49,320 nt of DNA from Clostridia bacterium (GTDB taxonomy: Bacteria; Bacillota; Clostridia; Lutisporales; Lutisporaceae). The stretch covers positions 1 through 49,320 of the forward strand of contig JARBUB010000001.1 of NCBI GenBank assembly GCA_029239905.1, written 5' to 3'. Of the stretch, positions 1 through 49,320 are shown piece by piece. A model generated the notes under the pieces. It was not told the DNA's origin and did no database searches. It worked only from the letters and a program-made list of their open reading frames with translations. Numbering within the stretch: position 1 is the first letter of the stretch; each line of letters starts with the position of its first letter. Position numbers and translations under genes: made by a program.

Positions 1-4
1 AAAC

Positions 5-1384
5 TTGCAAACTAATAAAAAAAACAAAACACATAATATATACTATAGCTATTTTATAAATGAAGGTATGCTTGGACGTTTCTCTGTCCCTACTACTTTC
101 CCACTGGATATTCTTGAACCCTCTGAGATTCAAAAGAATACTATTACTTATTTCGGATGTTACTATAACACGTTAACTTATGAAAACTTAGGTTATCTGG
201 CTATAAATGTCCGTAAAAACAGCTTATTCTCTGATATTAGCTCTTTATGCGATAATACCTTTGATACCACTTGTATCATTGATGAAAAGAATAATATAAT
301 CTATCAAAATGGCAGTGATTTTCCTTTAGAGATTGCAAACAACCTAGATTCCTATACTTCCTATGAGAAGCCAATAAAAATAGGCGGCCTTTCTTACTTG
401 CTATACTCTAAAGAGGTAGAAACTTATCCTCGCTGGCGTGTTATAGGGCTCCTAAATTATCAGCAGGTTACAGATAAAATTACAGATTTATATTATATTG
501 TCTTATTAATATCTGTTATTTTACTTATTCTTGTTATTTTTATAAGCTTTTATATCTCTCAGCATATTACAGTGCCTATTCGCACCATTAGCTGTGCTAT
601 GGGAATTCTAGGAGAAGGCAAATATCCTGAAAAAGCTGCTGTAACAACCCACGATGAACTCTATGATCTAGTAACTGGCTTTAATAACATGGTAGATAAT
701 ATCAAAAGATTAAATACTGAACTTATTACGAAGCAAGAGGAACAAAAAAAATATGAGGTTGCTATAGTAAAGTCTCAGCTAGACTTACTACAATCTCAAA
801 TTAATCCTCACTTTATTCATAATACCTTAAATACTATGAACTATATGGCACAAAAAGCGGGGGCTGCTGAACTTGCCCAGACGATTACATCTTTTAATGC
901 CCTGCTTCGTACAAGTATATCTCGAGGTAACCATCTTACGACTGTAGCAGAAGAAGTTGAAAATTTATACAACTATATGAATATCCAAAAACAGCGTTAT
1001 GATATACCACTTGAATTTATTTGCTCAGTGCCTGAAGAAATACGTTTTGGACTTGTCCCGAAGCTGATTTTACAGCCCCTAGTAGAAAATGCCCTGTTTC
1101 ATGGTATAGCCCCAATGCGCGGGGGGACTATTACAGTGTCTTTTTTACTTGAGGATAGTGACCTCCATATTTATGTGTCTGATACGGGAGCTGGCATGTC
1201 AGACGAGCAGCTTAAACTCATGCTTTCAGGTTCTATGCCAAATCCGAAAGGCTATAATAATATTGGACTAAGCAATGTAAGCGAACGCTTAATACTTAAT
1301 TATGGCACAGAGAGTCAATTAAAAATTTCGAGCACCTTAAGGCAAGGCACAAAAATCAGCTTCAAAATACCTTTTGTACAATAA
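5..1384 (+). CDS. Sensor histidine kinase, YesM-like (HisKA_7TM/His_kinase + HATPase_c), 5' end probably cut by the window edge
   Basis: TM segment followed by HAMP-like region, 'QSQINPHFIHNTLNTMNYMA' H-box, N-box 'LVENALFHGI', 'DTGAGM' and 'GIGLSN'-like G-boxes; ORF begins 5 nt from the window edge with a TTG. Confidence 0.9.
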   Translation: MQTNKKNKTHNIYYSYFINEGMLGRFSVPTTFPLDILEPSEIQKNTITYFGCYYNTLTYENLGYLAINVRKNSLFSDISSLCDNTFDTTCIIDEKNNIIYQNGSDFPLEIANNLDSYTSYEKPIKIGGLSYLLYSKEVETYPRWRVIGLLNYQQVTDKITDLYYIVLLISVILLILVIFISFYISQHITVPIRTISCAMGILGEGKYPEKAAVTTHDELYDLVTGFNNMVDNIKRLNTELITKQEEQKKYEVAIVKSQLDLLQSQINPHFIHNTLNTMNYMAQKAGAAELAQTITSFNALLRTSISRGNHLTTVAEEVENLYNYMNIQKQRYDIPLEFICSVPEEIRFGLVPKLILQPLVENALFHGIAPMRGGTITVSFLLEDSDLHIYVSDTGAGMSDEQLKLMLSGSMPNPKGYNNIGLSNVSERLILNYGTESQLKISSTLRQGTKISFKIPFVQ

Positions 1385-1409
1385 CTTTTATGATAAAGGA
1401 GTAACCTCA

Positions 1410-2159
1410 ATGGCACTTTTAAATTGTTCTGTTTATTCTAAAGAACTTAAAATGCAAACTTCACTGACTGTTTTCTTACCCACAGATACCAATGCAATTC
1501 CCCTTTCTCAGCAAAAAACCCTTTATTTACTCCACGGGTTAACAGATGGCTGTCACTCTTGGCTTACCCAAACTTCCATCTGCCGTTATGCTCAGAATAA
1601 CAATATAGCTGTCATTATGCCTGAGGGCCATCGCAGCTTTTATAACAATATTCCTTATAGCAGCAATTATTTTTCATATATTACCGAGGAACTTCCTTCA
1701 CTCTGTAATAAACTTTTTCAAATAAACACACTTTCTGAAAACACCTTTATTGCAGGCAATTCAATGGGCGGATATGGCGCACTTAAAAGCTTCTTTACAT
1801 ACCCTGAGCACTACAAAGGAGGATGCTTTGCATTTTCTCCCGTTGTCAAAATATCAGAAGCTGTTCACCTACTTCCTAAAGATGAATTAGATTTTAATAT
1901 TAAAAGTCTATTTGGCAGTATGAATCAAAAGAGCGAGTCTGAAAACCTATACCTGCTTTCTAGTAAAATGCACGTACAGCACTCTAAACTCTATATAACC
2001 TGCGGCACAGAAGACTTTCTGTTTGATCAAAACCTAGCCTTTCATCACTATCTTACTAAAAACAATATCTCCCATTATTTCTCTGATAAAATCGGAACCC
2101 ATAGCTGGGCTTTTTGGGAAGATAGTTTAAAAATAGCACTTAACGAATGGACAAAATAA
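1410..2159 (+). CDS. Esterase family protein (alpha/beta hydrolase, tributyrin esterase/esterase D-like)
   Basis: 'YLLHGLTDG' oxyanion region, nucleophile elbow 'GNSMGGYGA', 'GTHSWAFWED' His region; ORF track start 1374 lacks an RBS, while ATG at 1410 is preceded by 'aaaggag'. Confidence 0.88.
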   Translation: MALLNCSVYSKELKMQTSLTVFLPTDTNAIPLSQQKTLYLLHGLTDGCHSWLTQTSICRYAQNNNIAVIMPEGHRSFYNNIPYSSNYFSYITEELPSLCNKLFQINTLSENTFIAGNSMGGYGALKSFFTYPEHYKGGCFAFSPVVKISEAVHLLPKDELDFNIKSLFGSMNQKSESENLYLLSSKMHVQHSKLYITCGTEDFLFDQNLAFHHYLTKNNISHYFSDKIGTHSWAFWEDSLKIALNEWTK

Positions 2160-2185
2160 TCATTTTTTAAGGAGGTGAATCTATT

Positions 2186-3772
2186 TTGACTAAAACTATC
2201 ATGATCGTAGATGACGAACGTCCTGCCAGAGAACTTCTCAAAATGACGCTAGATTGGCAAAGTATAGGTTTCGATATTGTATGTGAGGCTTCAGATGGCG
2301 AAGAAGCTCTCAAACTGTATAAACTATTTCGCCCTGATTTAATTATTACTGATATACAAATGCCTATTATGGATGGTTTAGAGCTTATACAAGAAATACG
2401 AAAGCTAGACTCTTATCAAAAATTTATTATTTTAAGCTGTCATGAAAATTTCTCTTATGCAAAAAAAGCACTAAAATTAGGGGTTTTAGATTATCTTATC
2501 AAAGATGCACTTAATAAGGATGATCTTTATACCGTGCTGCATTCGATTTCTTTTTCCCAGTCCGAAACCGTCCCTATGGTCTCTATACCTCAAACAATGG
2601 CTAAAGATCAAGGAAAAAATAATACTTTAAACAGTATATTAACTGACGAAAATACAGTGATTGAGTCTACTGAGATATTTAAAGAATACATAACTAAGAC
2701 TAATTATGACTATTTTTGCTGTATAATAAAGCCAGAAGAAAGAGACTTTTTCTCCTCTGATTTGCTTAATGAGGTTCAAAATCATATTTCTTCTGTTCTT
2801 GGATGTCATTATGGAGGCACCATCTGTCACATCAAAAATAATCTATTTGCAGTACTCTCATATCTTCCGGTGTCTGCCAGTGAGTTTGATATGATGAATA
2901 AACGCTTTGAAATCGTTAAATGTATTCGCCTAGTGTTCGAGCAAATAATCGGTAGCCAAGTAAGTATCGGTATAAGTCAAAACAGCAAAGACCTTCTACA
3001 AATAAGGCGTGTTTTTACTCAGGCCAAACAGGCACTGAGCTATCGCACTTTCCTAGGGACTGGAAAAATACTCTACTATGATGCACTGCAAAATAATTCA
3101 CGTATAATTCAAGCTGATTTATTAAACAAGCGTATAGTTAGTATCAAGTCTGCATTAAAGGATAAAAATCTACCTATCTTAAAACATGAGATTAGTCATT
3201 TATATAAGAAAGAACTTCAGGGTATGCTGCAGTATAATTATTTGCAGCACATTAACTCTATACTATTTGGTCTGCTTACTACAAGCTGTCAAGAAGAAAC
3301 TATCGACTTCAAAACTATATTCGACACCGACACTATCGCTCTTACAATACTAGATAAGTTAGAAACTTTAGATGATATGTGTGCATGGTTTATAATAAAA
3401 TTTACAGCACTTGTGTCTGCAATAGAGCAAAAAGAGTGTACTTTTTACAGTCTGCGCATACGCCGCATTATTAATTACATTCATAAAAATTATAATAAGG
3501 ATATTAGTTTAGATAATATTGCAGATGAATTTGATATTCATAAGGTGTATCTGGCACGCATTTTTAAGGAAGAAGCAGGGCAGAGTGTAAATGAATATAT
3601 TCGAAACTTAAGAATTGAAAGAGCAAAAGAATTACTCCGTAATACTAATGACCGCATTAATGAAATTGTGTATAAAATAGGCTTTAACAATCCCCAGAGC
3701 TTCTATATGCTCTTCAAAAAATATGTAGGAGTCAACCCAAATGAATTTAGGGACAATAAGCCCTCATCTTAA
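2186..3772 (+). CDS. Response regulator, YesN-type (REC + AraC HTH)
   Basis: N-terminal 'IMIVDDERPARELL...DLIITDIQMPIMDGLE' receiver; C-terminal AraC HTH 'IGFNNPQSFYMLFKKYVGVNPNEFR'; RBS 'aaggaggtg' before TTG start. Confidence 0.92.
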   Translation: MTKTIMIVDDERPARELLKMTLDWQSIGFDIVCEASDGEEALKLYKLFRPDLIITDIQMPIMDGLELIQEIRKLDSYQKFIILSCHENFSYAKKALKLGVLDYLIKDALNKDDLYTVLHSISFSQSETVPMVSIPQTMAKDQGKNNTLNSILTDENTVIESTEIFKEYITKTNYDYFCCIIKPEERDFFSSDLLNEVQNHISSVLGCHYGGTICHIKNNLFAVLSYLPVSASEFDMMNKRFEIVKCIRLVFEQIIGSQVSIGISQNSKDLLQIRRVFTQAKQALSYRTFLGTGKILYYDALQNNSRIIQADLLNKRIVSIKSALKDKNLPILKHEISHLYKKELQGMLQYNYLQHINSILFGLLTTSCQEETIDFKTIFDTDTIALTILDKLETLDDMCAWFIIKFTALVSAIEQKECTFYSLRIRRIINYIHKNYNKDISLDNIADEFDIHKVYLARIFKEEAGQSVNEYIRNLRIERAKELLRNTNDRINEIVYKIGFNNPQSFYMLFKKYVGVNPNEFRDNKPSS

Positions 3773-3785
3773 ATTAAGATGAGGG
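3761..3785 (+). terminator. Hairpin at end of the two-component operon
   Basis: CCCTCATCTTAA/TTAAGATGAGGG, overlapping the stop codon; also lies close to the 3' end of the convergent UroD gene. Confidence 0.7.
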
Positions 3786-3792
3786 CCGTTTA

Positions 3793-4806
3793 TTAATGTT
3801 TTTGATTTATGAACACTTCCATCATAGCTTCAATATTTTGAGGCGGAACATCAAATGGCACAGCATGAGTAGGAGCAGCGATGTATCCTCCTCCCTGGCT
3901 CATGATTTCCATGATACGAAGCGTTTCTTCTTTAACTTTATCAGGTGTGGCATAAGGCAGTAATTGTTGTGTTGATATTCCTCCCCAAATGGTTAAATTC
4001 TTTCCATATTGCTTTTTAATGGAGGTAATATCATAAATTTCAGGCTGAAAGGTTTGATAGCAATCTAGACCAATCTCTATAAGGTCTGGAAATATCTCAT
4101 GTAGATCTCCGCATGAATGCTGCACAACATATTTCCCCTTTGATTTTACTCTGTCATACATACGTTTCATGCGAGGCTTAATAAACCTTCTCCAATGGGC
4201 TGGCCCCATAATAAGACCTTTTTGCTGTCCCCAGTCGTCTCCAAAATAAACTCCATCAACATCATATTCTAGGATAATGTCAATAATTTTTAAGTTATAA
4301 TCACAAATCCTATCATAAAGGTTTTCGAGTTCATCAGGACACATGATCATATTCATTAAAACATTCTCCATACCCATTAAACTCCAAGAGCGTTCAAACA
4401 TACTAAATCCAATACCAGCTATAGTAAACTTATCTTCCTTAGTAGCTATAAGTTCCTCGTATTCCTTTCGAAGTCTCTTTTCGTTAACTTCTGGAAATTC
4501 ATAATGATAATCTTCTAGATCTAGGATAAGTGGGTGATCTATAACCCCTATATCTTTATCTGCACCAGACCTATTCCATACAGCTCCGAATTCATCCTTA
4601 AAATGTTCAGGCTGATCCTGAACTTCTGTAGGCCATCCCCAATATTGGGTATAATGTAAATGCAACCCCCAGTCTTTTTCAAATGAGCTTGTTCCAAAAT
4701 ACGCTTCCATATTTTCTCTCGCTTGATCAGTGAACTCACAAAAATAAGGTACCTTATCGGTTTCTTCATGCTGAAGTGCTTTTATAACCCTCTCTTTTCT
4801 AGTCAT
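3793..4806 (-). CDS. Uroporphyrinogen decarboxylase-family protein (MtaA/CmuA-type methyltransferase-like)
   Basis: URO-D fold sequence, 'VVQHSCGDLHEIFPDLIEIGLDCYQ' with HxCG motif, 'AAPTHAVPFDVPPQNIEAMMEV' C-terminus. Confidence 0.85.
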   Translation of the reverse strand: MTRKERVIKALQHEETDKVPYFCEFTDQARENMEAYFGTSSFEKDWGLHLHYTQYWGWPTEVQDQPEHFKDEFGAVWNRSGADKDIGVIDHPLILDLEDYHYEFPEVNEKRLRKEYEELIATKEDKFTIAGIGFSMFERSWSLMGMENVLMNMIMCPDELENLYDRICDYNLKIIDIILEYDVDGVYFGDDWGQQKGLIMGPAHWRRFIKPRMKRMYDRVKSKGKYVVQHSCGDLHEIFPDLIEIGLDCYQTFQPEIYDITSIKKQYGKNLTIWGGISTQQLLPYATPDKVKEETLRIMEIMSQGGGYIAAPTHAVPFDVPPQNIEAMMEVFINQKH

Positions 4807-4933
4807 CTAAATTCCTCCTCTTTATCACTTTTTATAACTTTAATTTTAGACCTCCTGCTGCTATAATAATAGTTAAAACAATACACGTTTTAGCATTATT
4901 GTTCGCAAACTTTGCTAATCAAAAGAGGAGACT

Positions 4934-5770
4934 ATGAGAATTATATTTGATACAGATAAGTTAACTGCTATCTTAACAGATTATCATGAAATAACTGGAC
5001 TTCGCATTGGCATCTATGATATTAACTCCAATGAGATACAAGCCTTTCCATCCAAACACTGTGATTTTTGCAAGCTTATTCGCACCCACTCTCAGGGAGA
5101 TCTGCTTTGCAGATCTTGTGACTCAGAGGCTTATAAAAAAGCAAAAAGTGCTAATGGCATCTATCTTTATTCCTGTCATGCAGGACTTGTAGAGGCTGTT
5201 GCTCCTATCCGCGAAAACAACATGATTATTGGTTATATTATGATAGGGCAAATGCTCTATGACAGCCCCTTAGAAGAACAATGGGAAAAGACGTTGTCTT
5301 GCTGTAAGAATTTAAACGTAGATCTCCCAAAACTCAAAGAGGCCTTTACTAAGCTTCCTCGTCTATCTCCTGCTAAGATTCAAGCTACTACAAGAATCAT
5401 GCAGGTTTGTTCATCTTATATATGGTTAGATAAGCTGATTAAGATACAAAGAGAACCCCTTACTTATCAAATTGAAAGCTATATCTCCAGTCACCTGGAA
5501 GAGCCAATGACTTTAGAAAGTATTGCCCATGATTTAGGTATAGGCCGAACCCTTCTTTGCCAAACTGTCAGAGCTAATTTCAATCTTAGCGTTACAGAAA
5601 TGATTCGTTGCAAGCGGCTGGAAAAAGCAAAATGTCTATTAGACGAAACAGACAACTCCATAGCAGCCATTGCCTATGCGGTAGGTATCCCTGACTATAA
5701 TTATTTTTCGCGTATTTTCAAACAGTATATTGGGGTTACTCCTAGGGCATATCGCAAAAGCACTACATAA
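4934..5770 (+). CDS. PocR sensory domain-AraC family transcriptional regulator
   Basis: PocR-like Cys pattern 'CDFCKLIRTHSQGDLLCRSCDSEA...YSCHAGL' followed by AraC HTH 'IPDYNYFSRIFKQYIGVTPRAYRK'; RBS 'agaggag'. Confidence 0.9.
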   Translation: MRIIFDTDKLTAILTDYHEITGLRIGIYDINSNEIQAFPSKHCDFCKLIRTHSQGDLLCRSCDSEAYKKAKSANGIYLYSCHAGLVEAVAPIRENNMIIGYIMIGQMLYDSPLEEQWEKTLSCCKNLNVDLPKLKEAFTKLPRLSPAKIQATTRIMQVCSSYIWLDKLIKIQREPLTYQIESYISSHLEEPMTLESIAHDLGIGRTLLCQTVRANFNLSVTEMIRCKRLEKAKCLLDETDNSIAAIAYAVGIPDYNYFSRIFKQYIGVTPRAYRKSTT

Positions 5771-5801
5771 TCCACCCGATATTCTTTTTAAGTGAAACAT
5801 A

Positions 5802-5835
5802 AAGACCTATCGAAATACTTATCTCGATAGGTCTT
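5802..5835. terminator. Bidirectional-looking terminator between PocR and MCP genes
   Basis: AAGACCTATCGA...TCGATAGGTCTT, followed by 'attatat'. Confidence 0.7.
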
Positions 5836-5852
5836 ATTATATCTTTGCGTTT

Positions 5853-6698
5853 TTATTCTACCTTAAGCTTGTTTGCGCTTTCCCTTGATTTTAAAACCTG
5901 TTCTAAAACTTCACTTGATTTAGCACTTTCTTCAGAAGTCTTATTAGCTATATTAGTAGTTCCTATTGCTCCTTCATTGGCAGCTACAGCCATCCCATCA
6001 ATCGTTTCGATAATATTCTGTACAGATTCTAGTATCTGCCCAGAGGTTGTACTAAATTCATTAACAAGGCCATCTACGAAGCTCGCATCCTCACTGTATT
6101 TTTCAGCCACCTTAAGCATTACCTTGTAATCATTTTCTACATCTGTAGACATAAAGTTTAGTAAGTTATTAGAATGATTTAAAAGATTATCAACTGAGCT
6201 TGTTACTTTAACCGTAACATCTTGTATTTTAAGAACTGTATCCTTTGACTGCTCTGCAAGTTTTCTGATTTCATCAGCAACCACCGAGAAACCTCTTCCT
6301 GATTCTCCGACTCTTGCTGCTTCAATAGCTGCATTTAAAGCTAGTAAATTTGTTTGCTGTGTAATTTGCATAATGGATTCAGAAAAAATAATAATCTGCT
6401 CAACAACTTTGGATTCCTGTATTGCCTTCTCAAGTTGTTCTTTCGTATTAAAAAATACTTCATGACCTTTCTTCTGAGCAATATGTATATTTTGCTTTAT
6501 CTCTTCTGCTCTTCTATTTATCTCTGCCGCCACCATTGCATCTTGCAATGTTCTATCTGCAAGAGCTTGCACTGCCCTTTCAATTTCTTGTGATGTAGCT
6601 GACATTTCTGCCAGGCTGCTGTTTAGTATATTTACATTTTTAATTGAGTTTTCTACTTCACTCTCTATGGCTAAAGATTCATCTTTATAGTGGTTCAC
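5853..6698 (-). CDS. Methyl-accepting chemotaxis protein signalling domain only (no TM, HAMP or sensor domain in the ORF); cytoplasmic MCP or N-terminally truncated remnant
   Basis: MCP hairpin tip '[37 protein letters not shown]'; GTG start at 6698; no in-frame upstream sensor domain. Confidence 0.8.
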
Positions 6699-6832
6699 TC
6701 TGTTATAACCATCATAGTATTTGTTTCGACAATTATCTACTTTTCATAAGAGTTAATGTCACCTTTTACCATTCTTGTTATTATATGCCGACTATATATT
6801 AGAAACTTGCAAGATATTTAAGAATAAATCAA

Positions 6833-6890
6833 AAAGCGCATAACTTAACCACCATCCTTTTGGAGTGTTGATTAGGTTATGCGCTAATAA
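6833..6890 (-). terminator. Terminator of the CUT2 sugar transporter operon
   Basis: AGCGCATAAC...GTTATGCGCT hairpin with T-run on the minus strand. Confidence 0.65.
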
Positions 6891-6918
6891 GCTAAGATCG
6901 TACACAAAATTTATTACA

Positions 6919-7938
6919 CTATTTTTTCATAGCGGCTTTCTTTTCTCTAACGTTGATAACATAATTAAAGATTAGAATAAATATGAGTAACCCACCCCAG
7001 ATAATCTGGCGATAGAAGTTTGAAACATTTTCAAACATATTGAGCCAACTGCTTACCATTTGAATAATAATAATAGCAATAGCTACTCCCTGGATATTTC
7101 CTTTACCGCCATTAGGGTCTATTCCCCCCATAACGGCAATCAAAATAGCCTGCATCGTGTACGAAGCACCATAATCAGCCTTTGCTGAATTAAATCTTCC
7201 AATCATGATAATACCGGCTATAGATGCTAAGATGCCCGACATCATATAGGAAGTCATTGTTAATTTGACATTATTAAGGCCCGTATACTCCGTAGCCTTT
7301 GGATTCGTTCCCAACATACGCAGCTGTCTGCCCAAAGTTGTCCTAGCCAAGATAAAACCCACAACAATTGCACAAATAATAAACACAATAACTGTCACTG
7401 GAATGCCAAAGACTAATTTATTAACCATAGTTGAAAGCTGTATTGGGAAACCTGAGATAGTACTGCCTCCCGTAATAACGATAGCAAATCCCTGGAATAA
7501 TGCCTGTGTACCTAATGTTGCTAAAATCGGAGGAATGCCGACTTTGGATATGATAAAACCATTAAGCATGCCACAAATAATCCCAACAGCAATTGCAAGG
7601 ATAAAACAAACAATGACCATCATATAAGCTGTCCCGTCTGTGGCAGTTTCTGTCACCATCAAAGGCAGCAGTCTTGCAATAATGACAGAGCTCAATGTTG
7701 CAATATATACAATACTAAGGTCGATTCCTCCCGTAAATAAAGCTAATGCCATGCCAATAGACAAGAGGCCGAATTCCGGAAATTGTTTACCCATAGACTG
7801 GAAGTTTGATGTTGATAAAAACATGCTGCCTTTCGTAAGACTACATAGAGCAAACACTGCTGCAAACACAATGAGTAACCTGGTCATGTTTTTGTCTCCG
7901 TTTAGAAAATCCTTTATCTTAATATTTGTTGTTCCCAC
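6919..7938 (-). CDS. CUT2 sugar ABC transporter permease (RbsC-like)
   Basis: BPD_transp_2-type hydrophobic protein; 'GIPPILATLGTQALFQGFAIVITGG', 'LGTNPKATEYTGLN...SGILASIAGII'. Confidence 0.93.
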   Translation of the reverse strand: MGTTNIKIKDFLNGDKNMTRLLIVFAAVFALCSLTKGSMFLSTSNFQSMGKQFPEFGLLSIGMALALFTGGIDLSIVYIATLSSVIIARLLPLMVTETATDGTAYMMVIVCFILAIAVGIICGMLNGFIISKVGIPPILATLGTQALFQGFAIVITGGSTISGFPIQLSTMVNKLVFGIPVTVIVFIICAIVVGFILARTTLGRQLRMLGTNPKATEYTGLNNVKLTMTSYMMSGILASIAGIIMIGRFNSAKADYGASYTMQAILIAVMGGIDPNGGKGNIQGVAIAIIIIQMVSSWLNMFENVSNFYRQIIWGGLLIFILIFNYVINVREKKAAMKK

Positions 7939-7950
7939 GCTTACACCTCC

Positions 7951-8955
7951 CTATGCCGCAGCCATTTTAACAGCCAGCTTCTTTTCGTTTTTCTTAGTCT
8001 GAATGGCAGAAACAGCAGTACCAATAATAATAATAATGCCCGTAAACACCTTCTGCCATTGCGTTGAAATACCAAGAAGAATCAAACTGTTAGAAATGAC
8101 AGTCATTAAGACCATTCCTAAAATAGCGCCAATAACAGTACCCTTGCCGCCTGTGATCCTCACACCACCAAGTACGCAAGCTGCGATAACTGTCATTTCC
8201 ATACCCTCGAGATTGTTAGGATGCACCGCAAGCATCATTGTTGCTCTCATTACACCAATCATACCTGCCATACAGCCTGAGAAACAATAAATAAACATCT
8301 GTGTAGCAAAAACATTGAACCCTGCTCGTTCAGCCGCAATGGCATCTCCTCCGATTGCATAAATACCTCGCCCTAGCATTGTCTTATTTAGGATAAACCA
8401 TCCTAAAACAAACAGCGCTGCCATAGCTAATACTAAGACGGGCATATCAGAAGTCAGTCCCGACTGAGGATTTGTAACTGAAAAAAGCTTCATCTCTCCA
8501 ACACGATACAATACTTCACCTAGTGGTTCTTCTTTTGAATTAAAGACGCCCTGCATAATCCCAAAACACAAACTGCTTGTGCCCAGCGTTACAATTAGTG
8601 CCGGAAACTTGAAATAGGCAATAATAATGCCATTAATAGCTCCTAACGCTAAACCAATCAGCATTGCCATTAAGAAAAACATTAGTGGATTTGTAAACAC
8701 TCCATCGAATACAGTACAAACAACATACATAGAAACGGATGCAATTGCCGGAAATGATACATCCGTATTTCCTGAAATTAAAATCATCATTTCACCCAGG
8801 CAGAACATTGCCGGTATTGTGAAAGAACGCAGTAAGTCTACAATGTTGTTTCCTGTAAAAAACTGCCCGCTTTTTATTTGAACAATCATACAAAAGAGAG
8901 CTGCAATAATAGCTATATAAAATTCTGTACTATGTAAGATTCTTTTCGTATTCAT
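7951..8955 (-). CDS. CUT2 sugar ABC transporter permease (RbsC-like)
   Basis: 'FPALIVTLGTSSLCFGIMQGV', 'IYAIGGDAIAAERAGFNV', 'AACVLGGVRITGGKGTVIGAILG'. Confidence 0.93.
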   Translation of the reverse strand: MNTKRILHSTEFYIAIIAALFCMIVQIKSGQFFTGNNIVDLLRSFTIPAMFCLGEMMILISGNTDVSFPAIASVSMYVVCTVFDGVFTNPLMFFLMAMLIGLALGAINGIIIAYFKFPALIVTLGTSSLCFGIMQGVFNSKEEPLGEVLYRVGEMKLFSVTNPQSGLTSDMPVLVLAMAALFVLGWFILNKTMLGRGIYAIGGDAIAAERAGFNVFATQMFIYCFSGCMAGMIGVMRATMMLAVHPNNLEGMEMTVIAACVLGGVRITGGKGTVIGAILGMVLMTVISNSLILLGISTQWQKVFTGIIIIIGTAVSAIQTKKNEKKLAVKMAAA

Positions 8956-8966
8956 TCTAGCACCCC

Positions 8967-10460
8967 CTAATCTGCAATGACTAACGCGGCTAATTTTGAT
9001 GCATCTACCTCATTAGGCAGTGTTTCAACAACAATCTTGCCACGTCTCATAACTAATACACGATTACAATTTGTCAGCACCTCTGATAAATCATCTGAGA
9101 TAATGATAACAGCAAGTCCTTTTGCTGCCAGCTCCTTAATCAGCTTATATATATCAAACTTTGCTCCAATATCCACCCCTACAGTCGGACCATTTAAAAT
9201 AAGCACCTTGAGGTCTAAAGAGAGCCATTTTGCAAGCACACATTTCTGCTGATTTCCACCTGAAAGTGTACGAACGGGGTCACTGCTGCTGCCTATCTTA
9301 ATTGATAAGTTATTTACCCACTCATCTACAGACTCATTAACCTTTTTCTCATCAATAACGCCAAGTTTATTGGAGAAATCATCCCACCTTGTAATAGAAA
9401 TATTATCTGCAATAGGCTGAGATAAGAATAATGCCTCTTTAATACGTTCAGGGGGAATGTATCCAATCCCATAATTAATGCCATCTTTTACTTTATTAAT
9501 AACAGCCTTCTTACCTTCAATGTAAATCTCGCCGGAATCTGCTTTATTATATCCAAAAATAGTCTCTACCAGTTCTGTACGGCCTGATCCTAGAAGCCCT
9601 GTGATACCTAAGATTTCGCCTTCTTTCACTGAGAAACTAATATCTTCAAAACCATTTTTCAGACTTAAATGCTTAACTTTCAATATCGTTTTACTATTTT
9701 CTTTTTCTATGTAAGCATAAGGTTCTTCTTTAATTTCACGACCAGTCATGTAATAGGTGAACTTATTTTGATCGAGCTCTTTCGTGTCACCGGAAGCAAC
9801 ATTTTTACCATTTCTAAAAACAGTAAATCTTTCTGCAATCTCGAATACTTCATCTAACTTATGTGATACAAACAAGATTGATATATTCTGTGCCTGTAAT
9901 TTTTTAATAACCTTGAACAGCGATTTTACTTCCTTTTGAGTAATTGCCGTTGTAGGCTCATCCATGATGATTAGCTTTGCATTATTGAGCAGTGCCCTGC
10001 TTATAGCTATGAGCTGCTTATCTGCCACTGTAAGATTTTCTACTAGTTCATCCAAATCAATATCAAAATTAATCTTTAATATTGCTTCTTTTGCAATCTC
10101 ACGCATTCTTTTTTTACTAACAAATTTCTTGCCATCTGCAAGTTCCATGTTGAGTGCCAAGTTTTCCATAACTGTTAAATTTGGAAATACGGATAGATCC
10201 TGATAAATAACCTGTATTCCGCTTGCGATGGCTTGCTTTGGCGTTAACTTTGCATGTTCTACCCCATCAATCTCAATCTTCCCGGTATCGGGAGTATAAA
10301 ACCCTGAGATTACATTAATAATCGTAGATTTCCCACAACCATTTTCACCAGCCAGACAATGTATTTCTCCTTTTTTAATCTCTAAATCTACACCATCCAG
10401 CGCCTTAACACCACCAAAATACTTCTTAACATTCGTTACCTTAATAATGCTATCAGACAT
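8967..10460 (-). CDS. CUT2 sugar ABC transporter ATP-binding protein with two nucleotide-binding domains (RbsA-like)
   Basis: Walker A 'GENGCGKSTIINVISG', second domain 'GLLGSGRTELVETIFG', signature 'LSGGNQQKCVLAKWL'. Confidence 0.95.
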   Translation of the reverse strand: MSDSIIKVTNVKKYFGGVKALDGVDLEIKKGEIHCLAGENGCGKSTIINVISGFYTPDTGKIEIDGVEHAKLTPKQAIASGIQVIYQDLSVFPNLTVMENLALNMELADGKKFVSKKRMREIAKEAILKINFDIDLDELVENLTVADKQLIAISRALLNNAKLIIMDEPTTAITQKEVKSLFKVIKKLQAQNISILFVSHKLDEVFEIAERFTVFRNGKNVASGDTKELDQNKFTYYMTGREIKEEPYAYIEKENSKTILKVKHLSLKNGFEDISFSVKEGEILGITGLLGSGRTELVETIFGYNKADSGEIYIEGKKAVINKVKDGINYGIGYIPPERIKEALFLSQPIADNISITRWDDFSNKLGVIDEKKVNESVDEWVNNLSIKIGSSSDPVRTLSGGNQQKCVLAKWLSLDLKVLILNGPTVGVDIGAKFDIYKLIKELAAKGLAVIIISDDLSEVLTNCNRVLVMRRGKIVVETLPNEVDASKLAALVIAD

Positions 10461-10541
10461 ACTTATTCCTCCTGAAATTCGACTATATGCAATTAGCCAA
10501 ATCTATTCTCATGGTGATCCCTGTGCCTTGATTTATGTAAG

Positions 10542-10585
10542 AGAGTATCACCGTATACGTATAGCCCCTAATGCGGTGACACTCT
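10542..10585 (-). other. Intercistronic hairpin between solute-binding protein and ATPase genes
   Basis: AGAGTATCACCG/CGGTGACACTCT (11/12 paired) in a 162-nt intergenic gap. Confidence 0.55.
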
Positions 10586-10622
10586 GCATTTCTATGTACT
10601 GACCGACTTACTTTAATGCTGC

Positions 10623-11714
10623 TTAGAAGTCGTATTCATCAACATTATCTTTATTAATAGAAATCCAGCCAGCTCCCATAAGCACTTTAGGATTGCTTGG
10701 ATCTACTACTAAGCTCTTATAAGAATCCAATCCTAAGTTTGTTCCTTCTTCAATTTTCTGTCCTTCTAATACCATACGAGCCATGACACACATTGCATAT
10801 CCTGCTTCAGCTGGATCCCATAATGTGATATAAGACAGCGAGCCATTTTTGATTAATTGACGACATTCATTAGGCATACCCGTTCCAACTACAAATACTT
10901 TGTCTTTTAATCCTAATTCATTAATTGCACGTGCGATACCTGGCGTATCCATTGAAGACGTTCCTACAAACCCTTTAACATCTGAGTATTTCTTTAATAC
11001 TTCTTTTGCCACTTCATAAGCTTTTTCAGAGTTGTTTTCAGATTCAACACGTTTTAAACCCTCAAGTAATGTTAATTTTGAATATTTTTCTTTTTGGCAA
11101 GCTACTGCTCCATCTGCCCATTCATTCTGAGAAGCATTTGTTAAATGAGCAACCATAGTTGTATAAACCCCTTCTTCACCCATTGCTTCTGCTAACTTAT
11201 CCATGATGAATCCGCCGTACCCTGCGTTGTTGAATGCTTCTAGATCATAGTCACAATTTTCAACTGTAGACCCTTCATGCGTAATAACAACTATGCCTTT
11301 ATCTCTGGCTTCTTTCAAAACTGGCTCACAGGCAGCTGGGTCAACTGGTACAACACATAGTGCATCGATATCTTGAGAAATAACATCTTGGATAACTTGA
11401 ACCTGCTGCGCTGCATCTGTGGCTGAAGGGCCTTTCATATAGGCATTAAGTCCTGTATCTTTTGCAAATTTAGTAATACCAGTCTCCATTCGCGCAAACC
11501 AGCCATTAGATAAATCCTTAACAACTACCGCAATTTTCCAATTCTCACCTTCTTTATTTTCTCCACTTGCTGCATCGCCGTCTTTTTTTGCGGCTGCTTC
11601 TGTTTTTTCCCCTTCAGCAGAAGTGCTTTTAGTTTTTCCTGATGAGCCGCAGCCTACAGTTAAACTTGCTACCATTGCAAATACTAAAACCATTGATAAT
11701 AATCTCTTTTTCAT
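10623..11714 (-). CDS. CUT2 sugar ABC transporter substrate-binding lipoprotein
   Basis: Lipobox 'MKKRLLSMVLVFAMVASLTVGCGSSG'; Peripla_BP_4-like 'IAVVVKDLSNGWFARMETGI'; start refined from 11765 to the internal ATG. Confidence 0.93.
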   Translation of the reverse strand: MKKRLLSMVLVFAMVASLTVGCGSSGKTKSTSAEGEKTEAAAKKDGDAASGENKEGENWKIAVVVKDLSNGWFARMETGITKFAKDTGLNAYMKGPSATDAAQQVQVIQDVISQDIDALCVVPVDPAACEPVLKEARDKGIVVITHEGSTVENCDYDLEAFNNAGYGGFIMDKLAEAMGEEGVYTTMVAHLTNASQNEWADGAVACQKEKYSKLTLLEGLKRVESENNSEKAYEVAKEVLKKYSDVKGFVGTSSMDTPGIARAINELGLKDKVFVVGTGMPNECRQLIKNGSLSYITLWDPAEAGYAMCVMARMVLEGQKIEEGTNLGLDSYKSLVVDPSNPKVLMGAGWISINKDNVDEYDF

Positions 11715-11754
11715 ATTTTTCCCTCCCAAGAATGAATACTTTACCTTTTTTCTG

Positions 11755-12201
11755 CTACATAACACCCTTTTGTAAAATCACACAACCATAAGGTTGTCTT
11801 TCCCCTGTTGATACAGTTACAAATGCTGTCTTTGCTTTTTCATAAAAATCGTATCTTTCTATAAAGCCAACACATTCTTTCCCCTTATGCTCATTTTTCT
11901 CAACTGCTGCAATAAAATCATCCCATACAGCTGGCCTTTCCATTTTTTCTTTTAATTCTGGTGACATCTCCATAATGAGAACAGGATGCTCTGTATATTC
12001 TACATCCAGCGGCATCAACTGTAAGACTGCGTCCAGCATTTCTGCTGCTGAGATTCCATCTGCATTAATAGTGATACCATTTTGGGCCATTGATACAGCT
12101 GGATAAAAATCATCTGCAATAACAATTAAATCTCCATGTCCCATATCTGCCAGAGCCTTAAGCAAATCCGGATTAATAACTTTTGGAATTCCTTTTAACA
12201 T
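11755..12201 (-). CDS. RbsD/FucU family sugar mutarotase
   Basis: 'MLKGIPKVINPDLLKALADMGHGDLIVIADDFYPA' and C-terminal 'ERQPYGCVILQKGV'. Confidence 0.92.
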   Translation of the reverse strand: MLKGIPKVINPDLLKALADMGHGDLIVIADDFYPAVSMAQNGITINADGISAAEMLDAVLQLMPLDVEYTEHPVLIMEMSPELKEKMERPAVWDDFIAAVEKNEHKGKECVGFIERYDFYEKAKTAFVTVSTGERQPYGCVILQKGVM

Positions 12202-12257
12202 TTTCTTGCACCTCCTTTCCTTTATTCGCTTATAGTTAAGAAATGTATTATGATTTC

Positions 12258-13187
12258 TTAAGCGCTGTGTTCTTTTAAAAACTGATCAATTTCTTCTCGT
12301 GTCGGCATAGCCGGTGTTGTCCCAAGGCGCTGAACCGATAATGCTGCGAGTGCACTGGCAAACCTTGCAGCTTCCCATACATCTTTGCCCTCTGCTAAAG
12401 CTGCTAAAAATCCTCCATTAAACGCGTCTCCTGCCCCAGTTGTATCAATGGCATCTACTTTAAAAGAAGGAACAATTTCTTCTCTTCCATTTGAAGAAAT
12501 GAAGACTCCTCTAGAGCCTAGTGTGATAACTACTTCTTTAACCCCTTTATCAAAAAATACCTTTGCTGCTTTCTTTGCGGCTTCTAAGCTGTCTACACAA
12601 ATGCCCGTCAGTGCCTCAGCCTCAACCTCATTTGGAGTTACAATATCAACCTTAGCTAATAAAGAATCTTCAATCGGCTGAACAGGTGCTGTATTAAGAA
12701 CAACCTTTACACCATTTTCATGGGCAAAGTTAATAACTCTTTCATTAGCATCTGCATTTACTTCAAACTGCAATAGAACATACTTAGATGCCTTGATAAC
12801 ATCTTCTACGGTCTTGATATCCTCTTTCGTAATGGTATTACATGACCCCGATACAACTACGATTTCATTCTGACTTGTATTTTCATCTACGATAATAAGG
12901 GCAATACCTGTCCCTTCTGTTTCGTTATAAAACAAATGACCAGTATCCATCCCCAGCTCTTTCATAGTGTCTAATGCTACATTTGCAAAAGTATCCCTTC
13001 CAAGCTTCGTAATCATTGTTACATCTGCTCCAGCCTTATGTGCTGCTACCGCTTGGTTAAAACCTTTGCCTCCTGCTCCCATTTTGAAAATAGAACCTTT
13101 TACGGTCTCTCCTGGCACAGGCAGGTGCGGTGACCTGCCCATCAAATCTACAACAAAACTGCCAAACACAGTAATTTTACTGTTCAT
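12258..13187 (-). CDS. Ribokinase / PfkB family sugar kinase (ribokinase or deoxyribokinase)
   Basis: 'GSFVVDLMGRSPHLPVPGETVKGS...GGKGFNQAVAAHKAGA', 'DTTGAGDAFNGGFLAALAEG'. Confidence 0.9.
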   Translation of the reverse strand: MNSKITVFGSFVVDLMGRSPHLPVPGETVKGSIFKMGAGGKGFNQAVAAHKAGADVTMITKLGRDTFANVALDTMKELGMDTGHLFYNETEGTGIALIIVDENTSQNEIVVVSGSCNTITKEDIKTVEDVIKASKYVLLQFEVNADANERVINFAHENGVKVVLNTAPVQPIEDSLLAKVDIVTPNEVEAEALTGICVDSLEAAKKAAKVFFDKGVKEVVITLGSRGVFISSNGREEIVPSFKVDAIDTTGAGDAFNGGFLAALAEGKDVWEAARFASALAALSVQRLGTTPAMPTREEIDQFLKEHSA

Positions 13188-13198
13188 CCTTTTTCCCC

Positions 13199-13771
13199 CT
13201 ACTCAATGTTCCTATGCCTTGCTTCCATCTGATCATGTGATAAGTTCATCTCTTTTTCCAGCATCATGACAATAATGTCAAACAGCAGAAATAAGTGCTG
13301 CTCGAATAAATTCCCCATCGGCTGTGTTGAATTCACAACTCTTTTATCAGTCCCTTTGTAAACACATGCAGGAACAAATACAGTTATATCTGCCATAGAA
13401 GGCGTACGTTCCGATGGTGCCCCAGTAACTACTGCAATCTCTGTTCCTGTTAAATGGGCCCGATCAAGCAGATAGTCTATGTGACCAATCTTTCCGGAAC
13501 CATTTACTGCAATAAATAAATCTCCTGCCCTCATGCCTGGTGCCGTATCATCCCACAGCCAGTGTGTTTCTTTACCTAGATGCATTACCCTCATTGCAAA
13601 GCTTCTTGCTGCAATCCCTTCACGTCCTGCACCTACTATAAAAACTCTTTTGGCATTCATAATAGCTGTCATCAACTTTTCTATGTCTTCAAGATTTTGA
13701 GCCTCAAAAACTTGGCTGTGCTCCTCTATTACATTTCGATATAACACCTCATAGACTGCCTTAATGTCCAT
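13199..13771 (-). CDS. SIS-domain protein, 6-phospho-3-hexuloisomerase (HxlB)-like
   Basis: 'RVFIVGAGREGIAARSFAMRVMHLG' and C-terminal 'MEARHRNIE' resembling the HxlB RHANLE end. Confidence 0.8.
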   Translation of the reverse strand: MDIKAVYEVLYRNVIEEHSQVFEAQNLEDIEKLMTAIMNAKRVFIVGAGREGIAARSFAMRVMHLGKETHWLWDDTAPGMRAGDLFIAVNGSGKIGHIDYLLDRAHLTGTEIAVVTGAPSERTPSMADITVFVPACVYKGTDKRVVNSTQPMGNLFEQHLFLLFDIIVMMLEKEMNLSHDQMEARHRNIE

Positions 13772-13792
13772 ATCTATAATCTCCTTAATTAT

Positions 13793-14428
13793 CTAAATGA
13801 GTGCTACGCCATTACCAGCGCCGATTCTGTCAGCTCCTGCGTGAACTAAAGTCTTAACATCTTCTGGCGTACGGACCCCTCCGCTAGCCTTTACCTTCGC
13901 CCTATCTCCAACTGTCTTTCTCATTAATGCAACATCTTCGGGTGTCGCTCCGCCTGTGCTAAATCCAGTAGATGTCTTAACAAATTCTGCCCCAGCCTCT
14001 ACTGAGAGCTCACAGGCTTTCACTTTTTCTTCATCTGTCAAAAGGCATGTTTCGATAATGACTTTAGTAATAGCAGGTTTAGATGCATCTACAACTGCTT
14101 TAATATCTTCAAAAACTAAGTTGTAGTTTTTATCTTTCATAGCACCAATATTGATAACCATGTCAACCTCCTCGGCCCCTCTTTTTACTGCCTCTGATGC
14201 TTCAAATGCCTTTACCGAAGTCAGCATAGCCCCTAGCGGAAATCCTACTACACAACAGGTCTTAACATCGGTTCCTTTTAGCCTTTGTGATACTAGTGGA
14301 ACATGACAAGTGTTAACACAGACAGATGCAAATCCATGTTGTTTAGCCTCTTCACAGTATTGTTTGATTGTTTCAGCTGTAGCATCTGCTTTTAACACAG
14401 TGTGATCAATTATTTTTGCAACATTCAT
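13793..14428 (-). CDS. deoC: Deoxyribose-phosphate aldolase
   Basis: '[11 protein letters not shown]', '[15 protein letters not shown]', '[22 protein letters not shown]', 'VKASGGVRT'. Confidence 0.95.
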
Positions 14429-14486
14429 TTCCTTCTCCTCTTTTCTCTTCCATTATTTTTTGTAATTAAAACTCATGTTTATCGTT

Positions 14487-14508
14487 AATATGTAAGCGCT
14501 TACATATT
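14487..14508. promoter_or_regulatory. LacI-family operator 1 upstream of deoC operon
   Basis: Perfect 22-bp palindrome AATATGTAAGCGCTTACATATT. Confidence 0.85.
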
Positions 14509-14516
14509 AGGCTAAA

Positions 14517-14538
14517 AATGTGTAAGCGCTTACACATT
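14517..14538. promoter_or_regulatory. LacI-family operator 2 upstream of deoC operon
   Basis: Perfect 22-bp palindrome AATGTGTAAGCGCTTACACATT, offset exactly 30 bp from operator 1. Confidence 0.85.
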
Positions 14539-14566
14539 AGGTAAAATAAATAGCTGCCATAAGCTG

Positions 14567-15580
14567 CTATCTATCTAATCTTTCTGATCCTCGTAGTATC
14601 ACCTGGTACGGTACATTAAACCTTGTATGCTTCTTTTCTCCTTTATTCTTCAGACGCTCCAGCATTAGACGCATTGCTTCTCGCCCTTGCTGTTTTGCAT
14701 CTCTGTCAATTACTGAGATTTTATAATCAATTAACTTCAAAATTTCAATATCATCAAATCCAATTAAGGAAATATCTTTTCCTAACTTGATCTTTTTCTC
14801 TGTCAAATATTTTAAACATCCTAATGTTGTCATATTGCTACACGCAAATATGGCTGTAGGGGGATCAGATAAATTTAAAAGCACTTCTGTTCCCTTATAG
14901 GAATGCATAATCTTGAAGTTTCCTGGCACCATATATTCACAGCTCAAATCAATATTCGCTTCTTCTAACGCCTTCTTATACCCTATAAGACGTTCTTTAC
15001 CTGGTTTTGAAGTTTCTGGGCCTTTGATGATAGCAATCTTCCTATGACCTGCTTTAATCAGTTCATTAACCCCATCATAGGCGCCTGCTATATTATCAAC
15101 AAATACCCCTTCAAAGATTGCGTCATCAATATCACGGTCAACCAAAACAACTGGAATGCCACTCTTTTCTAAATGAATCAGCCGTGCTTTTGTTATCGGG
15201 TCCACTTCTGAAATAGGAGTGATAATAACTCCGCTCAAACGTTGTCCTTGAACGGTATCCAAAAAAGCGTGTTCTATGCCGAGTGTTTCATTACTTCCTA
15301 AGAAATGTATGTTGTAATGATTCTGCTCGGCCACTTCACTGATGCCGCTGATGATACTAGAAAAAAATTCATTTTCGATATCTGGAATAATCACACCTAT
15401 ACTTAAAGTATCCCTTGTACTTAAACTTCTTGCAACAGCATTCGGTACATACTGATGTTTTTCTATGACCTCAAATATTTTTCGTCTGGTCTCTTCCTTT
15501 ACATATCCTGAATTATTTATTGCTCTTGACACTGTTGCATTAGAAACTCCAATTAGCTTAGCAATATCATCAATATTCAT
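14567..15580 (-). CDS. LacI family transcriptional regulator
   Basis: 'MNIDDIAKLIGVSNATVSRAINNSGYVKEETRRKI' LacI HTH plus periplasmic-binding-like sensor. Confidence 0.94.
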   Translation of the reverse strand: MNIDDIAKLIGVSNATVSRAINNSGYVKEETRRKIFEVIEKHQYVPNAVARSLSTRDTLSIGVIIPDIENEFFSSIISGISEVAEQNHYNIHFLGSNETLGIEHAFLDTVQGQRLSGVIITPISEVDPITKARLIHLEKSGIPVVLVDRDIDDAIFEGVFVDNIAGAYDGVNELIKAGHRKIAIIKGPETSKPGKERLIGYKKALEEANIDLSCEYMVPGNFKIMHSYKGTEVLLNLSDPPTAIFACSNMTTLGCLKYLTEKKIKLGKDISLIGFDDIEILKLIDYKISVIDRDAKQQGREAMRLMLERLKNKGEKKHTRFNVPYQVILRGSERLDR

Positions 15581-15602
15581 ATTATCCCCTACTTACAATT
15601 TG

Positions 15603-15616
15603 TGTAACCGCCTACA
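15603..15616. promoter_or_regulatory. Degenerate LacI-type operator upstream of lacI-like gene (putative autoregulation)
   Basis: TGTAACCGCCTACA resembles the core TGTAAGCGCTTACA of the two perfect operators. Confidence 0.55.
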
Positions 15617-15771
15617 TGTGATATCTTAACAATACTTTTAATTCTTGTAAACAGTTTATTATATTTTTTTAACAAATTTTCTGTTTTTCACAGTTTTTAT
15701 TATAATATTTTGTTAATTTTTATTTTTGTTTTTATTTTCAAAAAGGCAAAAACTATCCCCTTTAAAAGATA

Positions 15772-15941
15772 GCCTATGCGGTAGGTATCCCTGACTATAA
15801 TTATTTCTCGCGTATTTTCAAACAATATACTGGGGTTACTCCCAGGGCATATCGCAAAAGCACTACGTAATTCTCCCAATATTCTTTTGAGCGAAACATA
15901 AAACCCTATCGAAAAATACTTATCTCGATAGGTCTTATTAT
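15772..15941 (+). pseudogene. Decayed duplicate of the PocR-AraC gene 3' end plus its terminator
   Basis: Near-identical to 5672-5841 at an offset of 10100 bp ('gcctatgcggtaggtatccctgactataattattt.tcgcgtattttcaaac...atcgcaaaagcactac.taa...tcgataggtcttattata'). Confidence 0.9.
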
Positions 15942-15945
15942 AGTA

Positions 15946-16043
15946 TCCTGCACAGATTCCAGTATCTGCCCAAAGATAGCACCAAATTCATTAATAAACC
16001 CATCTACAGAGTTAGCCGTTTCACTATACTTTTCAGCCACTGC
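15946..16043 (-). pseudogene. Decayed duplicate fragment of the MCP gene
   Basis: Similar to about 6016-6110 at offset 9930 ('agtatctgccca.ag.....ac.aaattcatta...catctac...tcact.ta.ttttcagccac'). Confidence 0.85.
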
Positions 16044-16115
16044 AGATAGAAAATACTTGTCACACTTATCCCAATTTTAGAATATTATACAATATCACTG
16101 AAAGGAGGGATTAGT

Positions 16116-16319
16116 ATGTATAGATATGGATATGGATACGGATATGGATGTGGATACCCTTATTATAGCGGATATGGCTGTTGCTATTCTGGATATGGTT
16201 ATCCTTATTATGGTGGATACGGAGGATATAGTGGATATGGATGTGGCTGCTCTGGATGTGGATGTGGAGGATACACATACAATTATCCTTACTATAGCTA
16301 TGGATATAATTACTATTAA
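16116..16319 (+). CDS. Gly/Tyr/Cys-rich small protein (67 aa; about 26 Tyr, 21 Gly, 7 Cys), unknown function
   Basis: RBS 'aaaggaggga' 5 nt before ATG; 'MYRYGYGYGYGCGYPYYSGYGCCYSGYGYPYYGGYGGYSGYGCGCSGCGCGGYTYNYPYYSYGYNYY'; followed by a strong terminator. Confidence 0.8.
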   Translation: MYRYGYGYGYGCGYPYYSGYGCCYSGYGYPYYGGYGGYSGYGCGCSGCGCGGYTYNYPYYSYGYNYY

Positions 16320-16364
16320 TTGATTTCTTCTAAATGACCTATCCATTCGCAGTAGTATTGTCCC

Positions 16365-16431
16365 ATAAAGAATAAAAGTGAGAGAAGACAGCTCATTAAT
16401 GTAGCTGTCTTCTCTCACTTTTATTCTTTAT
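16365..16431. terminator. Bidirectional terminator with a perfect 29-bp stem between convergent genes
   Basis: Arms 16365-16393 and 16403-16431 (ATAAAGAATAAAAGTGAGAGAAGACAGCT / AGCTGTCTTCTCTCACTTTTATTCTTTAT), 9-nt loop. Confidence 0.85.
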
Positions 16432-16436
16432 ACCTT

Positions 16437-17693
16437 TTATTGTTTATTAAAATCCCTCACTGCTTCAATCATCGCAATGACATTTTCGACTGGTGTTTTT
16501 GCCACAATATTATGTATGGTGTTAAAGACAAATCCTCCATCTTTAGAGAAGATTTCGCATACCTCCAGTACTTCTTTTCTAACTTCTTCTGGTGTGCCAA
16601 ACGGTAATGTTCTTTGAGTATTGACACCTGCTCCCCAGAATGTAATATCTTTGCCAAACTGGCTTTTTAATGTTCTTGGATCCATGTCCTTTGCAGTCCA
16701 CTGCACAGGATTTATGATGTCAAATCCTGCATCAATAAAGTCTGGTATTAGCGGCATAATGGAGCCGCAAGTATGTTTAAAGGTCTTCCAATGGGTATTT
16801 TTATGAATCCATCCATTAATACGCTTATAGTAAGGCGCATAAAGATTTCTAAATGTATCTGCTGAACAAAACGGCCCATTTTGAGTTCCAAAATCATTGC
16901 CACATATATAAGCTACATCAATGACATCTCCCGCCACCTGGTAAATCTTTTCTAAATTTCTTAAAGCAATATCCACTTGTTTATCAAAGATCTCATGCAG
17001 GTAATCCTGACGCATTGCTGTAGACATATACCACTCCTGAATATCTCTGATACCTTTTGGGTCTTTAAGCATAGGCCCAGGAACACAGGCAATATCTCCA
17101 ATAGCTGTACCTCCAAGATTAGCTCCTATATAATATTTAGAACCTCTGAATACTTCTGCCATTTTTTTATAATAGTTAAGATCTGACGAAGAGATGTCTC
17201 CAAATTCTTCTAGGTTATCTTCAGCATTAAGGTTATCATCATCAATATCTTTTTGTCTAATGATCGCATCAAAAAAGAAGCTTGACCTTGGCATTTTAGC
17301 AGCAGGCGGGAAGTTTTTGTCTCCTTCTGCATAAATATAAATATCATTTTCATCCTCTGTTGTTACAAACTTCTCTGCCACCAATACTTTTTGTCCCCAT
17401 GGTGTCATCCACTCTCTAAAATTTTCATTTTTAAAACCATACATCGTGTACTGGTTCCATAGGGCTGTTGTATCTATACCAGTTGCTTCTCTTAAGTCAT
17501 CATCTACAAGCCCTAGCATTTGGTAGGGTTCAAATACAGTAATGAGTTTCTTTTCGAGTCCATAATGTTCTCTTAATTTCTCAAGCACGCTGACGTGAAT
17601 GCCCGTTGTAGGGAAAGCTCCCATATCAAAAGGAACTGGCCCCGCTTTATGTTCAAGCGCCAATTTAATTTTGCTTTTAGAGTCCATAAGCAT
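16437..17693 (-). CDS. Uroporphyrinogen decarboxylase-family protein (methyltransferase-like), long form
   Basis: 'WKTFKHTCGSIMPLIPDFIDAGFDIINPVQW' HxCG motif; 'GGFVFNTIHNIVAKTPVENVIAMIEAV' C-terminus. Confidence 0.85.
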   Translation of the reverse strand: MLMDSKSKIKLALEHKAGPVPFDMGAFPTTGIHVSVLEKLREHYGLEKKLITVFEPYQMLGLVDDDLREATGIDTTALWNQYTMYGFKNENFREWMTPWGQKVLVAEKFVTTEDENDIYIYAEGDKNFPPAAKMPRSSFFFDAIIRQKDIDDDNLNAEDNLEEFGDISSSDLNYYKKMAEVFRGSKYYIGANLGGTAIGDIACVPGPMLKDPKGIRDIQEWYMSTAMRQDYLHEIFDKQVDIALRNLEKIYQVAGDVIDVAYICGNDFGTQNGPFCSADTFRNLYAPYYKRINGWIHKNTHWKTFKHTCGSIMPLIPDFIDAGFDIINPVQWTAKDMDPRTLKSQFGKDITFWGAGVNTQRTLPFGTPEEVRKEVLEVCEIFSKDGGFVFNTIHNIVAKTPVENVIAMIEAVRDFNKQ

Positions 17694-17789
17694 TCTCCTT
17701 CTCTATTAAGTTTTATATTTTATAATAACTAGAACTAGAAAAGGCCTAGAAAATATATACTTTCCTAGACCTTCATCCATTTGTATCAA

Positions 17790-18692
17790 TTAAGCTCCAA
17801 CTGTTTTTAATTTATCGTCTAAGAACTTTTTAGCTCTTGGTATATCTTCTTCATCTAAATGCTCAATAATAATTGGGATATTAGGATGATTTTCGGATAA
17901 CTTTTTAAGGTATAAATCGTAGTTTAATACACCAAGACCCGCTGCTGGCAGCTCTACTGCTCCTGCTCCTCTGAAGCTGTTATGTTCTGCTGCATCAATA
18001 CTTGCATGTTTTTCACCTGTATCCACTGCACGTTTGCAGTCTTTTGCATGAGCAACTTTGATTTTGTCATCTAATACATTAAAGATTTTTTCAATTTCAG
18101 CGTCTACATGATCAATATTACCATCCCCAAAATAGTTTGTAGGATCTAAGAGAAGTCCAATTCCTGGGTGATTTACCTCACGGAACAGGCGTGCTACTTG
18201 ATCAACTGAACCAATGATGTTATTTACATAGTTTTCAACTAGGAAAACTGCATTGTTTTCATAAGCATATTGTGCTAACTCAAGCGCAACTGCTTTAAAC
18301 TCCTGATAAGCTTCTTCCGTAGCATTTTTAGGATCATAGAGCCAGTCACTTTCTACATTGTATGTACCTGTTTCACTTATTACATAAGGTGTACCGAAAT
18401 CTCTTGCATATTTCAAGATTTCTTTAACATGTGCTATGTTTTTTTCTCTAATAACTGGATCTGGATGTACTAGGTTCGTATAAGCTGAGATACTTACGAT
18501 ATTAATGTTGGCATCTCTAAATGCATCTCTTACCATATTAGCTTTTTCTTTTGTGATATTACCTTGTGATAAGTCAACATCTTTAAAGTCTAAGTCTAGC
18601 TGCACACAGCTCATACCGTGTTCTTTTGCTTTTGCAATAACCTCTGCTAATGTGTAAGGATAATATCCTGTAAAAATACCTACTGAAATCAT
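17790..18692 (-). CDS. Sugar phosphate isomerase/epimerase (xylose isomerase-like TIM barrel, AP_endonuc_2)
   Basis: 'MISVGIFTGYYPYTLAEVIAKAKEHGMSCVQLDLDF', 'LVENYVNNIIGSVDQ', 'GLLLDPTNYF'; start refined from 18737 to internal ATG. Confidence 0.88.
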   Translation of the reverse strand: MISVGIFTGYYPYTLAEVIAKAKEHGMSCVQLDLDFKDVDLSQGNITKEKANMVRDAFRDANINIVSISAYTNLVHPDPVIREKNIAHVKEILKYARDFGTPYVISETGTYNVESDWLYDPKNATEEAYQEFKAVALELAQYAYENNAVFLVENYVNNIIGSVDQVARLFREVNHPGIGLLLDPTNYFGDGNIDHVDAEIEKIFNVLDDKIKVAHAKDCKRAVDTGEKHASIDAAEHNSFRGAGAVELPAAGLGVLNYDLYLKKLSENHPNIPIIIEHLDEEDIPRAKKFLDDKLKTVGA

Positions 18693-18771
18693 GAAAATGC
18701 CCCCTCTAATATAATTTATTATATATAATAACTTCAATTACTTATTGAATGATCTAATTAAGTCATCACTC

Positions 18772-19875
18772 TTATATGGTAATATCAATTTCTGAGAACT
18801 TTACTGTTCTTTCTTCTTTAATAGATAAGTAGCAGGCATCAATAGCTGCCATCGTATGTAAATTGTCTTCCCCGCTGATTTCTGGCTGAGTATCTGTTTC
18901 TACTGCACGTAATAACTGTGCCATAGTTCCTCTAAAGGCATCTGGGAACCATACAGAATCCCACTCAGGACGGATCCACTGATTTGGGAACTGCTTGCAG
19001 GTAAACTCCATCTTACTTGGCGTCCTTTCATCATAGCACCAACCAATATATCCCTGAGCCATACCATCTAAGCCCTCTACGCGCCATTTAATATAGATAT
19101 CTTTTTCTACACCCTCTCCCTGCCATGCCCATACATCATCTAAGCTGGTAGCCATAACTTCATCAGCGTACTGGAAGGTATACTGACTAATACCGTCAAT
19201 ATGATTGAATTTAGTTCTTGGGTCATGTCTGGTCACTGCTGTGATCTTCTCTGGATCGCCAAACAAATAGCGGAAAGTATCTACATGGTGAATACCCATA
19301 TTTAAGATTTCGATATGATCATATCTTTCTAGGAACGTCTGCCAATGAGGAATAGCTCTCATATCGATCGTTGCGAGTACCGGCTTACCTAAATAGCCTT
19401 TCTCTAAAACTGTTTTTAAAGCCCTGATGGATTGGTCATATCTCATATTGGAATTAACGCCTAATTTAACACCTGCTTCTTTACATAGCTTTACAATATC
19501 TTTTGCTTCTTCTAAGTTCATAGCTAATGGTTTTTGGCATAAGATTCCTTTAATATAAGGTTTTGTTACAGCATAGCGTACTACTTCAAGCTGTTTATCT
19601 GGTGGAATGGCTATATCAAGAATCTCAACATTTTCATCATCAATTAATTCTTTCCAACTGGAATAAACATGAGGAATGTTATACTGCTTAGCTACATTCT
19701 CGCTTTCTTCAAGGCTAAGTGATGTAATGGCATACGGATTAAACCCAACATCTTCATAAGCCTTTAAATGGCAGTTTCTCACAATTGCTCCAGCTCCAAT
19801 AACTCCAATGCGAAAATCCATGCGTTTTGGGAGTTCTGGGTTAATACGATAATCAATATTTTTTACTTCTTCCAT
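18772..19875 (-). CDS. Gfo/Idh/MocA family oxidoreductase
   Basis: 'RIGVIGAGAIVRNCHLKAYEDVG', 'KGILCQKPLAMNLEEAKDIV'; start refined from 19899 to internal ATG. Confidence 0.92.
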   Translation of the reverse strand: MEEVKNIDYRINPELPKRMDFRIGVIGAGAIVRNCHLKAYEDVGFNPYAITSLSLEESENVAKQYNIPHVYSSWKELIDDENVEILDIAIPPDKQLEVVRYAVTKPYIKGILCQKPLAMNLEEAKDIVKLCKEAGVKLGVNSNMRYDQSIRALKTVLEKGYLGKPVLATIDMRAIPHWQTFLERYDHIEILNMGIHHVDTFRYLFGDPEKITAVTRHDPRTKFNHIDGISQYTFQYADEVMATSLDDVWAWQGEGVEKDIYIKWRVEGLDGMAQGYIGWCYDERTPSKMEFTCKQFPNQWIRPEWDSVWFPDAFRGTMAQLLRAVETDTQPEISGEDNLHTMAAIDACYLSIKEERTVKFSEIDITI

Positions 19876-19934
19876 AATCCACCTTCTCCTTTTTATCATA
19901 TATATAGTGATTAATATAACTTACTAATCATTTT

Positions 19935-20501
19935 TTATTTAGCTAAAGCTTCACCAACTGCATTTGCTTTTTCTGATTTTTCTTCTAGAGGAATCATCTT
20001 ATCAATCCAGACTTTTCCTGCAATTGCGATCCAGCCAAATATAAGACCTAACGCACAGTAGAATAATTCATAAACAGCCGCTGAAGCATAAGTTGCTTCC
20101 GGTACATAATTCATGATTCCAAAAAATGCACCGCATCCAATGAAAATGGCTGGTATATAATCTAATATTTTGATTCTCTCGAAACACATAACAGGTATAA
20201 CTGGTATAAAAATAGCAACAGGTACACACCAGAAAGCTCCTAAAAATGATAAAGCCCCGGCTAATTCAAATATGATAATTCCTGTTGTAATTCCAACTGC
20301 ATAAGCTATGAACCCTTTTAAACCACCCTTTGGTGTACATCCCCCAAGAAAATACACAGCCCATGCTTGAAAAGCAACCCATGCCCCAGCATGACCAATT
20401 GGCATTTTGGTCCCCGTAAACTGATCAATAACTTGAATAATAAGTGCTAGTGCTGCAATCCAAGTAGCCCAAACTAAAAGGTTCTTATTTTTTGCTTTCA
20501 T
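19935..20501 (-). CDS. DUF1097-like integral membrane protein
   Basis: 188 aa with several hydrophobic helices; 'GAWVAFQAWAVYFLGGCTPKGGLKGFIAYAVGI'. Confidence 0.7.
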   Translation of the reverse strand: MKAKNKNLLVWATWIAALALIIQVIDQFTGTKMPIGHAGAWVAFQAWAVYFLGGCTPKGGLKGFIAYAVGITTGIIIFELAGALSFLGAFWCVPVAIFIPVIPVMCFERIKILDYIPAIFIGCGAFFGIMNYVPEATYASAAVYELFYCALGLIFGWIAIAGKVWIDKMIPLEEKSEKANAVGEALAK

Positions 20502-20536
20502 AACCCCAACCCCTTCTCACATATTTAGTTTATATT

Positions 20537-20555
20537 GTTTCATGAAACGTTTCAT
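20537..20555. promoter_or_regulatory. LacI-type operator: overlapping palindromes upstream of the DUF1097/Gfo-Idh/isomerase/UroD operon
   Basis: GTTTCATGAAACGTTTCAT contains GTTTCATGAAAC and ATGAAACGTTTCAT, both perfect palindromes. Confidence 0.75.
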
Positions 20556-20640
20556 ATAACTTCATTTTTATATTATCACTAATTTTCAGATATTTCAAGT
20601 AGTTTTTTTGTATTTTTGTACAAAAAATAATAGATTTTTT

Positions 20641-22866
20641 CTATCCTTCTTTTCTCAAGTTATTCAGTTTGCGCTCTATATTATCTAGAGTGCTCTTATT
20701 ATCCTGCTCGCCCGTTAACGCTTTCCCGATTTCCCATCCGATTATCTCATCATATAGCTTAATATTAAGGCCAAGAATCTTTGTGTTATTAAATATCTCT
20801 CTTTTTTTGCTTCTAGAATAACTCTTTAAGATATCTCTTTTCCATGGATACAATCCATCTAGTTCCTTATCTACATAAAAGGATTTACGGTTTGAAATCC
20901 CAGAAAGAACAGCGAAAGGATTAGCAATTCTCCTTCCACAAGCCCACATCATATAGTCTACGGCTATCTTTTTTATTTTACTGTTATGGTTAATGCCTAA
21001 ACTCCATCCACCTAGAACTGGACACTGCCCAGGTATGATACAGCTGCCTACATTTCCAGCAACTTTAGACTCCATTGAATCGTTAATGCCAAAAGCATAG
21101 GAGTCATATAATACGGTCATTGCAGTATTTCCGTTTTTAAAATCAGAAGCAATACTGCTCCAATTCTCATGAGATTCTCCCATATTCATATATTGATAGC
21201 TCTTCTTATAGCTATCTAGTGCTATATGGGCATAGTCACTGTTTATAGTTATCCTATTGTCTGTAATGACTGATCCTCCATAAGCCCATAAACGATTGAG
21301 AAACTCTATGCTGTTGTATAAGTTTCCCTTATTAATGAGTGAAGTTCCATACTGCATGGGTGAATTAGCATTAAATCTTTTCGTAAAAAACTCTGCTACT
21401 AAATTAAACTCATCCCATGTTCTAGGAAGCATAAGTTCCATTCCATATTTTCTTTGAAATTGTATTTTTAAAGTTATATCTTCAAACAAGTCTTTTTGAT
21501 AAAAAAGCATTTGTGTGCCTGTCATAAAAGGCAGCCCATATAGCTTACCATCATAAACACCGTGATTTTCCAGTGCTCCGTTAATAATATCCGAAAAATA
21601 CTCTTCATTTTCACTCTGCAGCTCAGTTATTTCTTCAAGCCCTGACATCTTTACCAAATCTTCAAGCCAAACTAAATCAAACATAAAAATATCAACGGAC
21701 GCATCTTTTCCATTTACACATTCTACAATATAGTTCCATAGCTCATGGTACTCAAGTGCAATAAAATTCACTTTAATACCCTTTTCCTTTTCATATACTT
21801 TTGTAAGCATTGGCAGCACTTTTGCCACTTCCGCATCTAGGATAGCTACATTGATCGTACTGGAATGCTCAGAGATACAGTCTTTTCCATCGTAAAATGG
21901 CGTATTGGCAACCTTAAATACAGCATCAACTGTTTTGATTTGGGTATATTCCTGCCCCCCCATTAAAGCTGCTTCTAAAATCTGTTTTGCTGCTTTTGTT
22001 CCAATCTCATAATAAGAAACATTAATAACACCATCAAACGAATTATCATCTTCCATCCAGTTTTCTGCTTTAATACAAATAAGTGAAAGGGGGCGGTTAG
22101 CACTTTCTCTTAATATCTCAATGGCTTTTTTTACCCCCTGTGCCATCATATAACTGCTTACAATAAGTACTGTAATCTCCGAGTTTTCATAAAGAAGTTC
22201 ATAAGCTGCCTTAAATCCACTTTCACTGCTATAATCTCCAACAATCTTATAGAGTATCTCCTCCTCATCAGTATGCTGAAGCACTTCTAATTCTTGCTCA
22301 AACATAATCCCATTTTCCATAATAAAACCGATCTTCTCATGATTATTGCTTCTGCACCATAGTAGGCATTTCTGAAGAGCATCTTTATAATTTATGGTTA
22401 CAACATTCATGTTATTCTTCATATTAATTTTCTTATCCATGAAGACTACTGGAATGTTATTTTCATTTAATTGATAGAGCCAATCTTTGTTTTGAACTGC
22501 AGTACTTACAATAACCCCGTCCACGCGCTGCTGAACAAAATACTCTATATGCTTTTTTTCCAGAATTGCATTGTTGTCAGTTGTTTTAATAAGGATGCTG
22601 TAGCCGCTGGTTCGAAGTTCTTTTTCAATTGCAGCAATCATAACCTGAATACGCGGCTCTTCTATGTTATTTACAATAATACCTATGATGTTAGTCTGCG
22701 TATTTTTTAAGCTTCTTGCATTCGCATCTGGGCGAAATCCTAACTCTTTAATTGCAGTTTCTACTTTATCTATTAATTCTTGGTTATTAGTCTTCCCATT
22801 GATTACATTAGAAACACTCCCAATAGAAACACCTGCTGCAGCCGCCACATCTTTTATTGTAGCCAT
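20641..22866 (-). CDS. LacI-type regulator (HTH + periplasmic-binding-like sensor) fused to a C-terminal ABC solute-binding protein family 1-like domain
   Basis: 'MATIKDVAAAAGVSIGSVSNVINGKTNNQELIDKVETAIKELGFRPDANARSLK' HTH; SBP-like half 'INVAILDAEVAKVLPMLTKVYEKEKGIKVNFIALEYHELWNYIVECVNGKDASVDIFMFDLVWLEDL...YDGKLYGLPFMTGTQMLFYQKDLFED...LPRTWDEFNLVAEFF'; single uninterrupted 741-aa ORF with no signal peptide. Confidence 0.9.
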   Translation of the reverse strand: MATIKDVAAAAGVSIGSVSNVINGKTNNQELIDKVETAIKELGFRPDANARSLKNTQTNIIGIIVNNIEEPRIQVMIAAIEKELRTSGYSILIKTTDNNAILEKKHIEYFVQQRVDGVIVSTAVQNKDWLYQLNENNIPVVFMDKKINMKNNMNVVTINYKDALQKCLLWCRSNNHEKIGFIMENGIMFEQELEVLQHTDEEEILYKIVGDYSSESGFKAAYELLYENSEITVLIVSSYMMAQGVKKAIEILRESANRPLSLICIKAENWMEDDNSFDGVINVSYYEIGTKAAKQILEAALMGGQEYTQIKTVDAVFKVANTPFYDGKDCISEHSSTINVAILDAEVAKVLPMLTKVYEKEKGIKVNFIALEYHELWNYIVECVNGKDASVDIFMFDLVWLEDLVKMSGLEEITELQSENEEYFSDIINGALENHGVYDGKLYGLPFMTGTQMLFYQKDLFEDITLKIQFQRKYGMELMLPRTWDEFNLVAEFFTKRFNANSPMQYGTSLINKGNLYNSIEFLNRLWAYGGSVITDNRITINSDYAHIALDSYKKSYQYMNMGESHENWSSIASDFKNGNTAMTVLYDSYAFGINDSMESKVAGNVGSCIIPGQCPVLGGWSLGINHNSKIKKIAVDYMMWACGRRIANPFAVLSGISNRKSFYVDKELDGLYPWKRDILKSYSRSKKREIFNNTKILGLNIKLYDEIIGWEIGKALTGEQDNKSTLDNIERKLNNLRKEG

Positions 22867-22897
22867 TTCCCCTCACTAATCCCTTCTCTTTTTATCC

Positions 22898-23884
22898 TCA
22901 GATCGTTTCCCACTGCCCTGTTCGTCCTGATTCAAATAACTGATCTATTATACGCATGTTCAAATAACTATCTTGAAGAGAGATAGGAACTTCTGTATCT
23001 TCCCGAACGGCTTTAGCAAAGTTATTAAAGAGTTCTCCATATTGATTGGTTTTTGGGAATTCTACAATCCTTTCTCCAAGTCCTGTAACCACTTTAACTT
23101 GAGCTGGGATATCGTAAAAGTCATTGAAAGGTATAGTAACTTCTAACATCCCCCCCGAACCATAAACTTTTACCTCTTGTACTGGATAAGAACTGGTTCC
23201 TACCGTAAACAGCGTTCTTGCTTTTCCATAATCAAGCATGCCCGATGAAAGAATATCTGTACCTGTAGCCTCTGAGTAATGGACTATGCCCATTACCTTT
23301 TGAGGTTCTCTGCCCATAATCCATCTGCTTGAAGATATTGCATAGCAACCGATATCCATCAATGCACCTCCACCGTACTCTTTAATGTTCCTGATGTTCT
23401 TTGGATCATTATTACTATAAGCAAACATTGTATGGACAGCATGTATTTCGCCAATACCGTTTACCTTCATAAGCTCGCGGACCATTTGCCATTTTGGATG
23501 GAAACGATACATAAAGGCTTCCATGACCTTAATGTTTTTCCCTTGAGCATACGACATTAAAGTTTTTGTCTCCTCAGCAGTTAATGTTAATGGTTTTTCA
23601 CATAACACATGTTTACCTGCATCAATTGATTTCTTTATCCACTCCAAATGCATATGATTTGGTAACGGGATATAAACAGCTTCAATCTCTGTATCCTCCA
23701 GTAACGCTTCATAACTGCCATAGGCCTTAGGAATCTCCCACTCTTTAGCTGCCTGTTCAGCTTTTTTAAGATTTCTTGAGGCTAAAGCAATAACTTCTAC
23801 ACTTTTTGATTGAGTAAAAGGAAGCATCATGCGAGTTAGCAAATGCCCCGATACTCCTAATACTCCTATTTTAACTCTTTTCAT
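22898..23884 (-). CDS. Gfo/Idh/MocA family oxidoreductase (dihydrodiol/xylose dehydrogenase-like)
   Basis: 'KIGVLGVSGHLLTRMMLPFTQS', 'GKHVLCEKPLTLTAEETKTLM', 'MEAFMYRFHPKWQMVREL'. Confidence 0.92.
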   Translation of the reverse strand: MKRVKIGVLGVSGHLLTRMMLPFTQSKSVEVIALASRNLKKAEQAAKEWEIPKAYGSYEALLEDTEIEAVYIPLPNHMHLEWIKKSIDAGKHVLCEKPLTLTAEETKTLMSYAQGKNIKVMEAFMYRFHPKWQMVRELMKVNGIGEIHAVHTMFAYSNNDPKNIRNIKEYGGGALMDIGCYAISSSRWIMGREPQKVMGIVHYSEATGTDILSSGMLDYGKARTLFTVGTSSYPVQEVKVYGSGGMLEVTIPFNDFYDIPAQVKVVTGLGERIVEFPKTNQYGELFNNFAKAVREDTEVPISLQDSYLNMRIIDQLFESGRTGQWETI

Positions 23885-23936
23885 ATAGTTCCTCCTAAAA
23901 ATTATTTATTAAATCATCCTGGCTCTATCGACTTAA

Positions 23937-24440
23937 CTACTTTCTGTTATTATTAAACCATTCTATAGTAGCTTTTTCCATATCCTTAGGAAGTTTTTTA
24001 TTATATACCTCATCATATAACCATCCTATTGTTTTGTTATTTAGATATTTCTTCATTTCATTTTCTGCTTCAAGCATTACGACTTTAATTAGGCAAGGAC
24101 ATTTTGTATGTGTATCTGGTAAATTCTCTTTATCTAATAGCACATTATTTTGCCTAATTTCTGCACATTGGAAGAATGATTCATTCCCTTCTACTGCTTC
24201 AACAACGTCCCAAAATGTTATCTCTTCTGCACTACGAGCTAATGTATACCCACCTTTTACACCTGGTATAGATTTTATAATCCCTGACTTACTTAATCTA
24301 GCATATACTTTTGATAAATACGTCTCTGAAACGCCCTGAAATGTCGCTAAATCTCTTATTCCTACAGATTTACCTTCTTCTAGCTTTACCATATATAACA
24401 AACAATGTAGTGCATATTCTACGCCTATTGAGAACTTCAT
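23937..24440 (-). CDS. Rrf2 family transcriptional regulator with Cys residues (possible Fe-S sensor)
   Basis: 'MKFSIGVEYALHCLLYMVKLEEGKSVGIRDLATFQGVSETYLSKVYARLSKSGIIKSIPGVKGGYTLARSAEEITFWDVVEAVEG'; Cys in 'FFQCAEI' and 'THTKCPCLIKV'. Confidence 0.92.
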   Translation of the reverse strand: MKFSIGVEYALHCLLYMVKLEEGKSVGIRDLATFQGVSETYLSKVYARLSKSGIIKSIPGVKGGYTLARSAEEITFWDVVEAVEGNESFFQCAEIRQNNVLLDKENLPDTHTKCPCLIKVVMLEAENEMKKYLNNKTIGWLYDEVYNKKLPKDMEKATIEWFNNNRK

Positions 24441-24553
24441 TTATTCATACTCCTTTAATACCTTCAGTCTTCTCTTAATAATAGCCCATTATTTATTCTC
24501 ATTCAAGATGCTCGACCAACATCCAATATCGACTTTTTTGCAAAACATTTCTA

Positions 24554-24605
24554 TTGACAATAAGTTGAAAACATCATATCATAATTGTAGACAATATATG
24601 TCGAC
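24554..24605 (+). promoter_or_regulatory. Putative sigma-A promoter with dyad operator at the start site, divergent from Rrf2 gene
   Basis: TTGACA (24554-24559), 17 bp, TATCAT (24577-24582), then dyad GTAGACA-ATATA-TGTCGAC (24587-24605). Confidence 0.6.
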
Positions 24606-24640
24606 GATATTTTATATCCATAATACGAGGAGGAATAAAA

Positions 24641-25012
24641 ATGTTTATAGAAAAATTTTTGGAAGTACTAAATCACGAGGGTGTTGTTTCTATTGTAACT
24701 TGCGCAAATAATGAGGCTCATGTTTCTAATACCTGGAATAGCTATTTAGTTATTGCGGAGGAGAATAAAATTTTAATTCCTGCAGCTGCTATGCTTAAAA
24801 CCGAAGAAAACATTAATATTAATGGCAATGTTAAATTAACTCTTGGCAGTAAAGAAGTAATGGGCTACAAATATATGGGAACTGGATTTTTACTTGAAGG
24901 AACTGCTAAGTTTTTAAAAGAGGGAGAACACTTTGAGATGATGAGAAAAAAATTCTCATTTTTAACAAGAGTATTAGAAATTACAGTTACCTCTTGTAAA
25001 CAAACACTATAA
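24641..25012 (+). CDS. Pyridoxamine 5'-phosphate oxidase-like FMN-binding protein
   Basis: PPOX-like 123 aa: 'LNHEGVVSIVTCANNEAHVSNTWNSYLVI...ILIPAAAMLKTEENININGNVKLTLGS'. Confidence 0.75.
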   Translation: MFIEKFLEVLNHEGVVSIVTCANNEAHVSNTWNSYLVIAEENKILIPAAAMLKTEENININGNVKLTLGSKEVMGYKYMGTGFLLEGTAKFLKEGEHFEMMRKKFSFLTRVLEITVTSCKQTL

Positions 25013-25036
25013 TTTTCAAAATTGATGGAGCTAACT

Positions 25037-25213
25037 ATGCCTAGAAGAATTAATGAATCAGATTGCGCCGCTTGTGGAACTTGTCAAAGAGTATGTCTCG
25101 TTGGATGTATAACACAGAGAAACGATAAAATAATATTAATCAATAAATCTGCCTGTGTTGACTGTGGAGCTTGCCAGCTTGCTTGTCCTAAGAAATGTAT
25201 TTCTCAAGATTAA
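25037..25213 (+). CDS. 2x[4Fe-4S] ferredoxin
   Basis: Two motifs: CAACGTCQRVC and CVDCGACQLACPKKC; alternative start ATG at 25025. Confidence 0.9.
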   Translation: MPRRINESDCAACGTCQRVCLVGCITQRNDKIILINKSACVDCGACQLACPKKCISQD

Positions 25214-25215
25214 TG

Positions 25216-25251
25216 ATTAAACCGTACCTGAAATAAGCGGTACGGTTTAAT
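25216..25251 (+). terminator. Terminator after ferredoxin gene
   Basis: Perfect 13-bp stem ATTAAACCGTACC/GGTACGGTTTAAT. Confidence 0.7.
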
Positions 25252-25264
25252 AGTTGCCATATGA

Positions 25265-25660
25265 TTATACTAGACTTTTTACTGTCTCTAACTCTTCCCT
25301 ACTCAAAGGATATATGTCGCTGTTATCCATACTTGTAGAGGAATCTTCGATAAGTACCATTTTTGTATCTTTGCAGGTAATAGTATTATGCCAAAGTGTT
25401 GCTGGAATATTATAAACCTTGTTTGGCTCCATGCTTACTTGGCCAAATTCTAATCCATCCTCTGTCTCGTTCGCAAAGATCAGCGTGCATGAACCTGACA
25501 GCAGTACAAATAACTCATCCGTCAAATTATGACGTTCTAGGCAGTCAATTCCAGTAATATCGTTTGCTGGCTTCCAATTTTTAATACCCACAGTCCATTT
25601 CTCATTTTCAAACACACGATTCATGCCTTCACCGTTAAATGCATAGGTCTCTATTTTCAT
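25265..25660 (-). CDS. Small cupin-fold protein
   Basis: 131 aa; 'ERHNLTDELFVLLSGSCTLIF...NKVYNIPATLWHNTI' cupin-like motifs. Confidence 0.7.
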   Translation of the reverse strand: MKIETYAFNGEGMNRVFENEKWTVGIKNWKPANDITGIDCLERHNLTDELFVLLSGSCTLIFANETEDGLEFGQVSMEPNKVYNIPATLWHNTITCKDTKMVLIEDSSTSMDNSDIYPLSREELETVKSLV

Positions 25661-25661
25661 T

Positions 25662-26597
25662 TTATATCTCCTTACTTAAAAGTGACTTACAGTGATTGAT
25701 AATGTTTTCAGCATTAAGCCCATAAGCGTTAAATAAATCCTGAGGTTTGCCTGATTTACCAAACATGTCATTAACGCCAACTCTTGAGAACTTTACATCT
25801 GACTTGCCGGCAAGTATTTCTGCTACAGCAGATCCAAGTCCTCCAATAATAGAATGTTCTTCAGCTGTGACAATGGCCTTACACTTTGCTGCCATCTGAA
25901 GGACACATTCACTGTCAATAGGCTTAATGGTATGCATGTTCACAACAGCTGCATCTATACCATCTTTTTCAAGGACTCTAGCTGCCTGCATCGCCTCTGG
26001 TATCATCAGTCCCGCTGCAATAATACATACATCCTTTCCATCCCTTATAATATTTGCTTTTCCAGGGATAAACGGCGTATCTTCTGTAGTAATATCCTCA
26101 CAGATCGGGCGCGCTACACGGATATAGACTGGGCCATTAATCTCACTTGCTGCCCTTACTGCTTTTTTCATTTCAGCTGGATCACAGGGAACAAAGATCG
26201 TCATACCAGGTAAAACACGCATTAGTGCAATGTCTTCTATAGACTGATGGCTTCCTCCGTCCTCTCCCACACAAAGACCTGAATGGGATAAGCATAGCTT
26301 AACATTTGCATTCACATAGCTGATTGAGTTGCGTATTTGCTCATAAGCACGGCCAGCACCAAATAGTGCAAAGGTGCTTACAAATGGAATGAGTCCAGAA
26401 TGTGAGAATCCTGCTGCTGCACACATCATATTTGTCTCTGCTATGCCAAAATTATAGAAACGATCCGGGTACGCTTCTTTAAATATACTTGTCATCGTTG
26501 CATGAGCTAAATCAGCATCCAAAACTACAATTTTATCATTTTCTGCTCCTAAATCTCTTAAAGCTTCTCCATAAGCAACTCTTAGTGATTGACCCAT
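25662..26597 (-). CDS. Transketolase C-terminal subunit (split transketolase)
   Basis: 'FYNFGIAETNMMCAAAGFSHSGLIPFVSTFALF', 'GLCVGEDGGSHQSIEDIALMRVLPGMTI'. Confidence 0.94.
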   Translation of the reverse strand: MGQSLRVAYGEALRDLGAENDKIVVLDADLAHATMTSIFKEAYPDRFYNFGIAETNMMCAAAGFSHSGLIPFVSTFALFGAGRAYEQIRNSISYVNANVKLCLSHSGLCVGEDGGSHQSIEDIALMRVLPGMTIFVPCDPAEMKKAVRAASEINGPVYIRVARPICEDITTEDTPFIPGKANIIRDGKDVCIIAAGLMIPEAMQAARVLEKDGIDAAVVNMHTIKPIDSECVLQMAAKCKAIVTAEEHSIIGGLGSAVAEILAGKSDVKFSRVGVNDMFGKSGKPQDLFNAYGLNAENIINHCKSLLSKEI

Positions 26598-27409
26598 TAC
26601 AATTCTACCCCCAATTCTGCTACTGCTCTTTCATACTCCTCTTTGCTAGGTGCCTTTCCATGCCATCCAAACTGGTCTGACATAAAAGATACACCATGTC
26701 CTTTATGGGTTTCACAGCAGATAAACTTAGGCTTTCCGCTGATAGGGGCCTTAATTGCATAGGTGATTGCATCGATATCATGGCCATCTACCTTATAACA
26801 TTCAAACCCAAATGCTTTATATTTCTCACAAATATCTCCAAGGCTCATAACTTCGTCATTGGAACCATCAATCTGAAGCCCATTATGATCAAGCATTACA
26901 ATAAGATTATCCAGTTTGTAGTGGGCTGCTGCCATCGCCGCCTCCCATACAAGGCCTTCTTGAATTTCGCCATCTCCAACGATGGCATAAATTTGATAAT
27001 CTTCTTTTTTGTGCTTTGCCGCCAAGGCCATTCCTACAGCAACAGATATGCCCTGTCCTAAGGAACCCGTATTAACATCTACCCCTGGCGTTTTATTCAT
27101 ATCTGGATGCCCTTGAAGATGGCTGTCAATTTGACGAAGGTGCCAAAGGTCTTCTCTTGGAAAGAATCCTAGATCGGCTAAGATTGCATAAAGCGTGGGG
27201 CTTGCGTGGCCTTTACTAAGTACAATGCGGTCACGGGTTTCCATCTTAGGGTTCTTAGGATCAATATTTGCTGTTTTATAATAGATGGCCATCAGCATTT
27301 CTACGCAGGATAAAGATCCTCCTGGATGACCAGACTGACAGGTATAGAGCATTTTTAAAATATCTGCTCTAATCTGTTTAGCTTTCTCTTCTAGACTAAT
27401 AGTGTTCAT
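26597..27409 (-). CDS. Transketolase N-terminal subunit (split transketolase)
   Basis: 'CQSGHPGGSLSCVEMLMAIYY', 'GSLGQGISVAVGMALAAK', ThDP motif 'GDGEIQEGLVWEAAMAAAHYKLDNLIVMLDHN'. Confidence 0.95.
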   Translation of the reverse strand: MNTISLEEKAKQIRADILKMLYTCQSGHPGGSLSCVEMLMAIYYKTANIDPKNPKMETRDRIVLSKGHASPTLYAILADLGFFPREDLWHLRQIDSHLQGHPDMNKTPGVDVNTGSLGQGISVAVGMALAAKHKKEDYQIYAIVGDGEIQEGLVWEAAMAAAHYKLDNLIVMLDHNGLQIDGSNDEVMSLGDICEKYKAFGFECYKVDGHDIDAITYAIKAPISGKPKFICCETHKGHGVSFMSDQFGWHGKAPSKEEYERAVAELGVEL

Positions 27410-27469
27410 TTAAAGTACCATTCCTTTCGATGTCTTTTATTAAAAATAAGATAAAGTTATTTTCTTTGT

Positions 27470-28309
27470 TTAACCTTTTTCTGCTCCTGCCGTTAAACCT
27501 TCTACGAGTCTCCTTTGTGCAAAGAAGAACATCACACATACTGGAATGATTGTTATAATTCCCCCTGCAGTTAATAGATCCCACTGAACGCCGAGCTGTC
27601 CTATCAGATTCTTAAGTGCTACGGGTATCGTTCTATTGCTTTCGTTTGTAAACATAACAGCAAAGGTATACTCATTCCAAGCCGTCATAAAGATGTATAC
27701 CCCAGTAGCAATAAGGCAAGGCACTAGAACTGGGAGAACGATTTTAATAAAAGCATAAAATCTATTGGCTCCATCTATTAAAGCAGCCTCTTCTAAAGAC
27801 TGTGGCAGGTCGTTCATATAGCCATTTAAAAGCCACACAGAAAACGGAATTGTAAAAGTGGTATAGGCAAGAACTAGTGCAAGAGGTGTATATAAAATAC
27901 TTAGGCTTCGCATGATGGTGTATAAAGGTATTAATAACAAAACCGTAGGAAACATGTTGTTGGTTAAAAAAATAATCATAAGCAGCTTTCTGCCTTTAAA
28001 ACGGTATCTTGAGAAAGCATAGGCTGCCAGCATAGAAACTAATAGTGATACAACAGTTGATGATGCAGCAACTACAAAGCTATTTGTCATAGACTTTAAG
28101 AAGTTAAACTCTCCAAACAGCTTAATATAAGATGCAAACGTTGCATGCTGAGGCCAGTATGTGACTACGCTTCCATAAAGTTCACTCTCTGGTTTTATCG
28201 AGGTTATAAATGTCCAGTAAAACGGAAAGAGCAAAAACAGCATGAGTGCGCTTAAGGGCAGATAAATACTAAAAATTCTTCTTGCCATTGTATCTTTATT
28301 CCTACTCAT
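27470..28309 (-). CDS. CUT1 carbohydrate ABC transporter permease (MalG-like)
   Basis: EAA motif 'EEAALIDGANRFYAFIKIVLPVLVPCL'. Confidence 0.93.
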   Translation of the reverse strand: MSRNKDTMARRIFSIYLPLSALMLFLLFPFYWTFITSIKPESELYGSVVTYWPQHATFASYIKLFGEFNFLKSMTNSFVVAASSTVVSLLVSMLAAYAFSRYRFKGRKLLMIIFLTNNMFPTVLLLIPLYTIMRSLSILYTPLALVLAYTTFTIPFSVWLLNGYMNDLPQSLEEAALIDGANRFYAFIKIVLPVLVPCLIATGVYIFMTAWNEYTFAVMFTNESNRTIPVALKNLIGQLGVQWDLLTAGGIITIIPVCVMFFFAQRRLVEGLTAGAEKG

Positions 28310-29184
28310 ACCTTCTCCTCCTTAAATCTTTTCCTTAGATAAGGGACAGCTGCCAAAGAAAGCATTAGGGTCAATATAAGAGATATTGCTGCCGCATACC
28401 CCATATTAAGGACATTTGCTTTATTGAATATATAAATGCTAAGTGTCTGTGTAGAATAAGCAGGTCCACCTTCTGTCATATTCATAATGAGGTCTACCGA
28501 GTTGGCAACCCAAATAATTCGCAGCAACAGCGTAATGAAAATAGTATTCTTAATTGATGGCACAGTAATCTTAAACAGCTTCTGAAATCTCGATGCCCCA
28601 TCTACGTCTGCAGCCTCATACATTTCTTGAGATACTCCCTGAAGCCCAGCTAGAATCATAAGAGCAAAAAACGGTATTCCCTGCCAGACAATCGTTGCAA
28701 TAACGCTTGGAAATGCCGTATTCGTCTGTGCTAAAAAAGGAACCTTTTCATCAATAATATGTAACCTTATTAAAATATCATTTAAAACACCATAGTTTCC
28801 GTCATAAATCCATCTCCACATAAGACCAATGAGCACTCCAGGGGTGCACCAAGGAATCAAGCTGACTGCTCTCACAATGCCGCGGCCACTAAACTTTTGA
28901 TTTAAAATAAGAGCTAATATGAATCCAAACAAGAACTGCAGCCCTACTCCAAATCCAACCCAAAGCAGTGTGCGTACAAAAGCATCCCAAAACAAGGGGT
29001 CATGAAAGATTTCAATAAAGTTTCCGATCCCTATAAATTTCAAGCTATTTGGCCTTCTTAAATCATAATTTTGAAAACTCATTAATATTGCCTTAGCTAC
29101 TGGCACAAACACTACCCCTAGCATGATTAAAAAAGCAGGTGCTACCAAGAAATATGGCGTTATATTGATCTTTCTGCTTCGCAT
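28306..29184 (-). CDS. CUT1 carbohydrate ABC transporter permease (MalF-like)
   Basis: EAA motif 'YEAADVDGASRFQKLFKITVPSIKNT'. Confidence 0.93.
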   Translation of the reverse strand: MRSRKINITPYFLVAPAFLIMLGVVFVPVAKAILMSFQNYDLRRPNSLKFIGIGNFIEIFHDPLFWDAFVRTLLWVGFGVGLQFLFGFILALILNQKFSGRGIVRAVSLIPWCTPGVLIGLMWRWIYDGNYGVLNDILIRLHIIDEKVPFLAQTNTAFPSVIATIVWQGIPFFALMILAGLQGVSQEMYEAADVDGASRFQKLFKITVPSIKNTIFITLLLRIIWVANSVDLIMNMTEGGPAYSTQTLSIYIFNKANVLNMGYAAAISLILTLMLSLAAVPYLRKRFKEEKV

Positions 29185-29305
29185 AAGTCCCTCCTTCTAC
29201 AATAATTGTAAATAAAAATATTTATCTTTTGATTTTATCTAGCAGCATGCCAGCCAGCCCTTTTTCACAAAGCTGACCAGCTGATGCCAGACTTAGAATC
29301 TATCT

Positions 29306-30640
29306 TTATTTGTAGAGTTCTTTTTGCAGGGTTTCCATAGCCTCTTTTGCAGTAATCTCTCCTGAGAGAGCCTGTGAAATAGTGTTAGGCCAAATTGTGC
29401 TTACCCATTCTGTTGTTGTGTCAAGAATAGGGAGAATACCTGCGTAAGAAACCCCTTCTATAGATGCTTTCATAAATTTATTATCTTGGAAAACTGGCAT
29501 AGCCTGAACACGTTTGCTTACTGGAACGTTACCTGTTGTTTCACACCAAACTTGCTGCCCCTTTCCTGCTGCCATATAGGATACAAACTCAAAGGCAGCC
29601 TCTTTGTCTTTACATTTTTCAAAAATAACATTTTCTGTATCTCCCATAGATGTCCATTGGCCGTCTCCTTTAGGGAATGGGAAAGCTGCTACATCCTCAC
29701 CAAATGTTTCTACCATCCCTGCTGATGAACCTGTATGATGGATAGTCATAGCTGTTCTTCCTGATTTGAAGTTTGCAATAATTTCATTAAAACCATCTGC
29801 TGGTGCTGTTGGAGGTACATAACCCTTTTTGTATAGATTCATAAAGTCTTCCATGCCTTTTACAGCCTGATCAGTAGTAAAATCCTCAAAACTGCCTCCT
29901 CTGCCATGAATGAAACTTCCCCATGGTTCCTGTCCGCCCTTTGCTCCTCTCATACCAAAGCCGTATACATCTATTTTCCCGTCGCCATCAGTATCTCTGG
30001 TTAACTTTTCGCAAGCCGTCAAAAACTCTTCGTATGTTTTTGGTACTTCAATCCCTACCTCTTTAAACATAGATGGACGGTAATATACATATAAAACTTG
30101 AGTATTCCATGGCATGACGTAGGTTTTGTCTGAGCCTCCTGCCTGCTTCATAATGTTATAAAGGTTTGCGTCGATATCGTCTTTATCAGCCCATTTCTCA
30201 ATATAGCCATCTAATTCTGCCAGTAAATTATTTGCTGTAAATAAAGGAGTAGCTGTAAGCTTCCAAGTAGCTATATCAGGCCCCCCTCCGCCCATTGCAG
30301 CTGTAAATAGATTTTGGCTGTAAGCTCCGCCGTCCCAAGGCTGTTCTTCAGCTTTTATCGTGATGCCTGATTTATTTGTTTCATTGAATTCTTTTACAAT
30401 CTCCTGCATCTTATTTGAGTAATCTGAGTTGTCTGCCCAGTACCAATATGTAAGTGTGGTCTCTTTTGAAGCGGTTTCCTCTTCACTTTTTGCATCTTTA
30501 GTATCTGCGCTGTTATTCTCTGCAGGTGCATTTGCTGTCTCCTTAGGCGTGGCACTTTCTTCTTTAGTGCTGCCTCCGCATCCTGTTAAAGAAGAAATAC
30601 TAAGAGCTAATACTGCTAATACCGCTAATAATTTTTTCAT
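29306..30640 (-). CDS. CUT1 ABC transporter substrate-binding lipoprotein
   Basis: Lipobox 'LSISSLTGCGGS'; SBP_bac_1-like sequence. Confidence 0.93.
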   Translation of the reverse strand: MKKLLAVLAVLALSISSLTGCGGSTKEESATPKETANAPAENNSADTKDAKSEEETASKETTLTYWYWADNSDYSNKMQEIVKEFNETNKSGITIKAEEQPWDGGAYSQNLFTAAMGGGGPDIATWKLTATPLFTANNLLAELDGYIEKWADKDDIDANLYNIMKQAGGSDKTYVMPWNTQVLYVYYRPSMFKEVGIEVPKTYEEFLTACEKLTRDTDGDGKIDVYGFGMRGAKGGQEPWGSFIHGRGGSFEDFTTDQAVKGMEDFMNLYKKGYVPPTAPADGFNEIIANFKSGRTAMTIHHTGSSAGMVETFGEDVAAFPFPKGDGQWTSMGDTENVIFEKCKDKEAAFEFVSYMAAGKGQQVWCETTGNVPVSKRVQAMPVFQDNKFMKASIEGVSYAGILPILDTTTEWVSTIWPNTISQALSGEITAKEAMETLQKELYK

Positions 30641-31334
30641 GTAATCCCTCCATTATTTTTATATCATCCAGTGTTTGCCGGATATGTTTTTCTACTTCAT
30701 ATCTTGCCTTCATTACATCCCGTGACCTTATAGCATAAAAAATATTAGTATGACTTTTAAGTGCCCTCTCGAAACTGCCTTTTGAGTGTACTGTTTCTGG
30801 ATAGGCCTTTCTGATGGATTCGCAAATGATCGGAATAACCTTGTGCAGTACATCATTATGAGTACACTGAGCTACCGCAGAATGAAACTCAACATCCAGC
30901 AAAGTAAACTCTTCAGAGTGGTCCGTCGATTTGTTCATCTTATTAATAATTTCTTCTAGTATTTCAATGTCTTTTTCCTCTGCCCTCAGCACTGCTATAA
31001 GTGCGATCTCTGGTTCAATTAAGAGCCTCGCCTCTAAGAGCGCCTCAAGAAGTCCAGGCTGATTAATAAAGTCAAGCCCAAGAGGATCTTTCGTCATGCC
31101 CGTATGAGAACTTACGAAAGTACCCTTTCCCCGTCTTATCTCAACAATGTTTTCAGCCTTTAACAGATTCATAGCTTCTCTAATTGTTGAGCGGCTCATT
31201 CCAAAGGTTTCAGTCAATTCACTTTCACTAGGCAGCCTTGTACCAGGCTGCATATTCGATTTAATGATGCTTTTCTTCACCTCTGTTGCTACCATCATCG
31301 CCAGTCCTCTTGTGTCTGATTGTTTCCCTTTCAT
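30600..31334 (-). CDS. GntR/FadR (FCD domain) transcriptional regulator
   Basis: 'QPGTRLPSESELTETFGMSRSTIREAMNLLKAENIVEIRRGKGTFV'; overlaps the SBP start by 41 bp. Confidence 0.93.
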   Translation of the reverse strand: MKGKQSDTRGLAMMVATEVKKSIIKSNMQPGTRLPSESELTETFGMSRSTIREAMNLLKAENIVEIRRGKGTFVSSHTGMTKDPLGLDFINQPGLLEALLEARLLIEPEIALIAVLRAEEKDIEILEEIINKMNKSTDHSEEFTLLDVEFHSAVAQCTHNDVLHKVIPIICESIRKAYPETVHSKGSFERALKSHTNIFYAIRSRDVMKARYEVEKHIRQTLDDIKIMEGLHEKIISGISSISS

Positions 31335-31449
31335 TCTTCACATCCCCCCTTTATAGCCTATTTAGCTTTTAAACATCAGACAACTTGAGATAAATTATTA
31401 GTTAAAACTTCTTTTTTAAAATAGGATTAGGTATGTTCGCGTCATACTA

Positions 31450-31461
31450 TATCATATGATA
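31450..31461. promoter_or_regulatory. Candidate operator upstream of the FadR-type regulator gene
   Basis: Perfect palindrome TATCATATGATA. Confidence 0.4.
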
Positions 31462-31646
31462 CAATTTGATTTATATGACTATTATTACATTTATATCCAA
31501 TACAAGTTAGAAAGCTGCTTGCGCATATTGCACAATAATACTCATTTTTTCTCTAGTCCGACGTCCTACATTTTCAAGGGAATGACGAGTTTTTAAGTAT
31601 TTGAAGCCAAAAAAATCTCGTAAATTAAGACATAAAAAATAAAAAT

Positions 31647-31671
31647 CCCACTAGGCATATTGCCTAGTGGG
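31647..31671 (-). terminator. Terminator after GntR-UTRA gene
   Basis: CCCACTAGGCA/TGCCTAGTGGG with T-run on the minus strand. Confidence 0.8.
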
Positions 31672-31702
31672 TAACTTTACTCTTCTTATGAATCACCTTA
31701 TC

Positions 31703-32410
31703 TTATTTCGTTAAGTCTACTGTATATACAAAATAATCATTACGTATGATATTTTTGGTGTACTCAATTAAATCTGTTACAGAATAAGTCATACGTTTAG
31801 TTTCAATGGCTACTATATCATCTCCAAGATTGAGAAGCTCTTTCTCTTTTCTAGTTATTTGTATTGCCTTAATGGTCTCAACGGCGCTATCAGGCTTTTG
31901 TCCCATAGATTCTAGAGTGTTATATAAACCATTGTTATGAACCATATCCACGGTAAGTTGGGGAAACAATTTCAGAGGCAAATAAGTGTACTCGATGGTG
32001 TATGGAACATCTGCTGCATAAAAAAGACGAACCATATAAATAACATCCTCGCCCTCTTCCAAATTCAAATGTTCAGCTATACCTTTATCTCCTTTAATAA
32101 TTTCAAAGGATAATAACTTTACCTCATGCTTAATTCCTTGTTCTTGAAACATATTGCGCAAGGTATATAACTTTTCTAACTTGCGTTCAAGGGATTTGAG
32201 TTGTACAAAGCTTCCGCTGCCTTGTTTACGCACGACATAGCCTTCGATTTCTAAGTTACGAAGAGCTTCTCGTACCGTAGTGCGGCTAATGTTGTACATA
32301 TCACACAAAGTTCTCTCTGCAGGTAGCTTTTCCCCATTTTTGAATTCTCCCGATTTAATTTTAGTAAGTAGCTCTTGGTAGAATTGCTGATGCATTACTT
32401 CTTTTGACAT
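31703..32410 (-). CDS. GntR family regulator with UTRA (HutC/NagR-like) ligand domain
   Basis: 'FKNGEKLPAERTLCDMYNISRTTVREALRNLEIEGYVVRKQGSGSFV' HTH plus UTRA-like domain. Confidence 0.92.
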   Translation of the reverse strand: MSKEVMHQQFYQELLTKIKSGEFKNGEKLPAERTLCDMYNISRTTVREALRNLEIEGYVVRKQGSGSFVQLKSLERKLEKLYTLRNMFQEQGIKHEVKLLSFEIIKGDKGIAEHLNLEEGEDVIYMVRLFYAADVPYTIEYTYLPLKLFPQLTVDMVHNNGLYNTLESMGQKPDSAVETIKAIQITRKEKELLNLGDDIVAIETKRMTYSVTDLIEYTKNIIRNDYFVYTVDLTK

Positions 32411-32439
32411 GGGTTACTCCTCATCATGGTTACTTTTTT

Positions 32440-32451
32440 TGGTAATGACCA
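32440..32451. promoter_or_regulatory. GntR operator-like site upstream of the regulator gene
   Basis: TGGTAATGACCA, within TTGGT-AATG-ACCAA; matches the TGGTAATTACCA boxes at 40936-40977. Confidence 0.65.
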
Positions 32452-32518
32452 ATATAATAATACCATAACTGATATAAATTGCAAGTCCTTATTAATTTAC
32501 CCTTATAATACGCTGCAT

Positions 32519-33451
32519 CTATAGGACTTTCTTGACCTCTACAAGTGTTCTGAATTTCTTCACCAGCTCTTGTTCCACATAGCCAGTTTCTTGAAATTGG
32601 GTGTTGGCACTACCACACGCACATGCTAAGGTTAGAATCTCATGTTCTTCATACCCACGATGAATTCCCACTGCCAGTCCTGCCATAAAGGCATCTCCAG
32701 ATCCCACCGTATTGATGACCTGGTCGAGTGGCAGAGAATATTGCAGTATATCTTTTTCCATCGGTACTAAGACACCGTCTTTACCCATACTGACCATAGG
32801 GAAGTGAATACCTTGACAATATAGATTCAACAGTTCTTTTCCAAGATTGGATGGATTTGCAGAAACTTTTGGAAATAGCTCTGCCATCTCATCCTCATTT
32901 GGCTTAATTGCCGTTGGAATTTCCTTGATTCCTTCTAGTAATGCTTCACCACTGGTATCTAGCAGAACGCTTATCTTCTGCTGCTTCGCCATACGAATGA
33001 GACTTCGATAAGCATCCGCTGGCAGCCCCCTAGGTAAACTTCCACTTAAGACAACGACAGTTGCTTCCTTCAATAAAGCATCATACTGTTCCAAAAAAAG
33101 GTCATATTCCTTTTTTTGTACTGTTGGGCCTTTTTCCAAAATTTCAGTGCACTCCCCAGTTTTTCCGTCCACGACGTTGATACATATGCGGGTTTCTCCT
33201 TCTATCGGAAGGAGGCAGGTTTTTATTCCAGACTGTCTTGCCATCTTTTCAAAACTTGAGCCATTTGCTCCGCCGATCAAACCAGTCAAACAAACTTGTT
33301 CACCTAAGCAGGTGGCAACCCTTGCCACATTCATTCCTTTTCCTCCAGCACTTCGGAGAACTTTTACTGGCCTCTGAACCTTTCCTGCTCCAAAGTTCTC
33401 CATAAGATACATGGTATCAATCGCTGGGTTTAGTGAAACGACGATGATCAT
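32519..33451 (-). CDS. 1-phosphofructokinase/tagatose-6-phosphate kinase family (PfkB)
   Basis: 'VVSLNPAIDTMYLMENF...RSAGGKGMNVARVATCLG', 'NTVGSGDAFMAGLAVG'. Confidence 0.9.
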   Translation of the reverse strand: MIIVVSLNPAIDTMYLMENFGAGKVQRPVKVLRSAGGKGMNVARVATCLGEQVCLTGLIGGANGSSFEKMARQSGIKTCLLPIEGETRICINVVDGKTGECTEILEKGPTVQKKEYDLFLEQYDALLKEATVVVLSGSLPRGLPADAYRSLIRMAKQQKISVLLDTSGEALLEGIKEIPTAIKPNEDEMAELFPKVSANPSNLGKELLNLYCQGIHFPMVSMGKDGVLVPMEKDILQYSLPLDQVINTVGSGDAFMAGLAVGIHRGYEEHEILTLACACGSANTQFQETGYVEQELVKKFRTLVEVKKVL

Positions 33452-34332
33452 TATAACTGCCTTCCTTTAAAAAAGTCAGCAAAATTCACGGTATCGCACA
33501 ACCGAATTTTTTCTTTGACTACTTGTTTCACTGCCTCTCTTCCCGCACCCATATAATGTCTTGGGTCGTTTTCTTTCGGATGCGAAAGGGAGTGCCAAAT
33601 CGCTTTCGCCATGGGGTCTTTTAACTCGGTTGCAATGTTGATTTTAGCCATGCCTAGCTCTATGGCTTTTCTTACTTGTTCGTCCGGCACACCAGATGCT
33701 CCGTGAAGCACAAGAGGAATTTCCACTAAGGAATCAATTTTTGTAATCCTTGCAAAATCCAAATGAGGCTCTCCTTCATACATGCCATGGGCTGTTCCGA
33801 TGGCAACCGCAAGAGAATCAACCCCTGTTTCTTCGGCAAATTGTCTTGCTTCTTCTGGATCCGTTAGATGAGCTTCTAACTCATTGACAAACATATCGTC
33901 TTCTACACCTGCGATTTTCCCAATCTCACCTTCTACCTGTATGCCTACTGCATGGGCCATTTCAACTACTCGCTTTACCAGTGCAACGTTTTCTTCATAA
34001 GGCAGGTGGGCACCGTCAATCATCACCGATGTATACCCGTTCCGAATGCATTTTACAATGGTTTCATAAGACGGACAGTGATCCATATGCAAAGCGATAG
34101 GGATTCTCACATCTAATGCAGCTTGTTTGACAATAACACCTACATACTCAATTCCAGCATGGGTCAAGGTTCCCGGTGTGGTCTGTATAATCACCGGTGA
34201 GTTCATTTCCTCTGCTCCCTGTACGACTGCCTGAATCATCTCTAAGTTATGTATATTGAAGGCAGGAATTGCCTTTCCTTGTTTTCTTGCTTCTCGTATC
34301 AAATGGTATGAACTTACTAATGGCATATTCAT
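33451..34332 (-). CDS. Class II fructose/tagatose-bisphosphate aldolase (GatY/KbaY/FbaA-like)
   Basis: 'AFNIHNLEMIQAVVQGAEEMNSPVIIQTTPG', 'ALHMDHCPSYETI', 'VEGEIGKIAGVEDD', 'LVLHGASGVPDEQVRKAIELGMAKINIATELK'. Confidence 0.92.
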   Translation of the reverse strand: MNMPLVSSYHLIREARKQGKAIPAFNIHNLEMIQAVVQGAEEMNSPVIIQTTPGTLTHAGIEYVGVIVKQAALDVRIPIALHMDHCPSYETIVKCIRNGYTSVMIDGAHLPYEENVALVKRVVEMAHAVGIQVEGEIGKIAGVEDDMFVNELEAHLTDPEEARQFAEETGVDSLAVAIGTAHGMYEGEPHLDFARITKIDSLVEIPLVLHGASGVPDEQVRKAIELGMAKINIATELKDPMAKAIWHSLSHPKENDPRHYMGAGREAVKQVVKEKIRLCDTVNFADFFKGRQL

Positions 34333-34351
34333 TTCTCCTTACTCTACTAAT

Positions 34352-35200
34352 TTATTTCATTCCTGTCATGGATATTCCCTTCACAAATTGCCTTTGGAAT
34401 AATAGGAAAACAATGGTCACAGGGATCATAATGAGTGCAGATACAGCCATGGTGGCCGATAAGTCTGTGGAATGCTGGGTGGAGAAAAAGGATATAGCTA
34501 GGGGCAATGTCATTTTCTCTGAAGAATTTAAATAGATCAAAGGACGCAAATAATCATTCCAGTGCTCTAAAAAAGTAAAGATTCCAAGTGCTCCAATTGC
34601 AGGTCTTATCTGAGGAAGCACTATTTTAAAAAATATCTGCCAATCCCCCGCACCATCAATGCCTGCACTCTCTAACAATTCTTTGGGGATTTCATCGATA
34701 AACTCTTTACATAGATAAATACCAAATACACTGAATACCGAAGGAATAATCAAAGCCCAAGGTGAGTTAAATAGTCCAACCGCATTAATTAAAATAAAGG
34801 TCGGAATGATTGTTGCCTGCGCCGGTACCATCATTGTAGAAAGCATCATGGTAAACAGCAGTTTTTTATTCCAGAATTCATACCGGGAAAAGACATACCC
34901 GATCAAGGAACTTGTAAACAAAATGGCAAGGGTATTTGTGATTGTAACCATCATTGAGTTACCAAGCCACATAAAAAAGGGTGATTCAAACAGCACTCGC
35001 TTATAGCCGTTCAGTGTCGGTGCCTTTGGAAAAATATGGGCTGCATCCATCAAAGTCTCTTTTGTACTTTTGAAAGAATTGGACAACATCCATATGTAGG
35101 GCAGAATGACGACTAGTGAAATAGCTATTAAAAACAGCAGAAAAAGGGCTCGGCATATAAAATCTGAATTTAGTTTTTTCATATCAATACTCCCAATCAA
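34352..35200 (-). CDS. CUT1 carbohydrate ABC transporter permease (MalG-like)
   Basis: 'ESAGIDGAGDWQIFFKIVLPQIRPAIG' EAA-like loop. Confidence 0.92.
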   Translation of the reverse strand: MIGSIDMKKLNSDFICRALFLLFLIAISLVVILPYIWMLSNSFKSTKETLMDAAHIFPKAPTLNGYKRVLFESPFFMWLGNSMMVTITNTLAILFTSSLIGYVFSRYEFWNKKLLFTMMLSTMMVPAQATIIPTFILINAVGLFNSPWALIIPSVFSVFGIYLCKEFIDEIPKELLESAGIDGAGDWQIFFKIVLPQIRPAIGALGIFTFLEHWNDYLRPLIYLNSSEKMTLPLAISFFSTQHSTDLSATMAVSALIMIPVTIVFLLFQRQFVKGISMTGMK

Positions 35201-36056
35201 TTTTGTTGATTTTTTGCTGTATCAGTGTAATAATCAGAATCAATACAAACAAAGACATGGCAATGGCAGATGAATAGCTAAGGTTCTTATTTTGAAAAGC
35301 TACTTTGTAAATATAGCTTGTGAGTACGATCCCAGAATTCTGAGGTCCACCCATATAGGCAATTACATTGAATTGAGCAAACATTTGAAAGTGGGATATC
35401 AGGGTCATTACGGAGACAAAGGAAAAGGTTCTTCCAAGAAGTGGAAGAGTGATGCTAACGAACTTTCTCCAACGTCCAGCTCCGTCAATCGATCCGGCAT
35501 GGTAAAGATCTTGAGGTATTCCGTCCATACCAGCAGTGAAAAGAATCGTATTGTACCCGATATCTGCCCACAAGGTAAACAGGATAACAGAAATCATCAA
35601 AAAGTTTGCATCTCCAATCCAATTGACAGCATCACCGCCGAAAAATTGTATAATCATGTTTAACAAACCACTTTTCGTTGGGAAGATACTGCGTCTAAAC
35701 ACCACACTGGATGCAACTAAAGGTGCTACGCAAGGCAAAAAGATGATTGCACGAAAAAAGCTCCTTGTCTTGTTAGACTGCAACTGACTAATCAAAGTTG
35801 CGATGATCAAAGATAAGACTATATTTAGCACAACCGTAACACTTACAAATACAAGGGTATTGGCAAAGGCCTTGAGGTAAACTTTGTCTCCTAGCATAGC
35901 GGTGTAATGCTCCAGACCTACAAATCCATTTTCTTCTCTCAGAGGATTATAATCCATAAAAGAAATAAGTCCTCCGCTAAAGATCGGAATAATCATGAAA
36001 ATGAGCATATGTACAATCATCGGAATCAGTATGAGCATGGTAAACTTCTTACTTTT
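35184..36056 (-). CDS. CUT1 carbohydrate ABC transporter permease (MalF-like)
   Basis: 'YHAGSIDGAGRWRKFVSITLPLLGRTF'; start refined from 36101 to the internal ATG at MKSKKFTML. Confidence 0.9.
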   Translation of the reverse strand, partial: KSKKFTMLILIPMIVHMLIFMIIPIFSGGLISFMDYNPLREENGFVGLEHYTAMLGDKVYLKAFANTLVFVSVTVVLNIVLSLIIATLISQLQSNKTRSFFRAIIFLPCVAPLVASSVVFRRSIFPTKSGLLNMIIQFFGGDAVNWIGDANFLMISVILFTLWADIGYNTILFTAGMDGIPQDLYHAGSIDGAGRWRKFVSITLPLLGRTFSFVSVMTLISHFQMFAQFNVIAYMGGPQNSGIVLTSYIYKVAFQNKNLSYSSAIAMSLFVLILIITLIQQKINKIDWEY

Positions 36057-36121
36057 CATTTTGGTTCCCCTTTTTTTGGTATGCAGGAATATCCTGCACA
36101 CCGTAAGAATTTATGTTAAAA

Positions 36122-37411
36122 CTAGTTACTAATCGCTGCATTCAATGTTTGGTTCAATGATAACAATGCATCATCCACACTTGAATAGACACCTGAACAA
36201 TAATCAACAAAGACATCGTTTACTGTTTCTTTCACTAAGTCTGTGTTTACATGCCCTATATATTGAGCGTTATCCAAGATGTCAATCAAAACACCTACGT
36301 GAGGCATACCTTCTTTATAAGCATCACTGGTAGCTACAGATTTTTTGGGCGGAATCATACCGCAATTGATGTCATGTTGAAGCAGAACTTCATCGCTGTA
36401 GAAATAGCTTAAAAAGTCAAAGGCTTCTTGTTGATGCTTACTGTTGTTGTTAATAGCGAGCGACCATCCGGTTTCCGCTGCAAATTTCATTTCAGATCCT
36501 GTCCATGGCATGGCGACATAGGAAAAGTCTTTGCCAAAAGTGAGTTCAAACGTCTGCTCACCTTCTGGAATACACCATGGTCCTCTAGGCACAAATAGGG
36601 CTTCACCTGTATACAATTGTTGATAACCCTCCACTTCTCCTCCACCTGTCAGCCCATATAAATCTGTTACTTGCTCATCAAGAACCAAGGAAGTCAGCTC
36701 TTCAAATGCCGCCTTTCCCTCCGGCGTTGCAAAGTCAAAGGTTCCATCTTCATTCATATAATTCCCGCCATTTGATAAAATCATGGAAAGCCAAAGATAG
36801 GTCACTGAATCCCAGTTGACGAAGTCAAAACCTCTGACAGCATATGTCTCACCATCTTTCACAGTTGCAGCCTTCGCAGTCTTGATCAAATCTTCCCATG
36901 TAGTAGGAATAGTTAATCCCTTTTCATTTAGTACATTTAAGTTAACAAGCATCCCTCCATTTTCAATATTGAATTCCATAGGCAGTCCATATAACTTCCC
37001 GTCATATACTAAGGAACCATAAGCAGATGGATAGGATTCTTCCATGATCTTAGAAGCCATTCCATCAGGTAGTGCTGCCAAAGATCCTAAAGGAGCAAAG
37101 TCAACACCCCATCCACCCCAGATTTCATAAATATCCGTATCACCACTTTTTGAGATTAAAGATGTTTGAATTTTGGATTCAAATTCATCATAAGGGTAGA
37201 ACTCAAACTTAACAGTCACATTGGGATGTTTCTCGTGATAGGATTTGGCGATAGCTTCATAAGAATCGTTCCATGGTCCTTCTTGATGAGCCCAAAAAAC
37301 AAGTTCCACATTCTCCCCATCCCCCTTTGTTTGATCCCCATTGCCCTTTTTACATCCTACCATGGTGACTAACAACACCATAATCAGCAGCAGTAGACTT
37401 ACTTTTTTCAT
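36122..37411 (-). CDS. CUT1 ABC transporter substrate-binding lipoprotein
   Basis: Lipobox 'LLVTMVGCKKG'; SBP_bac_1 features 'YDGKLYGLPMEFNIENGGMLVN'. Confidence 0.93.
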   Translation of the reverse strand: MKKVSLLLLIMVLLVTMVGCKKGNGDQTKGDGENVELVFWAHQEGPWNDSYEAIAKSYHEKHPNVTVKFEFYPYDEFESKIQTSLISKSGDTDIYEIWGGWGVDFAPLGSLAALPDGMASKIMEESYPSAYGSLVYDGKLYGLPMEFNIENGGMLVNLNVLNEKGLTIPTTWEDLIKTAKAATVKDGETYAVRGFDFVNWDSVTYLWLSMILSNGGNYMNEDGTFDFATPEGKAAFEELTSLVLDEQVTDLYGLTGGGEVEGYQQLYTGEALFVPRGPWCIPEGEQTFELTFGKDFSYVAMPWTGSEMKFAAETGWSLAINNNSKHQQEAFDFLSYFYSDEVLLQHDINCGMIPPKKSVATSDAYKEGMPHVGVLIDILDNAQYIGHVNTDLVKETVNDVFVDYCSGVYSSVDDALLSLNQTLNAAISN

Positions 37412-37430
37412 CGCTTATCCCCCTCTATTT

Positions 37431-38756
37431 TTATTTTGATGTATTAAAGTAGGTTAGGTAAGGTGCATTTTGTTCGAACATTTCATCAACCATATTCCGG
37501 ATTTCCTGCATGCTGCATACGCTTGATGTTAATGGATCAAACAAAATAGCCCAAAATACCTTTTCCTTATCTTTTTCGATTGCTCCCTGGACAGCCAACT
37601 CTTCAATTCTCGCAGAATTCCCCACTAATACTGCTAGTTGTTGTGGCAAGGCCACTGTTCCTTTAGGCTCTATTCCCTCTTTAGTTGCCGTCACAGGCAC
37701 TTCCACACATGCCCCATCATCAATGTTGGTGATGTATCCTTGATTTCGAAGATTGGCGTTAAACTCATAAGGTGTTCCATCTCCTAGCATGGCATTAAAT
37801 ATGTGGGATGCGTATTCTTCGCCTCGTTGCACTTCCACTTCTCCGTTTTCCAGCCAGTCTTTGAATTCAGTTTCCCACGTATCTTCTCTCGCTAAGTACT
37901 CTTTTAGAATGTAAGCATGTTCACCCGGATTCCAACCAGTGGCACCTTGGGTAAATGCGTCAAGGAGGTCCTGGCGTTTTCGAAACCAAGGATTGTACTC
38001 TGAGTTGTGTCCGGATGATTCGGTAGGAAAATAACCTAGATGCTTGAACATTTCAATTCGTATCGGTTCTTCCTTAGCGATTTCATCCTTCATAATGGCT
38101 TCTCTTATATCAGGATAAATATCTTTGCCGTCTGACTCAAAGTTTAAGAAGAAAGCTTGATGATTAATGCCGGCACACAAGTAAGACACTTCTTCTGGTG
38201 TTTTATTAGTCCACTCAGCGAGCATTTCCGCTGTTCCTTGGACACTGTGGCAAAGACCTGTAATATTTACCGCCGTTTGTGCCTGCAGGTAGCTAACCAG
38301 CATCGCCATTGGGTTGGTATAGTTTAATACGATGGCCTGTGGGCAAACCTTCTCCACATCTCGAATAATATCTAGGAGCACCGGTGCTGTTCTTAGGAAA
38401 CGAAAGATTCCAGCTGGCCCCCTAGTGTCCCCCACACAGATGTCTACTCCATATTTCATAGGAATTTCGATATCATGACGCCAGACATCGACGCCTCCTT
38501 GCAAGATAGTAATCAGAACACCGTCTGCCCCGCGCAGTGCCTCTAACCGATCCGTGGTTGCGCTGACTGTGGCTTTGGTATTTGTCGCCTTAACCACTTT
38601 CTTAACCCCTTCTTTTGCATAATGCAGCCTTGTGGGGTCAATATCCATCAGCATAATCTCACAATCACAGAATGCTTCAAAAGTCAAAATATCTCGAACC
38701 AAATCTCTTGTAAAATCTAAAGATCCAGCACCGATAAAGGTAAATTTTCTTCTCAT
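37431..38756 (-). CDS. Glycoside hydrolase family 4 (alpha-galactosidase MelA-like)
   Basis: NAD-binding 'FIGAGSLDFTRDLVRDIL', 'VLNYTNPMAMLV', 'GLCHSVQGTAEMLA' (CHS subgroup), 'GINHQAFFL'. Confidence 0.9.
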   Translation of the reverse strand: MRRKFTFIGAGSLDFTRDLVRDILTFEAFCDCEIMLMDIDPTRLHYAKEGVKKVVKATNTKATVSATTDRLEALRGADGVLITILQGGVDVWRHDIEIPMKYGVDICVGDTRGPAGIFRFLRTAPVLLDIIRDVEKVCPQAIVLNYTNPMAMLVSYLQAQTAVNITGLCHSVQGTAEMLAEWTNKTPEEVSYLCAGINHQAFFLNFESDGKDIYPDIREAIMKDEIAKEEPIRIEMFKHLGYFPTESSGHNSEYNPWFRKRQDLLDAFTQGATGWNPGEHAYILKEYLAREDTWETEFKDWLENGEVEVQRGEEYASHIFNAMLGDGTPYEFNANLRNQGYITNIDDGACVEVPVTATKEGIEPKGTVALPQQLAVLVGNSARIEELAVQGAIEKDKEKVFWAILFDPLTSSVCSMQEIRNMVDEMFEQNAPYLTYFNTSK

Positions 38757-38766
38757 GTTTCCCCTC

Positions 38767-39804
38767 CTATTTTTCTAGGTTAATCCAAGCATCCAAGCCT
38801 GTAGGTTCATCTGGGTTTACTTTAAGAACCATTGCTTTATAGTAGGTTATCATTTGAGCTGCATTAAGCAGCAACATGCCAAGCACGCAGTAGTGAGTCG
38901 GTTTTCCAAGGTGAAAATTCCATGTTCCCTCAATAGGAAGGGGGACATCGCTAATGGTAATGACTTTAGCATTTTTTTTCATCAAATCAAGGATTAAGTT
39001 CCTTTCTAACGGCGAATCGACGTTGCTGACTGCCACAAGAATCAAAGTTTTTTCATTGAATACTACGATAGGGCCATGACGAACGTCTAAGACAGGATAG
39101 TGATTGGACGGAAGCTGACATATTTCCTTAAACGTAAGTGAACCCTCTTCACAAACGCCGCTGATATCACTATCTGCTAGGGTAACACCAAAATCCCAGG
39201 GTAAATCGGCAATTTCTTTGCATTTATTCTCATATCTTTCCAGAAATGCGTCTCCATCAGAGAGCATATTTCTTAGTGCGCTAATCATTTTTTCATTCTT
39301 GGCACAATGAGCAAGGATATATTGTCCTGTATAATACATATTGGTAATAGCGCTGGTCTGGCAAACACTTTCATCAAAAGTCCATGGCAATTCCAAAGCT
39401 AAATGGCTCATTTCGCTTAAAGGACTTTGGGTAGTACAAGAAATGCTGATTAAATCAAACTGAACTTGTTCCTTTTTCAGTTCTTTGAGTGCCATTAAGA
39501 TCTCACTTGTGGCACCTGATCTGGAGATAGCAACAATTAGACTATTTTCAAACAGTATTTTGTAGGCAGCCGGCCTTAACAACACATCTCCAGCTGGGAT
39601 TGCCATGCTTTTTTTATTTATTTGAGTCATAGTTGTGGCTGCATAGGATTTTGCCAAACTATAGCTGGACCCGCATCCCATGTAAATAACACAATCATGG
39701 GCATCGATTGCAGTAACAATTTCATTCATCCGCTCATCCAAGTACTGATTCGTCTTAGATAACCGTTGATATTGATCTTTAATTTCCTTATAGGTTAAAC
39801 TCAT
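38767..39804 (-). CDS. Tandem-SIS sugar isomerase/deaminase (AgaS/GlmS-like)
   Basis: 'VIYMGCGSSYSLAKSYAATTM', 'LIVAISRSGATSEILMALKEL', 'DVRHGPIVVF'; start refined from 39927 to ATG behind 'ggaggaaaaaag'. Confidence 0.85.
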   Translation of the reverse strand: MSLTYKEIKDQYQRLSKTNQYLDERMNEIVTAIDAHDCVIYMGCGSSYSLAKSYAATTMTQINKKSMAIPAGDVLLRPAAYKILFENSLIVAISRSGATSEILMALKELKKEQVQFDLISISCTTQSPLSEMSHLALELPWTFDESVCQTSAITNMYYTGQYILAHCAKNEKMISALRNMLSDGDAFLERYENKCKEIADLPWDFGVTLADSDISGVCEEGSLTFKEICQLPSNHYPVLDVRHGPIVVFNEKTLILVAVSNVDSPLERNLILDLMKKNAKVITISDVPLPIEGTWNFHLGKPTHYCVLGMLLLNAAQMITYYKAMVLKVNPDEPTGLDAWINLEK

Positions 39805-39955
39805 GTTCTTTTTTCCTCCTAATATATTGTAGTCAGGGCATAACAACCCAGTTAAATCTATTACTTCCTTAAATGATAGGCATCGAAAAGGAATGATGCC
39901 CTTATGTCTTATCTCCATGTCTATCATTTGAATAAGTTACATGTTTACTACGTTT

Positions 39956-40906
39956 TTATCCATATTTCAAACTGGTAAGCAGAATATCATGTTGATTTAC
40001 TTTTTGGGCAGCCATTAAAACTGCTCCTAACAAAGGCTCACCCAATTTTGATTCTGGCTTGAATCCTCTGCTAATCAAACCATTCCTAAAGGGTGCGACA
40101 AAAAAGTCACCTGCCTTAAACACACTACCTGAATATGTAACTGGTATATCCCCTGAAAAAGTTAATTGATGCCGTAGCCCTTCCACCAATTCAATCAATT
40201 CCTCGGCGGCTTTTTCATACACCTTTTGCGCTTCTACATCCCCACCATGGGCTGCTTCTTTTAAAAGCATCTGCAAAGAAGCAATCTTACTTCTTTGCCC
40301 ATAATATTCGTCTTGGATTCGTGTCATAATTTGATAATCATATTCCAATTGAAAATAGTCTTTCACAAGCGAATACAACAAGGTTTTTTCTCTTCTTCCA
40401 TCTGCCTGCTTAGTAAATAACTCCAATACGCGGCATCCGAGCCAATAGGCTGAACCTTCGTCTCCGATTTCATGACCCCATCCGCCACATCGACCAACGG
40501 CTCCGTCTTTTCCTCGACCAAATGCAATTGAACCTGTCCCAGCTACTACATTGATTCCTGGACGAAACTGCAGCGTCGCAACCAAACTGATTTCACCATC
40601 GTTGGCAATTTCTATAGGAATGTCTGAAAAAATTTGGTGACAAAGGTCAATACTTCTTCGGTCCTTTTCTTTGTCTTCCCCTAGTCCGGACATGCCATAT
40701 CCTACAGCCGTCAAGTCTCGCCATGTTTTTCCAGCTTGCCTAAGTACGTCTTCGGTTCCATCAATGAGCACCTTTTTCGCAGTTGATAAATCAACTTGCC
40801 AGTGACTGGCACTTCCTTTTGTTTCCTGTCCCAAGGTCTCCCCGTATTCATTCATCAAGATAAAATTAGTTTTGGTTCCGCCACCATCAATGCCTAAAAA
40901 TAACAT
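39956..40906 (-). CDS. BadF/BadG-family (N-acetylglucosamine kinase-like) sugar kinase
   Basis: 'MLFLGIDGGGTKTNFILMNEYGE', 'NVVAGTGSIAFGRGKDGAVGRCGGWGHEIGDEGSAYWLG'; start refined from 41017. Confidence 0.9.
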   Translation of the reverse strand: MLFLGIDGGGTKTNFILMNEYGETLGQETKGSASHWQVDLSTAKKVLIDGTEDVLRQAGKTWRDLTAVGYGMSGLGEDKEKDRRSIDLCHQIFSDIPIEIANDGEISLVATLQFRPGINVVAGTGSIAFGRGKDGAVGRCGGWGHEIGDEGSAYWLGCRVLELFTKQADGRREKTLLYSLVKDYFQLEYDYQIMTRIQDEYYGQRSKIASLQMLLKEAAHGGDVEAQKVYEKAAEELIELVEGLRHQLTFSGDIPVTYSGSVFKAGDFFVAPFRNGLISRGFKPESKLGEPLLGAVLMAAQKVNQHDILLTSLKYG

Positions 40907-40935
40907 AGAATCTCCTTTATTCGTTTGACGTTTAG

Positions 40936-40977
40936 TGGTAGTTACCGCAATGGTAATTACCACATTGGCAATTACCA
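40936..40977. promoter_or_regulatory. Three phased GntR operator-like boxes upstream of the BadF kinase operon
   Basis: TGGTAGTTACCG (40936), TGGTAATTACCA (40951), TGGCAATTACCA (40966), each starting 15 bp after the previous. Confidence 0.75.
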
Positions 40978-41023
40978 TTGTAGCATTCCCTTGATTTACT
41001 GTCAAGAATATTCTCATGATTTT

Positions 41024-41079
41024 CTCATGCGCAAAAATTCCCCTTATCTCATAAGAAAAGGGGAATTTTTGCGCATGAG
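41024..41079. terminator. Long hairpin with perfect 22-bp stem
   Basis: CTCATGCGCAAAAATTCCCCTT / AAGGGGAATTTTTGCGCATGAG. Confidence 0.7.
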
Positions 41080-41090
41080 CTCATGTTAGG

Positions 41091-41152
41091 CCACACACAA
41101 AAAACAGCTGCTGATAAGTCAATACTTACCTGCAGCTGTTTTTTGTGTGTGG
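41091..41152. terminator. Long hairpin with perfect 21-bp stem downstream of GntR gene
   Basis: CCACACACAAAAAACAGCTGC / GCAGCTGTTTTTTGTGTGTGG. Confidence 0.7.
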
Positions 41153-41177
41153 CTTTATAGCCTCACTTATTAAAAAT

Positions 41178-41888
41178 CTATAGTTCCTTTCGAATAAAAT
41201 CTATCATACGTAACGCACGTTGATCTATTTCATAAATTTGCTTACACGCATCTTCTGCTTCCATATAATTACAGTGTTTAATGGCATTGAACATCTGACG
41301 ATGATATGGAATAGTTGTAAGCCAAATACTTTCTGCTCCTTGCAGAACCTCTCCATAATTGTCTAACGCAAGAATGAGATTATCTATCATCTGCTCCAGT
41401 GCAGAATTTTTCATTAAATGCCTTAAGTGGCTATGAAAAACAAAGTCTGCTTTTTTTAGGAATATACCCATACGTGCTGATGTCTCTAATTGAATGAGCG
41501 GCTCTTCTAAATAACTAAGTTCATCTGCCGTAAGTTTTCCACATAACTTTTCAACTACGCACCTTTCTAACAAGTATTTAGTCTCTAACAGCTCTTCATA
41601 ATTAACTTTCCATAACTTTAAATAAATAGAATCTGAAGATGTCGTTGATGTAACATAGGCACCTTTTCCTGTTTTCACTTCGATAATCTTTTCATTTTCC
41701 AAAACTCTTAAGGCTTCACGTACTGAATTTCTGCTAGTAGAAAATTGTTCAGCAAGTACACGCTCAGAAGGAATCTTATCGCCATTTTTCAGCTTATTTC
41801 TTTTAATATATTCCAAAATTGCATCTGCTATTTTAGTATACAACATATCTCTTGAAACTGGTTTCACTGCAATAAAATCCCGTTTCAT
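41178..41888 (-). CDS. GntR/FadR (FCD domain) transcriptional regulator
   Basis: 'NGDKIPSERVLAEQFSTSRNSVREALRVLENEKIIEVKTGKGAYV'. Confidence 0.93.
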   Translation of the reverse strand: MKRDFIAVKPVSRDMLYTKIADAILEYIKRNKLKNGDKIPSERVLAEQFSTSRNSVREALRVLENEKIIEVKTGKGAYVTSTTSSDSIYLKLWKVNYEELLETKYLLERCVVEKLCGKLTADELSYLEEPLIQLETSARMGIFLKKADFVFHSHLRHLMKNSALEQMIDNLILALDNYGEVLQGAESIWLTTIPYHRQMFNAIKHCNYMEAEDACKQIYEIDQRALRMIDFIRKEL

Positions 41889-41923
41889 TTTATACCTCCA
41901 CTAAAAATACTATATTGTCCATA

Positions 41924-42766
41924 CTAACCTTTAACTGCTCCAGATGTCAATCCTTCAACTACGTATTTTTGCACGAAGATAAACATAATGCCTGTCGGAA
42001 GCAATGCAAGTACACCTCCAGCCATAAGTGCACCCCATTGAACGTTGTATTTCCCAATCAACGATTTTAATCCTACTGGAATAGTCCACATATCCGGGGT
42101 ATTGATAAAAATAGTTCCCGCTATCAATTCATTCCAAGCACCAATAAATGCAAATACAAATACTGCTACTATTCCAGGAAACATTACTGGCAATATGATT
42201 TTTGTGAGTGTTTGTACTTTATTACAACCATCTACATAAGCCGCTTCCTCAAGAACATAAGGAATTCTTTCAAAAAAACTTCTCATTGTGATGACACAGA
42301 ACGGGAGATTGGTAATCATATAAAATACAAAAAGTGAAAAGCGAGTATTGATCAATCCAGCTTTACTAAACATTATATATAGTGGGATAATAACTAAGAT
42401 ACTAGGAATCATCTGCGTAATAAGAAAAAATAACAGCATTCCTTCTTTTCCTTTGAACTTAAAACGAGCTAGTCCATATCCCCCTAAAATAGATAAAATT
42501 ACAACACAAATTGAAGTGAGCATCGTAACTATTGTGCTGTTATACAAGTAACTGCTATAATCCAGCATATTAAATAATGAAATATAATTTTCTAGCGTAA
42601 ACACCTCTGGGAAATAGGTGATTTTCTGAGCATTGATGATTTCTGGATTAGTTTTTAATGAAGTAATAACCATCCAGTAAATAGGCAGTATAACTATCAA
42701 AAAGTTAAAGCCTAAAACAAAAAACCGTACTATATTAACTAATCTTTTCTTTTTTGTTATTGTCAC
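41924..42766 (-). CDS. CUT1 carbohydrate ABC transporter permease (MalG-like)
   Basis: EAA loop 'EEAAYVDGCNKVQTLTKIILPVMFPGI'. Confidence 0.93.
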   Translation of the reverse strand: MTITKKKRLVNIVRFFVLGFNFLIVILPIYWMVITSLKTNPEIINAQKITYFPEVFTLENYISLFNMLDYSSYLYNSTIVTMLTSICVVILSILGGYGLARFKFKGKEGMLLFFLITQMIPSILVIIPLYIMFSKAGLINTRFSLFVFYMITNLPFCVITMRSFFERIPYVLEEAAYVDGCNKVQTLTKIILPVMFPGIVAVFVFAFIGAWNELIAGTIFINTPDMWTIPVGLKSLIGKYNVQWGALMAGGVLALLPTGIMFIFVQKYVVEGLTSGAVKG

Positions 42767-43686
42767 TAGAAATCACCTGCCTTATCATAATTGCTTAGCT
42801 TAAGAAAGATAACAGCATATAATCCCAAAATTACCATAAGTAGTGTACCAAGTGCTCCTGCAAGACCAAAATCATACCCCGAGAATGCTTTTGTATACAT
42901 ATACGAAGGTAATGTCTGCGAATAATTAGCAGGTCCACCGCCAGTTACAATAACTACTAGGTCAAAAGAGTTAAAAATCCAAATAGTACGCAGCAATATG
43001 GTTATAATAATTGTGGGTTTAATATATGGAATTGTTAGCAACCAAAATTTCTGCCACATGCCGCATCCATCCATATCTGCGGCTTCATAGACTTCTTCTG
43101 GTATGGACTGCAGCGCTGCCAAAATCATAATGCCGAAGAAAGGAATTCCCATCCAAATCATCGCTATAATGATAACTGCCAGTGACAATCCTGGAGTCCC
43201 AAGCCATGCAATCCCTTTATCAATAATCCCTAATCTTATTAATACATCATTTACAACACCATATTCGCCATTAAATGCCCATCTAAAAATCAATCCAATA
43301 ACAAAAGTTGAAAATGCCCATGGTAAAAATACAATTGACTGATATATTCCACGGCCTTTGAAATCCTGTTTTAATGCAAGCGCTAAAACTAGACCAAATA
43401 AGAATTGTCCTGCTACTGACAGCACAACGTAAACTAAGGAATTCTTAATGAGCAGCAAAAAGTCCGAATCACCGAATAACTTTTTGAAATTCTCAAAGTT
43501 GTTAAAATATATATCATTGATATTAGATAACTTATAATTTTCAAATGCCATGATGATACTGTTAATCAAAGGATAACCAAACATAAACAATAATAATATA
43601 AACACAGGCAAGATAAACAAATATGGTTCAAGCATGGTTTTCATTTTAATACGCTGTGTGTTTTGTCTGCTATCTTTGGGATTCAT
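42766..43686 (-). CDS. CUT1 carbohydrate ABC transporter permease (MalF-like)
   Basis: EAA loop 'YEAADMDGCGMWQKFWLLTIPYIKPT'; start refined from 43761 to ATG with nearby RBS. Confidence 0.92.
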   Translation of the reverse strand: MNPKDSRQNTQRIKMKTMLEPYLFILPVFILLLFMFGYPLINSIIMAFENYKLSNINDIYFNNFENFKKLFGDSDFLLLIKNSLVYVVLSVAGQFLFGLVLALALKQDFKGRGIYQSIVFLPWAFSTFVIGLIFRWAFNGEYGVVNDVLIRLGIIDKGIAWLGTPGLSLAVIIIAMIWMGIPFFGIMILAALQSIPEEVYEAADMDGCGMWQKFWLLTIPYIKPTIIITILLRTIWIFNSFDLVVIVTGGGPANYSQTLPSYMYTKAFSGYDFGLAGALGTLLMVILGLYAVIFLKLSNYDKAGDF

Positions 43687-43748
43687 ACTTGCACCTCCTT
43701 TGTAAGATAAATGATTTGAGTTTAAAACTAGCACCTTAGGGCACATCC

Positions 43749-43776
43749 CACAGTGAAGCACTTATACTTCACTGTG
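43749..43776 (-). other. Intercistronic hairpin between SBP and permease genes
   Basis: CACAGTGAAG/CTTCACTGTG perfect 10-bp stem, 8-nt loop. Confidence 0.65.
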
Positions 43777-43785
43777 AGACTTAAA

Positions 43786-45186
43786 TTATTTAGACAGTAC
43801 ACTTGCTGTTTCTATCTTTGCATCTGGATTATCTGCTAAATATTTTTTCATTCTTGTTTGCAATTCATCTGTAATAGTAGATAGTGCTTTATTAGCATCT
43901 TCTTTTCCTAAAAGATATTTCTGAATTTCTTCGTGGAACATCCCTTGATGTAAATCTGTGTAGTCAAATGGTCCAAATGTTGTTGGCACTGCAAGGTTAG
44001 GATCATTTAATTGCTGTACAAATGTAGCATAAGGACCATCTAAACCATATGTAGGATCATTTTCAACATCCTTTTTAATAGGAATTAGCCCTGTCAATTT
44101 ACAGTACTCAATATTGTTATTTGGACGATTCATAAATTCAATCAATTTCCAAGCATTATCTGGGTTTTTACAGTCTCCTGAAATAGAATATGAATAAGGC
44201 GCATTGATCGTATTATAAATTTTATTGTCTACAGTACTTTTTGGCATAGGCATTACCATCCACTGTGATGCTTCCATATTTGCTAAACATGTAGCAGCTA
44301 CTTCAGAGTCATTAATAAGTGTACCAGTTAACCCACCTGTAAAGTTGTCAACCATTTCTGTAAATCCCCAGTTAATAGAATCTTCTGGTGCATATCCGTT
44401 TAAGTATATATCTGTCCATTTTTTAAATGCTTCTTGACACTCAGGACTATTTATTAAGATATTTCCTTCTGCATCATATGTATTACCACCTGTAAAGCCT
44501 TGTAAATAAGTGAGTAATGGGTCGAGAGCTCCTCTTGCACCACGGTAAGAAACGCCATAACGTTTTTGCGTTGAGTCTGTTAATTTAGCTACTAAACTAA
44601 AATAATCATCGTATGTCCAGCCCGCTTGAGGATCTAGTTTGATGTCTGCTTCTTCAGCCCAGTCTTTGCGAACAAATACACCCTTAACCATTATGCCGTC
44701 AGGCACTGTATAAATTTTGCCATAACGTTCCTCTTCACTCTTCCATAATAATTTATTAACAGCTTCAGTATATTCACTTCGTGTTTCACCAATATAATCT
44801 GACAGTGGAATAACCCATCCAGCTTGTGTATATTGCCCTAACCATCCTGACCATGTCGTCATAACATCTGGCAGCTGATGAGATGCCCCTAATACTGTAA
44901 TCTTGTCTGCAGCATCATCCCAAGGTACACTTTCATAAGTTACAGAGATACCCGTTTCTTCTTTAAACTTCTTGAAAGTTTCTTCGTAGTAACGTTGTCT
45001 TGTTTCACTTGGAGACACATCAAGGAAACGAAGAGAATCTCCTGATTTACTACTTTTAGCTTCAGTTTTTGCATTACCGGCTGATGCTGACGCGGCTGTA
45101 TTTCCGCCTTCTTTTTTTCCACATCCTGTTAATGAACTAACCCCCATTATTGCTGCTAAAAATACTAACAATAGTTTTTTCTTCAT
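43786..45186 (-). CDS. CUT1 ABC transporter substrate-binding lipoprotein
   Basis: Lipobox 'MGVSSLTGCGKKEG'; SBP_bac_1-like. Confidence 0.93.
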   Translation of the reverse strand: MKKKLLLVFLAAIMGVSSLTGCGKKEGGNTAASASAGNAKTEAKSSKSGDSLRFLDVSPSETRQRYYEETFKKFKEETGISVTYESVPWDDAADKITVLGASHQLPDVMTTWSGWLGQYTQAGWVIPLSDYIGETRSEYTEAVNKLLWKSEEERYGKIYTVPDGIMVKGVFVRKDWAEEADIKLDPQAGWTYDDYFSLVAKLTDSTQKRYGVSYRGARGALDPLLTYLQGFTGGNTYDAEGNILINSPECQEAFKKWTDIYLNGYAPEDSINWGFTEMVDNFTGGLTGTLINDSEVAATCLANMEASQWMVMPMPKSTVDNKIYNTINAPYSYSISGDCKNPDNAWKLIEFMNRPNNNIEYCKLTGLIPIKKDVENDPTYGLDGPYATFVQQLNDPNLAVPTTFGPFDYTDLHQGMFHEEIQKYLLGKEDANKALSTITDELQTRMKKYLADNPDAKIETASVLSK

Positions 45187-45244
45187 CTTAGCTCCTCCTT
45201 CTAATTTTTAATATTGTGATATATCCTTAAACGGCAAAACCGAT

Positions 45245-46417
45245 TTAAAGCATTTTTAAAGCTCTTTCTAGATCTTCTATCAAATTTTCTGAACCTTCAA
45301 GGCCACAATAAAGACGAATTAATCCACGACTGCTTTTTAGAAAATCAAGTTCTTCCTCTGAAGCCTTATATAATGGACAAAGCACAAGACTTTCAAAACC
45401 TCCCCATGAACATCCTTTTCCAAACAGATGCAGATTATTAATGAATTCAACTGCTTTATCTGGGGTAGTATCTAGCTCCAGGCTCATAAGGCTGGTATGA
45501 CCCTTCTGCTGCTTCTTGATAATATCCGCCTGTGGATGGGAAGCTAATCCAGTATAATTCACCTTGTTTACTTTTGGACTTTTTTCCAGAAAGTCAGCTA
45601 TATCCATCGCGATGGTCTGATGCTGCTGCAAGCGGGCGTTCAGCGTACGAATTCCCCTGATAGCCAGCCACGCTTCCATAGGGCCCAAGACTCCTCCAAA
45701 CCACTCTCTCATTTCACTCATAATCTTTCTCATTAGATCTTCATCTTTAGAAACAAGTACTCCTCCAATAATATCACTGTGCCCGCCTATATATTTAGAC
45801 ATTGTGTGCATTACAATATCAATACCAAGATCCAATGGTTTTTGAAACAGAGGGGTTAAGCATGTATTATCAATATACGTTTTTATACCGTGCTTTTTAG
45901 CAAGATCCGCAACTTGTTTAAGGTCTATCACACGAAATACAAAAGTTGCAGGACTTTCTAAAATGATAAGACTTGTATTAGGATTAATAGCCTGTTCTAT
46001 CTCTTCTAAATCATTGCCCCAAATATAGGTGACTGACATATCAAATTTAGGAATGCAAACACCATGAATAAATCTCTTTACTGGCTGATAAACGTCTCTC
46101 ATACATATAATGTGACTTTTAATCTTACAAGTTGTCATAATGGCAGCCGTAGCTGCAGCCATACCCGATGCAAAAGCAACTGCTCTTGATCCATGTTCCA
46201 GCTCTGCAATCTTCCGTTCTAAAATATGTACAGTTGGATTAGAACTTCGTCCATAAATATAATTATCCTCTTCAAAAACATCAACATTACAATAATCCTC
46301 AAATTTTTCAAAGACATGGAGAGAATTCAAAAATATCGGCGGAACAACTGCATTCAGATATTTATCATACTCATCACCTGTATGCGTTAGTGAAAGTAAA
46401 TCCTTATCCATTTCCAT
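45245..46417 (-). CDS. Cys/Met metabolism PLP-dependent enzyme (cystathionine gamma-synthase/lyase-like)
   Basis: 'SRAVAFASGMAAATAAI', 'TYIDNTCLTPLFQKPLDLGIDIVMHTMSKYIGGHSDIIGG' (PLP Lys), 'LIRLYCGLEGSENLIEDLERAL'. Confidence 0.93.
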   Translation of the reverse strand: MEMDKDLLSLTHTGDEYDKYLNAVVPPIFLNSLHVFEKFEDYCNVDVFEEDNYIYGRSSNPTVHILERKIAELEHGSRAVAFASGMAAATAAIMTTCKIKSHIICMRDVYQPVKRFIHGVCIPKFDMSVTYIWGNDLEEIEQAINPNTSLIILESPATFVFRVIDLKQVADLAKKHGIKTYIDNTCLTPLFQKPLDLGIDIVMHTMSKYIGGHSDIIGGVLVSKDEDLMRKIMSEMREWFGGVLGPMEAWLAIRGIRTLNARLQQHQTIAMDIADFLEKSPKVNKVNYTGLASHPQADIIKKQQKGHTSLMSLELDTTPDKAVEFINNLHLFGKGCSWGGFESLVLCPLYKASEEELDFLKSSRGLIRLYCGLEGSENLIEDLERALKML

Positions 46418-46462
46418 TACCTCCCTATCAACCTCTTAAAGTTTTATATTTGCAAGTGGTAC

Positions 46463-46580
46463 ACTGGCCCAACCAGTTTAAGCCTTACTATAGGCTCTTT
46501 CATAAAGAGCCCTATTTCCTTCAAAAATCCCTTATATATGCGAAAAACGGCACCGCAAGCTTTCACTTACAAGCACCGTT
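46463..46580 (-). other. Structured region (three hairpins) upstream of the PLP enzyme gene
   Basis: Stems at 46463-46477 (ACTGG/CCAGT), 46493-46511 (GGCTCTTT/AAAGAGCC), 46546-46580 (terminator-like AACGG...CCGTTTTT on the minus strand). Confidence 0.5.
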
Positions 46581-46674
46581 ACTTGATAAAAAAATTATAT
46601 ATTATCACAAATTCATTGTCAAGCACTCTTAAAATTTTTGTTTATTTTTTTATAAATAATTGCAATATTATTCA

Positions 46675-46712
46675 ACTAATGTTATAGTGTTCAACAGAAA
46701 TATAACATTAGT
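46675..46712. promoter_or_regulatory. Inverted repeat in promoter region of the GHL6-like gene
   Basis: ACTAATGTTATA / TATAACATTAGT, perfect 12-bp arms, 14-nt spacer. Confidence 0.6.
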
Positions 46713-46735
46713 ATTTGACGATTAGGAGGACACTT

Positions 46736-48802
46736 ATGAGTAATAAATATCAAACCAGTAAACGCTGCTACTTAATTGATCATCATTCTCCTCAACCACC
46801 TATTGTGCCATTAGATAATCTCAATATTGAAGAGTATGAAAATTTCTTTGATGTGGCTCAGATTGATTCTTTAATGCTCTATTGCAAAGATCATTGGGGT
46901 GTATGTTATTATGATACGCAAACAAAAGACGCTGTAAAACATGAAGGAATAAAAACAGATTGGGTAAAAAAAATAAGTACTCTTCTTAAGAAAAAAGATA
47001 TCGAGTTTATAGCCTATTATTGTATTGAATATGATGAAGGTGCCGCTAGGCGTTTTCCGGAGTGGCGTGTTAGAAAAGCTGATGGTTCTTTTCTCATTCG
47101 TGATGATATATACGCCAAATGGAGCCTATGCTGTTATCAGACGGGTTATCGTAAATATTGCCTAGAACAACTATCAGAAATCGTAAGAAATTATACTCCA
47201 GATGCCCTATTTATGGATATCTTCGGAGCATCCCTATGTTATTGCGACACTTGCAAAACAAAGTTTAAATCACAGTTTGGATATGATCTTCCACTTGATG
47301 ATGACAATATTTTAACCCATAAATCAGACATTATTGCTTTTCTAGATGGTAATACAGAAGAATTTTTAAAACAGATAAAATCAACTTTAAAAGCAATCGA
47401 TCCATCTATCGCCCTTACGATTAATTTTTCTTGCCATTATCCTAAATACATACGTGACATTTTAGATTATCAATTTTCGGAGCCTTTAATGAAAGATAAC
47501 TGGTTTTCTGCTGCATATGCAAGAGATACTGCCCTTCACCAGTATCCAATCCTTGCCCCGGGTGAAGCTTCACAAGTTTATAACTACGACAGTACTAATC
47601 AATACATCTGTGATCTATCCTCTATTGCCGCCCAAGGATGCCGTGTTGGCATGTACAGCGGCTCACAGCACATTGATGGAACTCTTGATTTTGAAGAAGC
47701 TAGGCGTCTTGGAGCAGCTTATGGAGAGCTAAAAAAAATAGAACCTTATTTAACTAATCGTACACCTGTTAAATGCGTTGGTATATTACAGAGCGATATA
47801 TCAAAAGCTGTAAATTTGCACTATTTCAACCCCGATGCAATTCTTCGTATGAAACTACATAATCCTCACTCCAATGCAGTACTTGGCGCTATGGAATTAT
47901 GTGAAAATGCTAAACTCCCTTGGAATATTATTCCTGAACTAGAAGTTTCTTTAGAACTTTTAAAACAATATGAGCTCATTCTTTTACCAGAAGTATTTGT
48001 AATTTCAGAGGAACTTGCAGCTATTATCAAGCAATATATTATCGGCGGCGGTAAAGTAATCGCTTCTTCACAAAGTGGCTTGTGGAATGCTGATTCAACT
48101 CAGCGAGATCATTCTACTATTGCAGAAATAATCGGCGCAGATATTAAATCAATCCATAAAGAATATATTCAAAATAATTGGTCTGCCTATTTAACCCCAT
48201 ATGAAACCGAAACATTTGAAGGATTATTAAATTGTACTACCCCGCCAGTTAGTGAATATTTTTTAGAAGTTATTCCTACAACAGCCAAAAAACTTTTAAA
48301 ATTCATTCTCCCTTGTGTCCCTTGTTCTTCAAAAGAATGGGTTAACTGGTGGTCTCCTCCTCCTGGAAAGGTTACAGAAATGCCTGCTCTTATTTCTAAT
48401 ACGCTTGGCAATGGCACTGTTTACTATACTGCATTTGATTTTTTCACTATGGCCGCTTCAGAAACATATCGTTACACTGATGATTTATTTAGACAATTAA
48501 TAGCTAAGTGTAATATTACACCTTCCATATGCAATATTACTCAAACGCCTCTTATGCTTAGAACAGCCTTTTTTGAAAATGATAAAGAATATATTATTCA
48601 TCAGATTTCCATGCTTCCTAAACAGTTTAAGGGCCAGGTTTTTCCTATCAGTGGTGGGGCTTTAGAATGCTCTTTACCTATTAAAAGCGCTGAAATCGTT
48701 TATCCAGAACAACAGTCTCTTAAAGTTATTACGAAAGATGGTAAATCAACTATAAATTTACCAGATTTCACCTTGCAGCAAGTTATTATTTGTAAAAAGT
48801 AG
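46736..48802 (+). CDS. Putative glycoside hydrolase (GHL6-like TIM barrel with beta-galactosidase trimerization-like domain)
   Basis: 'PDALFMDIFGASLCYCDTCKTKFKSQFGYDLP' (GHL6-like 'D...C..C...F'), 'ELILLPEVFVISEELAAIIKQYIIGGGKVIAS' trimerization-like; start at ATG 46736 behind 'taggagga'. Confidence 0.75.
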   Translation: MSNKYQTSKRCYLIDHHSPQPPIVPLDNLNIEEYENFFDVAQIDSLMLYCKDHWGVCYYDTQTKDAVKHEGIKTDWVKKISTLLKKKDIEFIAYYCIEYDEGAARRFPEWRVRKADGSFLIRDDIYAKWSLCCYQTGYRKYCLEQLSEIVRNYTPDALFMDIFGASLCYCDTCKTKFKSQFGYDLPLDDDNILTHKSDIIAFLDGNTEEFLKQIKSTLKAIDPSIALTINFSCHYPKYIRDILDYQFSEPLMKDNWFSAAYARDTALHQYPILAPGEASQVYNYDSTNQYICDLSSIAAQGCRVGMYSGSQHIDGTLDFEEARRLGAAYGELKKIEPYLTNRTPVKCVGILQSDISKAVNLHYFNPDAILRMKLHNPHSNAVLGAMELCENAKLPWNIIPELEVSLELLKQYELILLPEVFVISEELAAIIKQYIIGGGKVIASSQSGLWNADSTQRDHSTIAEIIGADIKSIHKEYIQNNWSAYLTPYETETFEGLLNCTTPPVSEYFLEVIPTTAKKLLKFILPCVPCSSKEWVNWWSPPPGKVTEMPALISNTLGNGTVYYTAFDFFTMAASETYRYTDDLFRQLIAKCNITPSICNITQTPLMLRTAFFENDKEYIIHQISMLPKQFKGQVFPISGGALECSLPIKSAEIVYPEQQSLKVITKDGKSTINLPDFTLQQVIICKK

Positions 48803-48817
48803 CTTTTAAATCTGGAG

Positions 48818-48852
48818 GCCAGTAGATAATTATTTTATCTACTGGCGTTTTT
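48818..48852 (+). terminator. Rho-independent terminator of the GHL6-like gene
   Basis: GCCAGTAGATAA/TTATCTACTGGC followed by GTTTTTC. Confidence 0.85.
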
Positions 48853-48864
48853 CGCAATTTTATT

Positions 48865-48911
48865 GAGCTCGAGCTTACTTCTCTTAAATTAAATCTAGTA
48901 AGTTCGAGCTC
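48865..48911. repeat. Inverted repeat, 14/15 bp arms
   Basis: GAGCTCGAGCTTACT ... AGTAAGTTCGAGCTC. Confidence 0.6.
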
Positions 48912-49003
48912 CTCATAAATATTAAAGTACTTAAATGTAATACCTATGGTTATGGTAATTTTGATGTATTTAGAAATAGGATATTATATATATGCAATAA
49001 AGA

Positions 49004-49038
49004 AGCCGCTAAGATAATTTTTTATTATCTTAGCGGCT
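49004..49038. terminator. Hairpin in intergenic region
   Basis: AGCCGCTAAGATAAT...ATTATCTTAGCGGCT. Confidence 0.55.
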
Positions 49039-49082
49039 CATAAAGTTCTATACTTGAGCCCCTCAACAATTGACAAAGAACC

Positions 49083-49116
49083 AAAAAAGCGCCTTAGATT
49101 TTCAAGGCGCTTTTTT
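49083..49116 (-). terminator. Terminator downstream of tRNA-Gly
   Basis: AAAAAAGCGCCTT...AAGGCGCTTTTTT. Confidence 0.85.
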
Positions 49117-49122
49117 ATTGAG

Positions 49123-49193
49123 AGCGGGTGATGGGAATCGAACCCACGTGACCAGCTTGGAAGGCTGGTGTTCTACCATTGAACTACACCCGC
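49123..49193 (-). tRNA. tRNA-Gly (anticodon UCC)
   Basis: Minus strand GCGGGTGTAGTTCAATGGTAGAACACCAGCCTTCCAAGCTGGTCACGTGGGTTCGAATCCCATCACCCGCT folds as a cloverleaf; no encoded CCA. Confidence 0.95.
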
Positions 49194-49240
49194 ATATTAT
49201 AATAACTCCGCAAAATATACGGAGGTTGTTTTTTATGTAA

Positions 49241-49320
49241 TTTGGCAGCCACCTACTCTCCCGGCTCGTCTCCAAGCAAGTACCATCGGCCGACTAGGTC
49301 TTAACCTACGTGTTCGGTAT
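49241..49320 (-). rRNA. 5S rRNA, 3' portion (cut by the window edge)
   Basis: Minus strand ...CCGAACACGTAGGTTAAGACCTAGTCGGCCGATGGTACTTGCTTGGAGACGAGCCGGGAGAGTAGGTGGCTGCCAAA. Confidence 0.9.

Follow-up and report, generated by a model that had tools for sequence, protein, structure and literature searches.

LacI proteins are the classic example of how a binding-protein fold became the sensor of a repressor. In the window analysed here (positions 1 to 49,320 of contig JARBUB010000001.1 of a Clostridia bacterium, 49,320 nucleotides), one gene carries such a LacI-type core and continues beyond it into about 400 further residues of the SBP_bac_1/8 type of solute-binding protein (SBP). The question is which of these two binding folds senses a ligand, and what the regulator controls.

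Domain architecture of the fusion protein

The earlier note on this DNA had described one uninterrupted ORF of 741 amino acids at 20641-22866, and this was confirmed. The fusion gene (20641..22866) consists of 741 codons and lies on the minus strand, which that note had omitted. The ORF, Pfam and AlphaFold define three parts. The LacI-type helix-turn-helix (HTH) covers residues 1-47 (22726..22866, minus). Its PF00356 match spans residues 3-47 (E 2e-10) and scores above the curated cut-off, and the HTH is conserved in the fused family. The LacI-type core, with a type I periplasmic-binding fold, covers residues 59-320 (21907..22692, minus). It is delimited by Pfam, Foldseek and a residue table, with Peripla_BP_1/4 at residues 60-299 and Peripla_BP_1 above its cut-off. 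Finally, the SBP domain, of type II fold, is the proposed sensor and covers residues 336-741 (20644..21861, minus). Besides its pLDDT and Foldseek support, it matches SBP_bac_8 at residues 356-653 (E 3e-25) and SBP_bac_1 at residues 345-641 (E 4e-23).

The profile search thus assigned LacI and Peripla_BP to the N-terminal half and SBP_bac_8/SBP_bac_1 to the C-terminal half. The SBP-like part, previously placed from about residue 350, starts at about residue 336-345. Neither the SgrR HTH profile nor SBP_bac_5 matched the fusion protein in Pfam. The hydropathy analysis found no signal peptide, lipobox or membrane segment in the fusion protein, which begins with the HTH. The highest 19-residue hydropathy (1.23) lies inside the HTH, bearing out the earlier remark that signal peptide and lipobox are missing.

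The AlphaFold model of the whole chain has a mean pLDDT of 85.3, and most of the SBP part exceeds 90. With Foldseek, the SBP half matched MalE3 and sulfoquinovose- and alpha-glycoside-binding proteins (target-normalised TM 0.81-0.86 for the best closed-form matches). The structure prediction proposed in the earlier note therefore gave an SBP fold for the C-terminal half. The N-terminal half, modelled separately, matched PurR, CcpA, RbsR and LacI. Its TM was 0.75-0.79 against core-only targets and 0.6-0.7 for the whole chain against DNA-bound structures, the lower values arising because the HTH is placed differently. Likewise, a sequence search of solved structures returned CcpA and PurR for the N-terminal half. 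For the C-terminal half, it returned the Thermus alpha-glycoside-binding protein, a trehalose/maltose-binding protein and MalE3. Profiles, predicted structures and Foldseek concur, and the LacI plus SBP architecture is confirmed.

Distribution and origin of the fused family

The fused family comprises at least 28 full-length homologues from Bacillota, Spirochaetota, Enterobacteriaceae and Rhizobium. A scan of species genomes, whose counts are lower bounds, found homologues, among the matches listed, in Bacillus methanolicus, Paenibacillus, Blautia, Christensenella, Treponema, another Spirochaetaceae and Klebsiella grimontii. Homologues of the same length occupy 11 loci in 9 of the 391 genomes of the class (Clostridia), and one genome of the window's own family also has a homologue. 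Others are carried by a Rhizobium rhizoryzae plasmid and by E. coli plasmids. Among complete E. coli genomes, 46 of 5,426 present a copy, which is plasmid-borne in 44. Annotated homologues bear the label 'extracellular solute-binding protein'. Pfam matched LacI and SBP_bac_1 in all 26 aligned family members.

The survey across Firmicutes that had been proposed thus shows the fusion to be old and widespread, and to extend beyond Firmicutes. A family restricted to Firmicutes is ruled out by the members from Spirochaetota, Enterobacteriaceae and Rhizobium. The fusion was not found in other genomes of the window's own genus. Given this absence from sister genomes, its distribution is patchy, and it probably moves between lineages.

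We built one tree for each half. The SBP-half tree contained 28 fused and 20 stand-alone proteins, and the LacI-half tree 28 fused and 35 stand-alone proteins. In each of them a branch with SH-aLRT 100 separates the fused proteins from the rest; both were quick searches with SH-aLRT support, without bootstrap and with limited outgroup sampling. Because the fused proteins form one clade in both half-trees, the sequences support a single origin in one ancient fusion. Repeated independent fusions are unneeded, since each half-tree yields one clade.

A profile of the SBP half was also run on 245 genomes. Fused ORFs scored 391-565 bits and stand-alone SBPs at most 225, a gap partly expected from a profile built from fused members. 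Across this wide gap, no close stand-alone version of the SBP half was found in the 245 genomes. The ten nearest stand-alone SBPs begin with hydrophobic export-signal-like stretches or lipoboxes, as judged by eye. These signals fit the earlier suggestion that a transporter SBP was recaptured as a ligand sensor.

Proposed operator and neighbouring genes

The proposed operator ATGAAACGTTTCAT lies at 20542..20555 (minus). It is unique in the genome, and its position and sequence are conserved in relatives. The operator noted earlier at 20537-20555 is a real feature, the palindrome TGAAACGTTTCA at 20543-20554. This is the sole exact copy in the 3.04-Mb draft genome (343 contigs, 77% complete). The operator stands immediately downstream of a promoter-like TTGAAA-17-TAATAT (20570..20598, minus). 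Shuffled versions of the region contain no fewer promoter-like sites; what supports this one is the conserved promoter-operator layout.

An operator-like site just 3' of the -10 region, ahead of the cluster genes, is present in the window, in its three closest relatives among the matches listed (B. methanolicus, G234 and G091) and in Treponema. B. methanolicus has ATGAAACGTTTCAT before DeoC-PfkB-RbsD/FucU-GFO1-isomerase. G234 has ATGAAATGTTTCAT, spotted by eye, before GFO1-isomerase, and G091 has ATGAAACGATTCAT before a URO-D gene. In Treponema, ATGGAACGTTCCAT precedes GFO1-isomerase-URO-D.

We counted sites with at most two mismatches from TGRAACGTTYCA at 29 loci. The 23 kb flanking fusion genes held 30 such sites, and the other 467 kb held 23. 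This is an enrichment of about 26-fold, somewhat inflated by the refinement of the pattern on the same loci. The Markov control (300 shuffles) gave a mean of 0.9 and a maximum of 4. By this pattern, 20 of the 29 fusion loci present a site and 9 do not; the 12-base pattern misses variant sites, and G234 and some others need variant patterns.

LacI operators generally resemble one another. The other LacI gene of the window (14567-15580) could in principle use the operator; the link across genomes is to the fusion gene. In the Blautia branch (L025:5598, L026:7869, L028:10251), the palindrome beside the fusion gene is a variant operator, TTATAACGTTATAA, which could be matched against residue changes in the HTH. 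On the Rhizobium plasmid (L008:7612-11157), the fusion gene and a normal LacI gene are divergently oriented around a TGAAACGTTTCA palindrome, and each side of the pair has a CUT1 transporter.

Four genes on the minus strand follow the operator. The first encodes a DUF1097 membrane protein (19935..20501, PF06496). The other three, identified by Pfam and comparison, are linked to the fusion in relatives. They encode a Gfo/Idh/MocA oxidoreductase (GFO1; 18772..19899, 61-78% identity), an AP_endonuc_2 sugar isomerase/epimerase-like protein (17790..18737, 61-75%) and a URO-D/methyltransferase-like protein (16437..17693, 51-52%). In the same relatives, the fusion proteins have 26-41% identity, versus 61-78% for the GFO1 and isomerase proteins. 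Orthologues of GFO1 (E <= 1e-100) were found in 2 of the 391 genomes of the class, both adjoining a fusion gene. A second Gfo/Idh/MocA oxidoreductase gene (22898..23884, minus; ORF, Pfam) lies 31 bases upstream of the fusion gene in the same direction. It is probably co-transcribed with it. The neighbouring genes suggest sugar oxidation and isomerisation without pointing to a named pathway.

The region 6919-15580 (minus) of the window contains a CUT2-type ABC transporter, RbsD/FucU-like, PfkB, SIS-domain and DeoC-like genes, and the stand-alone LacI gene. In B. methanolicus, the homologues of DeoC, PfkB and RbsD/FucU share one operon with the Gfo/Idh and isomerase genes. For this reason, this cluster and the operator-linked genes may serve one pathway. 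In the region 25265-31334 (minus), a CUT1 ABC transporter accompanies a pair of genes for a split transketolase. There, a GntR-type gene (30600-31334) overlaps the start of an SBP gene (29306-30640) by about 40 bases.

Other branches of the family show different gene sets. In some, CUT2-type sugar transporters accompany the fusion, along with genes for a kinase or a transketolase. The Blautia branch has GDPD-like and MgtC genes there and an ABC transporter of the SBP_bac_6 type. A nucleoside-H+-symporter-like protein and a metallo-hydrolase are encoded next to the fusion in Klebsiella, E. coli and Paenibacillus, and MgtC is also beside it in Klebsiella and E. coli. These differences suggest that the branches differ in the ligands they bind. 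In E. coli and Klebsiella (L009:2030-7356, L032:4850-10175), the fusion is divergent from the hydrolase, which has a metallo-beta-lactamase fold, the symporter-like transporter and MgtC. In E. coli, plasmids carry most copies of this arrangement. MgtC also turns up in a Blautia branch, alongside a different transporter type.

The probable sensing module and comparison with known systems

To compare the modules, we took the positions conserved at 75% or more in stand-alone relatives and scored their retention in the fused proteins. Retention was 80% in the HTH and hinge, 35% in the LacI core and 64% in the SBP half. The effector Arg of R-x-x-G, three residues before the G, is present in 35 of 35 stand-alone proteins versus 0 of 28 fused ones; it corresponds to LacI R197 / PurR R196 in the established numbering. 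The Asp of GFDD, LacI D274 / PurR D275 in that numbering, is found in 94% of stand-alone versus 4% (about 1 of 28) of fused proteins. The LacI core of the fused proteins also stops short of the terminal R/S motif. Positions invariant at 90% or more in the fused family number 33 in the SBP half versus 2 in the LacI core. The LacI core has kept its fold and lost its canonical effector-binding residues.

The pocket of the SBP half is only partly conserved. Its R689 aligns with R356, a sugar-binding residue of the Thermus alpha-glycoside-binding protein, and 57% of fused members retain the stacking Trp, W621. The sugar-binding Asp118 of the Thermus protein aligns with G450 and is not conserved in the window protein. 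Near stand-alone SBPs seldom have R525 or W675, two family-specific invariants that are candidates for the pocket or for a contact with the core.

Because the LacI effector residues were lost while the SBP half kept its core far better, the SBP domain appears to have replaced the LacI sensor, with the LacI core left as a scaffold. Sensor replacement fits these data better than the addition of a second sensor. With moderate confidence, we propose a single-chain cytosolic repressor in which the SBP domain is the working sensor. Its most likely role would be to repress a sugar-catabolic cluster locally, with a cytosolic ligand as inducer. The LacI HTH would bind the CG-centred palindrome at the promoter of the DUF1097-Gfo/Idh-isomerase-URO-D cluster; we infer repression rather than activation. 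The LacI-type core, its own effector site lost, would serve mainly for dimerisation and as a hinge scaffold. The SBP domain would descend from a single capture of a secreted CUT1-type (type II) solute-binding protein. It would close on a cytosolic sugar-like ligand, and a signal running through the core would release the operator.

The earlier note had pictured a cytosolic regulator with two sensors, perhaps an AND gate. The cytosolic LacI-type regulator with an SBP module and no signal peptide stands. The second working sensor does not fare as well. An AND or OR gate would require a ligand for the LacI core as well as for the SBP domain, and both folds are indeed predicted intact, with a third core residue, D144, retained in the window protein. 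However, the effector Arg is absent from all 28 fused proteins and the Asp from 27, and just 10 LacI-core positions reach 70% identity across the family. We consider two working sensors unlikely.

The degenerate LacI core could still bind something else, for example a protein partner. CcpA is a LacI protein governed by such a partner, HPr-Ser46-P, and it ranks near the top of the matches of the N-terminal half, both in sequence and in fold. A core that senses a protein partner, joined to an SBP domain that senses a sugar, would combine carbon status with a specific inducer. Nevertheless, some lineages that have the family differ in their phosphotransferase control, and we hold this still less probable. 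The SBP domain might instead be a docking module tying the regulator to the cytosolic side of a transporter (compare MalT with MalK), as several relatives adjoin ABC transporters. This is very improbable. SBPs dock on the outer face of the permease, whereas the fused SBP lies in the cytosol. The transporters nearby are of unrelated types (CUT2, SBP_bac_6 type, nucleoside-H+ symporter) or missing from the immediate cluster. An assembly or annotation artefact joining two genes, conceivable in a fragmented draft (343 contigs, 77% complete), is refuted by the 28 full-length homologues, which include single-contig closed genomes, K. grimontii and E. coli plasmids.

If the SBP domain is the sensor and the LacI core its scaffold, the family may have a wider meaning. 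It would be an undescribed, widespread LacI branch in which the ancestral type I sensor became an allosteric adaptor, the captured type II SBP became the effector domain, and the branches were tuned to different substrates. We regard the chances of this broader view as evenly balanced. If true, it would be natural sensor swapping by stacking one binding-protein fold on another. Evolution seemingly recruited a binding protein a second time, adding it to the earlier one, whose sensing was silenced. How a new sensor comes to govern an allosteric scaffold that is already in place thus becomes testable, and the design of biosensors faces the same problem. Moreover, proteins labelled 'extracellular solute-binding protein', including those on E. 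coli plasmids, are probably cytosolic regulators.

With the LacI/GalR repressors (CcpA, PurR, RbsR, LacI), the fusion shares the HTH, the hinge and the type I periplasmic-binding core. A CG-centred palindromic operator by the promoter and a local sugar regulon, common in that family, are both predicted for it. In contrast with them, it adds a C-terminal type II SBP of about 400 amino acids, lacks the canonical effector Arg and Asp, and ends its core before the terminal R/S motif. By HTH and core, we place it in the LacI superfamily, from which it departs in architecture and effector site. A census of the LacI family from 2014 defined two domains and called the domain structure rigid, and such fusions are unmentioned there (PMC4052901). 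A word-matched search of open-access papers found no description of a LacI-SBP fusion, and the family is apparently undescribed so far.

The fusion also shares the complete fold and the same order of elements with CUT1-type SBPs (SBP_bac_1/8: MalE3, SmoF, Thermus alpha-glycoside-binding protein). Unlike them, it has no signal peptide, is joined to a DNA-binding protein and forms a clade separate from all sampled stand-alone SBPs. Captured SBPs also act as cytosolic sensors elsewhere. Btr (YbbB) of B. subtilis joins an AraC HTH to a siderophore SBP domain; its HTH and its SBP class both differ from those of the fusion.

In a survey of SBPs, the sensor domains of regulators were reported to match SBP profiles as well (PMC9602780). 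Two cytosolic transcription factors, SgrR of E. coli and DsvR of Vibrio, are composed of an HTH and SBP_bac_5 (PMC13060122). The fusion resembles them as a cytosolic transcription factor with a C-terminal SBP-type sensor, a likeness proposed here from sequence. However, its HTH and its SBP family are different, and SgrR and DsvR have no LacI core. By analogy, the fusion would work like SgrR and DsvR while standing outside their family.
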